Part shown: one piece after another, positions 1-64,000 of the stretch
Layout of the letters: every line of letters begins with the position of its first letter
How positions within the stretch are numbered: the stretch's first letter is position 1
Source: Streptomyces sp. SID14436
Lineage (GTDB): Bacteria > Actinomycetota > Actinomycetes > Streptomycetales > Streptomycetaceae
Length of the DNA stretch: 64,000 nt
Assembly (NCBI RefSeq): GCF_010548465.1
Contig: NZ_JAAGMD010000531.1
Span: 1 to 64,000, forward strand
Direction of reading: 5' to 3'
Translations under genes and position numbers: made by a program
Notes under the pieces: model-generated
What the model was told of the DNA's origin: nothing
Database searches by the model: none
Seen by the model: the letters and a program-made list of their open reading frames with translations, nothing else

Positions 1-697
1 CGGCCCGTACGGGGCGGCCCGGCTGAACCCCGAACGCAGCGCTGCCAGGACGGCGTCCCGAGCCGGCTGGTGCGGTGTGACCGCTACCCCCACGATCACC
101 TTCGACGCCACATCGATGAACCACGTCACCCACGGACACACCGCGGCCCCGTCCAGGGCGACACGGACCGGGATACGTTTGTGATCACCCTCCCAGCAGG
201 CGTTGCGGTGCGTGGGGCGGCCGTTGGCCGTAGACGTCGTAACGACGACGTGCTGCTTCACCGCCCTTCAGCCCGGCCCGCTCCCCCGCCGACAAGTCCC
301 GGCGTACCGCGCGGTGCAGGGTCCGAAGAGAAGGCACCGAGCCCGGGTCACCAGCCGCGGCCGCTTCCGCAAGCAGCTCGCGGTGGACCGCTGACACGTT
401 CCCACCCCAAACCGCCAGACGAACACGCACATCTGGCGACACACCCGCCCGTGACGGGGTCCGTGCGGATAACCGCCCATCGCGCCGGGCCACCGCCACC
501 CAGTTCCACACCGTCCGCAGTGACACACCAAGAGACCCAGCGACTGCCCGCGCGTGCTCGGTGGCCAACTCGCCCCGGGAGTCAAGGGCCATCAAGCGCG
601 CCACCGCGCCACCGCGCCACCGCGCCCTCACGCCCGCCAGCCGGCCAGCCGGCCACCGCCGCAGCATGTCCTCGCCACCAGGAACCCGATCGGACAC
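1..697 (-). pseudogene. Mu/integrase-type transposase, frameshifted and cut by the window edge
   Basis: Read on the minus strand from 697, the first 160 or so residues hold a helix-turn-helix region (around VSLRTVWNWVAVARRDG) typical of the N-terminus of Mu-transposase/integrase-core proteins. The frame then stops at 185. Removing one base from the G-run at 214-217 joins it to a second frame that reads RPPTHRNACWEGDHKR, then PWVTWFIDVASKVIVGVAV, up to base 1. This is the start of a DDE integrase core, with the first catalytic Asp in EGDHKR. The rest of the gene lies outside the window. Two short 8-bp tandem repeats (601-624, 638-653) lie inside the N-terminal coding part. The family call rests on the HTH plus the WEGDH and WFIDVASK motifs. 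The frameshift may be real decay or a homopolymer sequencing error. Confidence 0.7.
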
Positions 698-844
698 TCC
701 TCACCCCCGGCTGCACCTCGTGCGGGTGGGTGGCTGTCCGCCATGGCCTCATCCATCCCAACACGCCGATCAGGCACACACGCACGGATGAAGCAGGCTC
801 CCCATCCCCATGGGGCGCCGGGGCGCGGTCATGTGCGTTTCCGG

Positions 845-1688
845 TTACGTGCGAGGCGCCGGCTCGATGAGCAGTGCGTCCATGGGCTTGGTCCGATGGG
901 GGCGCAGCACTTCCAGCCAGGTCACTCCGCTGCCCAGGAGACGCCCCACAGATCCGAAACCGTTCCATCCCAGATCGACGAAGCAGCGCTCAGCCAGCTG
1001 GTCCCGGCCGAACAGCCGCTGACCGTGCAATGTGACTTCTCCGAGGTCAACGCCCCGCTGCTCCAACGCGACCAGAGCGCAGGCCGCCGCCCGGCGCAAC
1101 GGACTCGTCTCCACCCAGCGCCGCCGTACATGCCGGACGGCTTCAGGGTCCTCGATGTCTCCGCCCAACAGCCTCAGCGGCGTGATGCCGATCTTGCCCT
1201 TCACGTGCCGGCCGAACAGCTCGCTCCGCGCCGGGCGCGGCACCAGGCTCTCCAGCTCCTCGAACTCTGCCAGCATGTGGTCCCTGGGGCGCCGGCCCGG
1301 CTTCCGGGTCCGGGGTCAAGGAGGCGAGGCGCTCACGGGCCAGGGAGAACGGCTCACCCCTCCGCCAGAGCAAGAACAGCTCGAAGCCCTCGTCCAGCAG
1401 GCTGCTGCGGCCACGGAACTGGAAGGAGATACCCCGGGTCCGGCCCCGCAGGGCCTGCCTCATCCCCACGTACGAGTCACGCCCGTTGACCGATGCATCC
1501 AGCGACCCGCCCAGCCAACGCCGGTCCGTGCCGTGCTCAATGACGACGTCGACATCGTTCGGCTCCAGCGCCCCACGCGCGTACGACCCGAAGACATACA
1601 CCTCCTCAACCAGGCCCAGCGGCCAACCACCGTTCCCGAGCCGCGTGATCATGTCCGTCAGCAGCCGCGTCGCCCGCTCACGCCTCAT
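845..1688 (-). pseudogene. MNT-type nucleotidyltransferase domain protein, frameshifted
   Basis: The N-terminal frame starts at 1688 and carries the minimal nucleotidyltransferase signature FGSYARG followed by NDVDVVIE, the metal-binding Asp pair of the pol-beta superfamily. About 125 residues in, the frame runs into low-complexity sequence. Deleting one base of the G-run at 1312-1315 restores a continuous reading of about 280 residues that passes through DHMLAEFEELESLVPRP and ends at 845. The C-terminal half has no family I recognise. Its start codon overlaps the stop of the gene at 1685-2128 (ATGA), so the two are probably co-translated. The substrate is unknown; related MNT proteins modify antibiotics, proteins or RNA. 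It could be functional if the indel is an assembly error. Confidence 0.65.
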
Positions 1689-2128
1689 CCGGCCACGCCC
1701 TCGGCATACGCGGCACGGAACTCCTGTGCCACCACGAAAACGGAACCCGGGACCGCACGCGGCTTACCGTCCTGCCACGTCCGCCCGATCACCTCCGCCG
1801 CGGCCCTCCCCCGCTGCAGCTCATACTCCTCAACCGCGGCGGCGAAATCAGCAGGAACCTCCCGCCGGTCCACCACACCCGCCACAGCAACCTGCGGGAA
1901 GGAACCCCCAAACGTCTGCAGCCTGGTCCATCCCAGAAACCGGCCGGCCTTACGCATCGCCGAGCGGATCAGAGCGACCCCGCCAAGCTCCTCCGCCTCA
2001 TCAACACCGAGCCGGAGCTCGTACGACCCTCCGTACCCGCCAGCGCCCGGCGGACACGACCGACGCAGCAACGGCACCAGGACAGCAACAAGACGCTCCT
2101 GACGCCGATCACCCACAAACGACGGCAT
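1685..2128 (-). CDS. Hypothetical protein coupled to the nucleotidyltransferase
   Basis: A 147-residue protein starting at MPSFVGDRRQERLVAVL. The open frame extends further upstream, but that part is Cys/Trp/Gly-rich and looks non-coding, so the ATG at 2128 is preferred. No clear Shine-Dalgarno sequence precedes it. Composition is mixed alpha/beta with no signal peptide or membrane segment. I recognise no domain. The stop overlaps the start of the downstream nucleotidyltransferase (ATGA), which suggests a two-gene unit. Two-gene units with an MNT protein are often toxin-antitoxin or modification systems, but the HEPN Rx4-6H motif is not evident here, so that role is only a possibility. Confidence 0.55.
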   Translation of the reverse strand: MPSFVGDRRQERLVAVLVPLLRRSCPPGAGGYGGSYELRLGVDEAEELGGVALIRSAMRKAGRFLGWTRLQTFGGSFPQVAVAGVVDRREVPADFAAAVEEYELQRGRAAAEVIGRTWQDGKPRAVPGSVFVVAQEFRAAYAEGVAG

Positions 2129-2542
2129 CCACCGACAATAGCCAGACACGACACGGCCCCACCCGGCGTTTCGCCACACCCACCCACAGGAGCCACGCCC
2201 ACCACCCACCGAACGACACCAGCCTCCACCGACAAAACCACACCACGGCAGACACCCGCGTGTGGCCCGCCTGCTCGCCAGCTGCCAGCAGTTCTTCCGT
2301 TCGACGTTCGACGTTCGACAACAGCCCGAGCGGGGATGAGCGGGCTGGTCGAGCATCGCCCGCCAGCGGACAGGGTCTGTGCTCTGGCCCGCGGCCATAG
2401 CACGACCTTCAGGAGTCCGCACAACCTCCGATGATCACGCGGTGGCCGTACCGGTTCTCGGCCGGGTTCACCACGAGATCGCGAAGTCAGAACGTAAGGC
2501 GCCCGTACAGATGCTCGGGTGTGCGAGACCGGTCCAGCGCCG
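2129..2542. other. Gap without a recognisable gene
   Basis: About 410 bases between the hypothetical gene and the epimerase. The only structure seen is a perfect 7-nt direct repeat (GTTCGAC three times, 2299-2319). Open frames here have the composition of shadows. It probably contains the promoter of the minus-strand pair ending at 845. Confidence 0.4.
2299..2319. repeat. 7-nt tandem repeat, three copies
   Basis: GTTCGAC is present three times head to tail, directly upstream of the minus-strand gene pair that begins at 2128. No function is assigned. Confidence 0.6.
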
Positions 2543-3528
2543 TCAGCCGAGAGCGTCGAGCAACTCGCGCTCGCGCTGCGAGCTGAGGCCTGCGCGCCTT
2601 TCCCGGTTCAGCCCCTGCTCACGTTCCCAGCGCAGCGTGTCGGCCAGCATCTCCGCCGAGGGCCGGTAACCCAGCCCCTCGGCGCGCGCCGAGGACCCGT
2701 CCCGGGCCGACCACCCTTCCCAGCCCGGCTCGACCAGCCACATCGCCAGCGATTCGGGCCCCATGTACTGGGCCACGCCGTTGATGAGCAGCCACGCCGA
2801 TTCGGCGGTGACCACCGGACCGGTGTGCCCGCCGATGGCGCGGGACAGCTCGATCCATTCTTCGAACGGAACGACCGGGCCGACGGCGTTGTATGTGCCG
2901 GTGGTTCCCCTCTCCGCGGCGTCGAGCAGCCAGGAGGTGAGGTCCCGCACGTCGACCACCTGGGTGGGCATGGCCGGTGTGTGGGGACCAGCATCGGCCC
3001 TTGCCGATCGCGTGCGGCGCGGGCGACCCAGTAGCCGGAGCGCCCGCTGTGATCGCCCGGGCCACCGATGAGACCGGCTCGTGCGATGAGGAGGCGGTCG
3101 CCCACGGCGGCCGCCGACGCCTGCTCGCAGGCGACCTTCGCCTCGCCGTACAACTCGCGGTCTACCTCGTTCCGGTCGGTCGGGGCGAGCAGGGCCGCGG
3201 ACTCGTCCGCCCCCAGCGTGGCGTGGGAGGCGTAGGCGTTGCCGGACGAGACGTACACCCAGTGCCCGGCCTTGCTGCCCAGCGCATCAAGCGCTCCACG
3301 AACGAAGCCCGGCTGCCAGGACACCTCGACGACCGCGTCCCATACGCGGTCGATCAGTGGCTCGTACGCCGACGGATCGCGCCGGTCGGCGGCGACCAGC
3401 GTCGCTCCGTCCGCGACTTCTCCGCTCTCGCCACGCGCGAGGCAAGTCACCCGATGGCCACGTTCGATCGCCTGCCGCGACAGCTCCCGAGCCACCCATG
3501 CCGTTCCGCCCAGAACCAGGACCTCCAT
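2543..3528 (-). pseudogene. NAD-dependent epimerase/dehydratase, split by a frameshift
   Basis: Starts at 3528 with [16 protein letters not shown], an extended-SDR Rossmann fold in which the glycine motif is GGTAWVA. It continues through [10 protein letters not shown] and the Tyr-Lys region (YGEAK, active-site Tyr/Lys), all typical of nucleotide-sugar epimerase-like proteins. After PMLVPT the frame is lost near 2972-2988 and resumes as [20 protein letters not shown], running to the stop at 2543. One base must be inserted (or two removed) to join the halves into a protein of about 328 residues. Each half keeps normal codon bias, so the lesion is recent or a sequencing artefact. The substrate cannot be told from sequence. 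Confidence 0.75.
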
Positions 3529-3639
3529 ACCGACACACGAGCACCGGGATCACCGCGCGGCCAGGCGGATTCACTGACAGCAGATCGTCAGCCGTCAGAG
3601 CGATTGCAACTCTCGTGCAATGGCTGCCACTTGGTGAGC

Positions 3640-4008
3640 TCATATCCTTGGAAGGCACAGACGTGCCCCGCCACAAGGAGCGGCAGCAGACCCGCGCTGG
3701 GGCGCCAGCTCCCCGTCGAAGCTGAGCTTGGGTTGTGCCGCCCCTCCAGGGCCGCGTCGACGTCGATGTTCCAGCGCTCTGGGGTGCCGCCGTCCTCCCG
3801 GATTGTCCGCGGCCGCAAGTCCAGCACGATGCCGGTCGAACCGCGCATCCTCACGGGCGACCGTGCCCTGGTTGCCCAGACTGAAGCCGCCGTTCGGCGA
3901 GTTGAAGTCGAAGTCAGGGCGAGTTCCAGTCTCTTCGCCGATCGACGCCACCGGGCCACCGCACGCCACAGCCACTACCAACGTCGAGTCGCCGAGGCAT
4001 CCGAACAC
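3640..4008 (-). pseudogene. Possible degraded lipoprotein gene
   Basis: Two overlapping minus-strand frames contain pieces that read like real protein rather than shadow. The first is STLVVAVACGGPVASIGEE (a lipobox-like VAVAC) followed by DFDFNSPNGGFSLGNQGTV. In the next frame is TGIVLDLRPRTIREDGG followed by ERWNIDVDAALEGRHNP. The reading then seems to return to the first frame (KLSFDGELAPQRG). At least two frameshifts would be needed. I do not recognise the family. The call rests on residue composition only and may be wrong. Confidence 0.3.
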
Positions 4009-4099
4009 CTGATCACGAAGTCACACTGGAGTACTGGGCGGTTTCGTCTGGATGAACAGGTAGGTGCTGGCGGTCGTTGCTGGGTGGCAGTCTGGGGCA

Positions 4100-4390
4100 A
4101 TGAGACCTTGGCACACCTCCACCGAGAACGACCTGCGGCATCTGCTCAATGAGTGGGATCCGGTGGGCGTCGCTGACGATGTGCAGGACGAGTACGACTG
4201 CATGCTCGCCCCTCTCCTCCAGCGACTCGGTTCCGGCGCCGGTCGGACCGAGATCGGTGAGTTCCTGCGGCACGAACTGCAAGATCACTTCGGTCTCGAC
4301 CCTCTGGGCTTGCGGCCAGAAGCAATGGCCAGCCGAGTGATGGTCTGGTGGACGTCGACCGACCCGGCTGATGGTGTGGCCAGCGCATAG
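4100..4390 (+). CDS. Small hypothetical protein
   Basis: A 96-residue acidic protein beginning MRPWHTSTENDLRHLLNEWD. A G-rich stretch (GGGG, 4094-4097) just before the ATG at 4100 is a plausible ribosome site, and this start is preferred over an upstream one at 4064. The sequence includes WDPVGVADDVQDEYDCML and EFLRHELQDHFGLDPLG. It looks like a small all-helical protein of a kind common in Streptomyces. There is no signal peptide, membrane segment or metal motif. It sits just upstream of the IS5 remnant and has normal codon use. The function is unknown. Confidence 0.6.
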   Translation: MRPWHTSTENDLRHLLNEWDPVGVADDVQDEYDCMLAPLLQRLGSGAGRTEIGEFLRHELQDHFGLDPLGLRPEAMASRVMVWWTSTDPADGVASA

Positions 4391-4431
4391 CCGCTCCTTT
4401 CCGATCGTCCGGTCGTTGGTCTGGTGGGCCG

Positions 4432-5267
4432 TTGACTGATGCGCAGTGGGCGCATCGAGCCGTTGCTCCCGGACCGGACACCTAGGCGAGGTGGCCGTCG
4501 GCGGGACCATCGTGAGGCGATCGACGCGATCGCCTACAGGGCCCAGACCGGTACCCAGTGGGTTCACCTGCCGGAGAAGTACGGCAACTGGCGGGGCGTC
4601 TACAACCGGCTACGGATGTAGACCGTCGACGGCACTTGGGAGCGAGTGTTCATCGCCCTGGTGGCCCAGGCCGGCGCAGACGAGGACCTGAGCTGGGCCG
4701 TCTCCGTGGACTACACGATCGTGCGCGCTCACCAGCACGGCCGGGGCCCAAAAAAGGGGCCCCGGCCGACGAGCCGCATGACCACGCCATCGGACGGTCC
4801 CGCGGCGGACTGAGCACGAAGATCCACCTTGCCGCCGACGGCCGTTGCCGGTCCCTGGCCTGCCACCTCACCGCCGGTCAGGCCGGTGACGCACCTGCGT
4901 TCACCGAGGTGATGGCCCCGCCTGCGTGTTCCCCGACAGCGCGGTCGTCCGCGTACCAGGCCGGACATGGTCCTGGCCGACAAGCCCTACTCCTCCCGCG
5001 AGATCCGCGACCACCTGCGCAGACGCGGCATCCGGGCGGTGATCCCGGAACGAGCCGACCGGCAGGCCAACCGGAAGCGGCGCGGACAGGCCGGTGGCAG
5101 GCCGCCGGCCTTCGACCAGGGAGTCGTACAAGCAGCGCGACTCCGTCGAGCGGTGCATCAACCGCCTGAAGCAGTGGCGTGGCATCGCCAACCGCTACGA
5201 GAAGACCGCGACCATCTACCTGGCCGGACTCCACATCGCGGGCATCTTTCTCTGGTCTGCCCGATGA
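4432..5267 (+). mobile_element. IS5-family insertion sequence remnant, transposase pseudogene
   Basis: The plus strand carries almost the full length of an IS5-family transposase but in pieces: IEPLLPDRTPRRGGRRRDH, then GTQWVHLPEKYGNWRGVYNRL, AIGRSRGGLSTKIHLAADG, REIRDHLRRRGIRAVIPE, RCINRLKQWRGIANRYEKTA and finally AGIFLWSAR before the stop at 5265-5267. Damage seen: loss of two bases just after the TTG start, a nonsense TAG at 4619-4621 where the family has Trp, and frameshifts near 4745, 4917 and about 5125. Terminal inverted repeats were not identified. The element cannot make transposase and marks an old insertion in this decayed region. Confidence 0.85.
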
Positions 5268-5383
5268 TCCAAACGAAACCGCCTGCTCGCGGGCCGGGTC
5301 GGTAACCTGCGACGATGATGGCCGGCGACGGCGTACGACGGTCCCGACCGGCGTCCTGCGGACTAGGTGCGGACTGCACCGGC

Positions 5384-5914
5384 TTACAGACCTTCGTCGT
5401 CGACGACTTCGGGTTCGCGAATGTAGGCGAGGTCCAGGCCATAGCGTTCGGTGACCGGGGGATTGTTCCACGCCTGGGTGAGATGGTCCTCGAAGGTGTC
5501 GTCGGCGGGGTGATTGAGCGTCGTCGTCACGTAGTAGTCGGCCATCGCCTGCCTGTTCTCCCACCAGGCGTGGCCCTCGTAGACACCGGGGCGAGGCAGG
5601 GTCATCTCCCCTGCGGGGCCGTATTCCAGTTGGTTGACGACGAGGACGCCGGTTTCCGACTCGATAGTGACAGGCACATGTCCTTCCACCCCGGCGGGCG
5701 GGGCGGGCGCGACGTCCCAGACACGGATGGCCACCTCGACGTCGATGTCGGGTTGCAGGCTGAGCAGGTACAGGTGGTAGCCGTTGCCGGCCACCACCTG
5801 CGTGCGGGCAGCGGCCATGGTGTCGTCATCGCTGAGGTAGGCGTCGGCGTCGTAAACCTCGACGACGCGGCGGGCCGGTGTGGCCTTGCAACGGTATTCA
5901 GCCAGGAGCGCCAT
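5384..5914 (-). CDS. Hypothetical protein
   Basis: A 176-residue soluble protein (MALLAEYRCKATPARRVVEVY) with intact frame and normal composition. It is rich in beta-type segments such as GYHLYLLSLQPDIDVEVAIRV and in acidic residues near the C-terminus. A GAAGGG element lies upstream of the ATG at 5914. No signal peptide, membrane helix or catalytic motif is seen, and I do not recognise the family. It lies 18 bases downstream of a 34-codon kinase-like fragment and is bordered by the IS5 remnant, so its original operon may be lost. Confidence 0.65.
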   Translation of the reverse strand: MALLAEYRCKATPARRVVEVYDADAYLSDDDTMAAARTQVVAGNGYHLYLLSLQPDIDVEVAIRVWDVAPAPPAGVEGHVPVTIESETGVLVVNQLEYGPAGEMTLPRPGVYEGHAWWENRQAMADYYVTTTLNHPADDTFEDHLTQAWNNPPVTERYGLDLAYIREPEVVDDEGL

Positions 5915-5932
5915 CGTGCCGCTGCCCTTCTG

Positions 5933-6037
5933 CTAGTTGCTGATCTTCATGTAGAAGGCGTCGCCGTTCAGCATGCGGTACAGCGTCGCGGCGCTGGAAC
6001 CCCGAGCAACGAGCCAGCCCTGAGGACTTGTTTCCAT
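5933..6037 (-). pseudogene. N-terminal fragment resembling an aminoglycoside phosphotransferase (34 codons)
   Basis: The ATG at 6037 has a good GAGGG ribosome site and opens a 34-codon frame that ends at TAG (5933-5935). The peptide contains GWLVARGSSAATLYRMLNG then AFYMKISN. This resembles the first strands and glycine-rich loop of APH(3')-type kinases (pattern W-x-V-x-x-G-x-S-x-A-x-x-Y-x-L then the Lys strand). The kinase core is missing. The likeliest reading is the 5' end of a phosphotransferase gene left after a deletion. A free-standing small peptide is the alternative. The match is by eye only. Confidence 0.4.
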
Positions 6038-6088
6038 TACAGACGCCCTCGCGGATCACGCCGAGCTCGTACACCGGATCCGGAACGA

Positions 6089-6708
6089 AGGTCAGACAGA
6101 ACGGGGTGACGCGCCGGTCGGGAGTGCGACGGAGGCGGCCGCCGCTGCACCAACGTCACCTGGCGGGCCCTTGGCCTCCCGCGTGATGGGCTCGTCGTCG
6201 GCGAGCTGGAAGCCGGTTGCGCGGGCGACAGCCGCGCTTGGGCGGTTCCCCGGTTCAATGCGTAGCAGCACTCTCCTTGCTCCCAGCTCTCGACGGGATA
6301 GTCGCCCACCAGCCTGACGGCTCGTGAGGCGAGGCCCTGTCGGCGATGTCGGCTGCCGACGCCGTAAGCAACTTCGACGTCACGCGTGTTGAGCTCGCAG
6401 CGAAAGAGGAGGACCTCACCACGCGGCTGCTCACCGTCGGTGGTGATCGCCAACTGCGCCGTCTTGCGGCCTTCCTCGCAACCTTCGTGGGCCTTGGCCA
6501 GGTATGCACCTGCCGCCGTGGAGTCGAACGGAGAGGGCACCGGAGTCCATCGGTCGATCTCGGGGTCGTCATAGAGCTCAACCAACGCCGAGAGATCGGT
6601 CTCGGTCCACTCTCCCAGCAGTAACCCGTCTCCCGATAACCGAATGCTTGACGGCGTAACGATCTCATGTTGGCTGGGCAAGTGCCCGATCTTGCCCTGC
6701 CAGGGCAT
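6089..6708 (-). pseudogene. GNAT-family N-acetyltransferase, frameshifted
   Basis: From the ATG at 6708 (MPWQGKIGHLPSQHEIVTPS) the frame covers the GNAT N-terminus, with SGDGLLLGEWTETDLSALVE, and the acetyl-CoA loop VGSRHRRQGLASRAVRLV (R-x-x-G-x-A). After YPVE it loses frame near 6288-6290. Inserting one base restores ELGARRVLLRIEPGNRPSAA then ATGFQLADDEP, the expected GNAT C-terminal strand and helix. The far C-terminus is uncertain and may carry a second shift. It probably acetylated a small molecule or a protein N-terminus (RimJ-like). Active only if the indel is a sequencing error. Confidence 0.65.
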
Positions 6709-6978
6709 CGAACTCCAGAGCAGCGAGCCCGTCGGCCAGGCTTCGCCGTCGACGGGACGCGGCAATTGACGCCGGACAACCCACGGACGACACCGACTGT
6801 GACCGTCACAACTCGTGAACAACACGGGGTCGGTGAGCACACAACCGCTGCAGGATTGCTTCAGATCCGTGGCCAAGCGGGTGCGTGCCATGCAGGAGCG
6901 GTACGGGCGCGACGGCGGCTTTGCAAGGGGGGCACCTGCGGGGTTCTTCGATCGGTGTCGGCGTGGTCCGGCGAGAAG

Positions 6979-7575
6979 CTACCGCGAGGACCGTTGGAGG
7001 ATGGCCTCGACGATGGCCATCAGCCGGTCCCCGGTCCGGTCGATGCTTCCGTTCTGCGTGCTGACCTGTGCACCTTCGAGCAGAAACGTGATCTCGGCCG
7101 CGGCCTGCTCGGGGTCGTCCAGACCTGCCGCGGCGCACATGCCGACCAGGCGGCGTGTCTGGTGCGCCTTGTGCTGTTCGATCACCTGCCGGGCCGGGTG
7201 GGAGCGGTCGGGCAGCTCGGCCAGGGAATTGATGAACGGGCAGCCCCGGTGGGAGATGTCCGGCAGGCCCTCGGCGATGAAACGGGCGAGACCGAGAATC
7301 TGCTCCCTGGGCTGGTACGGATGGTCTGCCTCGACCCGGTCGAAGGCCGCTTGATAGTCGGCCGCCACGATCCGCATCCATTCCGCGACCAGGGCATCCT
7401 TCGTCTCGAAGTGCCGGTAGACCGCCATCTTCGTCGTGTTCGCCCGGTCGGCGATCGTCTGGACGCTCACCCGTCGGATTCCCACGTTCTGGAACAGTTC
7501 CTCGGCCGCATCGAGGATGCGCTCGCGGGGCGGCAGCTTCGCCACCCGGCTCGGCCTTCTGGTGATCGCGGTCAT
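6979..7575 (-). CDS. TetR-family transcriptional regulator
   Basis: A 198-residue protein. Residues about 18-62 form a TetR DNA-binding domain (RERILDAAEELFQNVG, then SVQTIADRANTTKMAVYRHF). The remainder is a helical ligand-binding domain with CPFINSLAELPD, a C-terminal type common in Streptomyces TetR proteins. The gene is divergent from the amidase at 7704. The 128-base intergenic region holds a perfect 36-bp palindrome, the obvious operator. The likely arrangement is autorepression plus control of the amidase, with release by a small ligand. The ligand is unknown. Confidence 0.9.
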   Translation of the reverse strand: MTAITRRPSRVAKLPPRERILDAAEELFQNVGIRRVSVQTIADRANTTKMAVYRHFETKDALVAEWMRIVAADYQAAFDRVEADHPYQPREQILGLARFIAEGLPDISHRGCPFINSLAELPDRSHPARQVIEQHKAHQTRRLVGMCAAAGLDDPEQAAAEITFLLEGAQVSTQNGSIDRTGDRLMAIVEAILQRSSR

Positions 7576-7637
7576 GCTCGCTCTCCGTGACGCTGCCCTG
7601 GGCCCTTGATCCTCGGCTTCCTGTTACGGTACCAGCC

Positions 7638-7673
7638 AGTCCTTGGTGATACCGCTCGGTATCACCAAGGACT
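7638..7673. promoter_or_regulatory. Perfect inverted repeat, probable TetR operator
   Basis: Arms AGTCCTTGGTGATACCG (7638-7654) and its exact reverse complement (7657-7673) are separated by CT. It sits between the divergent tetR and amidase genes, 31 bases before the preferred amidase start. The inner GATACC/GGTATC core is the kind of short palindrome TetR dimers bind. Its length would allow two dimers. Confidence 0.8.
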
Positions 7674-7703
7674 CATCAGTATCGTCTTTGGGGAGTGATG
7701 GCC

Positions 7704-9155
7704 GTGCGAGTGACCGAGTACACGACCTTCGACGCAGTGGGGCTGGCCGAGGCGGTGGCCAGGGGTGATGTGACCGTGGCAGAACTGGAAGCGGCCGCGC
7801 GTGAGGCCTGCGAGGTGGTCAACGGGCGGATCAACGCCGTCGTGGAAACCTGGCCTTCGGACGACGAGCCCGTGCCCGGCAGTACGCCGCTCGCCGGGGT
7901 GCCCTTCCTGATCAAGGACATAGGCGTCTCGATGGCCGGACGGCGGACGGAGTTGGGCAGCCGTCTCGCGGCCGGTCACCTGGCCGGCGCCGACTCCTTC
8001 CTGATGCGACGCTTCCGCCGCGCCGGGCTCGTCACGTTCGGTCGTACGGCGACGCCGGAGATGGCCTACAGCAACACCACGGAATCGGTGCTGTACGGAG
8101 CGACCCGCAACCCGTGGGACACGACGCTCAGCGCCGGCGGATCCAGCGGCGGGGCCGGCGCGGCGGTCGCCGCCGGAGTGGTCCCGCTCGCCCATGCGAC
8201 CGACGCCGCCGGCTCCATCCGAGTCCCGGCCGCCCACAACGGCCTCTTCGGGATCAAGCCGACCCGCGGCCGGATCTCCTGGGGGCCCGACTTCGACGAC
8301 ATGTTCAACGGCCTGGCCGAACACGGCAGCCTCAGCCGCAGCGTCCGCGACAGCGCGGTCCTCCTCGACCGCATGCGCGGGACCGAGCCAGGCGACCCCT
8401 ACACCGCGCCGGAACCGCACCGGCCCTACGCCGACGAAGTCACCCGCCACCCAGGTTCACTGCGCGTCGGCGTCCTCACCCACGCCTGGGGCGGCCGGCG
8501 CACCGCCCCTGACGTGGCCGACGCCCTCTCCCACACCGCTCACCTGCTCGAATCCCTCGGGCACTGGGTGGAGGAAACCACGGTTGACCTCGGTGTCGAC
8601 TGGGAGGAATTCCTGCTGGCAAGCGCCCGGCAGTGGACGGCGAACCTCACCGCCCAGATCGATGGGCTGGCCGCAGCCTTCGACCGGCCGATCGACGCCT
8701 CAACGCTCGAGCCACCCGTCCTCGCCTCGTACCACTACGGGCAGCACGTCAGCGGCTCCGAGTTCGTCACGGCTCTGGCCCTCCGCAACCGGGTGGCGCG
8801 CAGCCTGGCGCGCTACTTCGACGGCCACGACATCCTGCTCACACCGACCGTGCCGGACTCCCCCGTGCCGCTGGGCTGGCACGCCACGGACGCCGAAACG
8901 CTGGACGGTCTCGGCTGGCTGCGCCGTCTCTTCGACATCGCGCCGTTCACGGCGCCGTTCAACGTGGCGGGCACGCCCGCCATGTCGGTGCCGCTGGCCG
9001 CCGACCCGGCCACCGGGCTTCCCATCGGCATGCAGTTCGCCGCCGGATACGGTCGCGAGGACCTCCTCTTCCGACTCGCGGGACAACTGGAGCAGGCGAG
9101 CCCGTGGCACGGCCGCACCCCTGCCGTCTGGGCAGGTTCGAGAACAACGGGCTGA
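7704..9155 (+). CDS. Amidase (amidase signature family)
   Basis: The protein is 483 residues when started at GTG 7704, nine bases after a GGGGA ribosome site. The ATG at 7698 would leave only three bases. Amidase-signature features are present: a catalytic Lys in FLIKDIG (about residue 71), the cis-Ser in AGGSSGG (about 148) and the nucleophile in AAGSIRVPAA (about 171). The GSIRVPAA region lacks the usual first Gly (GGSIR becomes AGSIR). It hydrolyses a carboxamide; the sequence does not show whether the substrate is a small amide, an aryl-acyl amide or a peptide. No signal peptide, so it is cytoplasmic. It stands opposite the TetR gene and is probably its main target. Confidence 0.88.
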   Translation: MRVTEYTTFDAVGLAEAVARGDVTVAELEAAAREACEVVNGRINAVVETWPSDDEPVPGSTPLAGVPFLIKDIGVSMAGRRTELGSRLAAGHLAGADSFLMRRFRRAGLVTFGRTATPEMAYSNTTESVLYGATRNPWDTTLSAGGSSGGAGAAVAAGVVPLAHATDAAGSIRVPAAHNGLFGIKPTRGRISWGPDFDDMFNGLAEHGSLSRSVRDSAVLLDRMRGTEPGDPYTAPEPHRPYADEVTRHPGSLRVGVLTHAWGGRRTAPDVADALSHTAHLLESLGHWVEETTVDLGVDWEEFLLASARQWTANLTAQIDGLAAAFDRPIDASTLEPPVLASYHYGQHVSGSEFVTALALRNRVARSLARYFDGHDILLTPTVPDSPVPLGWHATDAETLDGLGWLRRLFDIAPFTAPFNVAGTPAMSVPLAADPATGLPIGMQFAAGYGREDLLFRLAGQLEQASPWHGRTPAVWAGSRTTG

Positions 9156-9293
9156 CCCCGGCCACGGGCCGTGGACAAGTTCGGGCGGGCAGCGGGTACT
9201 GCGCCCCTCCACGGCGGCGTGCTGAGCAGGCAGGACAGCCGCGGCGCCGGCCCTGCGATGACCGTACTTGCGCCCTCCGGCTGTGGAGTGAGC

Positions 9294-9740
9294 ATGACTC
9301 GACGGCGGTCTGACGCCGGAGCACGCGGGCGCAGGCTCTGGAGGATGCGGATAGGCGAGTCGTCCAGGCGCACGGGTGCGAGTCCGCGCTCACTGCGGTA
9401 CTACGAAAAGCAGGGCCTGCTGACCAGCTCACGCTCCGACTCGGGGCAGCGTCATTATTCCGATGCTGCGGTCCAGCGCGTGTCACTCATCCGGCAGTTG
9501 TTCGACGCGGGTATGTCCAGCAGGGTGATCGCGACGGTGCTGCCGTGTGTGGACGTCCCGGGTGACCTGGGCGTCGCCGAGGAGACGTTCACGGCGATGA
9601 TGCGCGAGCGTGACCGGATCGACGTCGACATCGCTCACCTGATCGAGACCAGGGATGCACTCGACGTGCTGATCCAGGCCAACAGCCGACACCGGGCGGA
9701 GCTGTCCACGACCCCGGAACCGGTCGAACTATCGGCCTGA
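9294..9740 (+). CDS. MerR-family transcriptional regulator
   Basis: A 148-residue protein. The start at 9294 has a GGAG site five bases upstream; the later ATG at 9345 has GGAGG touching it and is less likely. The HTH is MRIGESSRRTGASPRSLRYYEKQGLL, followed by the wing (DSGQRHYSDAAVQRV) and a C-terminal dimerisation coiled coil with ERDRIDVDIAHLIETRDAL. No cysteines for metal sensing are evident, so an organic effector is more likely. It lies 106 bases upstream of a quinone-oxidoreductase-like gene on the same strand. MerR regulators often control such enzymes, so this is its probable target. Confidence 0.88.
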   Translation: MTRRRSDAGARGRRLWRMRIGESSRRTGASPRSLRYYEKQGLLTSSRSDSGQRHYSDAAVQRVSLIRQLFDAGMSSRVIATVLPCVDVPGDLGVAEETFTAMMRERDRIDVDIAHLIETRDALDVLIQANSRHRAELSTTPEPVELSA

Positions 9741-9846
9741 TGCTGTGAGCTGCGTCTCAGCCGGTTGCCCCTCACGTCGATGTCAGCGGTGAGCATGGCG
9801 ACAACGCCCGGAATCACCGGGTCGGTCATACGGGAGGCGGCGGAAG

Positions 9847-10770
9847 ATGGGGCAGGCGTGGGGTTTCGGCAGGCATGGCGGGCCCGAGGTGCAGGAGTTC
9901 TTCGATCGTCCCGACCCGGTCCCCGGTCGCGGCGAGGTGCTGATCCAGGTCGACGTCGCCGGCGTCAATCCCCTCGACCACCTTCTGCGCTCGGGTCTGG
10001 TCGACGGGCTCGACGGCGGGCGTGCGTTTCCCCGCGTGCTGGGCATGGAGGCAGCCGGAACCGTTCTCCGCCTGGGCGAGGACGTCAACGGGCTCGAGGT
10101 GGGTGACGCGGTGTTCGGCTTCGCGCTCACCGGTGGCGGCACTTACGCCGAGACGACGGTGTTGTCCGCGTCGAACACCGCGCGCATCCCGGAGGGGCTG
10201 TCCGCGACCGTGGCGGCAACGCTGCCCGTGGCCGGGACGACCGCGGTGGACGTGCTCGACCAGTTGGGCCTCGCGGCCGGTGCCACGGTCCTGGTCAACG
10301 GAGTCGGGGGCGGGGTCGGCCTCGCCGTCGCCCGGCTGGCCATCGGGCGCGAGCTGCGTGTGATCGGCGCCGGGAGTACCGCCAAGCGCGAGCACGCCGA
10401 GGCCATTGGGGCGCGGTTCATCGACTACACCGCCGAGGACGTCGCCGCCGCGGCACGCCGGCTGGTTCCGGACGGTTTCGACGGGATCGTCGACCTGGCT
10501 GGAGGCACCGCGCTGCGGACGGTCGCTCCGCTGGCCCGGGATCCCCGCAGCGTCATCGCTGTGGGTGACATGTCCGTGCCCGATCTCGGTGGACGCTTCG
10601 TCGAGCGTCGCGTCGACCGCGAGAACCTGGAGCGGTCGGCTCGGTTGGCTCTTGACGGACTCCTCGCACCCGTGATCACCGCGGTCCATCCGCTCTCCGA
10701 CGCCCCGGCCGCCCTCGCCACCGTCGAGAGGGGTCACGCCTCGGGCAAGGTCGTCATCAAGGTGGCATGA
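9847..10770 (+). CDS. NADP-dependent quinone oxidoreductase-like protein (MDR superfamily)
   Basis: A 307-residue medium-chain dehydrogenase/reductase without catalytic zinc ligands. The N-terminal GroES-like domain contains PGRGEVLIQVDVAGVNPLDH. The Rossmann part has ATVLVNGVGGGVGLAVARLA (the AxxGxxG of the quinone-reductase branch) and a C-terminal ASGKVVIKVA, the usual end of this subfamily. It reduces quinones or activated double bonds with NAD(P)H in the cytoplasm. It follows the MerR gene on the same strand and may be induced by electrophiles through it. Confidence 0.88.
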   Translation: MGQAWGFGRHGGPEVQEFFDRPDPVPGRGEVLIQVDVAGVNPLDHLLRSGLVDGLDGGRAFPRVLGMEAAGTVLRLGEDVNGLEVGDAVFGFALTGGGTYAETTVLSASNTARIPEGLSATVAATLPVAGTTAVDVLDQLGLAAGATVLVNGVGGGVGLAVARLAIGRELRVIGAGSTAKREHAEAIGARFIDYTAEDVAAAARRLVPDGFDGIVDLAGGTALRTVAPLARDPRSVIAVGDMSVPDLGGRFVERRVDRENLERSARLALDGLLAPVITAVHPLSDAPAALATVERGHASGKVVIKVA

Positions 10771-11086
10771 GAAGGGCCCGGCCGTCCGACGCGTTCGACC
10801 GTCCACTCGGACTGACGCGAACCCGTGGTTCGCGCATCATCGAGTACCAGGTCGAGCACGGTCAGGTGTGTGCCGGACCGGGCACCTGGTGTGGGAGCTG
10901 ACTTGGCAGCAGGCCGCGTCGTCGTCCGCGACGACGACCAGCCGCGGCCGGAGGAACTCCGTGCCTGCACGCTCATGCGGCCACCGCAGAGAACGGAGAG
11001 AGCCGGAGAGAGCCGCCGGGTATCCCCCATCGTGCAGTGATCACTTGTCCCGGCGTCATGTACGGAGAGCGGCCTCGCCATCCTGG
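10771..11086. other. Gap without a recognisable gene
   Basis: About 316 bases between two convergent genes. Short frames here (for example around 10825-11040) lack convincing composition. No strong hairpin was identified. Nothing else to report. Confidence 0.35.
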
Positions 11087-11452
11087 TCAGGCGAGATCTG
11101 TCAGGTCCTCCGCGAACACCTGCGACAGAGGCTGCGGTCCCACATACTGCTGGCAGTTGCACTGACCAGCCTCGTAACGCAGCGGCTTCCTGTTCTCATC
11201 CCAGGCCACTGGCACCTCGACGCGCTCGTGGCACTGGCCCTGCTTGTCGTGTTTGGCGAGATGGTGCGTGCATCCGCACACCGGCTCCGGAGGCTTGTTC
11301 GCTGCTTCGACGGCCAAACGTTCCTGCCTCGCCGCCTCCAGCAACTGCAACTTGCGCTCATGCCGATTGCGCAGGGCGGTGCGCACGTTGTCAGCTGCCC
11401 ACGCGAAGCCACCCGTCCAGAAGAGGATGAGAACCCACCAGAACCAGTCCAT
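11087..11452 (-). CDS. Small membrane-anchored Cys/His-rich protein
   Basis: A 121-residue protein starting MDWFWWVLILFWTGGFAWAA, a single N-terminal membrane helix. A charged helical segment follows (RTALRNRHERKLQLLEAARQ), then a conserved-looking Cys/His block with CGCTHHLAKHD, QCHERV and QCNCQQYVGPQPL. Spacing of the Cx(1)C and HH pairs suggests a zinc-binding knuckle facing the cytoplasm. The fold and role are unknown. Similar CGC-HH...CNC-QY proteins are frequent in Streptomyces, to my knowledge without a defined function. It stands alone between gene-free stretches. Confidence 0.75.
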   Translation of the reverse strand: MDWFWWVLILFWTGGFAWAADNVRTALRNRHERKLQLLEAARQERLAVEAANKPPEPVCGCTHHLAKHDKQGQCHERVEVPVAWDENRKPLRYEAGQCNCQQYVGPQPLSQVFAEDLTDLA

Positions 11453-11782
11453 CCGCTACCCCTCCCCCTGTGGTGCTGCGGCCCAGCATAGATGGTGCAT
11501 CAGAAAGGCGTTCGCATTGTCATGTGGACCTCAGACACAGTGTTTCAGCCATCCTTCGGCGCCCAGGACTCCTGCGTGGCGGTGCACTTGACGGGCACTC
11601 TGTCCGCCGCAGAGCGTGGTGTTCACTCTGGTGCGCGGCGTGCTCCGACCTGGCGCGCGAGGACGCCCGGCCGAGTGAGTGTGTCGTTGTCCCTGCGACT
11701 GCGGTGCCGGACTACAAGCTGCCGGCCGGCCCGGTGGCCGGCCTGGCGTCGGCACACTGCCTCGTCTCCGCTGACCTGCCGC
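11453..11782. other. Gap without a recognisable gene
   Basis: About 330 bases between the Cys/His-rich protein and the alcohol dehydrogenase gene. No convincing frame, RNA gene or repeat is seen. The promoter of the 11087-11452 gene should lie at its left edge. Confidence 0.35.
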
Positions 11783-12943
11783 TCAGCCCATGCGGAGAAT
11801 CGGCTTGACCGCCCTGCCTGCCGCGGCGTCCGCCGCGGCCTCGTTGATCTGGTCGAAGTCGTAAAAGGTGACCAGACGATCGAAGGGGAAGCGGCCCTGC
11901 ATGTACAGGTCCAGGAGCTGCGGGACGAACACATCGGGAACGCTGTTGCCCTCCACCACGCCCATCAGCGTCTTGCAGCTCTGCATGAAGGCGTTCGCCG
12001 GCACACCGACCACGGCATCCTCCGCGGAGGCGCCGAGTACGGCTGCCGTTCCCCGCTGACGCAGGGCCTGGATCATCTGGCCGATCAGCGGGGGCAGACC
12101 TGTGGTGTCGAGGGCGTAGTCGACGCCCTCACCGGTGATGCGGCCGATCTCCTCCACGGCGTCCTGCTCGCGGCCGTTGACGGTGTGGGTGGCGCCGAGC
12201 TCGGCGGCGAGTTCGAGGCGCGCGGGCAGGACGTCGACGGCGATGATCGTGACTGCCCCGGCCACCCGTGCGGCCAACACCGCGCTGAGGCCGACCGCGC
12301 CGGCTCCCATCACCGCGAAGGTGGAGCCCACCCCGACGTTCAGCGCACGCAGAACCGTCCCGGCGCCGGTCTGGATGCCACAGCCGAGCGGGCCCAGGAG
12401 TTCCAGCGGGGCGTCGGGGCGCACCTTGACGGTGTTGCGTTCGTTGGTGACGGCGTGGGTGGCGAAGGACGACTGGCCGAAGAACCGGTCGTGGAGGATG
12501 CCGCCGCTGTCGCCGTCGGCGAGCCGCAGGGCGTGGGAGCCGTCCAGGCGCCGGCCTGCGAAGTTGACGGCGTTGAAGTTGGCGCAGCTCGCCGGTGATC
12601 CGTCGAAACACGGGCGGCAGCGGCCGCACGGCAGGAAGCTGACCGCAACGTGGTCCCCGGGCGCGACCTTCTCCACCGCCGCCCCCACGGCCTCCACGAC
12701 GCCCGCGCCCTCGTGCCCCAGAACGACGGGCAGCGGAACCGGATACACCTGGTCCCTCACCACCAGGTCGGTGTGACACAGGCCGGCGGCAACGATCCGC
12801 ACGACGACCTCGTCGTCGCGCGGAGGGCCGAGGAGGGCCGGGCCCAGCTCGAAGGAGCCCTTCTCCCGCACGACGGCGGCCGTGACCTCTCGTTCGGTTG
12901 GTTCGGTGGCCGGGATCTCGCGTTCGGCCGGCGCATCCGCCAT
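11783..12943 (-). CDS. Zinc-dependent alcohol dehydrogenase (aryl-alcohol dehydrogenase type)
   Basis: A 386-residue class-III-like MDR enzyme. The ATG at 12943 is seven bases from a GAGGAG site, so the start is firm. The catalytic zinc ligands are in GLCHTD and GHEGAG. The structural zinc lobe has four cysteines (PCGRCRPCFDGSPASC). The NAD-binding motif is GAGAVGLSAVLAARVAGA followed by VD, with the Asp that selects NAD over NADP. The length and the CGIQTGAG segment fit the benzyl/aryl-alcohol dehydrogenase branch, which oxidises aromatic or medium-chain alcohols to aldehydes. Its start overlaps the 3' region of an upstream gene remnant, so it probably belonged to a catabolic operon. Confidence 0.9.
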   Translation of the reverse strand: MADAPAEREIPATEPTEREVTAAVVREKGSFELGPALLGPPRDDEVVVRIVAAGLCHTDLVVRDQVYPVPLPVVLGHEGAGVVEAVGAAVEKVAPGDHVAVSFLPCGRCRPCFDGSPASCANFNAVNFAGRRLDGSHALRLADGDSGGILHDRFFGQSSFATHAVTNERNTVKVRPDAPLELLGPLGCGIQTGAGTVLRALNVGVGSTFAVMGAGAVGLSAVLAARVAGAVTIIAVDVLPARLELAAELGATHTVNGREQDAVEEIGRITGEGVDYALDTTGLPPLIGQMIQALRQRGTAAVLGASAEDAVVGVPANAFMQSCKTLMGVVEGNSVPDVFVPQLLDLYMQGRFPFDRLVTFYDFDQINEAAADAAAGRAVKPILRMG

Positions 12944-12954
12944 GGCTGGTCTCC

Positions 12955-13107
12955 TCACCGGTACTCGTGCAGCGCCCAGGTCACCATCTCGGCCTTGGGC
13001 AGGGTCACTTCCTCGTACCCGTACAGCCGGTCGTACTTCGGTTTCAGTGGGTTGGTGGCCTCACGAGAGACGCTGGCGAAGAAGTCGGACAAAAGCGGGG
13101 GGCCACA
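12955..13107 (-). pseudogene. Orphan C-terminal gene fragment upstream of the alcohol dehydrogenase
   Basis: A minus-strand reading ends at TGA 12955-12957, inside the ribosome-site region of the alcohol dehydrogenase gene. It contains PPLLSDFFASVSREATNPL, then KYDRLYGYEEVTLPKAEMVT and WALHEYR. Composition is clearly protein-like. About 50 codons upstream an in-frame stop appears and no start is present, so only the C-terminus survives. I do not recognise the family. The tight spacing to the dehydrogenase suggests the two were once co-transcribed, possibly with an enzyme that made its alcohol substrate. Confidence 0.45.
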
Positions 13108-13415
13108 GCTGGCCCCTCATGACGCAGGGACGGTCCAGAGCCGGATGCCGGCCGGCTCAGGGCCCACTCCCTCCAGTGGAACGCCGGGAGGTGGCCGCCG
13201 CAAGTGCCCGGGGAAACGGATCGTTCCGCACTCCGCACGACCCCGAGACTCGATGATCGTCTTCGGCTGAGCGTCACCGCAGCTCGGAGAGCCCCGCCCA
13301 GCCGCCTCGGGGTGCAGCCGCTCCGTGGCCTTTTCATCAGCTCGGGCATGGCCGGCCGACCGCTGCTGGAGGTGCAACACAGGCGAGATCCCGGCGACAG
13401 CCGCCCGGAGCTCCC

Positions 13416-14240
13416 ATGTCGATCAAGTACGTGGGGCGCCACGATGTCACCCAGGAGCAGATGGACGCCGCGCTTCGGTGCGGGGCCCAGCGGGCCTCCG
13501 GCCACGCGTTCGCCATGCGTCACGACGGCCGTCCGCTGCGCCAGGGGCTGCGGGAGATAAGCGGCGATGTCCTCGACCTCGCGGGCGCCCGCCCCCTGGA
13601 GGATCCCGCGCTGGAGACACCGGTCTCGCGGGAGGTTCTGCTCACCGCGGCGGAATGCGCTCTCGGGGAGCTGGACTTGGGTTGCTTCCCCGAGGGTGAC
13701 TGGGAGGTTCCTCTGCCCTTCGTCGACGAGACGCTCAGCAGCGATGAGATCGTCTATGCGGAGGGCCGGGAGCCGCTGTCCCCGGCGACCACCGCCCGGG
13801 CCTGGGTCAGGGCTCTCGCTCTGTGCGTGATCAGCGGTCTCATATGGGAGCGTGACCGGGTCATCGGCCCGATGCTGCACGAGGACCACGCTCCCGCTCT
13901 CCGTGACGGAGTGCCTTACTCGGCGCGGGATGCCGTCTCCGCCCCGGCCGATCTGGCCGGGATGGATGCGCTGTGCGCGTACCTGACCATCGAGCAGGGG
14001 CGTCTTCCCGGTGCCCTTCTCGGCCCTGTCCCCTTCGCCAGGCCCGGCCTGGAAGCGCGGAAGCGCGTCGTCGAACGGCTTGACGCGGCCGGTGCGCTGG
14101 ACGCGGACCAGCGACTGCTGCGTGCTTGAGGATGACCAAGCGGCCTTCGAGCAGGCGCGGGTTGAACGGCTTGAGGAGCACCGTACGGAGTCAGGTCGGC
14201 CTATCTGCCCGACTCCCTGTTGCGTGCCCCGCAGCGCTGA
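13416..14240 (+). pseudogene. Immunity protein of the Imm49 family, broken near the 3' end
   Basis: The first 237 codons (13416-14129) match the Imm49 pattern: SREVLLTAAECALGELDLGC, CVISGLIWERDRVIGPML, then HEDHAPALRDGVPYS and PADLAGMDALCAYLTIEQGR. After DQRLLR the frame is lost near 14117. A neighbouring frame continues DDQAAFEQARVERLEEHR and, after a further loss near 14185, a third frame ends GVRSAYLPDSLLRAPQR and stop at 14238-14240, the family C-terminus. Imm49 proteins neutralise polymorphic toxins of contact-dependent systems. No toxin gene is visible nearby, so this is an orphan and probably inactive. Start codon as annotated; SD weak. Confidence 0.75.
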
Positions 14241-14437
14241 CGAAGCCGTCGCCCGCGGGGAAGCGATGGCTGCTATTGGCGCTGCCTCGTGGTTGGGTCG
14301 GGCGATAGGGTCCCACACGTGCGTTGATCTTCCGGGCGGCAGCCACGAGCGGCGGCAGACGGTGCGGGGGCGCCTCATGACGAGGCTTCCCCCCGGCAGG
14401 CATACCCGTCCTCGTCACCACACCGGAGATCCACGCC

Positions 14438-15196
14438 ATGACTGCTCAACAGCCGCTCGCCTATGACGCGTTCGTCGAACTCGCTGTCGCCGACTCGGCC
14501 GTCGTCGGACTCGTCCTCAAGGGCTCGCACGCCCATGACGGCATGACCACCGCGCACTCCGATCACGACCTGTACGTGATCGTCGCCGACGGAGCCAGGA
14601 CCGGTCTGACCCGGTTCGCGGGTGGCCGCAGTGCCGGGCTCGACCTCGTGGTCGTCACTCTGAGCGAGTTCTGCGGAGCCGGCATGCCCGATTGGGAACG
14701 GTATGCCCTCGCCCGTGCTCGGATGGTGCTCGACCGGCTCGACGGAGGCATCGCCCGCGTCCTTGCCGACCGGGCCCGGCTTGATGCCGACGAGGCGTTC
14801 CGTGACTGCGGCTCATGGCTCGACGCCTACGCCAACTCCTCCTACCGCTCGGTCAAGAACCACCGGGACGGGCTGGCGCTGGCGGCGCGCCTCGATGCTG
14901 GAGACAGCATGTGGTTCCTGCTCGAGTTCCTCTTCGCTCTCCACCGTCGTCCCCGCCCCTACAACAAGTACCTGGAGTGGGAGCTTGCCCGGTACCCGCT
15001 GCCGGGCTGGGACACCGGCGTGCTGCTGCAGGCCGTGGGCCGCATCTCGGCAGCCGGTGACGTATCCCTGCAGCGGCGGATGTTCGCCCGCGTCGAGCAG
15101 ACGGCCCGGGACGCCGGTCACGGTGAGGTGCTGGATGCCTGGGGCGGCGGCCTTGACCTCATGCGGCCGCAAGCGGCGGACAGCGGCACCACCTGA
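14438..15196 (+). CDS. Nucleotidyltransferase, aminoglycoside-adenylyltransferase-like
   Basis: A 252-residue intact protein with a GGAG site eight bases before its ATG. The nucleotidyltransferase motif is LVLKGSHAHDG then SDHDLYVIVADG (G-S...D-x-D). A helical C-terminal half follows, with SYRSVKNHRDGLALAARLDA and RRPRPYNKYLEWELARYPLP. The PYNKYL-W segment is typical of ANT-like proteins with a C-terminal substrate-binding helical domain. It would transfer AMP to a hydroxyl of a small molecule such as an aminosugar, but the substrate is not shown. It stands alone after the Imm49 remnant. Resistance is an inference only. Confidence 0.75.
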   Translation: MTAQQPLAYDAFVELAVADSAVVGLVLKGSHAHDGMTTAHSDHDLYVIVADGARTGLTRFAGGRSAGLDLVVVTLSEFCGAGMPDWERYALARARMVLDRLDGGIARVLADRARLDADEAFRDCGSWLDAYANSSYRSVKNHRDGLALAARLDAGDSMWFLLEFLFALHRRPRPYNKYLEWELARYPLPGWDTGVLLQAVGRISAAGDVSLQRRMFARVEQTARDAGHGEVLDAWGGGLDLMRPQAADSGTT

Positions 15197-15565
15197 GCCC
15201 CAGCCCCAGGCCCAACCCCAACCCCTTGGTTCCACTGCGCGAGGGCCGGGATCTGCGAGCGGGCAGCTTGCCTCGACTCCTTCGGCTCCTTCAGCTACCG
15301 CGGATCCGTGAGTCGTTCGGCACTGATCCTGCGTCGGGGGCGCGCTTCTCGACCGGTTGACCGGTCGTATGGCGATGCTGGCGAGGCAGGCGGTCTCGAC
15401 GAGCGGGGCTCGCGATCGCTGTCGGTGCGGTCCGGCTCCGACGCGGCGGGCCTATCCGGGGGGCGATGGGGGGCTCGCTTCGGCGGGCCTGCGGCTGCCG
15501 GTCCGCCTCCGGGCCGGCTGCCTCGGGTTCGGTTCGGGCCCCGCGGGCGGGCCGTTCTCGTTCGG
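15197..15565. other. Gap with a short palindrome
   Basis: About 370 bases between convergent genes. It has a C-rich stretch right after the nucleotidyltransferase stop (15197-15230). A perfect 8-bp-arm inverted repeat (CGACCGGT, TG spacer, ACCGGTCG) lies at 15350-15367. No gene is recognised. Confidence 0.4.
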
Positions 15566-16972
15566 TTACCGGTGCGCCGTGTCGTCGTCCAGGGTGTCGA
15601 AGAGCAGGTTGAGGCCCTCCGCCATGGTGGGGTGGGTGAAGATCGCATCGCGGACCTGTTGGTAGGGCAGTTGGCCGAGCATGGCCATCTGTACCGCGGA
15701 GAGCACCTCCCCGGCGTCGCGGCCCAGCAGGGCGGCGCCGAGGATCCGGTCCGTCGAGGCGTCGACGACGGCCTTCCATGTGCCCGCCTGCTCATGCAGG
15801 GTCTTCGCGCGCGGAATGGCGGCGACCTGCAGCCGGGCCACCTTCACGTCGTATCCCTGTGCACGGGCCTCGGTCTCCGTGAGTCCGACGCGGGCGAGCT
15901 CGGGCGTGGTGAAGACGGTGTAGGGCACGGTCCGGCCGCTGGTGACGGCGTCGCCGCCGGTGAGGTTGGCCCGCAGGATGCGGAAGTCGTGCCAGGAGGC
16001 GTGGGTGAACTGCGGGCTGCCGGCGACGTCCCCAGCCGCCCACACACCGTCGGCCGTGGTGCGCAGGTGATCGTCGGCGGCGACGTACCCGCGGTCGGTC
16101 AGGCGCACCCCGGCCGCTCGGAGGCCGAGCCCGGCGGTGACCGGTGTCCGGCCGGTGGCCGCCAGGAGTTCCTGCCCGCGAACCTCACGGCCGTCGTCGA
16201 GAGTGACGACGATGTCCCCCTGGCCTTTCTCACGGCGAACGGCGCTCGCGCGTGCCCCGAGCCGCACCTCGACGCCCTGGTCGGCAAGCAGCCGGGCCAC
16301 CTCGTCGGCGACGTCCCGGTCCTCGCGCGGCAGCAACTGGTCGCGGCCCTGGAGCAGCGTCACACGGCTGCCGAAGGCGGCGAACATCGAGGCGAACTCG
16401 CAACCGACGTAACCTCCGCCCAGGATCAGCAGCGTCTCGGGCAGCCGCTCCAGCCTCAGGATCGTCTCCGAGTTCCACACCTGCGCGTCGGTGATGCCGG
16501 GCAGGTCCGGCAGTGCCGGGGTGGTGCCGGTGTTGATGACGACGTCCCGGCCGCGCACCATCCGGGTGGCGCCGTCGGCGGTGGTGATCTCGGCGGTCCG
16601 TTCCCCGGTGAACCGGGCGGTCCCCAGGACGAAGTCCATGCCCGAGTCGGCGAACAGCCTCCGATGGGCCTCCACCATCCCGCCCACCACGTCCTCCTTG
16701 TGTGCGCGGAGGCCCTCCAGCTCGACGACGGGTTCGGAGCCGGTCTCGATGCCCATCCGGGCGGCGTGGCGTGCGGTGAGGAGAGTGCGGGCCGCGCCGA
16801 CGAGGGCCTTCGTGGGGATGCACGCGACGTTGATGCACGTGCCGCCGATCTTGTCCCGTTCCACCATGACGACCTTCCAGCCCGCCTTGGCGCGGTCCAT
16901 CGCCAGCGACTTGCCTGCCTTGCCGCCGCCGATCACGAGCAGGTCGACGTCCTGGAGGTCTGTCTCACCCAT
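15566..16972 (-). CDS. FAD/NAD(P)-dependent disulfide oxidoreductase (class I)
   Basis: A 468-residue flavoprotein of the dihydrolipoamide dehydrogenase/mercuric reductase class. It has an N-terminal FAD motif (GGGKAGKSLAMDRAKAGW), the redox-active pair CINVAC in GGTCINVACIPTK, and an NAD(P) Rossmann motif (ILGGGYVGCEFASMFAAFG). The C-terminal dimer domain has HPTMAEGLN, the His-Glu that protonates the thiolate. It lacks an N-terminal mercury-binding domain and a lipoyl-complex context, so the substrate is uncertain; candidates are a low-molecular-weight disulfide or a soluble quinone. Its C-terminal tail is short (DDDTAHR). The pirin gene lies upstream on the same strand, about 220 bases away. 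Confidence 0.9.
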   Translation of the reverse strand: MGETDLQDVDLLVIGGGKAGKSLAMDRAKAGWKVVMVERDKIGGTCINVACIPTKALVGAARTLLTARHAARMGIETGSEPVVELEGLRAHKEDVVGGMVEAHRRLFADSGMDFVLGTARFTGERTAEITTADGATRMVRGRDVVINTGTTPALPDLPGITDAQVWNSETILRLERLPETLLILGGGYVGCEFASMFAAFGSRVTLLQGRDQLLPREDRDVADEVARLLADQGVEVRLGARASAVRREKGQGDIVVTLDDGREVRGQELLAATGRTPVTAGLGLRAAGVRLTDRGYVAADDHLRTTADGVWAAGDVAGSPQFTHASWHDFRILRANLTGGDAVTSGRTVPYTVFTTPELARVGLTETEARAQGYDVKVARLQVAAIPRAKTLHEQAGTWKAVVDASTDRILGAALLGRDAGEVLSAVQMAMLGQLPYQQVRDAIFTHPTMAEGLNLLFDTLDDDTAHR

Positions 16973-17194
16973 GGGGTCTCCCTGCGGTGGTCACACGGGC
17001 TAGTTCGGGCCGCGGCGGGCCGACTTGCGGTGCGTGGGCGGCGAGACTGCGGCGACGGAGCGACTGCTTCGGCGTGGTCCTCGCCCTGGTTCCGGAGGTC
17101 CGCAGCACCGGCCCTTCGTCACCGTCAGGGTCCGTCCGGTCAGTCTGCGGGACCTGCCGGTCGGTGCGCATTCGGTCCCCGGGGCGCGTCGTCC

Positions 17195-18148
17195 TCATCG
17201 GTTGCCCGAGGGCCGCTGCCAGAAGGGGGTCGGGGCCGGGATGACGGGGAGGGTGCTGTCCACCCGCCCGAAGCGGTCGTCCTGGCGGGCCCACGAGGCG
17301 TGGGCGGCGTCGATGTCGTCCCGGTCACGGCCGACGAAGTTCCACCACATCAGGATCGGTTCGGGGAAGGGCTCCCCGCCGATGAGCATGACCCGGGTGG
17401 GTTCGCGGACCTCGAGGGGGAGTTCGTCGCGGCCCTCGCCGAGGTAGCCGAGGCGTCCGGGGTGCAAGGCCTGGCCGCGCACGGCCACGGCTCCGGTCAG
17501 GACGACGAGTGCGTACTCCCAGTCCGGGCGCAGCGGGACCGTGACCGGGCCGCGCAGGTCGAGTTCGGCTCCGACGAGAAGGGTGTCGTGGCGGGACGGG
17601 CTGGTCAGGTCGCAGAATTCGCCCAGCAGGACGGTGGCGGCGCCCGCACCGCCGTCGAGGTCGGCCCGCGGCAGCTCCGCGTGGTGCTCGAACGCCGCAG
17701 GGCCGTGCCGGGTGGCGTCCGGCAGTGCGGTCCACAGCTGGATGCCCTCCAGGGTGCCGCGGTAGTGGCCGGTGGCCTCCTCCGCGTGACAGACGGCGCT
17801 CCCGGACGTCATGAGGTTGAGCCCGCCCGGCACGATGACCTGCTCGGAGCCCAGACTGTCCCGGTGCAGGACCTGGCCGTCGGTCAGCCAGGTGACCGTC
17901 TGCAGACCGATGTGGGGGTGCGGTCCGATGTCCAGGCCACTGTTCTCGGTGACATCGGCCGGCCCCATGTGGTCGGCGAAGCACCAGGCCCCGACCGTGC
18001 GCCGACCCCGGCGGGGCAGGGCCCGGCGCACCCTGACCGCGCCCACGGTCGCCTCACGGCTGTCGCTCACCTCCAGGCAGGGCGGTTCGGGATGGCCGGT
18101 GTCGGCCTGATCCGCAGGCGCATCGACGGTGCTGACCGGTCCGCTCAT
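17195..18148 (-). CDS. Pirin family protein
   Basis: A 317-residue bicupin started at MSGPVSTVDAPADQ (18148), where the mature pirin homology begins soon after. Metal-ligand motifs of the first cupin are present: IGPHPHIGLQTVTWL (two His) and AVCHAEEA (His, Glu), plus the WTALPDATRHGPAAFEHH region. Pirins bind one iron; some act as quercetin 2,3-dioxygenases and others as transcription cofactors. The C-terminal cupin contains EPILMWWNFVGRDRDDIDAA, a conserved pirin segment. It is located beside a flavin reductase and is divergent from the SMP-30/zwf pair. A redox-linked role is plausible. Confidence 0.9.
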   Translation of the reverse strand: MSGPVSTVDAPADQADTGHPEPPCLEVSDSREATVGAVRVRRALPRRGRRTVGAWCFADHMGPADVTENSGLDIGPHPHIGLQTVTWLTDGQVLHRDSLGSEQVIVPGGLNLMTSGSAVCHAEEATGHYRGTLEGIQLWTALPDATRHGPAAFEHHAELPRADLDGGAGAATVLLGEFCDLTSPSRHDTLLVGAELDLRGPVTVPLRPDWEYALVVLTGAVAVRGQALHPGRLGYLGEGRDELPLEVREPTRVMLIGGEPFPEPILMWWNFVGRDRDDIDAAHASWARQDDRFGRVDSTLPVIPAPTPFWQRPSGNR

Positions 18149-18555
18149 CGCGCAGCCCCTCTCCCTGTCCTTCGCCGGTGAGTCAAGGATGTGCCCCGCG
18201 GGCCCGTCCGGCACCCGGGAACACCCCGACAGAAGCGTCGCGGCGCAGTGGGAGTCCTACGGCAAGCGACATGCGGCTCGGAGTGCCGTCCGGGGCTCGT
18301 CCGGGGGCTCGTCCGACCCGCGGTGCGCCGGCGGCCCTGAGTGCTTCACCTTCTTCGGCGTTCTCGTCAGCCTCGGGGAGCGGAAGAGATGCGGGCGAGC
18401 GGAGCTCGGGCGACCATCGGACGGGTGGTGGGTGCTGCACCGTCCACCGTCCACCGGCCGCTGCGGGCTGCGGGTCGCGGGCATACCCCGTCTGCGCACC
18501 GCCTGCCCGCCGCCCTCGGACGCCCTTTCCCGCCACGATCACGGACGGAGCCGCC
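18149..18555. other. Gap between pirin and the SMP-30 remnant
   Basis: About 400 bases between divergent units. No coding frame with convincing composition is seen. A GCAGCCGC-type low-complexity run begins at about 18560, just inside the following gene. Promoters for pirin and for the SMP-30/zwf unit should be here, but no clear -35/-10 pair was identified. Confidence 0.35.
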
Positions 18556-18837
18556 ATGCCTCGCAGCCGCAGCAGCCGCCGCAGCCGCAGGGTGTGGGGC
18601 GCGCTGTACGGCGGTTCCTCGGTGCGCCGGTACGCGCCGGACGGCGCCCTGGACGAGGTGGTGGAGCTGCCGGTCACCAAGGTCACCGCGTGCGCCTTCG
18701 GAGGGCCCGGCCTCGACCGGCTGTTCATCAGCACGTCGCGCGAGCAGCTCGAGTCCGGCGCCGAGCCGGAGACGGGAGCCCTCTTCGGCAGCGTGCCCGG
18801 GATGCGGGGCGTGCCGGTGAGGGAGTTCGCCGGATGA
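18556..18837 (+). pseudogene. SMP-30/gluconolactonase-like gene, only the C-terminal third left
   Basis: The frame begins with a low-complexity Arg/Ser stretch and then reads GALYGGSSVRRYAPDGALDE, then LPVTKVTACAFGGPGLDRLF, ISTSREQ and REFAG at the stop. These are the last blades of SMP-30 family lactonases. About two thirds of the propeller, including metal-binding residues, is missing compared with the usual length near 280-290 residues. The stop overlaps the zwf start (ATGA), so the remnant may still be translated and serve to couple zwf translation. The intact ancestor would have hydrolysed a sugar-acid lactone, the step after glucose(-6-phosphate) oxidation. Confidence 0.65.
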
Positions 18838-20246
18838 GCGCCGCCGACGCCCCGGCGGCCGGCCCGGACGGCGAGAGGGTCCAGACGCTGCTGGTCCTGG
18901 GCGCGCGGGGCGACCTGACCGAGCGGCTGCTCCTGCCCGGCTTGGGCGACCTCGTCGCCGCATCCGGGCTGACCGGTCTCTTCCTCGTCGGCAGCGACCG
19001 GGGCTCGGGCAGCGACGAGGAGTGGCGGACGCTCGTCGCCCGGGCGTTCGCCGCCGGCAGGGCGAACGGGCCGGCCGTCGACGCCGTCGTCCGCAACTCC
19101 CGATACCTGGCAGCGGACGCCACGGCCGAGGAGGATCTGCGCCGCCTGCTGGCCTCCTGCCGTGGCCGTCTCACGCTGTACTTCGCGCTGCCTCCGGCGA
19201 TCACCGTCGAAGCGTGCCGGGCGCTGGCCCGGATCGGGGTGCCCGAGGGGACTCGGCTGGTGCTGGAGAAGCCGTTCGGCACTGACGCGGCCAGTGCCGC
19301 CGCGCTCAACGAGCTGCTGCACGGCTTCGTGCCCGAGGACCATGTGCACCGTGTCGACCACTTTCTCGGTATGTCGACGGTGCTGAACATTCTGGGCGTC
19401 CGGTTCGCCAACCGGGTCATCGAGCCGCTGCTCACCTCGGAGCATGTCGAGGCGGTCGACATCGTGTTCGACGAGACGCTCGGTCTGGAGGGGCGGGCGG
19501 GGTTCTACGACACGACGGGCGCACTGCGCGACATGATCCAGAGCCATCTGCTGCAGGTGCTGTCGCTGGTGGCGATGCCCGCGCCGAGCACGCTCCAGCC
19601 GCTCGACGTGCGGGACGCCAAGGCGCAGGTCCTGCGCGCCACCCACGTCTGGGACGACCGTCCCGAGCAGTTCAGCCGGCGTGCCCGTTACACCGCCGGA
19701 ACGGTCGACGGCCGCTCGCTGCCCGCGTACGCCGACGAGCCGGGCATCGACCCTGCCCGGCAGACCGAGACCCTCGCCGAGGTCGTGTTCGCGGTCGACA
19801 CCTGGCAGTGGGCCGGTGTGCCGTTCCGTGTCCGCTCGGGCAAGGCGATCGGCTCGCCCCTGCAGGACGTCACCTACTGGTTCAAGGATCCCCAGCACGT
19901 GCCGGACGGGCTCGTCGGCGATGTCGCCAACAACCGGCTGCGTCTCGGCATCGGCCACCACAGCCTGCGGCTCGACCTCAACGTCAACGGTCCGGGCGAT
20001 CCGTCCACCATCTCTCCCGTCACCCTCGACACCACGTTCGGCCCGGGTGATCTGCTCGAGTACGGGGAGGTCCTCCGCGGCGTGCTGGAGGACGAGAAGC
20101 CCCTGTCGGTGCGCGACGACATGTCGGTCGAGTCGTGGCGCATCGTCGAGCCGGTGCTGGACGCCTGGCGCGACGGGCGTGTCCCCCTCGACCACTACCC
20201 GGCCGGCAGTGCCGGACCCGAGGCATGGGCCGGGCGAACGGCTTGA
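18834..20246 (+). CDS. zwf: Glucose-6-phosphate 1-dehydrogenase
   Basis: A 470-residue NADP-dependent enzyme that oxidises glucose 6-phosphate to 6-phosphogluconolactone, the entry to the oxidative pentose phosphate pathway. Motifs: the NADP-binding GARGDLTERLLLPGL (family GASGDL), VLEKPFGTD, and the active-site block HRVDHFLGMSTVLNI (usual R-x-DHYLGK; here Phe replaces Tyr and Met-Ser follows where Lys is common). RSGKAIG and the GDLLEYGEVLRGVLEDE region complete the C-terminal domain. The ATG at 18834 overlaps the stop of the SMP-30 remnant. It converges with gntK. The missing Lys after HFLG deserves checking because that residue contacts substrate in characterised enzymes. Confidence 0.88.
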   Translation: MSAADAPAAGPDGERVQTLLVLGARGDLTERLLLPGLGDLVAASGLTGLFLVGSDRGSGSDEEWRTLVARAFAAGRANGPAVDAVVRNSRYLAADATAEEDLRRLLASCRGRLTLYFALPPAITVEACRALARIGVPEGTRLVLEKPFGTDAASAAALNELLHGFVPEDHVHRVDHFLGMSTVLNILGVRFANRVIEPLLTSEHVEAVDIVFDETLGLEGRAGFYDTTGALRDMIQSHLLQVLSLVAMPAPSTLQPLDVRDAKAQVLRATHVWDDRPEQFSRRARYTAGTVDGRSLPAYADEPGIDPARQTETLAEVVFAVDTWQWAGVPFRVRSGKAIGSPLQDVTYWFKDPQHVPDGLVGDVANNRLRLGIGHHSLRLDLNVNGPGDPSTISPVTLDTTFGPGDLLEYGEVLRGVLEDEKPLSVRDDMSVESWRIVEPVLDAWRDGRVPLDHYPAGSAGPEAWAGRTA

Positions 20247-20354
20247 GTGAACACTGAGTACCACTCGGATTCTCGTCCGGCGGCGGAGGGAGTTGGTCCA
20301 ACTCAGGCGTGAGGTGATCGGCGGCAGGTCTTCGGGAGCCGGCGTCCAGGAACT

Positions 20355-20426
20355 GCTCCGGGCACGGCTCCGGGAGCGACTCCGGGAACGGCTCCGGGAA
20401 GCGCTCCGGGAGCGACTCCGGAGAAG
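20355..20426. repeat. 12-nt tandem repeat, six copies
   Basis: Six imperfect head-to-tail copies of a 12-mer near GCTCCGGGAGCG fill the space between convergent zwf and gntK. Each copy contains a CTCCGGGAG near-palindrome, so the transcript of either strand could fold into serial small hairpins, possibly ending transcription. Confidence 0.7.
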
Positions 20427-20432
20427 GGCCCC

Positions 20433-20957
20433 CTACCGGGCGACGGAAGGCCCCTCCAGCTCGCGCAACGCCTCCACGACCCGGTCGGTGGTCTCCTCCG
20501 GCGCACCGGACACGTCCACCGTCACTCCGGCTTCGTCCGGCTCCAACGGCTGTAGGGCGGCGAGTTGGGAGGCGAGGAGCTTCGTGGGCATGAAATGCCC
20601 CTGGCGGCGCGTCAGCCGCGACTCGATGAGCGCGCGGTCGGCCGTCAGGTGCACGAACACGATGCCGGGGGCCGTGGCCCGCACACGGTCACGGTAGGCC
20701 CTGCGGAGCGCCGACCCGCTGATCACTCCGCCGACCCCCGTGCGATCACGCGCCCACGCGCCGATAGCGTCCAGCCAGGGTTCGCGGTCCTCATCGGTGA
20801 GCGGGCTACCGGAGGCCATCTTCTCGATATTGGCCCGCGAGTGGAAGTCGTCGCCCTCGGCGTACGGGACACCGAACCGATCCGCGAGCAGGCCACCGAT
20901 CGTGGTCTTGCCGGTCCCGGCCACCCCCATCACGACCACGACCCGGGTGCCGGTCAT
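20433..20957 (-). CDS. gntK: Gluconokinase
   Basis: A 174-residue kinase of the GntK/IdnK type that phosphorylates gluconate to 6-phosphogluconate with ATP. The P-loop is VVVMGVAGTGKTTIGG. Other family motifs are EGDDFHSRANIEKMASGSPL, DEDREPWLDAIGAW and SGSALRRAYRDRVR, followed by RRQGHFMPTKLLASQLAALQ. The length is normal. It is convergent with zwf, so the two genes together feed 6-phosphogluconate from either glucose 6-phosphate or free gluconate. It has its own promoter region to the right (20958-21157). Confidence 0.93.
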   Translation of the reverse strand: MTGTRVVVVMGVAGTGKTTIGGLLADRFGVPYAEGDDFHSRANIEKMASGSPLTDEDREPWLDAIGAWARDRTGVGGVISGSALRRAYRDRVRATAPGIVFVHLTADRALIESRLTRRQGHFMPTKLLASQLAALQPLEPDEAGVTVDVSGAPEETTDRVVEALRELEGPSVAR

Positions 20958-21157
20958 GTGTCCCTCCTGCCCAGGCAGGGGATGGGTGCGGGAGCCGGCG
21001 AGGACGACGGAACGGACATTCCTCGATCGTCGCAGGAAAACGGAACGCAGGCAGCCTCAGCCCGCTGACGCGGCACGCACCCAGCACCGTCAATTGCGCG
21101 CACACCTGCTGCTCTCGCCCTCGCCGGCGCACTCTTGCCGACGAGCGCGCCGCTGCC

Positions 21158-21436
21158 GTGCGCGCCGCGACGCTCGATGCGCTGTCGGGTCCGTGGAACG
21201 TGCCGGTGCGCTTCATAGGCCGGTACCGCAGTGCTGCTTGGGGAGTGTGTGCCGGCCTGTGCTTCCTCACGAACACGGTGCTGCGTCAGAGCGGGACCGT
21301 GGACTCCTTCAGTCTGTGGGGCTTCCTGTGGGCTCTGCCGGTGCTGGTCGTCGACCGGCGGTTCGCGGCCGTCCGCAGGCAGGCCGAGGCACGGTACGTC
21401 GCGGGCCTCGAGGCCAGGCTCGCCGCCGAGCAGTGA
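21158..21436 (+). CDS. Small predicted membrane protein
   Basis: A 92-residue protein from GTG 21158. Two hydrophobic segments, roughly residues 26-42 (AAWGVCAGLCFLTNTVL) and 51-65 (SLWGFLWALPVLVVDRR), suggest a hairpin in the membrane. A charged helical tail rich in Ala/Arg/Glu follows (AEARYVAGLEARLAAEQ). The frame stays open upstream without a better start, so the N-terminus is uncertain. No family is recognised. Confidence 0.55.
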   Translation: MRAATLDALSGPWNVPVRFIGRYRSAAWGVCAGLCFLTNTVLRQSGTVDSFSLWGFLWALPVLVVDRRFAAVRRQAEARYVAGLEARLAAEQ

Positions 21437-21651
21437 TCCGGGCGGGGTACGGATCCCGGTCTGCGGTGACTGTCGATACGCCCGCCCGTTGGCGGGGGGC
21501 GCAGGTGCCGTTCGGGCGGGTCCGCTCGGTCCGGTCGGGGTGTACACGCCGCCCGGCTTCGCCGGGGGGTACGTGCCTGCCGCTCGGTGCCGCGCATGCT
21601 CGTCCCGCCCGCGCTGAAAAGGTCGGCGGTCCCGAGCGGTGGTGGGGTTCC

Positions 21652-22044
21652 TCAGGCCTGTCTGCTGCTCATGTCGGCACGTCCGCGGCGGGTTGCGAGC
21701 GATCTGCGCGCAGTCCATTCGGCCAGGGGTTGCAGGGCCTCGATCAGGTCTTTCCCCGCGGGCGAGAGACTGTAGGTGATCTGGACGGGCGTGCTCGGCA
21801 CCACTGTCCGTTCCATCAGTCCCTGGCTTTCGAGTTCCTTGAGGCGTTGGGAGAGCAGGCGGTCGGAGATGCCGTCGATCAGTGCCCGGTACTCGCCGAA
21901 GCGTCGGGCGCCCTGGACGGCGGCCACCAGGATGGAGCCCGTCCAGCGGCGGCCCACCACCTCAAGGGTGTCCTGCAAACGGGGGCAGCTGTCGTCGTCG
22001 ATCGAACCGCGTTCGAGGTGCCGTGGCACGTCATCACCCCTCAT
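21652..22044 (-). CDS. HxlR-family transcriptional regulator
   Basis: A 130-residue winged-helix protein starting MRGDDVPRHLERGSIDDDSC. HxlR features: a Cys near the N-terminus (DDDSCPRLQDTLEVVGRRWT), IDGISDRLLSQRLKELESQG as the recognition helix, and ITYSLSPAGKDLIEALQPLAEW at the C-terminus. The Cys may act as a redox or electrophile switch, as in related HxlR/YodB proteins. Upstream bases 22047-22066 hold TACCTA...GTAGCTTA elements also found in front of the second HxlR gene (57896). The target gene is not obvious; the plus-strand DUF389 gene follows across a 300-base gap. Confidence 0.88.
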   Translation of the reverse strand: MRGDDVPRHLERGSIDDDSCPRLQDTLEVVGRRWTGSILVAAVQGARRFGEYRALIDGISDRLLSQRLKELESQGLMERTVVPSTPVQITYSLSPAGKDLIEALQPLAEWTARRSLATRRGRADMSSRQA

Positions 22045-22342
22045 ACACTTACCTATGGTGAGTAGCTTATGCCATGTTCCGGGTGCAGCCGGTGCACGGC
22101 TGCACCGGCTGCTGCCGCACATTCGCCATGACAGCAGGGCGTGGGACGGTCGCCTCAGACCGCAGCACGGGGCGACCCGCGGGACGGGTGCTGGAGCGCC
22201 CGGGCTCAGGGCGGAGGGTCGATCGGCGGGAGCTGCAGATGCCCACCCTCGCGACGAACGGGCCGTCGCGGAGGAAAGGGGCGGCAGCGGTGGGCCCGTG
22301 TCTCGCGCGCCGGGAACGTGCTGATCGCGGTTGTTCGGAGAG

Positions 22343-23340
22343 ATGATCAGCAAGGTCCGCGCCCGTGTCCTGCCGGCCGCTCAGCGCCGTTCGCTGGACG
22401 AACTGACGCACGATTTGATTTTGTCCGCCGGGGACACCACGTCGAAGCGTTCGGCCTTCTGGACGATGCTGACGCTGGCGGCGGTCATCGCGGCCGGAGG
22501 AGTGCTCACCGACTCGACGGCGACCGTGATCGGCGCCATGATCATCGCACCGCTCTCGACGCCGATCATGGGCATCGCCCTCGGGTCGGTGCAACGGCGC
22601 CGCACCGGATCTGCCGTGGTCGTCCTCCTCGCGTGCCTGTGGGTGATCGCGATCGGAATGGTCATGTCGGTCGCCTTGCCCGCCCACTACGACCTGCCGA
22701 CAGCCAGGTCTCGTCGCGGACGTCGCCGGGCCTGATGGACCTGATCGCCGCCCTGGCGACCGGCCTGGCCGGCGCGGTCGCGTTGGCCCGTCGGGACGTC
22801 GCCGCCGTACTCCCCGGAGTCGCGATCGCCATCTCTCTCGTCCCGCCCCTGGTGGTGACAGGGGTGTGCCTGGGAAAACTGTCGGGATGGCTGGCGCTGG
22901 GCTCGCTGGCGCTGTTCGTGTCGAACCTCTTCGCCCTGGTCTTCGCCGGCATCGTGGTCTTCGCCTCACTGGGCTACGCCGCGGAGGCGGACAAGGTGGC
23001 CGGGCGCCCCGCCGGCCGGACATCTGCGGCCATGGCTCTGCTGTTCGTCATCGTGCTCGTGCCGCTGACGGCCAACACCGCGGCCACGTTGCTGATCAAC
23101 GCGTGGACCGGCCGGGCCAAGGACGCTGCGGAGCGCTGGCTCGCCGACGAGCCGGGCGCCTCCGTCACGAGCGTCGACGCGTACTCCCGGACGTTGCACA
23201 TCCACGTCCGTACGCCGGGAGAGCTTCCGCCGGTGCAGTCCCTGTTGGACCAGCTCCACGGACAGATCCCGGACGGCATCCCCGTCGTGGTGGATGCCTC
23301 CGAAGGGCGGCGCATCGACGCCGGAAACGTCGGCGACTGA
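22343..23340 (+). pseudogene. DUF389 family membrane protein, split by a one-base deletion
   Basis: The first part (start ATG 22343, or TTG 22331) holds LTHDLILSAGDTTSKRSAFW then GVLTDSTATVIGAMIIAPLS and PIMGIALGSVQRRR, the DUF389/TIGR00341 signature with several membrane helices. After HYDLP (near 22697-22700) the frame is lost. Adding one G gives YDLPDSQVSSRTSPGLMDLI and an uninterrupted remainder to 23340, including further membrane helices and a soluble C-terminal domain (TLHIHVRTPGELPPVQSLLD). The full length would be about 332 residues. The function of the family is unknown. Normal composition on both sides suggests either a very recent mutation or a sequencing error. Confidence 0.75.
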
Positions 23341-23482
23341 GCGTGTCCGCCCAGCGGGGACCCACCGGGCCCTGACGCTGTGCCCGTCGGTCACCGATCC
23401 GGCGGGGGCGTGCCGTGACGGGGACGGAGCGCTGCCCGGCCGGGAAGGCTGCAGGTACAGGACAGTGGGGGTTTTCGTCTCC

Positions 23483-23512
23483 TTGACGATAGGAGGGTGC
23501 GGCGGATATCGT
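23483..23512 (+). promoter_or_regulatory. Sigma-70-like promoter for the SPFH/NAD-kinase-like pair
   Basis: TTGACG (23483-23488) and TATCGT (23507-23512) are separated by 18 bases. A transcript starting about seven bases later would have a short leader containing the A/G-rich ribosome site of the start at 23538. This supports that start over the ATG at 23514. Confidence 0.5.
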
Positions 23513-23537
23513 CATGACGACGAAAAAGGGGGGTCAC

Positions 23538-24584
23538 ATGGCCGACATCACCTCACGCCTCGGCTGGCGTCACCTGCGCTCCGCGCCCACCGCCCATGTG
23601 CGGTACCACCGGAACGGCCGGCTCGTGCACGACGGCCCGGGGCTGAGTTTCTGGTTCCGGGCGCTCACCGCCTCACTCTCCGAAGTGCCCGTGGACGACC
23701 GGGAACTGGCCGTCGCCTTTCACGCACGCACCTCGGACTTCCAGGACGTCGGCGTCCAGGCGACCGTCACCTACCGGATCCACGACCCGGCGACGGCCGC
23801 CACCCGCCTCGACTTCTCCATCGACCCGGACTCCGGTGCCTGGCGCGGCGCACCCCTGGAGCAGATCGCCACCCTGCTCACCGAGTCCGCCCAGCAGCAC
23901 GCCCTCGACGTGCTCGCCCGCACCCCGCTGGCGTCGGCCCTCGCCGACGGCGTCGCCACGGTCCGCGAACGGGTGAGCGGCGGTCTCGCCGCCGACCCCC
24001 GCCTGCCCGCCACCGGCATCCAGGTGGTCGCCGTGCGCGTGGTGGCCGTCCGGCCCGAGCCGGAGGTCGAGCGCGCACTGCGCACGCCGGCCAGGGAACA
24101 GATCCAGCAGGAGGCGGACCGCGCCACCTACGAGCGGCGCGCGGTGGCGGTCGAGCGTGAACGGGCCATCGCGGAGAACGAGTTGGCGAGCAAGATCGAA
24201 CTCGCTCGCCGTGAGGAACAACTGGTCGAGCAGAACGGCACGAACGCACGCCGCCGTGCCGAGGAGAACGCGGCGGCCGATGCCGTACGGGCGGAGGCCG
24301 AGGCCTCCCGCATGGTGCGCCTGGCCCGCGCGGAGGCCGAGGCGGCGGAACGCACCGGCGCGGCGCGGGCCGAGACGCAGGCTGCCTGGCTGAGGGTCCA
24401 CGCGGAGGTGGGCCCGGCCGTGCTGCACGCGCTGGCGGTCACCCGGCTCGCCGAGAACCTGCCCCGCGTCGACAGCCTCACCCTGTCGCCGGACGTCCTC
24501 ACCGGCCTGCTGGCCAAGCTCGGCGCGGCGGCGCCGACGGCGGCCGGGGACGGAGACGAACCCGTGGCGGAGGCACGGCCGTGA
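23538..24584 (+). CDS. SPFH/band-7 domain protein with long coiled coil
   Basis: A 348-residue protein. The ATG at 23538 is five bases from a strong AAGGGGGG site. Residues about 20-190 form an SPFH/prohibitin-like domain (AVAFHARTSDFQDVGVQATV, ATLLTESAQQHALDVLAR, TGIQVVAVRVVAVRPEPEVE). Residues about 195-300 are a charged Ala/Glu/Arg coiled coil, as in flotillin-like proteins that oligomerise on membranes. No transmembrane helix is seen at the N-terminus, so membrane contact would be peripheral. The stop overlaps the start of the NAD-kinase-like gene (GTGA). Tight coupling suggests a scaffold for, or regulator of, that partner. Confidence 0.85.
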   Translation: MADITSRLGWRHLRSAPTAHVRYHRNGRLVHDGPGLSFWFRALTASLSEVPVDDRELAVAFHARTSDFQDVGVQATVTYRIHDPATAATRLDFSIDPDSGAWRGAPLEQIATLLTESAQQHALDVLARTPLASALADGVATVRERVSGGLAADPRLPATGIQVVAVRVVAVRPEPEVERALRTPAREQIQQEADRATYERRAVAVERERAIAENELASKIELARREEQLVEQNGTNARRRAEENAAADAVRAEAEASRMVRLARAEAEAAERTGAARAETQAAWLRVHAEVGPAVLHALAVTRLAENLPRVDSLTLSPDVLTGLLAKLGAAAPTAAGDGDEPVAEARP

Positions 24585-25480
24585 GCCTCGCCCCGCGTGC
24601 CGTGCTCGTCCACCGGACGACGGAGTACGAGGAACTGCTCGCCCGGCACGGCACCCGCGGGCAGGCGGAGTTCTTCCTCGCCTCACGGGGCAGGAGCATC
24701 ACCGACGTGGCCGAACGCCATCACCGCGCGGCGCGTGCCATCGCCGACGTGGCGGCCGCGATACCGCTGACCTGGCGGCAGGCCCGCGTCGAACGGGCCG
24801 ACCTCGACCGGTTCCTCTTCGGCCCGGAGGACATCGTGGTGGTCGTGGGACAGGACGGCCTCGTCGCCAACACGGCGAAGTACCTGTCGGGACAGCCGGT
24901 GGTGGGGATCGACACCGATCCCGGCCGCAATCCGGGCGTACTCGTACGCCACCGGCCTGCAGACGCCGGCAGGCTGCTGCGGGCCGCCGCCCAGCGGGGC
25001 GCGGCGGCGGACGAACTGACGATGGTGGAGGCGGTGGCGGACGACACTCAGCGGCTGGTCGCCCTCAACGAGATCTTTCTCGGCCCGGCGGGCCATCAGA
25101 CCGTCCGCTACCGGATCGGCCCCGACCACGACGGCGCGGCCCCGGAGGCACAGGCGTCGTCGGGCATCATCGTCGGAACCGGGACCGGGGCGACAGGGTG
25201 GCTGCGTTCGCTGTGGCTCGAGCGCGGCAGCACCCTGGCGCTGCCCGCTCCGGCCGAGCGGCGTCTGCTGTGGTTCGTTCGCGAAGCCTGGCCGTCGCCC
25301 GCGACCGGGACCTCCCGCTCGGCGGGCGCCCTGTCCGGCGCCGAGGGGCTGCGGGTCACCGTCGAGAGCGACCGTCTGGTCGTCTTCGGCGACGGCATGG
25401 AGTCGGACGCGCTGTCACTGACCTGGGGCCAGAGCCTGCGGGCGGGGATCAGTGACACGGCCCTGCGCCTGCTGCTCTGA
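24581..25480 (+). CDS. NAD-kinase-like (ATP-NAD kinase superfamily) protein, degenerate motif
   Basis: A 299-residue protein resembling NAD kinases. VVVVGQDGLVANTAKYLSGQ stands where NAD kinases have the GGDGT loop. It is followed by PVVGIDTDPGRNPG, then NEIFLGPAGHQTVRYRI (the conserved NE motif) and SSGIIVGTGTGATGW (equivalent of S-x-x-x-S-T-P-T-G-S-T). The C-terminus ends in a strand, VVFGDGMESDALSLTWGQ. GGDGT is reduced to GQDGL, so phosphate transfer may be lost or altered, while nucleotide binding could remain. It is translationally coupled to the SPFH gene. Some databases label such proteins sugar kinases; I see no basis for that. Confidence 0.75.
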   Translation: MSLAPRAVLVHRTTEYEELLARHGTRGQAEFFLASRGRSITDVAERHHRAARAIADVAAAIPLTWRQARVERADLDRFLFGPEDIVVVVGQDGLVANTAKYLSGQPVVGIDTDPGRNPGVLVRHRPADAGRLLRAAAQRGAAADELTMVEAVADDTQRLVALNEIFLGPAGHQTVRYRIGPDHDGAAPEAQASSGIIVGTGTGATGWLRSLWLERGSTLALPAPAERRLLWFVREAWPSPATGTSRSAGALSGAEGLRVTVESDRLVVFGDGMESDALSLTWGQSLRAGISDTALRLLL

Positions 25481-25630
25481 CACCGGGCTCGGCCTGCCTT
25501 GCCTCTGTAAGGGCGGTGTGCGGCGCCCCGGTTGTTCGAGGTGCGGGTCGCGGCCGACTCCGGGGGTGTTGGTGGCCCCTGGTGCCGGGGCGCAGTGACG
25601 GCGAAAGCGCGCTTCATGACGCCGCCGGGG

Positions 25631-26320
25631 TCAGATTGCGGGGCGCCGCCTGGCGCCACCGCCGTGTCCGTTCAGCGGGATCAGGGTCTCCAGATGAGCG
25701 CCTTTGACCCAGGCGCCCAGCAGGTCGCGGTGCAGGGCCACGATGTCCTGGCGCACGGCCAGCCCCAGCGCGGCCTTCGTGAACGTGCGGCAGGTGGTGA
25801 CGAACAGGGCGACGTCGGCGCCGTGTTCGGGGCGGGCGGTGCCGACGAACTTCTGCATGTCCTGCGAGGACACACTCCGGTGCGGCGCGTACTTCTTGCA
25901 CTGCACGACCAGTTTGCGGCCGTCGGCCAGGTAGCCGACCACATCTGCCCCCAGGTCGCCACTCTTGCCGCTGACTTCGACTTTCGTGCAGCCGTCCCGT
26001 CGGCACAGATCGGCGACGTACGCCTCGAAGTCCTGCCACGACAAGGCGTCGACCTCGGCCATCGACAACTCCCGCGCCCGGGCCTCCTCCTGCGCCCGCC
26101 ACGCGCGGTCCTCGCCGACGGCGTTACGGTGCGCCTGCAGCAGCTTCCATCCGGCCCCGCCCAACACGGCTGCGGCGAGCACCGAGACCAGGACGGGCCA
26201 CACCACCGACCAGTTCCGGACCGCCCACACCACGGCTGCCGCCGCCATCAGGGCCGCCACGCCCTGTAGCCGTCTGCGCGTGCGCTTCTTCAGGCGCCGG
26301 TGCCATCGACGTGCTGCCAT
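25631..26320 (-). CDS. Membrane-anchored restriction endonuclease (Mrr/PD-(D/E)xK type)
   Basis: A 229-residue protein starting MAARRWHRRLKKRTRRRLQG. Two hydrophobic helices follow (VAALMAAAAVVWAVRNW and VLVSVLAAAVLGGAGWKLL), then a charged linker and the nuclease domain. The domain has WQDFEAYVADLCRRDGCTKV, then GDLGADVVGYLADGRKLVVQ with CKKYA (the D...Q-x-K catalytic set of Mrr). It probably cleaves modified or foreign DNA at the membrane, where entering DNA arrives; this location is an inference from the two helices. No methyltransferase gene is adjacent, which fits a type IV (modification-dependent) enzyme. Confidence 0.85.
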   Translation of the reverse strand: MAARRWHRRLKKRTRRRLQGVAALMAAAAVVWAVRNWSVVWPVLVSVLAAAVLGGAGWKLLQAHRNAVGEDRAWRAQEEARARELSMAEVDALSWQDFEAYVADLCRRDGCTKVEVSGKSGDLGADVVGYLADGRKLVVQCKKYAPHRSVSSQDMQKFVGTARPEHGADVALFVTTCRTFTKAALGLAVRQDIVALHRDLLGAWVKGAHLETLIPLNGHGGGARRRPAI

Positions 26321-26596
26321 CGCTCCCCCAGTCCCCCGTCTGTTCCCGGTCCCGTCATGTGCGCGCGGCCGGCCTGTGCGGTCCAGCCGGAGCATCCTGT
26401 GTAGCCGGGCGTCGGCGATCTTGGAGGCGGATTGCCGACGAACGGCATAAATCCGTCGGACCTGGCTGAATAGCGCGGGACCCGGTGGTCAACGGGCACG
26501 ATGTCGCCCGCTTCGGGACCGGCCCAGCGCCTGCTCGTCGAGAGGGCCGACGCGGTTGCGGCATGATCAGGGCCAGCCGACTTTCCGGGGGCTGAC

Positions 26597-27397
26597 ATGT
26601 CATGGTCTGAACACACAGTGGTGCGCGACGGTGTCCGGCTCGTATGCCGGGACTGGGGCGGGCCCGGTGAGCCCCTTGTGCTGCTGCACGGTCTGGCTGG
26701 TCACGCGGGCGAATGGGACGCGCTGGCACGGAGGTTGAGCTCCCGGTATCGGGTCGTCGCGGTCGACCAGCGCGGGCACGGCGTCAGCGAGCGCCATCCG
26801 GTGGACGTCTCCCGGGCCGCCTACGTCGCCGACGTCTTGGCCGTCGTGGATCAGCTGGGGCTGCGGCGGCCCGTCCTGGTCGGCCAGTCGCTGGGCGGGC
26901 ACACGGCCATGCTCACCGCCGCCGCGCATCCCGGGCTGGTTCGCGCCCTCGTGCTCGTCGAGGCCGGCCCCGGCGGTCCGAACCCGAGCGTCGGCGAGGA
27001 CATCGGCGGATGGCTCGACTCATGGCCGACTCCGTTTCCCTCACGCGAAGCGGCAGCCGCGTTCTTCGGCGGCGGACCGGTCGGCGCGGGCTGGGCGGCC
27101 GGGCTGGAGGAACGCGCGGATGGGTGGTGGCCGCGCTTCGACAGAGACGTCATGGTCGGCTCCCTGGCCGAGAACGCGCGGCGTTCTTTCTGGCACGAGT
27201 GGGGGCAGGTCGCTTGTCCCACCCTGGTCGTCATGGCCCAGTCCGGCTTCCTCTCCGCACAGGAAGCCGACGAGATGCTCCGCCGACGGCCCGCCACCAT
27301 GGCCCTGAGCATGCTCGGCACCGGCCACGACCTGCACCTGGAGCAGCCCGAGATCCTGCACAGCGTGGTCTCGGACTTCCTCAACGGCCTGAACTGA
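26597..27397 (+). CDS. Alpha/beta hydrolase
   Basis: A 266-residue hydrolase of the bromoperoxidase/esterase type. The oxyanion strand is EPLVLLHGLAGHAGEWDALA, the nucleophile elbow is VGQSLGGHTAMLTAA (G-x-S-x-G), and the catalytic His is in GTGHDLHLEQPE. The acid residue is probably in the VVMAQSGFLSAQEADE region, where an Asp is often found (Gln-Ser-Gly here), so the acid is uncertain. No signal peptide, so it is cytoplasmic. The substrate is not predictable. It is a stand-alone gene between two minus-strand genes. Confidence 0.85.
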   Translation: MSWSEHTVVRDGVRLVCRDWGGPGEPLVLLHGLAGHAGEWDALARRLSSRYRVVAVDQRGHGVSERHPVDVSRAAYVADVLAVVDQLGLRRPVLVGQSLGGHTAMLTAAAHPGLVRALVLVEAGPGGPNPSVGEDIGGWLDSWPTPFPSREAAAAFFGGGPVGAGWAAGLEERADGWWPRFDRDVMVGSLAENARRSFWHEWGQVACPTLVVMAQSGFLSAQEADEMLRRRPATMALSMLGTGHDLHLEQPEILHSVVSDFLNGLN

Positions 27398-27505
27398 GAA
27401 GGAAGTCGGCCGCTCAGTGGGGCGGGGCGCACGCCCGCAGCCATCGGCTCCTGCATGACCTCCGCGTCCGGCGACAGGCATCCGCCAGGGGGCCAGGCAG
27501 ACGGT

Positions 27506-28528
27506 TCAGGATGATGTGGTGACGACGTCGCGGATCGCGTCGATGACCAGGCGGGGTTGGTAGAGGTAGATGTCGTGGCCGCTGTCGGTGTTCGTGATGT
27601 ACTTCTGGGCGCCGAGTGCCTCGCTGAGGCGCTGCTGGGAGGCCAGCCAGTCCTCGAAGGTGACCTGTTCGCCCTTTCTCGCCTCGGGGGGCAGGAGGTC
27701 GACACGCCAGGGCTTGTCGGCGGACAGCACGATGGCCGGGACGGCGGGCGGGTCGGCGGCGGCGTTGATCTTCTTGAAGGCGTCGAGGAGACGCACTCCT
27801 TCTCTCGACTCCGGTGACGTCTGGGCGTTGGAGGCGTCCCAGTTCTTCACCGCTTGAGGGCTTGCGACCTCGGCCATGCGCTCGGTGACGGCGTCCACCA
27901 TCACCAGGCCCGCGACGTGCTGCGGATGCGTGCGCGTGTAGAGGGTGGCGATCAGACCGCCGTAGGAGTGCGCCACGAGGACGTAGGGGCCCGGCTCGCC
28001 GAGGGCGGTCAGCAGGGCGCCGAGGTCGTGCACGTCGGCGTCGACGGTGTGCGGCTGCGGCCTGGGCGTGGACACGTCGCCGCCTGTGGCGCGGACGTCG
28101 GGGCGGTCGTAGGTGCACACCCGGGCGAAGCGGGAGACCTGCGAGAACACCGAGTCGCTGCTGCGGTGTATGCCGCTCTGCCGCCAGGGCAGGTCGTCGC
28201 CGGGCGCGTCGTGTACGGGGTCATCCGGGTCCAGGATCGACATCCAGTCCTCGGCGCCGTTGCCCTTGCCCGCGATGAGGACCACCGTCGGAGAGCCGCT
28301 GCGGGCGTGGGTGCCCTTGCAGGCTGCGTAGATCTTGCGCCCGCCGCCTATGTCCACGAGTCCGCTGACCTCATGGTCACCGGCTTCAGTACGCGCGGCC
28401 GGCGGTGGATCGGGGTCGGTGTCCGCTGCGGCGGCGACCGCGCCGGTGCCGGCCCAGGGCAGCACGCACAGCAGCAGTCCTGCGACGGCGCTGCGTGCAC
28501 CGTGACGGTGGGAGGGGAACCAGGACAT
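27506..28528 (-). CDS. Secreted alpha/beta hydrolase
   Basis: A 340-residue protein with an N-terminal Sec signal (SAVAGLLLCVLPWAGTGAVA then AAA-D cleavage region). The hydrolase core has SPTVVLIAGKGNGAEDWMSI as the oxyanion strand, RVCTYDRPDVRATGG, the nucleophile elbow YVLVAHSYGGLIATLYTR, and catalytic His in DSGHDIYLYQP. It includes a helical cap region with DAFKKINAAADPPAVPA. It is likely an extracellular esterase or lactonase; the substrate is unknown. The gene precedes a gap and the GNAT gene on the same strand and has no operon partner. Confidence 0.85.
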   Translation of the reverse strand: MSWFPSHRHGARSAVAGLLLCVLPWAGTGAVAAAADTDPDPPPAARTEAGDHEVSGLVDIGGGRKIYAACKGTHARSGSPTVVLIAGKGNGAEDWMSILDPDDPVHDAPGDDLPWRQSGIHRSSDSVFSQVSRFARVCTYDRPDVRATGGDVSTPRPQPHTVDADVHDLGALLTALGEPGPYVLVAHSYGGLIATLYTRTHPQHVAGLVMVDAVTERMAEVASPQAVKNWDASNAQTSPESREGVRLLDAFKKINAAADPPAVPAIVLSADKPWRVDLLPPEARKGEQVTFEDWLASQQRLSEALGAQKYITNTDSGHDIYLYQPRLVIDAIRDVVTTSS

Positions 28529-28578
28529 ACAGCCTCCCGGAACCGGTGAAGGCCCCGCGGAGCCGGAGGGCCCAAGGG

Positions 28579-28788
28579 TCAGTTGCGGGCCGGACGGACG
28601 CCGTTCTCATCGTCCCACCAGCGCCCACCGGTCGCACGGCGGGGACGAGCGAGGGTGCGGGTCGGGTCCCGTCGGGCGTCCATGCCGCTGGGCACAGCGA
28701 TCATGTACGGGGCCCGCAGAAAGCGGGCCGGAAGGCTTACGGCACCGTGTAGATCGCTGTCGGAGACGGCGGGGGGCGTGATCCGCAC
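28579..28788 (-). CDS. Possible small protein downstream of the GNAT gene
   Basis: A 69-codon reading from GTG 28788 that lies 14 bases after the GNAT stop. It contains ITPPAVSDSDLHGAVSLPAR, APYMIAVPSGMDARRDP and GGRWWDDENGVRPARN, with a more protein-like composition than a shadow frame. There is no ribosome site. It could be the tail of a lost gene. No family is recognised. Confidence 0.3.
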   Translation of the reverse strand: MRITPPAVSDSDLHGAVSLPARFLRAPYMIAVPSGMDARRDPTRTLARPRRATGGRWWDDENGVRPARN

Positions 28789-28802
28789 CGTCGCACGATC
28801 GG

Positions 28803-29323
28803 CTACAGGGTGATCCAGTAGCGGCGCTTGATGCCCGCGGTGGTGGTGCGGACGTCTTCCAGGACGCCGCCGTTGCGTTCGATGCTGCGGCGCGACCCGG
28901 TGTTGTCGTCGTCGCACGTGACGAGGACGCGGTCCAGGCCGAGTGCTCGGGCCTCGGGAGTACGGCCCCGAGCGCCCACGTTGCCAGGCCGCGCCTCCGG
29001 CAGGAGGGCCGGATGCTGTAGCCGATGTCGAGCAGGAGGGCGTTTAGGTAGTGCCGTAGGTCGATCGCTCCCAGGTAGTCGGAGCCCTCGACGATCCACC
29101 AGTGGGTGGCGTGGACGCGCTCCTCGCCCACGGCGACCGACCTGTCCGATTGCTGGTGCAGGCGTGCGACCCACTCCGAAAAGACGCCGGGGCTGTCGAG
29201 GGCGGCGGCATCGGGGGCGAGACGCAGGCCCGTGCCGTCCTGGTGGGCGCCCGGAGGCCATTCGTCACGCGCGGCGAGCCACGAGGAGTGCAGTCGGGCT
29301 GTCGGCGCGATCAGTTCAGGCAT
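28803..29323 (-). pseudogene. GNAT-family N-acetyltransferase, split by a one-base deletion
   Basis: Begins MPELIAPTARLHSSWLAARD (ATG 29323) and runs through THWWIVEGSDYLGAIDLRHY and IGYSIRPSCRRRGLATWALG, the acetyl-CoA binding loop R-R-x-G-L-A. At about 28954-28955 one base is missing. Adding it gives LPEARALGLDRVLVTCDDDN, then TGSRRSIERNGGVLEDVRTT and RRYWITL at the stop. The joined protein of about 173 residues is a typical free-standing GNAT with the conserved N-x-x-S-x-x-x-x-E-x-x-G motif (NTGSRRSIERNGG). The substrate is unknown. Confidence 0.75.
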
Positions 29324-29419
29324 GCGACCGAAGTTAACATCATCCACGTCGCAGCCCATGGGCGGCAGCCGGCCGGTTTCGACGCCGGTGCAGTCTCCAC
29401 GGTTCGGATTCTCCGTGTT

Positions 29420-29977
29420 CTACAGCTCGAACTCCACGTGCTCGATGTCGGTGAACCGGACCTCCTCCAGGCTGCCCGCGCGGCGGCCTCCGTCCTGGAA
29501 GTAGACCTCCTTGAGTGCTTCGGCCGCGATCTCCCGCAGCCGGGCGTCGTCCGCGCCGGCCTCCTGGGCGTCGAAGAGGCGGGCGGCGTAGACGGGGGGC
29601 AGGGCGACGGTCAGGTGCCGGATGCGGTCCTGGTCCGTCGAGCCGATCGGGGCGGTGTAGCCGAGGCGGGCGCGGGTGTCGATGACGATGCCTCCCGTGC
29701 TCGCCGCCTGTTCCTTGGCGCGCGCCCGGATCCGTGGCTGCCACCGCTTGGTCACCTCACGCTCCAGGCGTGCGGCCAGGTCCGGACGGGGCTTTCTGAT
29801 CTGGTTCCTGACGTAGCGTTCGACCGTGCGCTGGGAGACGCGCAGCAGTTGGGCGACCGCGCGGGTGCCTTTCATCTGCCGGACCAGGTACCGCATTTGG
29901 GCGGGTGCGCTCTTGGGTGCCGGGCGGGTGAAGGACTTGTGCACCGCGGCGTCCAAGCCGTCCCCGAACAGGCTCAT
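29420..29977 (-). CDS. tpg: Telomere terminal protein Tpg
   Basis: A 185-residue protein that caps and primes replication of the 5' ends of linear Streptomyces replicons. The sequence follows known Tpg closely: MSLFGDGLDAAVHKSFTRPA, an HTH (AVAQLLRVSQRTVERYVRNQ), GGIVIDTRARLGYTAPIGST, RIRHLTVALPPVYAARLFDA and the C-terminal EEVRFTDIEHVEFEL. Thr114 (in PIGSTDQD) is at the position reported as the deoxynucleotidylated priming residue of S. lividans/S. coelicolor Tpg. A GGAGAGG site precedes the ATG. It lies 14 bases after tap and is therefore co-transcribed. Its presence indicates a linear chromosome or plasmid. Confidence 0.95.
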   Translation of the reverse strand: MSLFGDGLDAAVHKSFTRPAPKSAPAQMRYLVRQMKGTRAVAQLLRVSQRTVERYVRNQIRKPRPDLAARLEREVTKRWQPRIRARAKEQAASTGGIVIDTRARLGYTAPIGSTDQDRIRHLTVALPPVYAARLFDAQEAGADDARLREIAAEALKEVYFQDGGRRAGSLEEVRFTDIEHVEFEL

Positions 29978-29991
29978 CTCGGCCGCCTCTC

Positions 29992-32214
29992 CTACTCTCC
30001 GTCGTCGACGCCGGTGACGGTGCCGTCCTTGATGTAGCGGGCGAGGTTGAGTTCCGGAGCGTCGAAGCGCTCACGGACCTCTTCGCCCCACAGGACGCTC
30101 TGGGTTCCCTCGTGCTTGACGAGGCCGGGATTGACGCCCAGCTTGAAACCGCCGGGGAGCGGCTTGCCGTCCCGGTAGGGCAGGACGTCCAGCGGGCTGG
30201 TGCCGTCGGCCGCGTAGACGACGCAGTCGGACAGGACGGCCACCGGGTACTGGCCGGTGAACGCCGCATGCCGGACCATCTTGCGGTGCAGGTTGATCCG
30301 GGTGCGGGAGATGACCGCCGCCCGGATGTCCGGCCGCCACGTCGGACGGGACAGCGCCCGCCACGGCTCGCCAGGCCGCCAGCCCTCACCGCGCGGGCGC
30401 TCACGCAGCTTGCCCAGGCCGCCCTTGACCGTCGCCTTGACCGCCGACACGACGATCGCCAGTTCCGGGTCACGCTCCGCCCAGCCGTCCATCGCCGCGA
30501 GGAAGTCGGCCGGGGCCATGTCCGCGTGGACGCCGAGGTCGGCCATCGTGGCGAGGTACGCGTCGCGCAGCCGCTGGTACCAGCCGTCCAGGTAACGGCC
30601 GTTGTCGTGGCGGACGTACGCCTCCAGCGGGCGGACCTCGTAGCCGAGCTCCTGGGCGTAGGCGACGGTGGGTGTGGCGTACCAGGCGGGGCCGGTCGGC
30701 CGCTCGCCCTTCGGCGTGAACGGGGAGGGCAGCAGGTCGCCGTCCAGCTCCACCCACTCCTTGCCGGCCTTGACGCGGGACAGGTCGACGTGGGACAGGT
30801 CGACCAGCCACGAGCCGGGCAGCTTCGGGTCGAACACCGGGGACTTGACGTGCGTGGGCGCACCCAGACCGACGTTCAGGCCGTTGGCGCCCGCGGCGAA
30901 GGCCAGGTTGACGTCGATGCCGACCAGGTGGCGCAGGGTGCACTCCGCGTCCGTCATGGGCCGCGCCCAGTCGTACGCCTCCTCGAACAGCTTCTCGCCG
31001 GGGCCTCGGACGTGGAAACGCGGCAGATCCTTCAGCAGCGGATGCCCGTCCGGGGCCTCGCACGGTGCGCAGTCCACCGGGTCGCTGCCCAGGCTGCCCG
31101 GGTTGCGCTCGGAATGCCGGCGGCCGTCCGCGTCCGGCTGGGAGGCGCGGGTCGGGGGGTGCAGCACGGTCATCAGCTCCAGGCCGGTCACGGCGGTCGA
31201 ACCGCACGGTGTCATCACCCTCGACGCGTACACGCCCAGAACCCGGGCCAGCTCCGCCGGAGGCAGATCGGCGGCGGCGCCCCAGTGCCGGGGGTCCAGC
31301 GCGTTCCACGACGGGATGCACAACTGCACGCAGGACCGCTCCCCGCCCTGCGCGGGACGGTAGATCCGGGCCCACGGCCCGAAGCCGCGCTTGGTGAGCT
31401 TCCAGCCGGCACGCGTCAGCTGCTTGACGACTTTGTGGCCCTCCGCGATCCGCCCTGCCAGCCGCTCGCCGTCCGACAGTGCGGCGGGCAGGCCGTAGCG
31501 CTCCAGCGCGGCGCCGGTGAGGACGAGCAGCGGATCGGCGTCCCTGCCCGGCCCCGACAGCCTCGGCTGCCCCAGCTTCGCCTCGCGCAGGGTCCACTCG
31601 ACCAGGGCCGGGATGCTCTTGGCAGGCACCTCCAGCATCAGACCGCCGGTGCAGTACGCCAGCACGTGGCCCTCGGCGTCCACATCCACGACGGCGAGTG
31701 GCCCGTTGGCGAAGCGCGACTCGGGTGCGTCCGGTGCGCCGGCTGAGGCTGCCTTCCTCGCGGCTGGGCGGGCGGACACCGGAGAGGGGGCGGAGGTGCG
31801 GGCCGGCTTCGGGATGGGGCCCGGGGCGGGGGCGGGGGCCGGGGCGGGGGTCCCGGGGACGTGCGTAGGTGGTGGGGTGGCCGGTGTCGCCGGTGTCGCC
31901 GGTTCGTTCGGATGGGGCGGGGTCGTGGCCGCAGGTGCCGCTGCGTCCTCTGTCGGCACGGCCACGGCAGCGGGCGGTGGATAGAGTTCCGCGAGCTGTT
32001 GGAGGAGCCGGGCGTAGGCATCGCGTTCCGGCGGTCGCGGCTCGGTCTTGCCCGCCTCCCACCCGCTGACGGTGGCACGGCGTACCTTCAGTGCCGTGGC
32101 GACCTCTTCGACCGTCAGACCGTGGGCCTTGCGCAGACGCCTGCGCTCGTCCGGCGGCGGCAGCGGAGCGCGGGACGCGACCAGCGCGTCGATCGCATCG
32201 AACAACTCGGACAC
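29992..32214 (-). CDS. tap: Telomere-associated protein Tap
   Basis: A 740-residue protein that binds folded 3' overhangs of Streptomyces telomeres and recruits Tpg. GTG 32214 is preferred over GTG 32220, because AGGAG is six bases from the former and touches the latter. The N-terminus is an XRE-like HTH (RRRLRKAHGLTVEEVATALK then RATVSGWEAGKTEPRPPERD). A Pro/Ala-rich linker of about 80 residues follows, then the conserved Tap body (ALAVVDVDAEGHVLAYCTGG-like start, WARIYRPAQGGERSCVQLCI, PVAVLSDCVVYAADG). A possible -10 TACAGT lies at 32233-32238 on the minus strand, with a GATACGTACGATC near-palindrome just upstream. It forms an operon with tpg. Confidence 0.95.
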   Translation of the reverse strand: MSELFDAIDALVASRAPLPPPDERRRLRKAHGLTVEEVATALKVRRATVSGWEAGKTEPRPPERDAYARLLQQLAELYPPPAAVAVPTEDAAAPAATTPPHPNEPATPATPATPPPTHVPGTPAPAPAPAPGPIPKPARTSAPSPVSARPAARKAASAGAPDAPESRFANGPLAVVDVDAEGHVLAYCTGGLMLEVPAKSIPALVEWTLREAKLGQPRLSGPGRDADPLLVLTGAALERYGLPAALSDGERLAGRIAEGHKVVKQLTRAGWKLTKRGFGPWARIYRPAQGGERSCVQLCIPSWNALDPRHWGAAADLPPAELARVLGVYASRVMTPCGSTAVTGLELMTVLHPPTRASQPDADGRRHSERNPGSLGSDPVDCAPCEAPDGHPLLKDLPRFHVRGPGEKLFEEAYDWARPMTDAECTLRHLVGIDVNLAFAAGANGLNVGLGAPTHVKSPVFDPKLPGSWLVDLSHVDLSRVKAGKEWVELDGDLLPSPFTPKGERPTGPAWYATPTVAYAQELGYEVRPLEAYVRHDNGRYLDGWYQRLRDAYLATMADLGVHADMAPADFLAAMDGWAERDPELAIVVSAVKATVKGGLGKLRERPRGEGWRPGEPWRALSRPTWRPDIRAAVISRTRINLHRKMVRHAAFTGQYPVAVLSDCVVYAADGTSPLDVLPYRDGKPLPGGFKLGVNPGLVKHEGTQSVLWGEEVRERFDAPELNLARYIKDGTVTGVDDGE

Positions 32215-32450
32215 GGACACCTCCTGGCCGCCACTGTAGACCAGGGATCGTACGTATCACGCACTTTGGGCGCACCCTCCGCGTACATGGTCTGCGTCAT
32301 CCGGGGACGCTGACCTCGTCCACAACCCACCTCGTACGGACCTCCGTCGTACCGCGCGGGAAGCTGCTCCTGTTGCTGCTTCTCAGTGTTGCGGTCGAGC
32401 GGCGGCGGTCCGTGAAGCGTCGGCGGGGCGGCACAATAGGTCCGCGGGTC

Positions 32451-33014
32451 ATGGTGACGGGTACGGGGCAGAGGGGGCGGAGCACCATCGTTCGACGGCG
32501 CATGCGGCGTACGGTCCGGGCAGGTCTGGTCGCGACGGTGCTGACGGGGGTGGCGGCGTGTGTTCCTGCGCCGCCCGAACCGCTGCCGCCCCGGTTCTCC
32601 GGTGCTGCGCTGTCCGCGGACACGGCGGTGTCGGAGGTGCGGTCGGTCCTGGCGGCCGAGGGCATCGAGATGGACAGGGAGCCGTCGGACGGCTCCGGAC
32701 GGTGCCTGGAGCGGCTGCACGGCCGGCATCCGCTGCCACGGGCGGAGGTCGCTGTGCGGGCGGCTTTCGCACGGGCCCGCTCCGAGTACGGCTGGCGAAC
32801 CGGTCCCGACATGGGTGCCCAGACGCTCACCCTCGCCAAGGGCAACTGGACCGTTGTGGCCCCCTTGCCCGGGGAGGCGGCCCAGGGGCTGGAGGAGCCC
32901 GTGGTCATGTCGATGATGTGCGTGGACAGCGGCGGCCCGGCCGATGGCAAGGGGGCGAGCGCGGGGCCTGTGCCGTCGAGCACGGCCTACGGCAGTGCCG
33001 AGGGTGGCGGATAG
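32451..33014 (+). CDS. Predicted lipoprotein
   Basis: The mature part is about 150 residues. The signal region is RRTVRAGLVATVLTGVAAC, a lipobox (GVAAC) with basic n-region. ATG 32502 would give a compact signal; ATG 32451 sits just after an AT-rich element (ACAATAG) and could be a leaderless start with a longer n-region. Both share the frame. The body is globular, with SADTAVSEVRSVLAAEGIEM, VAVRAAFARARSEYGWRTGP and TLAKGNWTVVAPLPG. It has three mature cysteines, including the lipid-anchored one. The family is not recognised; similar small lipoproteins next to tap-tpg are not known to me to be linked with telomeres. The next gene starts 9 bases downstream. Confidence 0.65.
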   Translation: MVTGTGQRGRSTIVRRRMRRTVRAGLVATVLTGVAACVPAPPEPLPPRFSGAALSADTAVSEVRSVLAAEGIEMDREPSDGSGRCLERLHGRHPLPRAEVAVRAAFARARSEYGWRTGPDMGAQTLTLAKGNWTVVAPLPGEAAQGLEEPVVMSMMCVDSGGPADGKGASAGPVPSSTAYGSAEGGG

Positions 33015-33023
33015 CGTGCGGTC

Positions 33024-33614
33024 ATGGTGATGACGGGGAAGCAGAAGGTGCTGTACCGGCAGGGCACCGGGTTCTGGCGCATGACGGCGAAGTGGGTGGT
33101 GGTCTTCGGGGCGTTGGCGGTCCTGGACGGCGGGCTGCTGCGGTCCTGGGGGGACGCCCTGGTCTGGCCGCTGATCGGGCTCATGTTGTGGCTGCCCTTC
33201 GGGGTCGGTGTCGTCTGGTATCCGAAGAAGGACCAGCGCGTGAAGCTGACGGTGCGTGACCTGCGGGTGCGACGCAAGCGGCTGCCGATGGAGAAGGTGA
33301 ACCTGCTCCACGTGGCACGGCTGTGGCTGGAGGGCCGGTCGACCGCCGACGAGCAGCCGGTGCGGGAATGGGCGCGCCGCGACCGGGTGGTCTGGGTACC
33401 ACTGCGGGACGGCCGGGCGTTCGGCGTGGAGTGCCGTGATCCGGCCGCGTTCGCCGAGGTCTTCGGAGCCTTCGCGGTCGAGGCATGCGGTGGGCCCGAC
33501 ATCGTCCGGGCGCGGGCCGCCGCGGAGACCTACCCGGAGCCGCGCCCGGTGCGGCCCCGGCCCGCCGAGGGTGGCGGCTCCTCCTGGGCGGATGTCCTGG
33601 ACGTCTTCGGCTGA
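33024..33614 (+). CDS. Hypothetical membrane protein
   Basis: A 196-residue protein. Residues about 20-65 contain two membrane helices (MTAKWVVVFGALAVLDGGLL and WPLIGLMLWLPFGVGVVWYP). The rest is a soluble domain with strand-rich sequence (QRVKLTVRDLRVRRKRLPME, DRVVWVPLRDGRAFGVECRD), resembling bacterial PH-like domains that follow a helical hairpin. The C-terminus is a Pro/Arg-rich tail ending SSWADVLDVFG. Several start codons lie close together at 33024-33030. It may be co-transcribed with the upstream lipoprotein. The function is unknown. Confidence 0.7.
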   Translation: MVMTGKQKVLYRQGTGFWRMTAKWVVVFGALAVLDGGLLRSWGDALVWPLIGLMLWLPFGVGVVWYPKKDQRVKLTVRDLRVRRKRLPMEKVNLLHVARLWLEGRSTADEQPVREWARRDRVVWVPLRDGRAFGVECRDPAAFAEVFGAFAVEACGGPDIVRARAAAETYPEPRPVRPRPAEGGGSSWADVLDVFG

Positions 33615-33733
33615 CGGGGGCCGGGATGCCGGGGGGCCGCGTCGGCCGCGGCCGTAAGCCTCGGACCCTTAGGTCTCGAACGCCTACGCCTCGGACGCTG
33701 ACGTCCCGGACGCGGACGTCTCCAAGCCGGCTT

Positions 33734-34102
33734 TCAGACGGTCGTCCGATCGGCGGGCCGGGCGGCGCTGCGGGTCACGGCCCTGCGGCCGAGGAGTACG
33801 GCGCCCAGCCCCAGCGGGACGGCCACGACGGCACCGACGAGGCCGTTGCCGGTGCCCGGACCACCACTGGCGGTGGCCAGGTGCAGTACCGCGAGAACCG
33901 TGCCGGCCGTTCCCGCCGCGATGGCCGCCAGCCCGCCGGTGCGCGCTCGGTCGGTGCTCATGCGGCGGCCGGCGCGGGACAGGACCAGCCAGGCGATGGC
34001 CAGCCCGAGGGCGCCCGCGGCCAGGGCCAGGTTGGCCCCGGTGCGTCCGTCACCGATGATGCCGCCCTCGGCGGCCGCCATGAGTGTTGCTGGAACGCTC
34101 AT
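33734..34102 (-). CDS. Small integral membrane protein (DUF6223-like)
   Basis: A 122-residue protein whose start (MSVPATLMAAAEGGIIGDGR, ATG 34102) has GGGGAG five bases upstream. Three hydrophobic helices are visible (LALAAGALGLAIAWLVL, TGGLAAIAAGTAGTVLAVLHL, GLVGAVVAVPLGLGAVLLG), joined by short basic loops. It matches the appearance of the DUF6223 family of actinomycetes. Its 5' leader contains pyrimidine-rich tandem repeats on the plus strand (34118-34178). It is divergent from the histidine kinase gene and may be under its control. Confidence 0.7.
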   Translation of the reverse strand: MSVPATLMAAAEGGIIGDGRTGANLALAAGALGLAIAWLVLSRAGRRMSTDRARTGGLAAIAAGTAGTVLAVLHLATASGGPGTGNGLVGAVVAVPLGLGAVLLGRRAVTRSAARPADRTTV

Positions 34103-34117
34103 GTCGCTCCCCTTCCT

Positions 34118-34178
34118 CTTCTCTTCTGCTTCTCTTCTGCTTCTCTTCCGCGGCAGCCTGTCCTGCTCCTGCTCCTGC
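34118..34178. repeat. Two adjacent microsatellite-like repeats
   Basis: CTTCTCTTCTG occurs three times (34118-34150, last copy with CCG), followed after a short gap by TCCTGC three times (34161-34178). They lie between the divergent DUF6223-like and histidine kinase genes, in what would be the leader of the minus-strand gene (GA-rich in its RNA). Confidence 0.65.
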
Positions 34179-34394
34179 TCCCGTGCTCTTCCGTGCTTGG
34201 GTGCTGCCTTCCAGAGCATGCGCTCCGGCGGTCCTGCCGGTCGTCCGGCAGACGCGGACACTTCCCTCTGCCGCCGTGGCGGCACCCGGGTACCGCGGCG
34301 GCGGCAGGCGGCTCGCCGGTACCGCGGACGTGGTAGCCGTCCGCTCGTCCACAGGCCGGACGCGCCCACCACCCCATCCGGCTACGGTGCACCT

Positions 34395-35528
34395 ATGGAC
34401 AAAGGACGGTTCGCTGTCCCGGCCGCAGTCACCGACGGGGCCATCGCCCTGGCCGTGGCAGCGTTGCTGCTGGTCACCGGGCTGTCGGGGGCGCATCCGT
34501 CCGGAGCGCGCGAGCTGCTCGGAGCCCTCCTGCTGGGGGCCGGCGGGCTGGCGCTGGCCGCGCGCCGCCGGGCGCCGCGCGTGGTCCTGGCCGTCACCGG
34601 GCTGTGCGCGGTGGGATATCTGGGGGCCGGGTTCGACGTGCTCACCGTGGCCTACCTGGTCGCGGTCTACGGTGCCGTACGCGCCGGGCACCGCACCTTC
34701 ACGCTGGCCGCCTCCGTAGGGATGCTGGCTCTGCTGCCTCTCACTGCCCTGGTCCTGCACGACGCGGGCCCGCGCGAAGCCCTGGCGCAGGCCCGCGACA
34801 CGCTCGAGCTCGCCTGGCTGATCGCCGCCTTCGCCGCCGGTGAGGCGGTGCGGCTGGCCGAACGGCGGGCCGACGAAGCCGAACGCACCCGCGAGGAGAC
34901 CGCGCGCCGCCGGGCCGACGAGGAGCGGCTGCGCATCGCGCGGGAACTGCACGATGCGCTCACCCACCAGATCTCGGTGATCAAGGTGCAGTCCGAGGTG
35001 GCCGTGCATGTGGCGCGGCGCCGGGGCGAGCAGGTGTCCCCTGCCCTGCTCGCGATCCAGGAAGCCGGGCGGGAGGCGAGCCGGGAGCTGCGCGCCACCC
35101 TGGAGGCGCTGCGCGACGACGACACCAGCCCGCCGCACGGACTCGACCACATCCCGCAGTTGGTGGAGCGCTTCCAGGGAACCGGTCTGGAGACGACGCT
35201 GACCATCGGGGGCCATCCGCATCCCGTGCCGGCCGCGGTGAGCCGCACCGCCTACCGGATCGTTCAGGAGTCGCTCACCAACGTGGCCCGGCACGCCGCC
35301 GCCACCACGGCCAGGGTGCTCATCGACTACCGGCCGGACGCTCTCGCCCTGCGCGTCGACGACGACGGGACAGCCGTGTCGCCCTGTGCACCGATGCTCG
35401 GGCCGGGGCTCGGGCTGCTCGGCATGCGGGAACGTGTCACGGCCCTGGGCGGGCGGCTGCACACCGGGCCGCGCAGTTCGGGCGGCTTCACCGTACAGGC
35501 CGAACTTCCTACGAACGGAGCCTCGTGA
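34395..35528 (+). CDS. NarL-family sensor histidine kinase
   Basis: A 377-residue kinase. Residues about 15-150 hold five or so membrane helices with very short loops and no extracellular sensor domain, the intramembrane-sensing layout. The HisKA_3 phospho-acceptor is RIARELHDALTHQISVIKVQ (His186), and the ATPase has QESLTNVARHA (N box) and GLGLLGMRERVTALGG (G box). The ATG at 34395 has no Shine-Dalgarno sequence. The stop overlaps the response regulator start (GTGA), so the pair is translationally coupled. Such cell-envelope kinases usually respond to membrane or antibiotic stress; the adjacent divergent membrane protein is a candidate target. Confidence 0.92.
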   Translation: MDKGRFAVPAAVTDGAIALAVAALLLVTGLSGAHPSGARELLGALLLGAGGLALAARRRAPRVVLAVTGLCAVGYLGAGFDVLTVAYLVAVYGAVRAGHRTFTLAASVGMLALLPLTALVLHDAGPREALAQARDTLELAWLIAAFAAGEAVRLAERRADEAERTREETARRRADEERLRIARELHDALTHQISVIKVQSEVAVHVARRRGEQVSPALLAIQEAGREASRELRATLEALRDDDTSPPHGLDHIPQLVERFQGTGLETTLTIGGHPHPVPAAVSRTAYRIVQESLTNVARHAAATTARVLIDYRPDALALRVDDDGTAVSPCAPMLGPGLGLLGMRERVTALGGRLHTGPRSSGGFTVQAELPTNGAS

Positions 35529-36202
35529 TCCGGGTTGTCCTGGTCGATGACCAGCCGCTCATCCGCAGCGGTTTCCGTGCGCTGCTCGACCTCGAGGACG
35601 ACATCGAGGTGGTGGCCGAGGCCGCCGACGGCCAGGAATGCCTGGCGCTCGTCGGGGAGCTGTTGCCCGATGTCGCTCTCGTCGACATCCAGATGCCCGT
35701 CATGGACGGCATCGAAGCGACCCGGCGCATCGCCGCGGACCCGGCCCTGGCCGCCGTCCACGTCGTCATGCTGACCAACTACGGCATGGACGAGTACGTC
35801 TTCGACGCGCTGCGCGCCGGAGCGGCCGGTTTCCTGGTCAAGGACATCCTTCCGGAGGACTTCCTGCACGCCGTCCGCGTCGCCGCCCGCGGGGACGCGC
35901 TGCTCGCACCCGCCCTCACCCGCAGACTCATCGACCGGTACGTCACCCAGCCACCGCGCACCCTCGCAGGCGACGGCAGCGGCAGCGGGCTCGCCGAGCT
36001 GACCGGCCGCGAACGCGAGGCGGTCGTCCTGGCCGCCCACGGCCTGTCCAACGACGAGATCGCCCACCGGCTGGTCATCAGCCCGGCGACCGCCAAGACC
36101 CACATCAACCGGGCCATGACCAAGCTCCATGCCCGCGACCGCGCCCAACTCGTCGTCCTCGCCTACGAGTCCGGCCTGGTCACTCCGGGCACCAGCCCCT
36201 GA
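35525..36202 (+). CDS. NarL/LuxR-type response regulator
   Basis: A 225-residue regulator. The receiver domain has the acidic pair in VLVDDQPL, the phospho-acceptor Asp54 (ALVDIQMPVMDG), and the Lys in GFLVKDILPED. The C-terminal LuxR HTH is LTGREREAVVLAAHGLSNDE followed by ATAKTHINRAMTKLHARDRA. It is the partner of the histidine kinase, whose stop codon overlaps its GTG start. Phosphorylation should allow dimeric binding at promoters nearby; the intergenic region 34103-34394 is the first place to look. Confidence 0.93.
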   Translation: MIRVVLVDDQPLIRSGFRALLDLEDDIEVVAEAADGQECLALVGELLPDVALVDIQMPVMDGIEATRRIAADPALAAVHVVMLTNYGMDEYVFDALRAGAAGFLVKDILPEDFLHAVRVAARGDALLAPALTRRLIDRYVTQPPRTLAGDGSGSGLAELTGREREAVVLAAHGLSNDEIAHRLVISPATAKTHINRAMTKLHARDRAQLVVLAYESGLVTPGTSP

Positions 36203-36396
36203 CCCGCCCCCGGGCACCTCCCGGGCCGCGCCCCCGCCCCACGGGCCGCAACAGAACTGCCACAGGAACCCGAGATCGCTTGACCCTGCCCCGGCGGGAA
36301 GGCCGACAGTGTTCCCGTGTTCCCGTCCGGAGGACCGGTGAACGGGGGCGGGGTTTCTGCCGGCCGGGGACATCGACGGAGAGGGAGGGGAATGTC

Positions 36397-37017
36397 GTGG
36401 CGACACCGTGCGTCATCCTCGACATCGGCGGCGTGCTGGAGCTCACGCCGGAGACGGGGTGGGTACAACGGTGGGAGGAGCGGCTGCGGTTGCCGCCCGG
36501 CACCGTTCACGAGCGGATGCGTGACGTGTGGCAGGCCGGGAGCGTCGGCCGGGTCAGTGAACGTCAGGTGCACGAGGAGGCGGGATTGCGTCTGGGCCTC
36601 TCCGTCGCCGAGGTGGACGCCTTCATGGCCGACCTGTGGGAGGAGTACCTGGGGGCGCCCAACGAGGAACTCATCGCTCATGTGCGGGGGCTGCGGGCGC
36701 TGCGGGGGCGCTGCAGGCTGGGCATTCTGAGCAACAGCTTCGTCGGCGCCCGGGAGCGGGAGTCGGGGCGGTACGCCTTCGACGAACTGGTGGAGCGGAT
36801 CGTCTACTCGCACGAGATCGGTGTCGAGAAACCGGATCCGGAGGCCTTCGGGGCCGTATGCGCGAGCCTGGGGGTGCGACCGGAGAGCTGTCTGTTCGTC
36901 GACGACGCGGAGCCGAATGTCTTTGCCGCCCGGGCGGTGGGTATGCAGGCCCATCTGTTCGAGGACAACGCCCGGACGATCGCGCGGATCACGGCTCATC
37001 TCCAGGACGTCTCCTGA
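36397..37017 (+). CDS. HAD-superfamily hydrolase
   Basis: A 206-residue protein from GTG 36397, preceded by GGAGGGG. It shows the HAD motifs ILDIGGVLELTPETGW (motif I, D-x-G), LGILSNSF (motif II, Ser/Asn), Lys in GVEKPDPEAFG (motif III) and CLFVDDAEPNV (motif IV, DD). The usual second Asp of motif I (DxD) is replaced (DIGG), as in HAD-IA proteins annotated as haloacid-dehalogenase-like or epoxide-hydrolase N-terminal-like. The cap is a small helical bundle between motifs I and II. It is a cytoplasmic phosphatase or dehalogenase of unknown substrate, monocistronic. Confidence 0.85.
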   Translation: MATPCVILDIGGVLELTPETGWVQRWEERLRLPPGTVHERMRDVWQAGSVGRVSERQVHEEAGLRLGLSVAEVDAFMADLWEEYLGAPNEELIAHVRGLRALRGRCRLGILSNSFVGARERESGRYAFDELVERIVYSHEIGVEKPDPEAFGAVCASLGVRPESCLFVDDAEPNVFAARAVGMQAHLFEDNARTIARITAHLQDVS

Positions 37018-37139
37018 CTGTTCGCCGGCCGGGGGACGCCTCGTGACGCCTCACCGGTCGGAAAAAGGGGAGGCGGTGACAGCCTTGGGACAGGCAGGAT
37101 GTCTGCGCCCTGCATTCGCTCGAGAGGACCCCGACGACC

Positions 37140-37550
37140 GTGGCTCGTGCCGTGACCCTGATCCGCTCCGCCTCCCTGTCCGACGTCGCCGAGTACGCGT
37201 ATGCGGCCACGGCGCCCGCCGAGTCCCGGCTCATCTTCCTCGCGGGGGCGTGTCCGCTCAACGACGACGGCTCCACGGCTGCCGTCGGTGACTACGCGGG
37301 CCAGGCAGCCAAGGCCGTGGAGAACATGCGGACCGCTCTCGCCTCGGCCGACGCGTCTCTGGAGGACGTGATCAGTACCAGGGTTCTCGTGGCGTCGTCC
37401 CGGCAGGAGGATCTGGTGACCGCCTGGGAAGTGGTCCGGGACGCGTTCGGCGACCACGACGTCCCCAGCACCCTGATGGGCGTCACGGTGCTCGGCTACG
37501 CGGACCAGCTGGTGGAGATCGAGGCCGTCGCCGCCGTGCTCGATGCGTAA
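37140..37550 (+). CDS. RidA/YjgF family protein
   Basis: A 136-residue protein of the RidA fold. SRLIFLAGACPLNDDGST is the first strand block, QAAKAVENMRTALASADASL the long helix, EDVISTRVLVASSRQEDLVT contains the Arg that binds the substrate carboxylate in deaminating members, and VTVLGYADQLVEIEAVAAV ends the fold. RidA proteins remove reactive enamine/imine intermediates; divergent members act in catabolic pathways. The N-terminus has two extra residues but no signal peptide. It lies alone after the HAD gene, and a second RidA-like gene is present at 57974. Confidence 0.88.
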   Translation: MARAVTLIRSASLSDVAEYAYAATAPAESRLIFLAGACPLNDDGSTAAVGDYAGQAAKAVENMRTALASADASLEDVISTRVLVASSRQEDLVTAWEVVRDAFGDHDVPSTLMGVTVLGYADQLVEIEAVAAVLDA

Positions 37551-37685
37551 CCGCCCCCTCCTCCGCGCCCGCCCGTGCCCCCGGCCCCACAGACACGGCC
37601 GCCGGCCGGGATGAGCATCAGCGCTCAGGCCGCCTGAGTAGCTGATCCGTACCCTCGCGGACGAGGCTCGGCTTTGATCGCCGGT

Positions 37686-38267
37686 ATGAAGAAGCGAGCC
37701 ACCGTCACCGCCGCCGCCGTCGTCGTCACGCTCGTGGCGCTGTGTGCGCTGGTGGCCAAGGGGTGCGAGGCGGTGGCGGGCGGTCCCGTGGGCACGTCGG
37801 AGGACCTGCGGGCCCATGTGCGGGCCACCACCGAGGCCGGCAACGCCGTGTACCGCACCCTCTCGCCGGCGCCCGCCGGCGACCCCTCCCCGGTCAAGGA
37901 GGGGAGTTCTTCCTGCGTCGACGACTTCGGCTTCGACGACGGCGACGTCACGCGCAGCCAGCCGATCTACACCTGGAAGCTCAACTTCGCGGACGGCGAC
38001 GACTACCGCGCTGCCATGAAGGCGCTGGAGGCGTCCTGGCGGGCGGACGGGCGCACGGTGGAGAAGGTCGAGCGGGGCATCATGACCACGTTCGACGACG
38101 GCATCCAGGTCACCTTCCACCGCGGCTGGTACAGCAACGAGCCGGAACTGCGCGCGGAGGGCAGGTGCATGCGCTATCGCAACGCCTACGGCGACGGCTC
38201 CTACCAGTACCTGTACGACGAGAACGGTGACGGCACGGTCGACGAGTACGAGCAGCCCGAGCGGTGA
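37686..38267 (+). CDS. Secreted or membrane-anchored protein with a C-terminal EF-hand loop
   Basis: A 193-residue protein. The N-terminal helix MKKRATVTAAAVVVTLVALC continues into ALVAKGC, which looks like an uncleaved anchor or a weak lipobox. The middle reads PIYTWKLNFADGDDYRAAMK and ERGIMTTFDDGIQVTFHRGW, a compact alpha/beta domain of unknown family. Residues 178-189 (DENGDGTVDEYE) match a canonical EF-hand calcium loop: Asp1, Asn3, Asp5, Gly6, Val8, Glu12. Only one loop is present and the flanking helices are short. Start at ATG 37686 rather than 37674, since it begins the basic n-region. It is convergent with a Tat lipoprotein gene. Confidence 0.75.
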   Translation: MKKRATVTAAAVVVTLVALCALVAKGCEAVAGGPVGTSEDLRAHVRATTEAGNAVYRTLSPAPAGDPSPVKEGSSSCVDDFGFDDGDVTRSQPIYTWKLNFADGDDYRAAMKALEASWRADGRTVEKVERGIMTTFDDGIQVTFHRGWYSNEPELRAEGRCMRYRNAYGDGSYQYLYDENGDGTVDEYEQPER

Positions 38268-38340
38268 GAGCCCGCCCGCCGAGGCAGGGCCCCGCCCCCT
38301 GCAGACGCCGGGCCAGGCCGGGCCGGGCCGGTCGGCGCAG

Positions 38341-39687
38341 TCAGCTCGCGCCGTCCGCGTCGTACCGGGCGAGTGCGGGGCGCAGGGGCGGGTCGCCTGT
38401 GTCCGAGGAGTTGTTGAAGCGGACGACTCCCGCCGCGAGGACGGTTCGGGTGCCCGGGATCAGGCACGTCCGGGCGATGTCGAAGGGCTGCTTGAAGTCG
38501 TACCGGCGTTTCGGTTTGGGCACCTCGGACGGTTCGGGCAGCCGGTCCGGGGCGCGCAGCTTGTGCACGGCGCCGTCCCGGGTCCGGCGGGTCCACGCGT
38601 CCAGGAGCAGGCCGCCGGTTCCGTCGGGGACGGTCGTGGCGGTCGCGAAGGCACGGCCCTGGTCGGGGACGCTCGCCTTCGTCCACGCGGTGCCGTCACC
38701 GGTCAGCACGATGTCCTCGCTGTCGGGTTCCACGTCCGCCTCGCCGTGGTTGAAGTCGTGGCGGCCGAGGGCCCACAGGCGGTCGTTCACGGGGTCGTGG
38801 ACGACGGTGTCGAGGGTGGCGGACGGCTCGGGCGGTAGGGGGTCGGGGAACCGGTACGTGGGCGTGTCGATCTGCTGCCAGGCACCGTCCGCCCATCGCG
38901 CGGTGGCGGGCTGGGGGTAGCACGCGCCGCCCTGGCCGCACTCGATGCCCGCCGCACCGGCGACCCAGGCGCGGGGGGTGCCGTCCGCGGCGGGCGCGGC
39001 GGCCAGGGCGGCGGCGGAGAAGGCCAGAGGGGGGACGTCCCAGCGCTGTCCGTCCCAGTGGACGACCTTGCCGGAGAGGTTCGCCCACAGGTGCGTTCCG
39101 GAGGCCACGCACCAGGCCCCGTCCGTGGCGCCGCCCGACCACTGTTCGCCCTGGACGGCCGGGGGGTCGGGGAGGCGCTGCCACTCCCCGCCCGCGCGGT
39201 GGAAGACGGCGAACCGACCGTTGCCGTCCACCGTCCGCTGCGCGAGCCAGAGCTCACCGGGCTCGCCCGCCGCCAGGGCGAAGGTGGACTGCCGGTCGCC
39301 CCTCTTCAGCTCGTCGGGCACCTCGGGCTCGCTCCACCGTCTGCCGTCCCAGTGCTCGAGGAACGGGGCGACGGACGGTTCGCCCCGCGTGCCCAGCAGC
39401 CATACGTCGTCCCGTGAGGTGACGGCCAGGGCGCGGTAGGAGGCGTCCTGGCCGCCGGGCGGGACGTGGGTGTAGCGCCAGGCCCTGCCGGGTGACGCGG
39501 CCGACGCGGCGTCGGCCGCCGGCGGGGCGTCGCCCAGTGCGGCCGTGTCCGTGGCGGGTGGGGTGGGTGGCGGTCTCTTCCCCTTCCCGTCCGGCTCGTC
39601 GCCTGTGGCGCAGCCGGTCAGCGCGGAGGCGCCGGTGGCCACGGCCAGGCCGATGAGGGTGCGCCGGGTGGGGAGGGAAGCATTCAT
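38341..39687 (-). CDS. Tat-exported lipoprotein with beta-propeller-like repeats
   Basis: A 448-residue protein that starts MNASLPTRRTLIGLAVATGA, a twin-arginine signal ending in lipobox LTGC. A Pro/Ala/Asp-rich linker follows, then repeated W-rich strands such as ALAVTSRDDVWLLGTRGEPS, FLEHWDGRRWSEPEVPDELK, GKVVHWDGQRWDVPPLAFS and DPVNDRLWALGRHDFNHGEA. The spacing of DxVWxxG and HWDGxxW motifs suggests a beta-propeller of the kind used for binding at the cell surface. No catalytic residues are recognised. It is probably membrane-anchored outside the cell, with the role unknown. It is convergent with the EF-hand protein gene. Confidence 0.8.
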   Translation of the reverse strand: MNASLPTRRTLIGLAVATGASALTGCATGDEPDGKGKRPPPTPPATDTAALGDAPPAADAASAASPGRAWRYTHVPPGGQDASYRALAVTSRDDVWLLGTRGEPSVAPFLEHWDGRRWSEPEVPDELKRGDRQSTFALAAGEPGELWLAQRTVDGNGRFAVFHRAGGEWQRLPDPPAVQGEQWSGGATDGAWCVASGTHLWANLSGKVVHWDGQRWDVPPLAFSAAALAAAPAADGTPRAWVAGAAGIECGQGGACYPQPATARWADGAWQQIDTPTYRFPDPLPPEPSATLDTVVHDPVNDRLWALGRHDFNHGEADVEPDSEDIVLTGDGTAWTKASVPDQGRAFATATTVPDGTGGLLLDAWTRRTRDGAVHKLRAPDRLPEPSEVPKPKRRYDFKQPFDIARTCLIPGTRTVLAAGVVRFNNSSDTGDPPLRPALARYDADGAS

Positions 39688-40059
39688 GCGCACCGACTGT
39701 AGTACCGGTGGTCGGGGCAACTGCGCGGCCGGGTACGGGACATGGTCGGGAGCGGGTCCACGTTCCGGGCGGCTCGCGCGGGGCGGGCCGGCCCGGCGGC
39801 GTCACGGTCGGCGCGTCCCGGGGGGGTTCGGTGGGCCGGCCGTAGCCGACGCGGTGGGTCGCCGCAGTACCCGTCGCACCCCCAGGAGTGCAGGTCCTGA
39901 CCACATGACTCGACCCCCATACATGTAGGTGGACCACATTGTGGCGGTCGGGTGGCGCACACCACACTGCCGGGTGTCGCTCAGGGCACGGTGATCCGCG
40001 CAGGCGGCCCCGGTGCCCTTCTCCGCGTATCGCCACCGCCTCAAGGAGCTGTACCGAGC
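39688..40059. promoter_or_regulatory. Intergenic promoter region upstream of the ABC importer operon
   Basis: About 370 bases between a divergent lipoprotein gene and the solute-binding protein gene. Two short palindromes stand out: TACATGTA (39920-39927) and CCACATTGTGG (39934-39944). They lie about 120 bases before the operon start, so they are candidate regulator sites. No gene is recognised. Confidence 0.4.
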
Positions 40060-41244
40060 ATGCGTAGATCCGTTGTCCTCTCCGCCGCCGTGGCCGGCGT
40101 CGCCGCCCTGTTCACCGCCGCCTGTTCCGCCCCGGGCAGCAGCACCGCCTCCGGTGACAAGGAGGTCGAGGTCGCCCTGATCACCTCCACCAGCGGACCG
40201 CTGGCCTCCTACGGCGAGCAGTACCTGCAGGGCTTCGAAGCCGGGCTCGACCACGCCACCGACGGCACCGGCCGCGTCGACGGCATCAAGATCAGCCTGG
40301 TGAAGGACGACGACGGCGGCGACCCCGCCAAGGGTGTCTCCCTCGCCAAGCAGCGCATCGGCCAGGGCGTTCCGATCATCGCCGGGACCGCTGCCTCCGG
40401 TGTGGCCACGCAGATGGCGCCGGTGGCGGCGCAGAACAAGACCCTGTACATCAGCGGTCCCGCGGCCACCGACGCGGTCACCGGCGTGAACCGCTACACC
40501 TTCCGCTCGGGCCGTCAGACGTACCAGGACGTGATGACCGCCAAGAACATCCTGGGCGACTCCAAGGGCAAGAAGGTCGTCGTCCTGGCGCAGGACAACG
40601 CCTTCGGCCAGGCCAACGCCGCCGCGGTGAAGTCCGTGCTGGGGACCGGCGGCACCACGGTCAGCTCGGTGCTCGCCCCGCCGAGCGCGACCGACCTGAC
40701 GCCGGTGGCGAGCAAGGTGAAGGCGGCCGAGCCGGACATGGTGTTCGTGGCGTGGGCCGGCGACACCGCCCAGTCGATGTGGTCCACCCTGGACCAGCAG
40801 GGCGTGCTGGACCCCGCCACCGTCGTCACCGGCCTGGACATCCGGGCCAGTTACCCGGTGTTCGGCAAGGCGCGCGACAAGGTGACCCTGCTGGCGCACT
40901 ACGTGCCGGAGGCCACCCGTACGCCCGAGGCGCAGGCCATGCGGGCCTACTTCGGCAAGAAGAAGTGGCAGGAGGACCTGTTCACGCCGGACGGCTTCAA
41001 CGCCGCCCAGATGGTCGTCGAGGCGGTCAAGGCCGGCGGTGCCGACGGCGACACCGACGCCATGGTCGAGGCGCTGGAGGGCTTCAGCTTCTCCGGCATC
41101 AAGGGCGCCAACACCGTCCGTGCCGGCGACCACGCCCTGCTGCAGCCCACGTTCCAGGCGAAGTTCACCACGGCGGGTGCGCCGGAGGTCTCCCGCACGT
41201 TCGACGCCGAGCAGGTCGCACCGGCCGAGAAGAAGATCGGCTGA
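40060..41244 (+). CDS. livK: Branched-chain amino acid type ABC transporter, substrate-binding lipoprotein
   Basis: A 394-residue protein with a lipoprotein signal (MRRSVVLSAAVAGVAALFTA, then AC). The mature part is a type-I periplasmic-binding fold of the LIV family: VALITSTSGPLASYGEQYLQ, GTAASGVATQMAPVAAQNKT, KKVVVLAQDNAFGQANAAAV and MVFVAWAGDTAQSMW. It captures the solute outside the membrane. It heads the five-gene importer operon (order K-G-F-H-M). The ligand may be an amino acid, amide or aromatic acid; LIV-type proteins have broad ligands and the sequence alone does not settle it. AAGGAG lies before the ATG, at a long spacing. Confidence 0.88.
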   Translation: MRRSVVLSAAVAGVAALFTAACSAPGSSTASGDKEVEVALITSTSGPLASYGEQYLQGFEAGLDHATDGTGRVDGIKISLVKDDDGGDPAKGVSLAKQRIGQGVPIIAGTAASGVATQMAPVAAQNKTLYISGPAATDAVTGVNRYTFRSGRQTYQDVMTAKNILGDSKGKKVVVLAQDNAFGQANAAAVKSVLGTGGTTVSSVLAPPSATDLTPVASKVKAAEPDMVFVAWAGDTAQSMWSTLDQQGVLDPATVVTGLDIRASYPVFGKARDKVTLLAHYVPEATRTPEAQAMRAYFGKKKWQEDLFTPDGFNAAQMVVEAVKAGGADGDTDAMVEALEGFSFSGIKGANTVRAGDHALLQPTFQAKFTTAGAPEVSRTFDAEQVAPAEKKIG

Positions 41245-41248
41245 GCCC

Positions 41249-41989
41249 ATGGCACCCGTACTGCAACTGGAGGACCTGAGCTGGTCCGTCGGCGGGGCCG
41301 ACATCATCCGTGAGGTGTCACTGGCCGTGGAGGAGGGTGAGCTCCTGGCGGTCATCGGTCCGAACGGCGCCGGCAAGACGTCGCTGTTCAACCTCGTCAG
41401 CGGCCTGACCCGCCCCACCGCGGGCCGTATCCGCCTCGACGGCCGGGACATCTCCTCCCTGGCTCCGCACCGGCGTGCCGGCCGCGGTATCGGCCGGACC
41501 TTCCAGTCCTCCTCGGTGTTCGCGACCATGACGGTGGCCGAGCACGTGGAGCTGGCCGCGCGCTGCGCGGGCATCCGCCGGGTCACGGCCGCCGACGTGG
41601 CCGGTGTGCTGGCGCGGGTCCGGCTGGCCGGGCGGGGCCCCGACCTGGCGGCCGGGCTCTCGCACGGCGACAAGCGGAAGCTGGAGCTGGCCATGCTCCT
41701 GGCTCCGACCTTCGCCCCCGGGCCCGACCGGGTGCGGCTGATGCTGCTGGACGAGCCGATGGCCGGGGTGGCCTCCGAGGAGACCGGCGAACTCACCGAC
41801 CTCATCCGCAGCCTCCACCGTGAGGAGGGCCGCACCGTGCTCCTCGTGGAGCACCACATGGACGTCGTCCTCGGGCTCGCCGACCGGGTCGCCGTCATGC
41901 ACCACGGCGGCCTGCTGGCCGCCGCCCCGCCCGACGAGGTCATGGCCAACTCCACCGTGCAGCAGGCCTACCTGGGAGACGCCCTGTGA
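41249..41989 (+). CDS. livG: ABC transporter ATP-binding protein, LivG type
   Basis: A 246-residue ATPase. Walker A is VIGPNGAGKTSLF, the ABC signature is LSHGDKRKLELAMLL, Walker B is LMLLDEPMAGVASEE, and the H-loop is VLLVEHHMDVV. Gln in RTFQSSSVF is the Q loop. LivG proteins carry the longer form with a helical insertion (VFATMTVAEHVELAARCAGI here). It starts four bases after the binding-protein stop, and its stop overlaps the start of the second ATPase (GTGA). It powers the importer together with LivF. Confidence 0.92.
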   Translation: MAPVLQLEDLSWSVGGADIIREVSLAVEEGELLAVIGPNGAGKTSLFNLVSGLTRPTAGRIRLDGRDISSLAPHRRAGRGIGRTFQSSSVFATMTVAEHVELAARCAGIRRVTAADVAGVLARVRLAGRGPDLAAGLSHGDKRKLELAMLLAPTFAPGPDRVRLMLLDEPMAGVASEETGELTDLIRSLHREEGRTVLLVEHHMDVVLGLADRVAVMHHGGLLAAAPPDEVMANSTVQQAYLGDAL

Positions 41990-42753
41990 CCGCACCAGAA
42001 TCCTCCACCGCGCCGGCGGCGCCGGTCCTGTCCGTCACCGGCCTGAGCGTCGACATCACCGGTTCGCGCATCCTCACCGACGTCACCTTCGACGTGCCCG
42101 CCTCCGGTGTGACCGCCCTGCTGGGGCGCAACGGCGTCGGCAAGACCACCACCCTGCGGGCCGTGCTGGGGCTGCTCCCGGACGGCGGGCGCGTCACCGC
42201 GGGACGGGTGACCTTCGCCGGTGACGACATCACCCACGAGGCCACCCACCGCACCGTCCGGCGGGGCATCGGCTACGCCCCGGAGGACCGCGGCATCTTC
42301 GCCCATCTGACCGTCGCCGAGAACCTCACCCTCGCCGAACGCCCGGGCAGTGCCCACCACTACGACCTCGTCCACGACCTGTTCCCGGAGCTGGCCGCCC
42401 GCCGCGCCCAGCGCGCCGGGACGCTCTCCGGCGGTCAGCAGCAGATGGTGGCCCTGGCCCGGACGCTGCTCAACGACAACACCCTCGTCGTCGTCGACGA
42501 ACCGACCAAAGGGCTCGCGCCCCGCGTCGTCACCGAAACTGCCGAGGTCCTCGAACGCGCCGCGGAACGCGTCCCGCTGCTGCTCGTGGAACAGAACCTG
42601 GCCGTGGTGCGCCGCCTCGCCCGCAACGCCGTCGTCCTGGACGCCGGCCGGGTGGTGCACACGGGCGACGCGCACGAACTGCTCAACGACACCGAACGCA
42701 CGACAGCGCTGCTGGGCGTCGGCCGTCACACCAGTACCTCCGGAGCCGCCTGA
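41986..42753 (+). CDS. livF: ABC transporter ATP-binding protein, LivF type
   Basis: A 255-residue ATPase with Walker A LLGRNGVGKTTTLRAVLGLL, signature LSGGQQQMVALARTLL, Walker B LVVVDEPTKGLAP, and H-loop LLVEQNLAVVRRL. The Gln loop region is IGYAPEDRGIFAHLTVAENL, which with EDRGIF is the LivF hallmark. The GTG start overlaps the livG stop. The TGATG junction with the following permease gene indicates translational coupling. It forms a heterodimer with LivG. Confidence 0.92.
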   Translation: MTAPESSTAPAAPVLSVTGLSVDITGSRILTDVTFDVPASGVTALLGRNGVGKTTTLRAVLGLLPDGGRVTAGRVTFAGDDITHEATHRTVRRGIGYAPEDRGIFAHLTVAENLTLAERPGSAHHYDLVHDLFPELAARRAQRAGTLSGGQQQMVALARTLLNDNTLVVVDEPTKGLAPRVVTETAEVLERAAERVPLLLVEQNLAVVRRLARNAVVLDAGRVVHTGDAHELLNDTERTTALLGVGRHTSTSGAA

Positions 42754-43691
42754 TGGACACCCTCGTCCTGCTCACCCTCACCGGACTGGGCCTGGGGGCC
42801 CTGTACTTCCTCATCGCCTCCGGACTCGCCCTGATCTTCGGGCTGATGGACGTCCTGAACTTCGCCCACGGCGCGTTCCTGACGGTCGCCGTCTACACCG
42901 CCTGGCTGACCGCGGACGCCGTCGGGGGCGTCCCCGGGCTGCTGCTGGCCGCCGTCGTCGGCACCGCGACCGGCCTGGGGCTCGCGGTGGTGGTGGAACT
43001 GGTCCTCATCAGGCGGCTGTACGGGCGGGTGAAGGAGCAGATCCTCGTCACCGTCGGCCTGTCACTGGCCCTTCCGGCGCTGGTGCAGACCGTGTGGGGG
43101 GCCGACGCCCGGCCCTTCCCCGTCCCCGACGCGCTGACCGGCACGGTCGGGATCCTCGGGGCCCGGGTGCCCGTCAACCGCTTCGTGCTGATCGCCGTCG
43201 CCGCCGCCGTCCTCATCGGTGTGCGCCTGTTCATGGCCCGCACCCGCTACGGTCTCATCGTCCGGGCCGGCGTCGAGGACCGCGCCATGGTCACCGCCCT
43301 GGGCATCGACGTCACCCGCGCCTTCACCCTCGTCTTCGCGCTCGGCGGGGCGCTGGCCGGTCTGGCCGGAGTCCTCGGCGGCCTCTACTTCGGCTCCCTC
43401 TCCCCGCACCAGGGGACCTCGCTGCTGGTGTTCGCGTTCGTCGTCGTCATCATCGGCGGCCTGCACTCCATCACCAACGTCGCCGTCTCCGCGCTGACCG
43501 TCGGGCTGGTGCAGCAGTACGCCAACTACTACGCCGGCGGTTACGGAGACCTCGCCGTCGTCGTCCTGCTGGCGGCCGTCGTCCTCACCCGCCCCGCCGC
43601 CACCGGCCCCACCGTCCTGCAGCGTCTGCGCCGCCTCCTGGCCGCCCAACGCACCACCCGTACCGCCCGCACCGCAGGAGGCACGGCATGA
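42753..43691 (+). CDS. livH: ABC transporter permease, LivH type
   Basis: A 312-residue integral membrane protein with about eight helices. LivH landmarks: GLGLGALYFLIASGLALIFG, VLNFAHGAFLTVAVYTAW (the NFAHG motif), RTRYGLIVRAGVEDRAMVTA and ALGIDVTRAFTLVFALGGAL. It starts inside the livF stop codon (TGATG) and ends overlapping the LivM start (ATGA). It forms the membrane channel with LivM. Confidence 0.92.
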   Translation: MDTLVLLTLTGLGLGALYFLIASGLALIFGLMDVLNFAHGAFLTVAVYTAWLTADAVGGVPGLLLAAVVGTATGLGLAVVVELVLIRRLYGRVKEQILVTVGLSLALPALVQTVWGADARPFPVPDALTGTVGILGARVPVNRFVLIAVAAAVLIGVRLFMARTRYGLIVRAGVEDRAMVTALGIDVTRAFTLVFALGGALAGLAGVLGGLYFGSLSPHQGTSLLVFAFVVVIIGGLHSITNVAVSALTVGLVQQYANYYAGGYGDLAVVVLLAAVVLTRPAATGPTVLQRLRRLLAAQRTTRTARTAGGTA

Positions 43692-44752
43692 CCGCCACCC
43701 GCACCCCCCGTACCGCACCCGCCGCCCCGCCCGTGGCGAAGCCGGCCGCGCCGTCCTCGCCCGGCGGACCGCTGCGCCGCCTGCGGCCCCTCACGCTGCC
43801 CGCCGCCGTCCTGCTGGTGCTGGCGCTGTTGCCCTACTCGTCGCTGTCCATCCCGTTCCTGCTCGACGGGCCCGTCAACTCCCCCGGTTCGCTGCAGCTG
43901 TTCGCGCTGTGCCTCGTCTTCGCCGGTCTCGCCGCCGGCTACGACCTGATGTTCGGGCGCACCGGTCTGCTCTCCTTCGGTCACGCCCTGTACATCGCCG
44001 GCGGCGCCTACGGCACGCAGCTCGCCATGACCGAGCTCGGCCTCGGCCTGGTGCCCGCCGCCCTGCTCACCCTCGTCCTCGGCACCTGCGCCGCCGTCGT
44101 CCTCGGCGCGATCTCCCTGCGTACCCTCGCGCTGGGCGGTGTCGGCTTCGCCATGGTGACGCTCGCCTTCGCGCAGGCCGGCGCCATCTGGGTGGAACGC
44201 AACCCCGGCGGCCTCACCGGCGGTGAGGAGGGCCTGCCGCTGTACGTCGACGCGGTTCCGGCCGCCCTGACCGGTGTCGCCAACACCGCCAACCTCTACT
44301 GGCTCGCGCTCGGTTACCTCGTCCTGGTCACCGCGATCGTGTGGACGGCCACCAGCCGCCCCACGGGCCGCATCTGGCAGGCCATCCGGGACAACGAGCA
44401 GCGCGTGGGCGTCCTCGGCCGCAACCCCTACACGCACAAGCTGGCCGCGTTCACCCTCGCCTCCGCGCTCGCCGTGCTCGGCGGCACCGTCCACCTGCTG
44501 GTCACGGCCGGGGCGACCCCCCACACCAGCACCCCCGAGTTCACCCTCACGCTCCTGGTGATGGCCGTCCTCGGCGGCAGCGGAACCCGCTGGGGGCCCC
44601 TGATCGGCGGCGTGCTCTTCACCTACCTCGACCAGCGTCTCGGCGGGCTGAACCTGGGCATCGAGCCCATGCTCATCCTGGGCACCCTGTTCGTCGTCAC
44701 CGTGTACATCGCCCCCGGCGGTCTGGCCAACCTCCGCCGCAGGAAGTCCTGA
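43688..44752 (+). CDS. livM: ABC transporter permease, LivM type
   Basis: A 354-residue permease. A Pro/Ala-rich cytoplasmic N-terminus of about 45 residues precedes the helices. LivM motifs are GLAAGYDLMFGRTGLLSFGH (the GLLSFGHA motif), IWVERNPGGLTGGEEGLPLY and IWQAIRDNEQRVGVLGRNPY (the EAA-like loop that contacts the ATPases). ATG 43688 overlaps the livH stop. It completes the importer; a hydrolase gene follows 100 bases later on the same strand. Confidence 0.92.
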   Translation: MTATRTPRTAPAAPPVAKPAAPSSPGGPLRRLRPLTLPAAVLLVLALLPYSSLSIPFLLDGPVNSPGSLQLFALCLVFAGLAAGYDLMFGRTGLLSFGHALYIAGGAYGTQLAMTELGLGLVPAALLTLVLGTCAAVVLGAISLRTLALGGVGFAMVTLAFAQAGAIWVERNPGGLTGGEEGLPLYVDAVPAALTGVANTANLYWLALGYLVLVTAIVWTATSRPTGRIWQAIRDNEQRVGVLGRNPYTHKLAAFTLASALAVLGGTVHLLVTAGATPHTSTPEFTLTLLVMAVLGGSGTRWGPLIGGVLFTYLDQRLGGLNLGIEPMLILGTLFVVTVYIAPGGLANLRRRKS

Positions 44753-44852
44753 CGGCCCCGGCCGGCCACCACGACCGTGCCGACCGCGGACGGCAACTCA
44801 CCGTCCCGGTCCCCGGCAGCCCCACCGAACACCTCCGGCGCGGAAAGCAGCC

Positions 44853-45770
44853 ATGACACACACCCAGCCCACCTTCCGTCCCGTCCGCGAACGGCGGACC
44901 CTCACCGTGCCGGCCGACGGCGGCCACCTCGCCGTCAGCCACTGGCCCGGGTCCGGACCGCCCGTCGTCGCCCTGCACGGCATCACCGCCAACTCCCTGG
45001 CCTTCACGGCCCTCGCCGACGCCCTCCCCCACCTCGACTTCTACGCCCCCGACCTGCGCGGCCGCGCCGGCAGCGCCCGCCTGCCGGGCCCCTACGGCCT
45101 GGCCGCGCACGTGGCGGACACCCTCGGCCTCCTGGACCACCTCGGCCGCCGGCAGGCCGTCCTCATCGGACACTCCATGGGCGCCTTCGTCGCCGCCCTC
45201 GCCGCCGCACGCCATCCCGAGCGCTTCCCGCACGTCGTGCTCGTCGACGGCGGCCTGGCCTTCCCCGCGCCACCCGGCACCGACATCGACCAGCTCCTCC
45301 AGGCCGTCATCGGTCCCGCCATGGAACGCCTCCGGATGACCTTCGAGACCCGCGAGGCCTACCAGGCGTACTTCCGCGCCCACCCCGCCCTCGCCCCGCA
45401 CTGGAACGCCCATCTGGCCGCCTACGTGGACCACGATCTCACCGGCCGGGCCCCGAACCTGCGCAGCAGCTGCGTGCTCGACGCCGTCCGCGCCGACGGC
45501 ACGGACATCCTCACCGACCCCGAGACGCACGCCGCGCTCCACCGACGCCAGGTCCGCGCCACCTTCTTCCACGCCGAACGCGGGCTGCTCAACGAGCCCC
45601 GGGCCCTCTACACGCCCGGCCAGATCACCACCGCCCACCTGGATCCCGCCCGCGTCAGCACCCACCACATCCCCGGGACCAACCACTACAGCATCCTCCA
45701 CTCCCCCACCCCGCACACCGTGGACACCATCCGGGGCGTCCTCGACAACACCGTTCTGTTCGAGGACTGA
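44853..45770 (+). CDS. Alpha/beta hydrolase at the end of the importer operon
   Basis: A 305-residue hydrolase with the oxyanion strand PPVVALHGITANSLAFTALA, nucleophile elbow LIGHSMGAFVAALAAARHPE (Ser in GHSMG) and catalytic His in PGTNHYSILHS. The cap carries DIDQLLQAVIGPAMERLRMT. There is no signal peptide, so it acts inside the cell. The 100-base gap after livM has no clear terminator, so it may be co-transcribed; in that case the importer may bring in an ester or amide that this enzyme cleaves. That link is inferred from position only. A strong hairpin lies 120 bases beyond its stop. Confidence 0.85.
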   Translation: MTHTQPTFRPVRERRTLTVPADGGHLAVSHWPGSGPPVVALHGITANSLAFTALADALPHLDFYAPDLRGRAGSARLPGPYGLAAHVADTLGLLDHLGRRQAVLIGHSMGAFVAALAAARHPERFPHVVLVDGGLAFPAPPGTDIDQLLQAVIGPAMERLRMTFETREAYQAYFRAHPALAPHWNAHLAAYVDHDLTGRAPNLRSSCVLDAVRADGTDILTDPETHAALHRRQVRATFFHAERGLLNEPRALYTPGQITTAHLDPARVSTHHIPGTNHYSILHSPTPHTVDTIRGVLDNTVLFED

Positions 45771-45890
45771 CCTCGGGTCGGGCCGGACCGGACCGGGCCG
45801 GGCCGGGCGGCGGGCGGCCCCGCTCGGCGGGGTGGAGGAGTGCCGGATTCCGCTGTGTCACGCCGCCCCGCGGCGGTGGCACATGGGCCC

Positions 45891-45927
45891 GCGGGGTCCC
45901 GCACCTCCCCGGAGGTACGGGCCCCGC
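45891..45927. terminator. Long hairpin between convergent genes
   Basis: The left arm GCGGGGTCCCGCACCTCC (45891-45908) and right arm GGAGGTACGGGCCCCGC (45911-45927) pair with one mismatch and one bulge around a CC loop. It lies between the convergent hydrolase and azoreductase genes, without a U tract, as is usual for Streptomyces bidirectional terminators. Confidence 0.6.
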
Positions 45928-45936
45928 GCGGCGGCG

Positions 45937-46608
45937 TCAGGCCGAAGCCAGCTTCCGGGCGCCGTCGACGGCCTCCCGGCGGGACTCGGCGGCGAGATCC
46001 TCGAACTGCGCGAGCCGGGGGACGTGGGCGGACTTCGTCATCTCGGCGTGCAGGAACGTGAGGTCGGCGGCAAGGCCGATCATCCCCAGAGCAGCCTTCA
46101 GGTAGGGCTCCTGGTGGTCGGAGTCGTGGCGGGGGGTTCCGGGGCCGTAGGCGCCACCGCGGGCGGACGCCACGACGACTCTCTTCCCGGACAGCGGGCC
46201 CCGGCCGGTGGCCGGGTCCGTGATCAGCGGCGGGACGAGGACCCGGTCGAACCAGGCCTTGAACGTCGAGGGGACCGAGAAGTTGTACATCGGCACGCCG
46301 AGCACGATCGTGTCGGCGGCGAGGAGTTCCTCCACCAGCGGCCAGGTCACGTCCCAGCTGGCCTTCTCCTCCGGCGACGCCGGTATGCCGCGGGCCTCGT
46401 CCAGGTCCCGGACCCCCTGCCGCTCCAGCCGGTGCATGATCTCGATCTGCGGAGGGTCGATGTGCGGGACGGGTTCGGCGGCGAGGTCCCGGTAGGTGTA
46501 GGCGCCGTCCGGACGGGTCCCGCGCCAGGTGTCCGCGAACTCCGCGGAGATCTGTCGCGAGACCGACTCCCGGCGCGGACTGGAATCGATGTGCAGCAAC
46601 GACGGCAT
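45937..46608 (-). CDS. azoR: FMN-dependent NADH-azoreductase
   Basis: A 223-residue flavodoxin-like enzyme starting MPSLLHIDSSPRRESVSRQI (phosphate-binding SS-x-R). Other family motifs are ASWDVTWPLVEELLAADTIV, PMYNFSVPSTFKAWFDRVL and SGKRVVVASARGGAYGPGTP. It reduces quinones and azo compounds with NADH through bound FMN and dimerises. It is divergent from a LysR gene (46740); a TAACGG...CCGTTA inverted repeat lies between them. Induction by quinone or electrophile through that LysR protein is likely. Confidence 0.9.
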   Translation of the reverse strand: MPSLLHIDSSPRRESVSRQISAEFADTWRGTRPDGAYTYRDLAAEPVPHIDPPQIEIMHRLERQGVRDLDEARGIPASPEEKASWDVTWPLVEELLAADTIVLGVPMYNFSVPSTFKAWFDRVLVPPLITDPATGRGPLSGKRVVVASARGGAYGPGTPRHDSDHQEPYLKAALGMIGLAADLTFLHAEMTKSAHVPRLAQFEDLAAESRREAVDGARKLASA

Positions 46609-46701
46609 GCTGAAAACCCTGTTTCTTCCGATAGGGGGAGTTCCACTGACGTTCCACGTCCATTGAATAAGCCGCACCGGACAATGTCGCGTATTCTCGC
46701 G

Positions 46702-46726
46702 TAACGGTTATTGACGGTCGCCGTTA
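46702..46726. promoter_or_regulatory. Inverted repeat, probable LysR binding site
   Basis: TAACGG (46702-46707) and CCGTTA (46721-46726), 13-base spacer, lie 13 bases before the LysR start codon and upstream of azoR. The size and position fit an LTTR regulatory box that gives autoregulation plus control of the divergent gene. Confidence 0.55.
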
Positions 46727-46739
46727 GTGGAGCTGACGC

Positions 46740-47651
46740 ATGCTGGATGTACGGAAACTGGTGCTGCTGCGTGAGGTCGGCGCCCGCGGCTCGATCGCGG
46801 CGGCTGCCGAGGCCCTCAACTACACGCGCTCCGCGGTGTCCCAGCAGCTGTCGGCCCTGGAGGCGGAGACCGGTGTGGCCCTCCTGGACCGGGGCAGCAA
46901 CCGGGTCGTGCTCACCCCCGCCGGGCGGCTCCTGGTCGGTCACACGGACCACATCGTGACCCGCCTGGAAACAGCGGAGTCGGAATTGCTGGCGAGCATC
47001 GGCAGGGTCACCGGTGATCTGCGGGTCGGCGTGCCCGTGCACGAAGGCCCTGCCCTGCTGGTGCCGGCGGTGACACGGCTGCGCGCCGCCCATCCGGGCC
47101 TGCGGATCACCTTGCACGCCGTCGCGTCCGCCGAGGCCCGCCAGTCCGTACGGCTGGGGAACCTGGACGCCGTGCTGTCCGCCCGCTACCCCCAGGTGCC
47201 CGCGCCCGAGGTGCCGGGGCTGCACGAGGAGGAGGTGCTCGAGGACCGCATCCGCCTGGCCGTCGCGCCGGACCACCCGTCGGCCGGGGACACCGCCCGC
47301 CCGCTCTCCGACTTCGCCCGGCTTCCCTGGCTGCTGGACCCGTCCTCCGACCTGGGGCGGCTGGCTCTGCACGCCTGCACAGCGGCCGGTTTCACCCCCG
47401 ACATCGTCTCCGACATCGGCGACATGCAGGCCGTCCTCGGCCTCGTCTCCCGGGGGTGGGGTGTGGCACTCGTTCCCGACCTGGTCCCCGACCGCACCGG
47501 TCACCCGGTCCGCCGGGTCGCCCTGTCCGGGCCACCGCTGACCCGGCGGACCACGCTGACGGTACGGAAGGGCGCCCTCAGCGGCCCGGCGGTGGCCGCG
47601 CTCCTTCCGGCGGTCCGGGCGGCAGCCGACGAGGTGACCGGGGACGCCTGA
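46740..47651 (+). CDS. LysR-family transcriptional regulator
   Basis: A 303-residue regulator. The winged HTH is in the first 60 residues: LVLLREVGARGSIAAAAEAL then YTRSAVSQQLSALEAETGVA. The effector domain has LRVGVPVHEGPALLVPAVTR and GLVSRGWGVALVPDLVPDR, the two lobes of the periplasmic-binding-like fold. GGAG lies eight bases before the ATG. Divergence from azoR and the intervening inverted repeat make azoR the likely target. Confidence 0.9.
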   Translation: MLDVRKLVLLREVGARGSIAAAAEALNYTRSAVSQQLSALEAETGVALLDRGSNRVVLTPAGRLLVGHTDHIVTRLETAESELLASIGRVTGDLRVGVPVHEGPALLVPAVTRLRAAHPGLRITLHAVASAEARQSVRLGNLDAVLSARYPQVPAPEVPGLHEEEVLEDRIRLAVAPDHPSAGDTARPLSDFARLPWLLDPSSDLGRLALHACTAAGFTPDIVSDIGDMQAVLGLVSRGWGVALVPDLVPDRTGHPVRRVALSGPPLTRRTTLTVRKGALSGPAVAALLPAVRAAADEVTGDA

Positions 47652-47802
47652 ACCGGCGGGGGCGACCGGGGCTCTCGGCACGCGGACGTAGGACCAGCGC
47701 CCGATGGCACACGCCGACGCGAACCCTAGGCTCGCTCCCGCCCGCAGTCCCGGACGCCATCGCCGGTGCTCGACAGGCCCCGCCCCACAGGAGGAACACC
47801 CC

Positions 47803-48213
47803 ATGCCGGCTGACGCCGCAGCACACATCCGCATCGCCCGGCCCTCACGCGACCTCCGGGCAGCGGAACGTTTCTGGGTCTCCGGCCTGGGCTTCGCCAT
47901 CCTGTACCGGCACTCCGGGGCCGGCACACCGGGAGACGCCTCGCTGCTCATGGTCGGCCGGCCCGGCGCCGGCTGGCACCTCGAACTCGTCCACGATCCG
48001 GCGGCTCCCGTCGAGCCCAGGCCGACCCCCGAAGACCTCCTGGTCGTCTACCTCGGCGAACCGGTACCCGACTCCCTGGTCGACCGGCTGGAGCAGCACG
48101 GCGGCAAGCGGGTGCCCGCGCACAACCCGTACTGGGACACCTGGGGTGTGACGATCCAGGACCCCGACGGCTATCTGCTCGTGCTGTCCACACGGGACTG
48201 GTCCAACTCGTAG
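47803..48213 (+). CDS. VOC/glyoxalase-like protein
   Basis: A 136-residue vicinal-oxygen-chelate protein; ATG 47803 has CAGGAGG eight bases upstream. It has the two beta-alpha-beta-beta-beta halves: IRIARPSRDLRAAERFWVSG, then ASLLMVGRPGAGWHLELVHD, and YWDTWGVTIQDPDGYLLVLS at the end (the DPDG turn before the last strand). Metal-ligand His and Glu positions are partly kept (HIRIARPS, LELVHD). Related proteins are glyoxalases, dioxygenases or bleomycin-binding proteins; no specific function can be given. Confidence 0.85.
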   Translation: MPADAAAHIRIARPSRDLRAAERFWVSGLGFAILYRHSGAGTPGDASLLMVGRPGAGWHLELVHDPAAPVEPRPTPEDLLVVYLGEPVPDSLVDRLEQHGGKRVPAHNPYWDTWGVTIQDPDGYLLVLSTRDWSNS

Positions 48214-48441
48214 ACACGGCAGGCCACCAGCCGGCCGGCAGCCACGCCCCGAGGACGGCGACACGGTCGGACGCGCCCGGCGGGGATGCCCGTCCGTCAG
48301 CGGCGCGGTCCTTCCCCCGTGGCGGGTGAGGCACGGAGCCCGTCGTTCGGGTGCCGTGGGAGGAAGCGGTGGTGTGCGGGCCGGGCCGGTGACCGGCCGC
48401 GGGGCGTACTGCTGCGACACGGCGAGTTCGAGGTGGACGGC

Positions 48442-50106
48442 GTGAAGCACTGGCGGGCACTGATCGTCCTCGGCACGGCCCAGTTCCTGATGGTCCTGGA
48501 CACCTCCGTCATGAACGTGTCCATCAGTCAGCTGGTCGACGACTTCGACACCGAGGTCACCGCCATCCAGGCCGTCATCACCCTGTACGCGCTGGTCATG
48601 GCCAGTTTCATGCTCATCGGGGGCAGGTTCGGGGACATCCTGGGGCGGCGGCGCGTGTTCCTGCTCGGACTGGTCGTCTACGGCGTCGGATCGGCCCTGA
48701 CCGCCGTGGCGCCCTCCTTGTGGGTGCTCACCCTGGGCTGGTCGGTGATCGAGGGGCTGGGGGCGGCGATGGTGCTGCCGGCCATGGCGGCACTGGTCGC
48801 GGAGGCGTACCGCGGCCGGGACCGGGCCGTCGCGTACGCGGTCATCGGCGGGCTCGCCGGGGCCGGGATAGCGGTGGGCCCGTTGCTGGGCGGCTGGGTG
48901 ACGACGTACCTGACCTGGCGGTTGGTCTTCGCCGGGGAGGTCGTCGTCGTGGTGGCGGTGCTGCTGTGCCGCCGGGTGATCGCGACGCCCGCCGCGACGG
49001 GCGCACGGCCGCGGCTGGACGGCGTGGGGGCGGTCCTGTCCGCCGTCGGGCTGGGGCTGGGCGTGCTCGGGGTGCTGCAGAGCAGCACCTGGGGGTGGGT
49101 GCAGCCGCGCAATCCGCCGTTCACCGTCCTGGGCTTCGCTCCGACCCTGTTCGTCGTCGGTGCCGGCGCGGTCGTGCTGGCCGTCTTCCGGTCCTGGGAG
49201 CGGCGGCGGGAGGGCGGAGGTGTCGACCCGCTGGTGCACCTGTCGCTGCTGGGCCGGCCCGTGCTGCGGTCCGGTCTGATGGCGCTGCTCAGCCAGAATC
49301 TCATTCTGCTGGGTCTGTTCTTCACGATCCCGCTGTATCTGCAGGCGGTACAGGGCTTCGACGCGTTCGAGACCGGGCTGCGTCTGCTGCCGGTGTCCGT
49401 GACCATGTTCGTGACGTCCCTGTCGGCCTCCTCGCTGGGGCGCACCCTGGGGCCGCGGCGGGTGGTGCGGCTGGCTCTGCTGATCCTGGCGGCGGCCATC
49501 GTGTGGCTGCTGGCGACCATCGACCCGGTCATCGACGACGCCCAGTTCGCCGGGGCCATGGCGGTGCTGGGCGTGGGGATCGGTCTGCTCGCCTCCCAGC
49601 TCGGCAACGTCATCCAGTCCGCCGTCGGGGAGGAGGAGCGCAGTGAGGCCGGAGGGCTGCAGTTCACGGCCCAGAATCTGGGGTCCGCGCTGGGCACCGC
49701 CCTCATCGGTTCGATCCTCATCGGCGCGCTGGCCCATGCCGCCACCACGCAGGTGACGGACGACCCCAGGCTGTCCGAGGCCACCAGGGACGAGGTCGGT
49801 GTCGCGCTCCAGGCGGGCATCAGTTTCGTCCCCACCGATCAGGTGCGGTCGGCAGCGGAGCGGGCCGGCCTTCCCCCGTCCGAGGTCGACGCGCTGGCGG
49901 ACTCCTACGCCGCCGCGCAGCTGGACGGTCTGAAGGCAGCCGTCCTGGCCACCGGCGGCATCGCCCTCGCCAGTTTCCTGGTCACCCACCACCTGCCCAC
50001 CGCCCCCCGAAGCAGCCGCCGACGACAGCCGGCCGAGTCGGCGACGGCGGGAGCGGACGGGGCAGCCGGGTCGGCCGGCACGGACGCCGGCGGATCCGCA
50101 CGTTGA
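48442..50106 (+). CDS. MFS drug-exporter-type transporter (DHA2, 14 helices)
   Basis: A 554-residue transporter. GTG 48442 has GAGGTGG upstream and begins MKHWRALIVLGTAQFLMVLD; frame upstream of it is not protein-like. Landmarks: DTSVMNVSISQLVDDFDTEV (motif D1 region), GGRFGDILGRRRVFLLGLVV (motif A, G-x-x-x-D-x-x-G-R-R) and AGIAVGPLLGGWVTTYLTWR (motif C, antiporter). About 14 helices, plus a late soluble segment (AATTQVTDDPRLSEATRDEV) typical of DHA2 members. The C-terminus is low-complexity. It probably exports a hydrophobic drug or metabolite by proton antiport. A small membrane protein gene follows 27 bases later. Confidence 0.9.
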   Translation: MKHWRALIVLGTAQFLMVLDTSVMNVSISQLVDDFDTEVTAIQAVITLYALVMASFMLIGGRFGDILGRRRVFLLGLVVYGVGSALTAVAPSLWVLTLGWSVIEGLGAAMVLPAMAALVAEAYRGRDRAVAYAVIGGLAGAGIAVGPLLGGWVTTYLTWRLVFAGEVVVVVAVLLCRRVIATPAATGARPRLDGVGAVLSAVGLGLGVLGVLQSSTWGWVQPRNPPFTVLGFAPTLFVVGAGAVVLAVFRSWERRREGGGVDPLVHLSLLGRPVLRSGLMALLSQNLILLGLFFTIPLYLQAVQGFDAFETGLRLLPVSVTMFVTSLSASSLGRTLGPRRVVRLALLILAAAIVWLLATIDPVIDDAQFAGAMAVLGVGIGLLASQLGNVIQSAVGEEERSEAGGLQFTAQNLGSALGTALIGSILIGALAHAATTQVTDDPRLSEATRDEVGVALQAGISFVPTDQVRSAAERAGLPPSEVDALADSYAAAQLDGLKAAVLATGGIALASFLVTHHLPTAPRSSRRRQPAESATAGADGAAGSAGTDAGGSAR

Positions 50107-50133
50107 GCAGGCAGGAGCCGGAGGGAGTCAACC

Positions 50134-50667
50134 GTGGTCAGGACCAGGGCGACGACCGGCTCGGGGGCGAGCCGCGGGGCGAGCCGTGCGGAGCAGCGGG
50201 CCCGGGCGGACTACACGGGCGGTGTCTACGGCTCCATGCTCGCGGCGTCCGTGGTGATCGGCGCGGGTTCCCTGGGCGACTTCCCCCGCGTCGAACTGGT
50301 GCTGCTGCTGTTGCTCACCGGGGTGGCGTTCTGGGTCGCGCACGTCCACGCCCATCTGTTCGGCGCGCGCCTGGCGCAACAGGCCCTGGACCGCCGGGTC
50401 GTGCTGCGCGTCTGCCGGGACGAGTGGCCGATCGTCAAGGCCACCGTCCCGCCGGCCGCCGCGGTGGCCGTCAGCCCGCTGCTGGGGCTGGACGTGCGGG
50501 GCGCCCTCTGGCTGGCGGTGTGCGTCGCCGTGGCCGGTCAGGTGGGCTGGTCGGTGGCGGCGGCGCGGCGGGCGGGTGCCTCACCTCGGCTCATGGCCGC
50601 CACGGCGTCGATCAACCTGCTGCTCGGCCTGCTCATCATCTCGTTCAAGATCTTCCTGAAGCACTGA
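50134..50667 (+). CDS. Hypothetical membrane protein downstream of the exporter
   Basis: A 177-residue protein with a short basic N-terminus and four hydrophobic helices (GGVYGSMLAASVVIGAGSLG, VELVLLLLLTGVAFWVAHVH, VSPLLGLDVRGALWLAVCVA, SINLLLGLLIISFKIFLKH). The helix 2 segment carries a conspicuous HVHAH cluster (FWVAHVHAHLFGARL) that could bind metal or protonate. It starts 27 bases after the exporter stop, so it is likely in the same operon. The family is not recognised. Confidence 0.7.
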   Translation: MVRTRATTGSGASRGASRAEQRARADYTGGVYGSMLAASVVIGAGSLGDFPRVELVLLLLLTGVAFWVAHVHAHLFGARLAQQALDRRVVLRVCRDEWPIVKATVPPAAAVAVSPLLGLDVRGALWLAVCVAVAGQVGWSVAAARRAGASPRLMAATASINLLLGLLIISFKIFLKH

Positions 50668-50823
50668 CGGCCGGCCTCCCCCGGCCGGGCGCCGGCCCCT
50701 CCCCCGCCGGTCACCTGTGCCGGGTGAGGCCCGGCCGAGCGGCCGGGCGGACCATCGCAGGTGGACGCCACAGGTGACGAGGCCGTCCACCGGTTTCGCG
50801 GCCGTCCGCGGAAGGGCAGTTGC

Positions 50824-51102
50824 GTGCGCTACGAGATACGGGTCGAGGGACACCTGTCGGAGCCGCTGGCCCGGGCCTTCCCGGAGCTGGGCCACGTGGT
50901 GATGGCCGGCCAGACCGTGCTGTTCGGCCCCGTGGAGGACGCGGCGCACCTGTACGGGCTGCTCGCGCGCTGTCAGTCACTGGGACTCCGGGTCGTGGAG
51001 ATACGCCAACTGCCGGAGGGACACGGGCCGGGCGGTCCTTGGACGCCCTGCCCGTGTCCCTCACCCGTGGTGGGTGAGCCGGTCGCGCGACGGGGGGCGT
51101 GA
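50824..51102 (+). CDS. Small hypothetical protein
   Basis: A 92-residue protein from GTG 50824, with GGAAGGG eight bases upstream. The sequence reads RYEIRVEGHLSEPLARAFPE, then GHVVMAGQTVLFGPVEDAAH and LYGLLARCQSLGLRVVEIRQ, a beta-alpha-beta pattern like small ferredoxin-like folds often found in Streptomyces secondary-metabolite and stress regions. A Pro/Gly-rich tail follows. The function is unknown. It precedes the membrane-stress gene group. Confidence 0.65.
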   Translation: MRYEIRVEGHLSEPLARAFPELGHVVMAGQTVLFGPVEDAAHLYGLLARCQSLGLRVVEIRQLPEGHGPGGPWTPCPCPSPVVGEPVARRGA

Positions 51103-51222
51103 CGCTGGAGCCGTCGGGAGCGATCGGGAGCGGTCGGGTGCTTCCCCCGCCGGCGTCGTCGTCCGCTCGGGATCCGCGCGTGGGCGACGGCGCCGGGCGG
51201 GGGTTCGACGCGAGGAGGAATC

Positions 51223-51891
51223 ATGACCGTGCCGCGTGGGGGCCGCCAGGCTCCGCCCTCCGGGCCGGGAGCGGGATCCGGCGGGACGGCCCCGGGTGCG
51301 GTGCCGGGCGACTCCGCCTACCTGCTCGCGCGGGTGGGCCGTTCCTGGACCTGGCTCATGGGGTCCGCCGTCACCACGCTCGTGCCCGGCCTGCTCGTGC
51401 TGGTCTGGCCGGAGGCGACCCTGCACGTCCTGGCGGTGCTCGTCGGCCTCTACCTGCTGGTCACCGGGTCGTTCCGGTTCGTGGCCGTCTTCGCACGGGA
51501 GGGCCACGAACGCCTGCCGGGGCTGCTCCTGGCCGTGCTGTACGTCCTGGCCGGCGTGCTGTGCCTGCGGAACCCGTTGCAGACGATCGCCGCGCTCTCG
51601 TTGATCGTCGGGGTCGTGTGGCTCGTGTCGGGCCTGCTCACCCTGTACACGGCGATCGCCGCCGAGGAACTGCCGCACCGGGGCGTCGTGGCGGTCGTCG
51701 CCGTGCTCGGCATCGTCGCGGGGATCGTGGTGCTCGCCCTGCCGGCCGAGTCGGCCCGGGCCCTGACCCGGCTGCTCGGCCTCCTCGGTCTGGCCGAGGC
51801 GGCGGTCGCCCTCGCCTGGCGGGCCGCCCTCCACAGGGCCGTGCCCTCGATGCCCTCCTCGTCCTCCTCCCCCAGCGCTCCGGCAGCCTGA
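51223..51891 (+). CDS. HdeD family (DUF308) membrane protein
   Basis: A 222-residue protein with six predicted helices in three pairs, the HdeD layout: WTWLMGSAVTTLVPGLLVLV, TLHVLAVLVGLYLLVTGSFR, LPGLLLAVLYVLAGVLCLRN, PLQTIAALSLIVGVVWLVSG and VAVVAVLGIVAGIVVLALPA. A Gly/Pro-rich N-terminal tail of about 30 residues precedes them. A GAGGAGG site lies before the ATG. E. coli HdeD is linked to acid resistance at high cell density; actinomycete paralogues are uncharacterised. It is the first of a run of membrane proteins up to the lipid kinase. Confidence 0.82.
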   Translation: MTVPRGGRQAPPSGPGAGSGGTAPGAVPGDSAYLLARVGRSWTWLMGSAVTTLVPGLLVLVWPEATLHVLAVLVGLYLLVTGSFRFVAVFAREGHERLPGLLLAVLYVLAGVLCLRNPLQTIAALSLIVGVVWLVSGLLTLYTAIAAEELPHRGVVAVVAVLGIVAGIVVLALPAESARALTRLLGLLGLAEAAVALAWRAALHRAVPSMPSSSSSPSAPAA

Positions 51892-52090
51892 CGCAGGGGT
51901 GCCGGGGGCGGGGACCTTTGCGCTGCCGTCACCGCACCACCGCACGGCGGGTTGGGACCGCCGGCCGTCTTGCCGCCCCGGCCCCGCGGCCTCACCCGCC
52001 CCGGGTGAGGCCACCCGGCACCTGCCGTGCCCACGCTGAGGACAGCACGCGGAGGGCGCCCGGGCGGACGCCCCTGGACGGAGGAGAGAG

Positions 52091-52558
52091 ATGAGCGCGC
52101 AGACGACGTACCTCGCGTACGACTACCCCCTGCTGAGCGTCTTCTGGAGCATGCTCCTGTTCTTCCTGTGGATCATGTGGTTCGTCCTGCTCTTCCGCGT
52201 CGTCGTCGACATCTTCCGCGACGACGACCTGAGCGGCTGGGGGAAGGCGGGCTGGCTGGTGTTCACCATCCTGCTGCCGTTCCTCGGCGTGTTCGTCTAC
52301 GTGGTCGCCCGCGGGAAGAACATGGGCCGCCGGGAGATGAAGCAGGCGCGCACGCAGCAGGAGGAGTTCGACGCCTACATCAGGCAGGCCGCCGCCGGTG
52401 GCCGGACCAGCAGCGTGGACGAACTGGCGAAGCTGTCCGAGATCCGCTCCCGCGGTGACATCACCGACGACGAGTTCCGCCGGGCGAAGGACCTGGTCCT
52501 GGCCGGCCACGGTCCGGCGGAAGCGCCCGGCAGCAGCACGCGGGCCGCCGGCCACTGA
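52091..52558 (+). CDS. PLDc_N-SHOCT membrane protein
   Basis: A 155-residue protein. Two helices, SVFWSMLLFFLWIMWFVLLF and WGKAGWLVFTILLPFLGVFV, make up a PLDc_N (phospholipase D nuclease N-terminal-like) hairpin with FRDDDLSGWGKAGW between them and YVVARGKNMGRREMKQA after. The C-terminal SHOCT domain is VDELAKLSEIRSRGDITDDE FRRAKDLVL. SHOCT modules are thought to mediate oligomerisation. There is no phospholipase active site. It is preceded by GGAGGAGAG and followed 50 bases later by the DUF7144 gene. Confidence 0.82.
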   Translation: MSAQTTYLAYDYPLLSVFWSMLLFFLWIMWFVLLFRVVVDIFRDDDLSGWGKAGWLVFTILLPFLGVFVYVVARGKNMGRREMKQARTQQEEFDAYIRQAAAGGRTSSVDELAKLSEIRSRGDITDDEFRRAKDLVLAGHGPAEAPGSSTRAAGH

Positions 52559-52607
52559 CCATCAGGCCCCACGGAACACATCCGCCGCACAGAAATCGAG
52601 GCGCACG

Positions 52608-53096
52608 ATGTCCGCCACACACACCCGGCCGACTCCCTCGGCGAAGCAGGAGTGGGCGACCGGACTCACGGCCTTCGCCGCCGTGATGCTCTTCCTCGTC
52701 GGACTGCTCGACCTCTTCCGGGGCATCATGGCCATCGCCGAGGACGACATCTTCGTCACGACGCGCAACTACGTCTTCGAGTTCGACCTGACCGGCTGGG
52801 GCTGGGTCCACCTCGCTCTCGGTGTCGTCGGCGTGATCGTCAGCATCGGGCTGCTCCGCACGGCGACCTGGGCGCGGGTCTCCGGGGTCGTCATCGCCGG
52901 ATTCGTCATCATCGCCAACTTCCTCTCCCTGCCGTACTACCCGGTGTGGTCGATCGTGCTGATCACCATCTCGGGCTTCATCATCTGGGCCCTGTGCGTG
53001 GTCCCGCGCGGCACCCTCGACAACCTGAGCGAGGGCCGTCCGGCCTCGGAGGAGGACCGCCCTCTCTATCAGGGGTCTGCGACCCATCGGGCATGA
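52608..53096 (+). CDS. DUF7144-like membrane protein
   Basis: A 162-residue protein with four helices: ATGLTAFAAVMLFLVGLLDL, TGWGWVHLALGVVGVIVSIG, RVSGVVIAGFVIIANFLSLP and PVWSIVLITISGFIIWALCV. The DLFRGIMAIAEDDIFVTTRN and YYPVWSIV segments are the conserved signature of this actinomycete family. The stop overlaps the start of the lipid-kinase gene (ATGA), which implies linked synthesis. The function is unknown; genes of this family often sit in stress or dormancy-like regions. Confidence 0.8.
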   Translation: MSATHTRPTPSAKQEWATGLTAFAAVMLFLVGLLDLFRGIMAIAEDDIFVTTRNYVFEFDLTGWGWVHLALGVVGVIVSIGLLRTATWARVSGVVIAGFVIIANFLSLPYYPVWSIVLITISGFIIWALCVVPRGTLDNLSEGRPASEEDRPLYQGSATHRA

Positions 53097-54595
53097 GGTC
53101 GCACCGGCGCGGGGATGACGCGGCGGCACGACGGCACGTCACCCGGCAGGACACCCGGGCCCGGCACGACCCGCGGGCGGAATCCGCCGCAGGACGGCGG
53201 AGAAGCAGCGGCGGCCGGACAGCGCAGGGCACGGACCTCGTGCGGCCCGGGAAGTCCGGCCCAGCCCTGGTCGTCCACGGGCACCGGGTCTGGCGGGCTC
53301 GCCTCGCCCTGCTGGCCCTGGCGGCGAGCGTCGCGGTGCCGCTCGCCGCCGCCGGGCTGCGGAGCGTGCTGTGGGTGCTCGTCGGCGTCGCCGGACTGGC
53401 GCTCGCGGCGGTGGGGGTGTGGTGGGTCCTGGCCCACACCGGTGTGCTGCGGGTTCTCGGAGCCGTGCTGTCCGTCGTCGCGCCGGTGGTCGTGCTCACC
53501 CTGTACGCGGTCTCCGGCATGCTCGGGCCCGCCCTGGTCGCCGTCGCCCTGTGGGCGCTCGCCGTCACGGCGGCCCGTACGGCACTTGACCCCGGCCCCC
53601 GCGACCCGGCCGGCCGGCCCGGGCGGTCCGGGCGGTCCGGGCGGGCGGTGGTCGAGGCGCCCCGCCACGCCTGGGTGCTGATGAACCCCCGGTCCGGCGG
53701 CGGCAAGGTGGACCGCTTCCACCTGGCCGACCGGGCCCGCGCGGCCGGCTGCCACGTGGTTCTGCTCGACGGCGGTCAGGACGTCACCGCGCTGGCCCGC
53801 CGGGCGGTCACCGAGGGCGCGGACCTGCTGGCGGTCGCGGGCGGCGACGGCACCCAGGCGCTGGTCGCCGAGGTGGCGGCGGGCCATGACCTGCCCTTCC
53901 TGGTCATCCCCGCGGGCACCCGTAACCACTTCGCGCTCGACCTCGGCCTCGACCGTGACGATCCGGCAGCGGCTCTGGACGGTCTCACCGACGGTGTCGA
54001 ACTGCGCGTCGACCTCGGGTACGCGGCAGACCGGGTCTTCGTCAACAACGCCTCGTTCGGGACGTACGGGTTCGTCGTCACCGACCCGGCGTACCGGGGG
54101 GCGAAGTCCCGGACGACCTTGCGCACCCTGCCGGGTCTGCTCACGGGCGAGGGTGCGCCGACCCTGCGGGCGCGGGCCGACGGGGTGTCCGTGGACGGGC
54201 TCCGGGCCCTCCTCGTCAGCAACAACCCCTACGGGCGCGTTGTCGACGCGGCCCGTCCGGGGCGCCGCGAACGCCTGGACTCGGGGCTCCTCGGGGTGGT
54301 GTGCGTACGGGTCGGCAACACCGCCCAGGCCGCCCGGCTGGTGCGCGGCGCCCGCTCCGGGGGGCTCGTGCGGGTGAATGCCGGAGAGGTCGTCGTCGAA
54401 GGGGACACGGCCACCCTTCCGGTCGGCATCGACGGGGAGCACGTCGAACTGCCCTCGCCGGTGGTGTGCCGCAGTGCCCCTGGCGCGCTGCGGGTCCGGG
54501 TGCCGCGCCGCCGCCCGGGTGCCAGGACGCCGGCCGGGGCGACGGCCGACTGGCCACGGGTGGCACGGCTGGCGCGGGGCCGTACGGATCAGTGA
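53093..54595 (+). CDS. Diacylglycerol kinase catalytic-domain protein, membrane-anchored
   Basis: A 500-residue protein. The ATG at 53093 overlaps the DUF7144 stop. After a charged N-terminus there are three to four hydrophobic helices (about residues 65-160), then a linker with repeated GRSGRSGRA. The DAGK domain has APRHAWVLMNPRSGGGKVDR, AGGDGTQALVAEVAAGHDLP (GGDGT, Asp near 252), VIPAGTRNHFALDLGLDRDD and VNNASFGTYGFVVTDP. It should phosphorylate diacylglycerol, a sphingoid base or another lipid at the membrane. Translational coupling with a membrane protein suggests a shared role in envelope lipid turnover. Confidence 0.87.
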   Translation: MRSHRRGDDAAARRHVTRQDTRARHDPRAESAAGRRRSSGGRTAQGTDLVRPGKSGPALVVHGHRVWRARLALLALAASVAVPLAAAGLRSVLWVLVGVAGLALAAVGVWWVLAHTGVLRVLGAVLSVVAPVVVLTLYAVSGMLGPALVAVALWALAVTAARTALDPGPRDPAGRPGRSGRSGRAVVEAPRHAWVLMNPRSGGGKVDRFHLADRARAAGCHVVLLDGGQDVTALARRAVTEGADLLAVAGGDGTQALVAEVAAGHDLPFLVIPAGTRNHFALDLGLDRDDPAAALDGLTDGVELRVDLGYAADRVFVNNASFGTYGFVVTDPAYRGAKSRTTLRTLPGLLTGEGAPTLRARADGVSVDGLRALLVSNNPYGRVVDAARPGRRERLDSGLLGVVCVRVGNTAQAARLVRGARSGGLVRVNAGEVVVEGDTATLPVGIDGEHVELPSPVVCRSAPGALRVRVPRRRPGARTPAGATADWPRVARLARGRTDQ

Positions 54596-54617
54596 ACGGC
54601 GGCCTCGGTCGCTGCGC

Positions 54618-55280
54618 TCAGCCCCGGGTCGGGTACGGGATCCGGCGTGCCTCGGCCAGGTGGGCGGCGAGTTGGTCGCGTGTCTGGTGGGTGTGCGAGA
54701 TCCAGGCGGGCTGGCCGGGGCCGCTGCGCCAGGATTCGCTGAGCGGGCTGTTGTCGACGGTGTCGAATCCGAACGCGTCGTAGAGGCGCGTGACGAGTTC
54801 CACGGCCTCGGGGTGGTCGCTGGAGACCGAGAGGGCGTGCCGGCCGGGTGTTCCCACGGGGCGGGCGGACAGGAAGAGGCGGGGAGCCTGGATGTGGGTG
54901 AACGCCTTGGCGACCTTGGAGGTGGGCAGTTGTTCCTGCCGCAGTTCGTGCACCGTCTTCTCCCCCGAGTCGACGACCGGGAAGTGGCCGTCGCGCCACG
55001 GCATGTAGTTGTTGGTGTCGAGCACGATCTTGCCGGCGAGTTGCTCCACGGGCATGTCGTTGGCCGGTTTGAGAGGGACGGCGATGATCACGAAGTCGCC
55101 CGCTGCGGCCGCGTCGGCCGCGGTGGCGGCGCGGGCCGACGGGCCGAGCTCCTCGACGAGGTGGGTGAGCGTCTCCGGTCCCCGCGAGTTGGCGATCACC
55201 ACGTGGTAGCCGTGGGCCACGGCTGCGCGGGCGAGCTGGCTGCCCACTTCACCTGCGCCGATGATGCCGATCGTCGTCAC
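54618..55280 (-). CDS. NADPH-dependent F420 reductase-like dinucleotide-binding protein
   Basis: A 220-residue protein from GTG 55280 (TTIGIIGAGEVGSQLARAAV, the Rossmann motif GxGxVGxxLA). It continues HGYHVVIANSRGPETLTHLV, DFVIIAVPLKPANDMPVEQL and VLDTNNYMPWRDGHFPVV, the NADP-oxidoreductase coenzyme F420-dependent family without the C-terminal helical domain of KARI/6PGDH. The GTG start overlaps the stop of the XRE gene (GTGA), so the two are co-expressed. It could reduce F420 or a small carbonyl; not resolved. Confidence 0.87.
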   Translation of the reverse strand: MTTIGIIGAGEVGSQLARAAVAHGYHVVIANSRGPETLTHLVEELGPSARAATAADAAAAGDFVIIAVPLKPANDMPVEQLAGKIVLDTNNYMPWRDGHFPVVDSGEKTVHELRQEQLPTSKVAKAFTHIQAPRLFLSARPVGTPGRHALSVSSDHPEAVELVTRLYDAFGFDTVDNSPLSESWRSGPGQPAWISHTHQTRDQLAAHLAEARRIPYPTRG

Positions 55281-56146
55281 GTGTCGCTCCCGGTGGTCGA
55301 GATGATGCCGGCGTGCACCAGCTGGGATTCGTCCGTGCTGCCGGGGACCGCCGTGTAGGCGACGATCTTCAGGTCGGTGTCTCCGTCGGTCAGGACGTCG
55401 CAGTCGACGGTCACTTCCCCGAAGTCGGGGTGCCGGATGGTCTTGCGGTCCTCGGCGTGCCGGCCCACGGACGCATCGGCCCAGAACGTGGCGAACCGGG
55501 GGTTGCCCGCGACCCTGCTCGCCACCAGGCCGGACACGCGAGGGTCGTCGGGGAAGCGGGCGGCGGCCCGGCGCAGGTCGGCCACGAGCGCCCGGTCGGC
55601 GGCTTCGGCGTTGACCGGGATCACCGGCCAGCTCGTCAGCCGGCCCCGGTCCGAGGCGACCGGGAAGCGCAGCCTCACGAGGTTGCGCTCCTCGGCCCGG
55701 ATCCTGGTGGGTTCGCCGAACAGGGCCGCCCATCTCGGATTCCACCAGACGAGTTGCCAGTCCGCGGCGAAGACCGCGACCGGAGTGGCGTCGAGCAGGG
55801 TCAGCAGCCGTCGCATGCTGGCCGGGATGTCGTCGACGACCCGCTGGTCCTGCGGCGGCCGGATCCCCGCCAGCCGGTGCAGGTGGTCCCGTTCGTCCGG
55901 GGAGAGCCGCAGCGCGCGGGCCAGCGCTGCGACGATCTGCTCGGAGGGGCTGACGGCCCGGCCCTGCTCGAGCCGCACCAGGTAGTCGACGGACAGTCCC
56001 GCCAGCTCGGCGAGTTCCTCCCGCCTCAGCCCCGGCGACCGGCGTGCCCCGCCCGCCGGCAGTCCGACGGTGTCCGGCGACAGGCGGTCCCGCCAGGCCC
56101 GCAGGGTCGCTCCCAGCTGGTTGTCCACGACATGTCCCTTGGTCAC
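55277..56146 (-). CDS. XRE-family regulator with MmyB-like ligand domain
   Basis: A 289-residue regulator. The HTH (residues about 15-75) contains GARRSPGLRREELAELAGLS then DYLVRLEQGRAVSPSEQIVA. The C-terminal PAS-like domain (LLDATPVAVFAADWQLVWWN, LVADLRRAAARFPDDPRVSG) is the MmyB-type ligand-binding domain, which in a characterised homologue binds fatty acid. It is divergent from an SDR gene at 56260 and coupled to the reductase downstream. Regulators of this type commonly control the divergent SDR, which is the probable arrangement here. Confidence 0.9.
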   Translation of the reverse strand: MTKGHVVDNQLGATLRAWRDRLSPDTVGLPAGGARRSPGLRREELAELAGLSVDYLVRLEQGRAVSPSEQIVAALARALRLSPDERDHLHRLAGIRPPQDQRVVDDIPASMRRLLTLLDATPVAVFAADWQLVWWNPRWAALFGEPTRIRAEERNLVRLRFPVASDRGRLTSWPVIPVNAEAADRALVADLRRAAARFPDDPRVSGLVASRVAGNPRFATFWADASVGRHAEDRKTIRHPDFGEVTVDCDVLTDGDTDLKIVAYTAVPGSTDESQLVHAGIISTTGSDT

Positions 56147-56259
56147 GCCTGCATCGTAGGCATCCGCGTGTCCGTTCCGGGCCTCTCCAGGGTGGTACTG
56201 CTGGTCCTACGGAGAAGCGGTCTCTGGCTGGTCACGGCAGGCCCGGCCAGGGTGGAGCC

Positions 56260-56958
56260 ATGTCCAAGACCACGTTCATCACCGGTGCCAACAAGGGCCT
56301 CGGTCTCGAAACCGCCCGCCGTCTCACCGCACTCGGTCACACCGTGCTCCTCGGTGCCCGCGACGTCGCTCGCGGACGCCGGGCGGCGGCAGCGCTCGGT
56401 GCCCGCTTCGTCCAGGTGGACGTCACCGACGACGCCTCCGTGGCGGCCGCGGCGGCCGATGTCGCGGCCCACGAGGGCCGGATCGACGTCCTGATCAACA
56501 ACGCGGGCATCACCGGCACCGTCGTGTCCGCCGAGGAGCTGACCGGCGCGGAGGCCGCGCGGGTGCTCGACACCAATGTGGCCGGCGTCGTCCGCGTCAC
56601 CGCCGCGTTCCTGCCGCTGCTGCGCGCCTCGGACGCGCCGGCCGTCGTCAACGTCACCAGCGGCCTGGGGTCCGTGGCTCTCACCCACGATCCCGAACGG
56701 GTGGAGTCGCAGGTGATCGCCCCCGCCTACGCCGCCTCCAAGGCCGCCGTCACGGTGCTGACCACGCAGTATGCGAAGGCGTGGGCCGACATCCGCTTCA
56801 ACGCCGTCGATCCCGGCTACACCGCCACCGACCTCAACGGCCACAGCGGCACCCAGACGGTGACCGAGGGCACGGACGCCATCGTCACGCTGGCCATCGA
56901 GGACGCCGACTCCGGAACGGGTCGCATCATCGACCGCTACGGCCCCGTCGCGTGGTGA
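56260..56958 (+). CDS. Short-chain dehydrogenase/reductase
   Basis: A 232-residue classical SDR. The NAD(P) motif is TTFITGANKGLGLETARRLT (TGxxxGxG), followed by INNAGITG (NNAG), a catalytic Ser in VVNVTSGLGSVAL, the Tyr-Lys pair in PAYAASKAAVTVLT and the PG motif NAVDPGYTATDLNG. It is cytoplasmic, with alcohol/ketone substrate unknown. It is divergent from the XRE regulator and followed by a SnoaL-like gene 114 bases later. Confidence 0.92.
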   Translation: MSKTTFITGANKGLGLETARRLTALGHTVLLGARDVARGRRAAAALGARFVQVDVTDDASVAAAAADVAAHEGRIDVLINNAGITGTVVSAEELTGAEAARVLDTNVAGVVRVTAAFLPLLRASDAPAVVNVTSGLGSVALTHDPERVESQVIAPAYAASKAAVTVLTTQYAKAWADIRFNAVDPGYTATDLNGHSGTQTVTEGTDAIVTLAIEDADSGTGRIIDRYGPVAW

Positions 56959-57072
56959 CGCCGAGCGGACGGCGCCGCCGGTTCACGCCGGCGGCCCGTG
57001 CCCGGCCACGGGCGCTCGCGACGCCGAGACAGCAGGTCACACGAAGCACCCACGAACGAGAAGGAGCAGCCG

Positions 57073-57465
57073 ATGACCGGCTCCGTCCTGAAGGACTGGT
57101 ACCTCCGCTATGTGGCGGCGCTCAACGCCCATGTGTTCGACGGCATGGACCAGTTCATCGCCGACGACGTGGTGCTGAACGGCGAACCGGGCACCCGTGA
57201 GGATGTCGTCGCCGTCCAGAAGCACGACATCGAGGCCGTGCCGGACCTGCACTGGGAGGTCCGGGAGCTGTTGTTCGACCGGGACCGGATCGCCGTGCGG
57301 GCGGTCAACACCGGTACTCCCGCCAGGGAATGGCTCGGTGTCCCCGCGTCCGGGGCGTCCTTCGAGATCACCGAGTACGCCATCTACCGGGTCCGCGACG
57401 GCCGTTTCGTGGAGATGACGGCCCTGCACGACTCCTCCGACCTGCTGCGGCAGTTGGGCGGCTGA
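57073..57465 (+). CDS. SnoaL/NTF2-like protein
   Basis: A 130-residue protein with the cone-shaped NTF2-like fold: [60 protein letters not shown] and [20 protein letters not shown]. This pattern is that of SnoaL-like ester cyclases and related small isomerases or binding proteins. Asp and His positions in the pocket (DLHWEV) are present, but activity cannot be inferred. It is the second gene after the XRE regulator on the plus strand. ATG 57073 follows a GAGAAGGAG site. Confidence 0.85.
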
Positions 57466-57521
57466 TGCGGCTCACGGCCGGCAGCCGCACGTGGGACGGC
57501 GGACGGGAGGGCGGCGGGGTG

Positions 57522-57896
57522 TCAGGCGCTCGTCTCCTCCTCCCGTCCGTCGAATGCCTCGCGTGCGGTCGTGATGGCGGGCATGTTCTCGGCGGCCCAG
57601 GCCAGCAGCACGTCGACGGGGTGGCGCAGTGTCTTGCCCAGCGGCGTGATCCGGTATCTGACCGCCACCGGGCGGGTGGAGACGACCTCGCGTTCGACCA
57701 CGCCGTTGCGTTCGAGTCTCCGGAGCGTCGCGGTCAGCGACTTCTGCGTGACCTGAGGGATGGCACGGCGCAACTCGTTGAAACGGCAAGGGCGTTCACA
57801 CAGTTCGTTGAGGACACTCAGCGACCACTTGTCGAGGATCTGGTCGAGCAGTTCCCGGTGCGGAGCCTCGATGCGGAGTCCGGGGTCGGTATCCAT
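57522..57896 (-). CDS. HxlR-family transcriptional regulator
   Basis: A 124-residue winged-helix protein starting MDTDPGLRIEAPHRELLDQI. Its recognition region is IPQVTQKSLTATLRRLERNG and the wing YRITPLGKTLRHPVDVLLAW. Unlike the HxlR at 21652 it has no Cys before the HTH; its only Cys residues are in LCERPCRFNELRRA, so redox sensing would use those. It is divergent from a RidA gene (57974), with an AGGTA-N9-TACCT palindrome between, the probable operator. Confidence 0.88.
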   Translation of the reverse strand: MDTDPGLRIEAPHRELLDQILDKWSLSVLNELCERPCRFNELRRAIPQVTQKSLTATLRRLERNGVVEREVVSTRPVAVRYRITPLGKTLRHPVDVLLAWAAENMPAITTAREAFDGREEETSA

Positions 57897-57935
57897 GGCG
57901 AAACCTGGTCTCGTTGAAGTGTCCTTTTCCTACTA

Positions 57936-57954
57936 GGTAGCTTACAGATACCTG
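57936..57954. promoter_or_regulatory. Inverted repeat, probable HxlR operator
   Basis: AGGTA (57936-57940) and TACCT (57950-57954) flank GCTTACAGA in the 77-base space between divergent hxlR and ridA genes. The same GTAGCTTA and TACCTA words appear upstream of the other HxlR gene (22047-22066). Confidence 0.5.
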
Positions 57955-57973
57955 AAACGGAAGAGGGAAGACC

Positions 57974-58384
57974 ATGAGCGTTCAGCACTTCACCCCGGCC
58001 GGCATGCTGCAGCCGACCCCGTACCACCACGTCGCCGTGGGCACGGGGACGAAGCACGTGCACGTCAGCGGGCAGGTCGCCCGCCGGGCCGACGGTGCGC
58101 CGGTCGCACCGGGCGATCTGGCCGGTCAGGTCGCCCAGGCACTGCGCAACACGTCGGTCGGCCTGGCGGGCGCGGGGGCGTCCTTCGCGGACGTGCTGCG
58201 CCTGACGTTCTACGTGACCGGGTGGAGCCCGGAGAAGATCGGGGACTTCATGGCCGGGGTGGAGTCCGTCGCCGAGGAGATCGGTCTGCGCCTTCCGATG
58301 CCTCCGGCCTCGCTCATCGGCGTCGAGTACCTCTTCGAGCCGGACGTGCTCGTGGAGGTCGAGGCGACCGCGCTCCTCGACTGA
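57974..58384 (+). CDS. RidA family protein
   Basis: A 136-residue RidA-fold protein: YHHVAVGTGTKHVHVSGQVA then QVAQALRNTSVGLAGAGASF, DVLRLTFYVTGWSPEKIGDF and PASLIGVEYLFEPDVLVEVE at the C-terminus. The canonical Arg of active imine deaminases is replaced in the FYVTGW strand, so deaminase activity is uncertain. It is divergent from an HxlR regulator with an operator-like palindrome between, which points to induction of this gene by a small electrophile or metabolite. Confidence 0.88.
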   Translation: MSVQHFTPAGMLQPTPYHHVAVGTGTKHVHVSGQVARRADGAPVAPGDLAGQVAQALRNTSVGLAGAGASFADVLRLTFYVTGWSPEKIGDFMAGVESVAEEIGLRLPMPPASLIGVEYLFEPDVLVEVEATALLD

Positions 58385-58433
58385 GGCGCGCCGGTGCCCG
58401 TGGCTCGTCCCCGGGGCGGCCGTTCGCTCCCGG

Positions 58434-58877
58434 TCAGCCGGTCTGTTCGGCGAGGGCGACGATGATGCCCGACGGGCCGCGCAGATTGCAGAGGCGGTAG
58501 GCGTTCTCGTACTCCGCCACGTCGCCGAGGAGTTGCGCCCCGTGGCGGCGCAGGCGGGTGATCGTGTCGTCGATGTCGTCGACGGCGAACATGACGCGGT
58601 GCAGGCCCAGGGTGTTGGGCGGCGGCGGGTCGAGCGGTCCCCCGGCGATCGCCTCCGGGGCGTGGAACCGCGTCAGCTCCAGCTTGCCGTGGCCGTCCGG
58701 GGTGCGCATCATCGCGATGGAGCTGCGGGCCCCGTCGAGGCCCAGCATCCGGTCCGCCACGGCTCCCTCGATCTGCGCTTCCCCCTCCAGTTCCATGCCG
58801 AGTTCGGTGAAGAAGGCGACGGCGGCCTGCAGGTCGTCGACGACGATCCCCACGTTGTCCATCCGTTGAACCGCCAT
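58434..58877 (-). CDS. VOC family protein
   Basis: A 147-residue glyoxalase-like protein starting MAVQRMDNVGIVVDDLQAAV. Paired beta-alpha-beta modules are visible: AFFTELGMELEGEAQIEGAV, HGKLELTRFHAPEAIAGGPL, then LGLHRVMFAVDDIDDTITRL and GPSGIIVALAEQTG. Metal ligands of active members (His in GLHRVMF, Glu in KLELTRF) are retained, so an enzymatic role (lyase or dioxygenase) is possible. Substrate unknown. Convergent with the RidA gene. Confidence 0.88.
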   Translation of the reverse strand: MAVQRMDNVGIVVDDLQAAVAFFTELGMELEGEAQIEGAVADRMLGLDGARSSIAMMRTPDGHGKLELTRFHAPEAIAGGPLDPPPPNTLGLHRVMFAVDDIDDTITRLRRHGAQLLGDVAEYENAYRLCNLRGPSGIIVALAEQTG

Positions 58878-58994
58878 GAGGTGCTCCTCTGCGTCGTGGG
58901 GCGGGTCCGTTCGGACCACTGCTGCCCCGGGGACGGAGCCGGTGCCGTGTTCTCGACAGCACGGTGCTGTGCGGCGCAGGGCGGTCCCGCCGGG

Positions 58995-59267
58995 TCAGGC
59001 GGGTGCGGGCAGCCGCAGGTGGTCCATGCCGGCTGCGTCGAGCCACAGGTCGCGCGGCGAACGGACCAGGCGCAGCAACACCCCCTCACAGCCGGGGCAC
59101 CGCAGCACCGTCCCGGGGCCGCCGAGGTAGGCGTGCGCCTCGGCCAGCCTCGTTCGCCGGCCGCAGCCGCGGCACTGTGCCGAAGCGGTGGTCATGTCGG
59201 CGCCGAACAGCGACTCGAGGTCCCCGGCGGCGGCGTTGCCGTCGAGGTGATCAGGTGTGTGCGTCAT
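58995..59267 (-). CDS. DUF6510-like zinc-ribbon protein
   Basis: A 90-residue protein with an apparent zinc ribbon: QCRGCGRRTRLAEAHAYLGG and VLRCPGCEGVLLRLV (two CxxC pairs). The N-terminus contains DGNAAAGDLESLFGADM, conserved in this actinomycete family. It is third in the molybdenum oxidoreductase unit, about 95 bases after the reductase. A role as a small accessory or regulatory protein for that complex is inferred from its constant neighbourhood in Streptomyces as I recall it. Confidence 0.8.
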   Translation of the reverse strand: MTHTPDHLDGNAAAGDLESLFGADMTTASAQCRGCGRRTRLAEAHAYLGGPGTVLRCPGCEGVLLRLVRSPRDLWLDAAGMDHLRLPAPA

Positions 59268-59361
59268 CGGGGATTCTCCTCCTTCCTCTGCTGGGCACCG
59301 GGCGCGTTGTTCCCTTGAGGGGGCCGTGTCGTGCCGGGGCGGCGGGGCGGACGGCGGGACC

Positions 59362-60114
59362 TCATCCGCTGGGGCCGAAGCGCTCGGTGCGTATGCGGCC
59401 CGGGTGGTGACCGAGGGCGACGAGCAGGCCGGCGGCGGTTTCGACGAAGCCGGTGGGGCCGCAGACGTAGCAGGTGGGTTCGAACTCCGGCGGCCATCCG
59501 CCGGCCGACAGGTCGGACGCGGTGAGGCGCCCGGGAGGGTGCGGCCAGTCGGGGGGCGTGGACCGGCTGTAGACGTAGGTCTTGTCGAGCCCGTCCTCGC
59601 TTCTGCGCAGTTCGGGCGTGAAGAGCTGCGTCTCGGGGCTGCGCACGCCGTACAGCAGGCGGAAGGGTGTGCGGCTGCCGGCCGCGCGGCGCACCCGGAT
59701 CATGGCCATCAAGGGCACCAGGCCGGATCCCCCGGCCACGAGGAGGACCGGTTCCTGCTGCTCCGGGCGCCACACGAACCAGCCGCCGACCGGTCCGCGG
59801 AGCTCCACCTGATCGCCCACGGCCAGGACGTCCGTGAGGTAGGGGGAGACCTCGCCGTCGTCGACGCGCTGAACCGTCAGTTCGATCCTCTCGCCGTCGG
59901 GTGCCGAGGCCAGGGAGTAGCTGCGCTGGGTGCTGTACCCGTCCTCCGCCGTGAGCCGCAGGTCGACGTGCTGTCCCGCCGCGTGCCCCGGCCAGCCGGG
60001 CACGTCGAGGGCGAGCGTGCGCGCGTCGCGCGACTCGTCCCGCCGTCCGGCCAGGCGGGCCGTCCGCCAGCGCAGCCGCTCGCCTAGTCGCCTTGGTACC
60101 GCTGCTCGCGCCAT
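59362..60114 (-). CDS. FAD/NAD(P)-dependent oxidoreductase (ferredoxin reductase type)
   Basis: A 250-residue reductase whose start at 60114 lies 31 bases inside the end of the preceding gene. The FAD site is in LTAEDGYSTQRSYSLASAPD (R-x-Y-S-L), the NAD(P) phosphate loop is VLLVAGGSGLVPLMAMIRVR, and the C-terminal YVCGPTGFVETAAGLLVALG is the CGP motif. There is no [2Fe-2S] domain at the C-terminus (ends RTERFGPSG). It should pass electrons from NAD(P)H to, or accept them from, the molybdenum protein encoded just upstream. The overlap supports one complex. Confidence 0.88.
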   Translation of the reverse strand: MARAAVPRRLGERLRWRTARLAGRRDESRDARTLALDVPGWPGHAAGQHVDLRLTAEDGYSTQRSYSLASAPDGERIELTVQRVDDGEVSPYLTDVLAVGDQVELRGPVGGWFVWRPEQQEPVLLVAGGSGLVPLMAMIRVRRAAGSRTPFRLLYGVRSPETQLFTPELRRSEDGLDKTYVYSRSTPPDWPHPPGRLTASDLSAGGWPPEFEPTCYVCGPTGFVETAAGLLVALGHHPGRIRTERFGPSG

Positions 60115-60683
60115 GGGTCCCCGTAGTCGTGGTAGCCGACGCTCTCCCAGAAGCCGGGTTCGTCCTCGTCGAGCAGGCGGATGCCGCGCACCCACTTGGC
60201 GGACTTCCACAGGTACAGGTGCGGGACCAGCAGCCTCGCCGGACCGCCGTGCTCCGGCGCGAGGTCCTCGCCGTCGTACCGGTACGCGATCCACGCCTTG
60301 CCGTCGAGAAGGTCCTCTAGGGGGAGGTTGGTGGTGTAGTCGCCGTAGGAGTGGACGAGTGCGTACTCGGCACCGGACTCCACGTCCGCCAGGAGGACGT
60401 CCAGCGGGACTCCCTGCCACTGCGTGCCGAACTTCGACCACTTGGTGACACAGTGCAGGTCGACGGTCGGTGTCTGGGAGGGCAGGCTCATGAGCTGATC
60501 CCAGTTCCACGTGTGTTCGGTCCCCGTCTCCGTGCGGACGGTGAACTGCCAGGCGTCGTGCGGCACCACGGGGGTGGGGCCGGCGGAGAGAACGGGGAAG
60601 CCGGTGGTCTCGTACTGCCCCGGCGGGAGTGTGTGCCGGGTGTCCCGCGCCCGGCCGTGGAATCCCCGGGAAACGATGGACAT
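60084..60683 (-). CDS. Sulfite-oxidase-like molybdopterin oxidoreductase
   Basis: A 199-residue protein of the oxidoreductase molybdopterin-binding family. Conserved features: WQFTVRTETGTEHTWNWDQL (start of the Moco domain), TVDLHCVTKWSKFGTQWQGV with Cys78 as the molybdenum ligand, YALVHSYGDYTTNLPLEDLL and GPARLLVPHLYLWKSAKWVR. There is no heme-binding or dimerisation domain and no Tat signal, so it is a short cytoplasmic form. The partner reductase overlaps it by 31 bases and a zinc-ribbon gene follows. It may oxidise or reduce a sulfur, nitrogen or methionine-sulfoxide compound; the substrate is unknown. Confidence 0.88.
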   Translation of the reverse strand: MSIVSRGFHGRARDTRHTLPPGQYETTGFPVLSAGPTPVVPHDAWQFTVRTETGTEHTWNWDQLMSLPSQTPTVDLHCVTKWSKFGTQWQGVPLDVLLADVESGAEYALVHSYGDYTTNLPLEDLLDGKAWIAYRYDGEDLAPEHGGPARLLVPHLYLWKSAKWVRGIRLLDEDEPGFWESVGYHDYGDPWREQRYQGD

Positions 60684-60926
60684 GTCGGGCCCCCTTCTGC
60701 AGAGCGGGCGGCTTCCATTTTTCAGCACATGCCGCGGCGGAGCATCTCGGCCGGAGGAAACGCCGGGACGTATCCCTGCCGGGCCTCCAACCACGGCCGT
60801 ACGGGGCGCTACCGCGCCGGTTTACCGCGGTCTCACACCGGCGTGCGATGCCCGCGGCCCCTGTGGTCCGTAACTTCGGTGGCGACCACGACCCGTGCAC
60901 ACGGCACGGGACAGAAGGGGGTACAC

Positions 60927-61247
60927 ATGCTCAGGAAGCAGGGCACGACCATCCTCGGCGCGACGGCTCTGGTGCTGGCGGGCGTCGTCGGCGGGGCCGC
61001 TCCGGTGCAGGCCGCTCCGGTGCAGATCACGGCGGGCGGTACCGCGCCCGCGTGCATCCAGCGCAGTGTCGTGAACAACCCCGACGGGGGCATGCAGGCA
61101 TGGCTGTACAACAAGTGCGGCAAGACGATGCGGGTGAAGGTCGTCGTGAAGAACTGGCGTGACACGTCCTGCAAGTCCATCAAGAACAAGCAGAGCGCGT
61201 ACTTCCGTACCGTCGGCGGCCGCTACGACCGGACCGCCGTCTGCTGA
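60927..61247 (+). CDS. Small secreted protein, possibly alpha-amylase-inhibitor (tendamistat)-like
   Basis: A 106-residue pre-protein. The signal peptide is MLRKQGTTILGATALVLAGV then VGGAAPVQAAP. The mature part begins near TAPACIQRS and has four cysteines, with NKCGKTMRVKVVVKNWRDTS then C and a C-terminal AVC. The second-to-third Cys spacing (18) equals that in tendamistat and the VKVV strand matches. The first and last spacings are 21 and 24 instead of 16 and 28, and the tendamistat WRY loop is absent. A similar small disulfide-bonded beta fold is therefore possible but unproven. GAAGGGGG precedes the ATG; a strong hairpin follows the stop. Confidence 0.7.
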   Translation: MLRKQGTTILGATALVLAGVVGGAAPVQAAPVQITAGGTAPACIQRSVVNNPDGGMQAWLYNKCGKTMRVKVVVKNWRDTSCKSIKNKQSAYFRTVGGRYDRTAVC

Positions 61248-61269
61248 TCCCTGTCCGTCGCACCGGTGA

Positions 61270-61302
61270 GCGGTGGCCCGGCATGACGTGCCGGGCCACC
61301 GC
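61270..61302. terminator. Perfect 14-bp-stem hairpin
   Basis: GCGGTGGCCCGGCA (61270-61283) and its exact reverse complement (61289-61302) flank the loop TGACG, 23 bases after the secreted-protein stop and before the convergent GAP gene. It is probably a bidirectional terminator. Confidence 0.75.
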
Positions 61303-61315
61303 CGCCCTGCCACAC

Positions 61316-61359
61316 GTCACGTCACGTCACGTCACCTACGTCATGTCATGTCATGTCAC
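61316..61359. repeat. Pentanucleotide array GTCAC/GTCAT
   Basis: GTCAC four times (61316-61335), CTAC, then GTCAT three times and GTCAC (61340-61359). The array covers the stop codon of the minus-strand GAP gene (61351-61353). A change in repeat number would alter the very end of that protein. Confidence 0.75.
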
Positions 61360-61994
61360 CAGGTCGTAGATGCTGCGGGCCACCAGGTACAGGCCGGCCA
61401 GCAGGGAGAGCGTGACGATCAGCGATTCCTGATGGCGGTCCATCCAGCCGCGCAACGCCTGCAGGCGGGCGCCGGCGGCCGCGGGCGCCCGGAGGGCGTA
61501 CGCCTCCATGACGATGAGGCTGAGGGTGGCGAGCAGGCAGTAGCAGGCCAGGGCGAACCAGTCGGCGACGGTGGAGAGGTCCGCGTCGACAGCGGTGGCG
61601 GCGCCGGCGGCGACCAGCGCCCAGGGTTGCAGCATCCACGCCAGGCCGGCGGCCACGGCCGGGGAGGCGTCGTCGATGCGGGCGGCCCAGCGGGGCGGCC
61701 GGCGCGGACGGGCCGGCCGGCGGTGCCGGAGGGCGCCGTAGACCACCAGCGCCAGGCCGATGGCCAGCTTCACCGCCACGGCGGCGGTCGAGGGCGCACT
61801 GTGATGCACGAGTTGCCGGCCGCCGGTCAGCAGCACCACGCAGACGATGACCGCGATCAGGTTGGCCAGCCACGACAGCAGGAACGCCATGCCCTGGCGC
61901 ACGCCGTTCCGCGCGGAGAGCAGCAGGATGAAGGCGCTGTTGTGCAGGGGCCCGCAGTGATGGCTGCACCGATCACCAGAAGATCGAGGACCAT
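61351..61994 (-). pseudogene. GAP-family (LysE-like) membrane protein, split by a one-base deletion
   Basis: Starting at ATG 61994 the reading is MVLDLLVIGAAITAGP and then breaks at the G-run 61947-61950. Inserting one base gives LHNSAFILLLSARNGVRQGM and a clean frame to 61351. The protein has about six helices (FLLSWLANLIAVIVCVVLLT, VAVKLAIGLALVVYGALRHR, AAGLAWMLQPWALVAAGAAT, WFALACYCLLATLSLIVMEA, LIVTLSLLAGLYLVARSIYD). Family members export small molecules or lipid precursors. An internal GTG at 61902 could also give a shortened protein. The lesion in a homopolymer suggests a sequencing error. Confidence 0.75.
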
Positions 61995-62115
61995 CGGATC
62001 TGTCGCTCCCGGTCGGTCGGGCCGCCCGGGCCCGTGGCGGACGGGCCGGCCGGCGGCGCGGGCGGCTCGGAACGCGGGGACGCGGGTCCGCGCGCGGACC
62101 GTTCCCGTGTTCCGT

Positions 62116-63453
62116 TCAGCTGGTTCGTCGCAGCGGCGGCGGGGTCCAGGCTCCGCCGAGAGCCGCTTCGTCCGGCCAGTACAGGCGCAGGAAGACGTTG
62201 AAACTTCCCTCGGGCGCGGGGAGCCAGTTGTCCTCGCGGTCGGGTCCCGGGTTGTCGTGCTGGACGTAGATGTCGAGGGAGCCGTCCGGGTTGGTGCGCA
62301 TGCCGCTGCGGTCGCCGATCGCGTAGCGGTCCAGGCGGTTGTCGGCGAACAGCTGCCGGTCGTTCATCATCGTCAGCGACCAGAAGCCCCGTACCGGCGG
62401 GGTCCGGTCCGCGTCGAAGTGCAGCACGTAGCGGTGCGCGCCGTCGAGGGGCCGGCCGTCCGCGTCGTTGGTGGCGTGCGGGTACAGGGCGTCCACGTCG
62501 AGGTTGGCGCCGTAGCCGACCCAGGTCACCATGGCGCGCTTGGGGTAGTCGGTCCCGTAGGCGCCCAGTCCGCGGTGCACGGTCCACCCGTTGACCTGGT
62601 TGCCGGGTGCCTCCGCCTGCGACTTGAACCCCTGGAGCGTCTCGGGGCCCGTGGCGGCGGCCCTGTCCAGCGCGGCGAGCACGTCCGGCGGCTGGTCCTC
62701 CAGCTTCGCTCCGGGAGCGATGCCGAGCCGGGCCACCCGCTCGAGGAAGGGCGCGTCGGCGGGGCTCGGCGGGTTGTCGACGAGGAGCTGGTTGAGCCGC
62801 GTGAAGAACGCCCGGCCGTCGAGCTGGTGGACCTGGGTGACGGGGGCGGTGACGGCGTCGACTCCCTCGGCGACGGTCGCGTCGGTGGGCGGGGTGTAGT
62901 CCCGCGGGTTTCCCGTCCACTGCGACAGCGGGGTGAGCCGGGTGCCGTCCTGAAGCCGGTGGACGACCGCGTAGTCGGACGGCCCGGCCGTGGCGTACCG
63001 CGCGATGATCCAGTTGACGGCCGTGGGCGACGGCAGCACCGTCATGCCCTGCGGCGCCCGGCCCGACCAGGTGGGCCCGGTCAGCAGGAAGGGTCCCGCG
63101 GCCGATCCGTCCTGACGGCTGCCGGGCGCGTGGACGACGTCGGACCACGCGCTGAGGATCGGCACCATCCAGTAGCGGTCCTCGAACTCCGGCAGGCTCA
63201 GCACCAGGGGCTCTTCGGAGAGGTCCAGCCAGGCACTGGAGTACAGGGTGTCGGCGTTGGGGGACACGACCTCGGTGAAGGCGGCGTCGGGTGTGCGGCG
63301 CATGTGACAGAACTGGTTCACCGGAGCCTTGCGCCGCTCGTCGTCCCGCTCGGCGACCGCCGTCATGACGTCCTTGGTCAGCCCGGCGGTCACCAACGGA
63401 TAGCCGTACAGCCATGCTTCCGTCGCCAACCGCTCCAGCTGCTCGTCCGCCAT
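62116..63453 (-). CDS. DUF1254/DUF1214 family protein
   Basis: A 445-residue protein. The N-terminal DUF1254 part has TEAWLYGYPLVTAGLTKDVM, SPNADTLYSSAWLDLSEEPL and DRYWMVPILSAWSDVVHAPG. The C-terminal DUF1214 part has RYVLHFDADRTPPVRGFWSL, TMMNDRQLFADNRLDRYAIG and IYVQHDNPGPDREDNWLPAP, then EGSFNVFLRLYWPDEAALGG. There is no signal peptide from the ATG at 63453 (MADEQLERLATEA), although many relatives are secreted. The function of the family is unknown. A monocistronic gene. Confidence 0.88.
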   Translation of the reverse strand: MADEQLERLATEAWLYGYPLVTAGLTKDVMTAVAERDDERRKAPVNQFCHMRRTPDAAFTEVVSPNADTLYSSAWLDLSEEPLVLSLPEFEDRYWMVPILSAWSDVVHAPGSRQDGSAAGPFLLTGPTWSGRAPQGMTVLPSPTAVNWIIARYATAGPSDYAVVHRLQDGTRLTPLSQWTGNPRDYTPPTDATVAEGVDAVTAPVTQVHQLDGRAFFTRLNQLLVDNPPSPADAPFLERVARLGIAPGAKLEDQPPDVLAALDRAAATGPETLQGFKSQAEAPGNQVNGWTVHRGLGAYGTDYPKRAMVTWVGYGANLDVDALYPHATNDADGRPLDGAHRYVLHFDADRTPPVRGFWSLTMMNDRQLFADNRLDRYAIGDRSGMRTNPDGSLDIYVQHDNPGPDREDNWLPAPEGSFNVFLRLYWPDEAALGGAWTPPPLRRTS

Positions 63454-63744
63454 CGGCTTCTCCCTGGGCGCGTATCGGCCCGCACTCTTCGACGCTAAGC
63501 GGGCCCCCTGGCATCCGCATCTCGGCCCCCCGGACCGTCCACGGCGGCGGGCGGCGGGCGGCGGGACTGCGGGGCGGTGGGGCGGTGGGGCGGCTTGTCG
63601 ACCCGGCGAGTGCCGCGGCCGGGCGGGCACAGCGGCGGAGCGGGCTCACGCGCAGCCGGGCTGGCACCCGGCTGCGCGTGGCGCCTACACGTGGCACACC
63701 GTCCCGCTGGGGCTTCGGGCTCCGCGCGACCGGACAGGACGCAT

Positions 63745-64000
63745 TCACCCGTCGGCGCGGGCAGCCGCACCGGCCCCGGCCACGAAGGGCCTGGAGGCGA
63801 CGGTGATCGTGACCGAGACGGCGGCCAGCGCGGTGATCGCCGCTGCCGGGGTGAGGAGTTGGGCGAGCCCTCCCGCCACGGCCGCGCCCAAACCCTGCCA
63901 GGTCATCCGGCCGGCCGACTCGACGCCCTGGACCTGGCCGCGCACCTGGTCCGGTGTCGACGCGAGGAGCTGTTCCTGGAGCGGCAGGGTGGCGGCGAAT
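63745..64000 (-). CDS. MFS transporter, C-terminal part (runs off the window)
   Basis: The frame is open to the window end and reads ATLPLQEQLLASTPDQVRGQ, then VQGVESAGRMTWQGLGAAVA and GGLAQLLTPAAAITALAAVS, ending near AAARADG. The ELLA-TPDQVRGQ-QG pattern followed by two helices is the usual end of a 12-helix major-facilitator protein. Only the last 85 or so residues are here. Substrate unknown. Confidence 0.8.
   Translation of the reverse strand, partial: FAATLPLQEQLLASTPDQVRGQVQGVESAGRMTWQGLGAAVAGGLAQLLTPAAAITALAAVSVTITVASRPFVAGAGAAARADG

Follow-up and report, generated by a model that had tools for sequence, protein, structure and literature searches.

The closest described system is the Tap–Tpg pair of Streptomyces lividans and S. 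coelicolor. For S. lividans Tpg, the passages cited here from PMC3572947 place the joining of the first nucleotide at Thr114 and report that changes at A42, V52, R54, Y55, T114 or D115 abolish function. Those from PMC4513846 report that Tap binds Tpg and structures of the 3′ overhang, and that Tap and Tpg alone suffice for the first 13 nt made on Tpg. In addition, parts of PMC8743545 and PMC8743542 describe, for S. clavuligerus and S. rochei, replicons that depend on the tap-tpg of another replicon; according to the former, S. clavuligerus cured of pSCL4 carries end deletions in five of five clones, with proven circles in two.

The tap-tpg operon of the window

The window is the whole 64,000-nucleotide stretch of Streptomyces sp. 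SID14436 analyzed here and lies on an 84,760-bp contig, C476 (C marks contigs of this strain, G compared genomes). Its tap-tpg region contains the following features.

29420–29977, minus strand: tpg, archetypal terminal protein, 185 aa (NCBIfam NF047541 and translation)
29636–29638, minus strand: Thr114 codon, deoxynucleotidylation site by homology with S. lividans Tpg (PMC3572947, cited passage)
29978–29991, minus strand: tap-tpg intergenic gap, 14 nt, with ribosome-site-like GGAGAGG; operon arrangement
29992–32220, minus strand: tap, telomere-associated protein, 742 aa, GTG start, N-terminal helix-turn-helix at residues 27–74 (NCBIfam NF047542; Pfam HTH_3, HTH_31)

The window contains an intact archetypal Tap–Tpg pair, and in this the original prediction, of an intact Tpg with Thr114 inside PIGSTDQD and an intact Tap upstream, was right. 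Tpg gives a full-length match to the telomere_Tpg model NF047541 (residues 4–185; 290 bits, cut-off 90), and Tap, encoded directly upstream of tpg on the same strand, covers the whole Telomere_Tap model NF047542 (1116 bits, cut-off 600), which puts both genes above the NCBI equivalog cut-offs. The translation places the start of PIGSTDQD at residue 110, so that its Thr is residue 114. Specifically, window Tpg keeps A42, V52, R54, Y55, T114 and D115, the residues essential in S. lividans Tpg, and likewise R18, A26 and the N-terminal start, while the S. lividans tryptic fragment that bears the priming site, L105–R118, occupies the same positions. Compared through the NCBIfam models and published residues, the window pair shares gene order, Tpg size, helix-turn-helix residues, Thr114, Asp115 and operon layout with the S. 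lividans and S. coelicolor pairs, and differs from them in sequence divergence only.

The pairwise dN/dS of tpg against six homologues is 0.16–0.27, as for a gene under selection. A same-strand Tap lies upstream within 4 kb in 77 of 80 fetched tpg loci. Thr114 is present in 80/80 of these loci, which is not independent evidence of conservation, since they are the best 80 of 262 by similarity and PIGSTDQD was among the search words. No Tpg matches were found in phage records. The operon is thus an ordinary Streptomyces tap-tpg operon, textbook in itself.

No departure from the S. lividans scheme is seen in the window genes. The genes, their layout, the key residues and the family are read directly from the window, and the chemistry would be that known from S. 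lividans, by analogy. In that scheme, one operon would yield both Tap and Tpg; outward replication forks would leave a 3′ overhang at the ends; Tap would bind the folded telomere and add the first nucleotides to Thr114 of Tpg; and Tpg would prime end patching and then stay covalently attached. We infer that the C476 replicon is linear, that its ends are archetypal and that the window pair serves them, most likely including a nearby one to the left, toward low coordinates; the pair may also act in trans on further replicons. The best explanation of the locus, and a likely one, is a functional archetypal tap-tpg operon that sits on a Streptomyces arm and patches the archetypal ends of its own replicon.

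The replicon served by the operon

The original prediction took the operon to mean that the replicon is linear. This step does not follow: service in trans is published, the strain's own draft yields no archetypal telomere, and another contig with tap-tpg, C158, closes as a circle. Since a linear chromosome can depend on the tap-tpg of a plasmid, possession of these genes does not by itself identify the replicon they act on.

Neither end of C476 shows a telomere. In composition, C476 lies inside the range of presumed chromosomal contigs and looks chromosomal, whereas C158 lies mostly outside that range. Specifically, the whole-contig tetranucleotide distance is 0.10 for C476, 0.09–0.17 for 11 of the strain's contigs taken as chromosomal by presumption, and 0.18 for C158; cut into 10-kb pieces, they show overlapping ranges (0.14–0.18, 0.11–0.19 and 0.17–0.22, respectively).

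C158 is 99,086 bp long and begins and ends with an identical, directly oriented stretch of 588 bases, giving a circle of 98,498 bp. A direct end overlap is the usual mark of a circle, whereas a linear replicon would show inverted ends. We therefore read C158 as a circle from the 588-bp overlap, although an assembly error may explain the overlap instead. C158 carries a second intact archetypal tap-tpg, whose Tpg (84%) retains every one of the eight sites checked, as well as two further systems.

C158 10777–12831: divergent tap
C158 14034–14561: tpg-like frame with Ser at the priming position, accompanying the divergent tap
C158 16349–18550 and 18550–19272: adjacent Tac/Tpc-like pair (E 2e-71 and 1e-16 in single comparisons)

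The Tac/Tpc-like pair is 31% and 29% identical to the candidates of pSCO2, whose genes were assigned by size, order and a statement in the cited part of PMC8743542 rather than by label, and which were compared with six of the strain's contigs. Any likeness to the Tac–Tpc system (SCP1-type, pSCO2) belongs to this C158 pair and not to the window pair: tblastn of the pSCO2 pair against C476 gave no significant match (best E 0.71), and the window pair is not Tac/Tpc. The claim that tac/tpc and other non-archetypal systems are absent thus stands for the window pair but not for the genome, which has the Tac/Tpc-like pair of C158 and a non-archetypal telomere-like end on C602. The pSCO2 record (NC_021986.1) is labelled circular in PLSDB and has one end rich in hairpins; in the cited part of PMC8743542 it is treated as a linear plasmid with SCP1-type telomeres. 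C158 also has TniB-like and integrase-like genes and a gene for a NACHT protein of 1741 aa, and its longest hairpin in our hairpin scan is a single one at C158:65332, with a 37-bp perfect stem.

Of the two intact archetypal tap-tpg operons present in the strain, that of C158 may be what the chromosome relies on. The window operon might be intact and yet not cap its own replicon, being a second copy (from a linear plasmid, for example) that duplicates the function of the C158 copy or acts in trans on other replicons. The occurrence of two such operons, the cross-replicon dependence described for S. clavuligerus and S. rochei (cited parts of PMC8743545 and PMC8743542) and the lack of any telomere seen on C476 speak for such a second copy, but the composition of C476 fits the presumed chromosomal contigs, tpg usually lies near ends, and the left side of C476 looks peripheral; we regard this reading as unlikely. 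We propose only tentatively, as a doubtful possibility, that C158 is a circular plasmid of about 98.5 kb that has no archetypal telomere and whose three end-patching pairs supply, in trans, linear replicons of at least two telomere classes, the window operon being the chromosomal copy.

That the C476 replicon is circular or has non-archetypal ends, with the window tap-tpg a relic, is highly improbable. The tap-tpg carried by the self-closing C158 and the non-archetypal telomere-like end of C602 in the same strain would fit it, but the dN/dS of 0.16–0.27 and the intact residues argue against it. Furthermore, all 14 plasmids that match tap or tpg and whose topology was looked up are labelled linear, although such labels can err, as for pSCO2.

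Telomeres and telomere-like ends

The ends of related replicons bear on our favored reading, that the window operon patches archetypal ends of its own replicon. We counted as positive those ends that scored 36–161 bits with a covariance model built from archetypal ends, whose alignment includes G252, G116, G068, SAP1, pSV2, pFRL1 and NBC_00690. Archetypal ends are present on the linear plasmids SAP1, pSV2, pFRL1 and NBC_00690, all four read with a Tpg at least 80% identical to that of the window, and in G252, G116, G068 (the most divergent), G033, G025 and G017 (Tpg at least 78% identical), with telomere and Tpg on different contigs in the last three. Wherever a record with a Tpg at least 78% identical reached a recognizable telomere, that telomere was archetypal. 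Among five held-out genomes, the model found an end in three (G026, G032 and G002) and none in G016 and G006 (Tpg 82–83% identical). No recognizable telomere was found at many tested record ends, including those of G221, G005, G249, G117, G009, G013 and G040; the Tpg of G221, G005 and G249 is likewise at least 78% identical to that of the window.

The tpg regions of SAP1, pSV2 and pFRL1 are close relatives of the window locus: their Tpg is 84–88% identical to that of the window and their ends are archetypal, whereas C476 looks chromosomal in composition and has no end seen. Over 19768–22124, SAP1 (NC_004719.1) is 86% identical at the DNA level to window tpg and the greater part of tap, contrary to the cited part of PMC8743542, which lists SAP1 as without Tap and Tpg.

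In the strain's own draft, two patterns and the covariance model detected no archetypal telomere; such an absence says little for an assembly of 908 contigs, from which the ends may be missing. Several candidates were rejected. The Palindrome I pattern had nine matches, of which those less than 300 bases from a contig end (C13, C193 and C702) resemble coding or repeat sequence by eye; the pal II–III pattern had two, each with two mismatches and put down to chance; and a covariance-model match at C158:44375 (22 bits) is coding sequence by eye, at a place that the hairpin scan did not rank. A second weak model match lies at C602:75512 (16.9 bits, E 0.89).

The left end of C602 (90,616 bp) is non-archetypal and telomere-like. 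The contig starts, at base 4, with four hairpins in 140 nt, three of which have 4-nt loops (loops in C602:1–160: TGGC, TGGC, TGCC and TAC). The stem count there is 31, against at most 17 in 1500 random 160-nt windows of the strain's contigs, and on the minus strand the folding of bases 1–220 is 4.07 sd better than that of shuffled sequences. The right end of C602 shows neither a hairpin cluster nor an inverted copy of the left end. At 75% identity, a stretch of the left end matches bases 207–320 of a single plasmid record, NZ_CP120993.1 (linear, S. laculatispora). All but about 15 kb of that plasmid was examined, and it encodes a Tac/Tpc-like pair sharing 70% and 79% identity with the C158 pair, together with a distant Tap/Tpg pair (32% each); judged from these sequences, either the Tac/Tpc-like or the distant Tap/Tpg-type pair could serve C602-type ends. 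Behind the hairpin cluster, C602 has a helicase-like ORF at 7829–10084 followed by an SbcC-like ORF at 10161–13169, both recognized by eye only.

The strain's genome has six Tpg-like matches, four of which exceed the family cut-off. C770 has a solitary tpg-like gene (46%) at 5719–6231, in which the priming position is occupied by Ser; in the relatives G005, G007, G014, G017, G020 and G032 a comparable isolated gene is found within a few kb of tap-tpg. The pairs on C158 and the telomere-like end of C602 thus indicate that other end systems are present in the strain. A strain with several terminal-protein systems and a non-archetypal telomere-like end is a natural test of which system pairs with which telomere.

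Direction of tpg and the side of the telomere

The window operon reads leftward. Across plasmid records, tpg points to the nearest record end in 69 of 92 (binomial p 1.7e-6; this and the p-values below are too small, because the records are related). The 92 come from 40 + 60 rows less six repeats and two half-length matches, out of 394 records with a match, and count SAP1 as two accessions. The bias is carried by copies within 25 kb of an end (45/53 toward), with 24/39 farther in (p 0.2), and is weak where Tpg is 60–80% identical (11/17). For chromosomes, the sample was 40 of 52 single-contig genomes with a match, from which we dropped mid-record tpg (G142, G007 and G161), short or truncated matches, those below 45% and second copies in inverted repeats; 12 genomes were entered with a rounded length, and none of these has tpg near mid-record. 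Toward the nearest record end point 32 of the 39 kept copies, or 33 of 43 (p 0.0006) when four are re-added, namely the lone 46% copies of G116, G189 and G256 (away) and the frameshifted copy of G013 (toward). The neighboring genes, called with a simple gene caller, show no such bias (110 of 229 toward the nearest end in 20 chromosomal loci). The median distance of tpg to the record end is 19 kb for the 92 plasmid records and 118 kb for the 39 chromosomal copies.

The direction can also be read against detected telomeres, in the 14 records that combine a model match of at least 36 bits at an end with a Tpg homologue on the same record, seven of them (G252, G116, G068, SAP1, pSV2, pFRL1 and NBC_00690) in the model's training alignment. 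The telomere is faced by tpg in 12 of 14, and in nine of nine where Tpg is at least 80% identical to that of the window. Pointing toward it are those of G252, G116, G068, G115, G217, G129, SAP1, pSV2, pFRL1, NBC_00690, G032:C269 and G002:C24; pointing away are those of G175 and G189, the latter with only its right end tested. A statement on tap-tpg direction, which may exist in print, was not found in the available parts of PMC8743542 and PMC7205883 or in search listings. Outward tpg transcription offers a cheap guess of the telomere side in draft genomes, complementing ttrA, which is transcribed inward according to the cited part of PMC8743542.

Two regions of C476 bear on the side of the telomere.

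1–10000: left end of C476, predicted telomere side; GC 0.685, the highest tetranucleotide distance of the eight full 10-kb windows, and three ORFs in the first 6 kb without a Pfam match
48286–54595, plus strand: six-gene block (MFS, diacylglycerol-kinase-like and others), present in whole or part in relatives and in two S. anulatus plasmids

From 0.685 over the first 10 kb, GC climbs to 0.727 at 50–70 kb and is 0.713 at 70–80 kb; the right end is also somewhat deviant in composition. The direction of the tpg operon, which weighs more than gene decay, and the composition of the left 10 kb make a leftward telomere probable, and we expect, with good but not full confidence, that one lies to the left of the window, as the original prediction proposed; the 48–54 kb block argues for the right. 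In G013 and G040, both single-contig and with most of the block, the block is oppositely oriented with respect to the record end nearest to it, by which the telomere would lie to the right of the window. An operon that is archetypal, with its telomere on the right, is a variant of our main reading that we consider improbable: the tpg direction statistics stand against it, and the shared block is only about 6 kb long, has unlike flanks and also occurs on plasmids.

Synteny of C476 with G013, G040, G026, G033, G017 and G024 amounts to this block of about 6 kb between unlike flanks; matches beyond it are single genes at 36–44% identity, two in G026 and one in G013. The record of G027, which has part of the block, starts at a DnaA-like gene, so its coordinates are uninformative on the distance to an end. 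Because the block occurs on plasmids too, C476 may be plasmid or chromosome. A tRNA-Ser(gct) called by ARAGORN at 52494–52569 was rejected as a chromosomal anchor: the 76-nt call overlaps a conserved ORF, is absent from the blocks of six relatives and is probably spurious.

The original prediction also described the genes at 1–29 kb as decayed. This holds in part only: decay is plausible mainly in the first ~6 kb, where the three ORFs tested had no Pfam matches, and recognizable genes at 7–28.5 kb encode TetR, amidase, dehydrogenase, reductase, G6PD, Band 7, Mrr and alpha/beta-hydrolase proteins. The Mrr-type restriction endonuclease domain protein is encoded at 25631–26395 of the window, and two of the 80 fetched loci have a close relative of it (93% and 78%) in the vicinity of tap-tpg.
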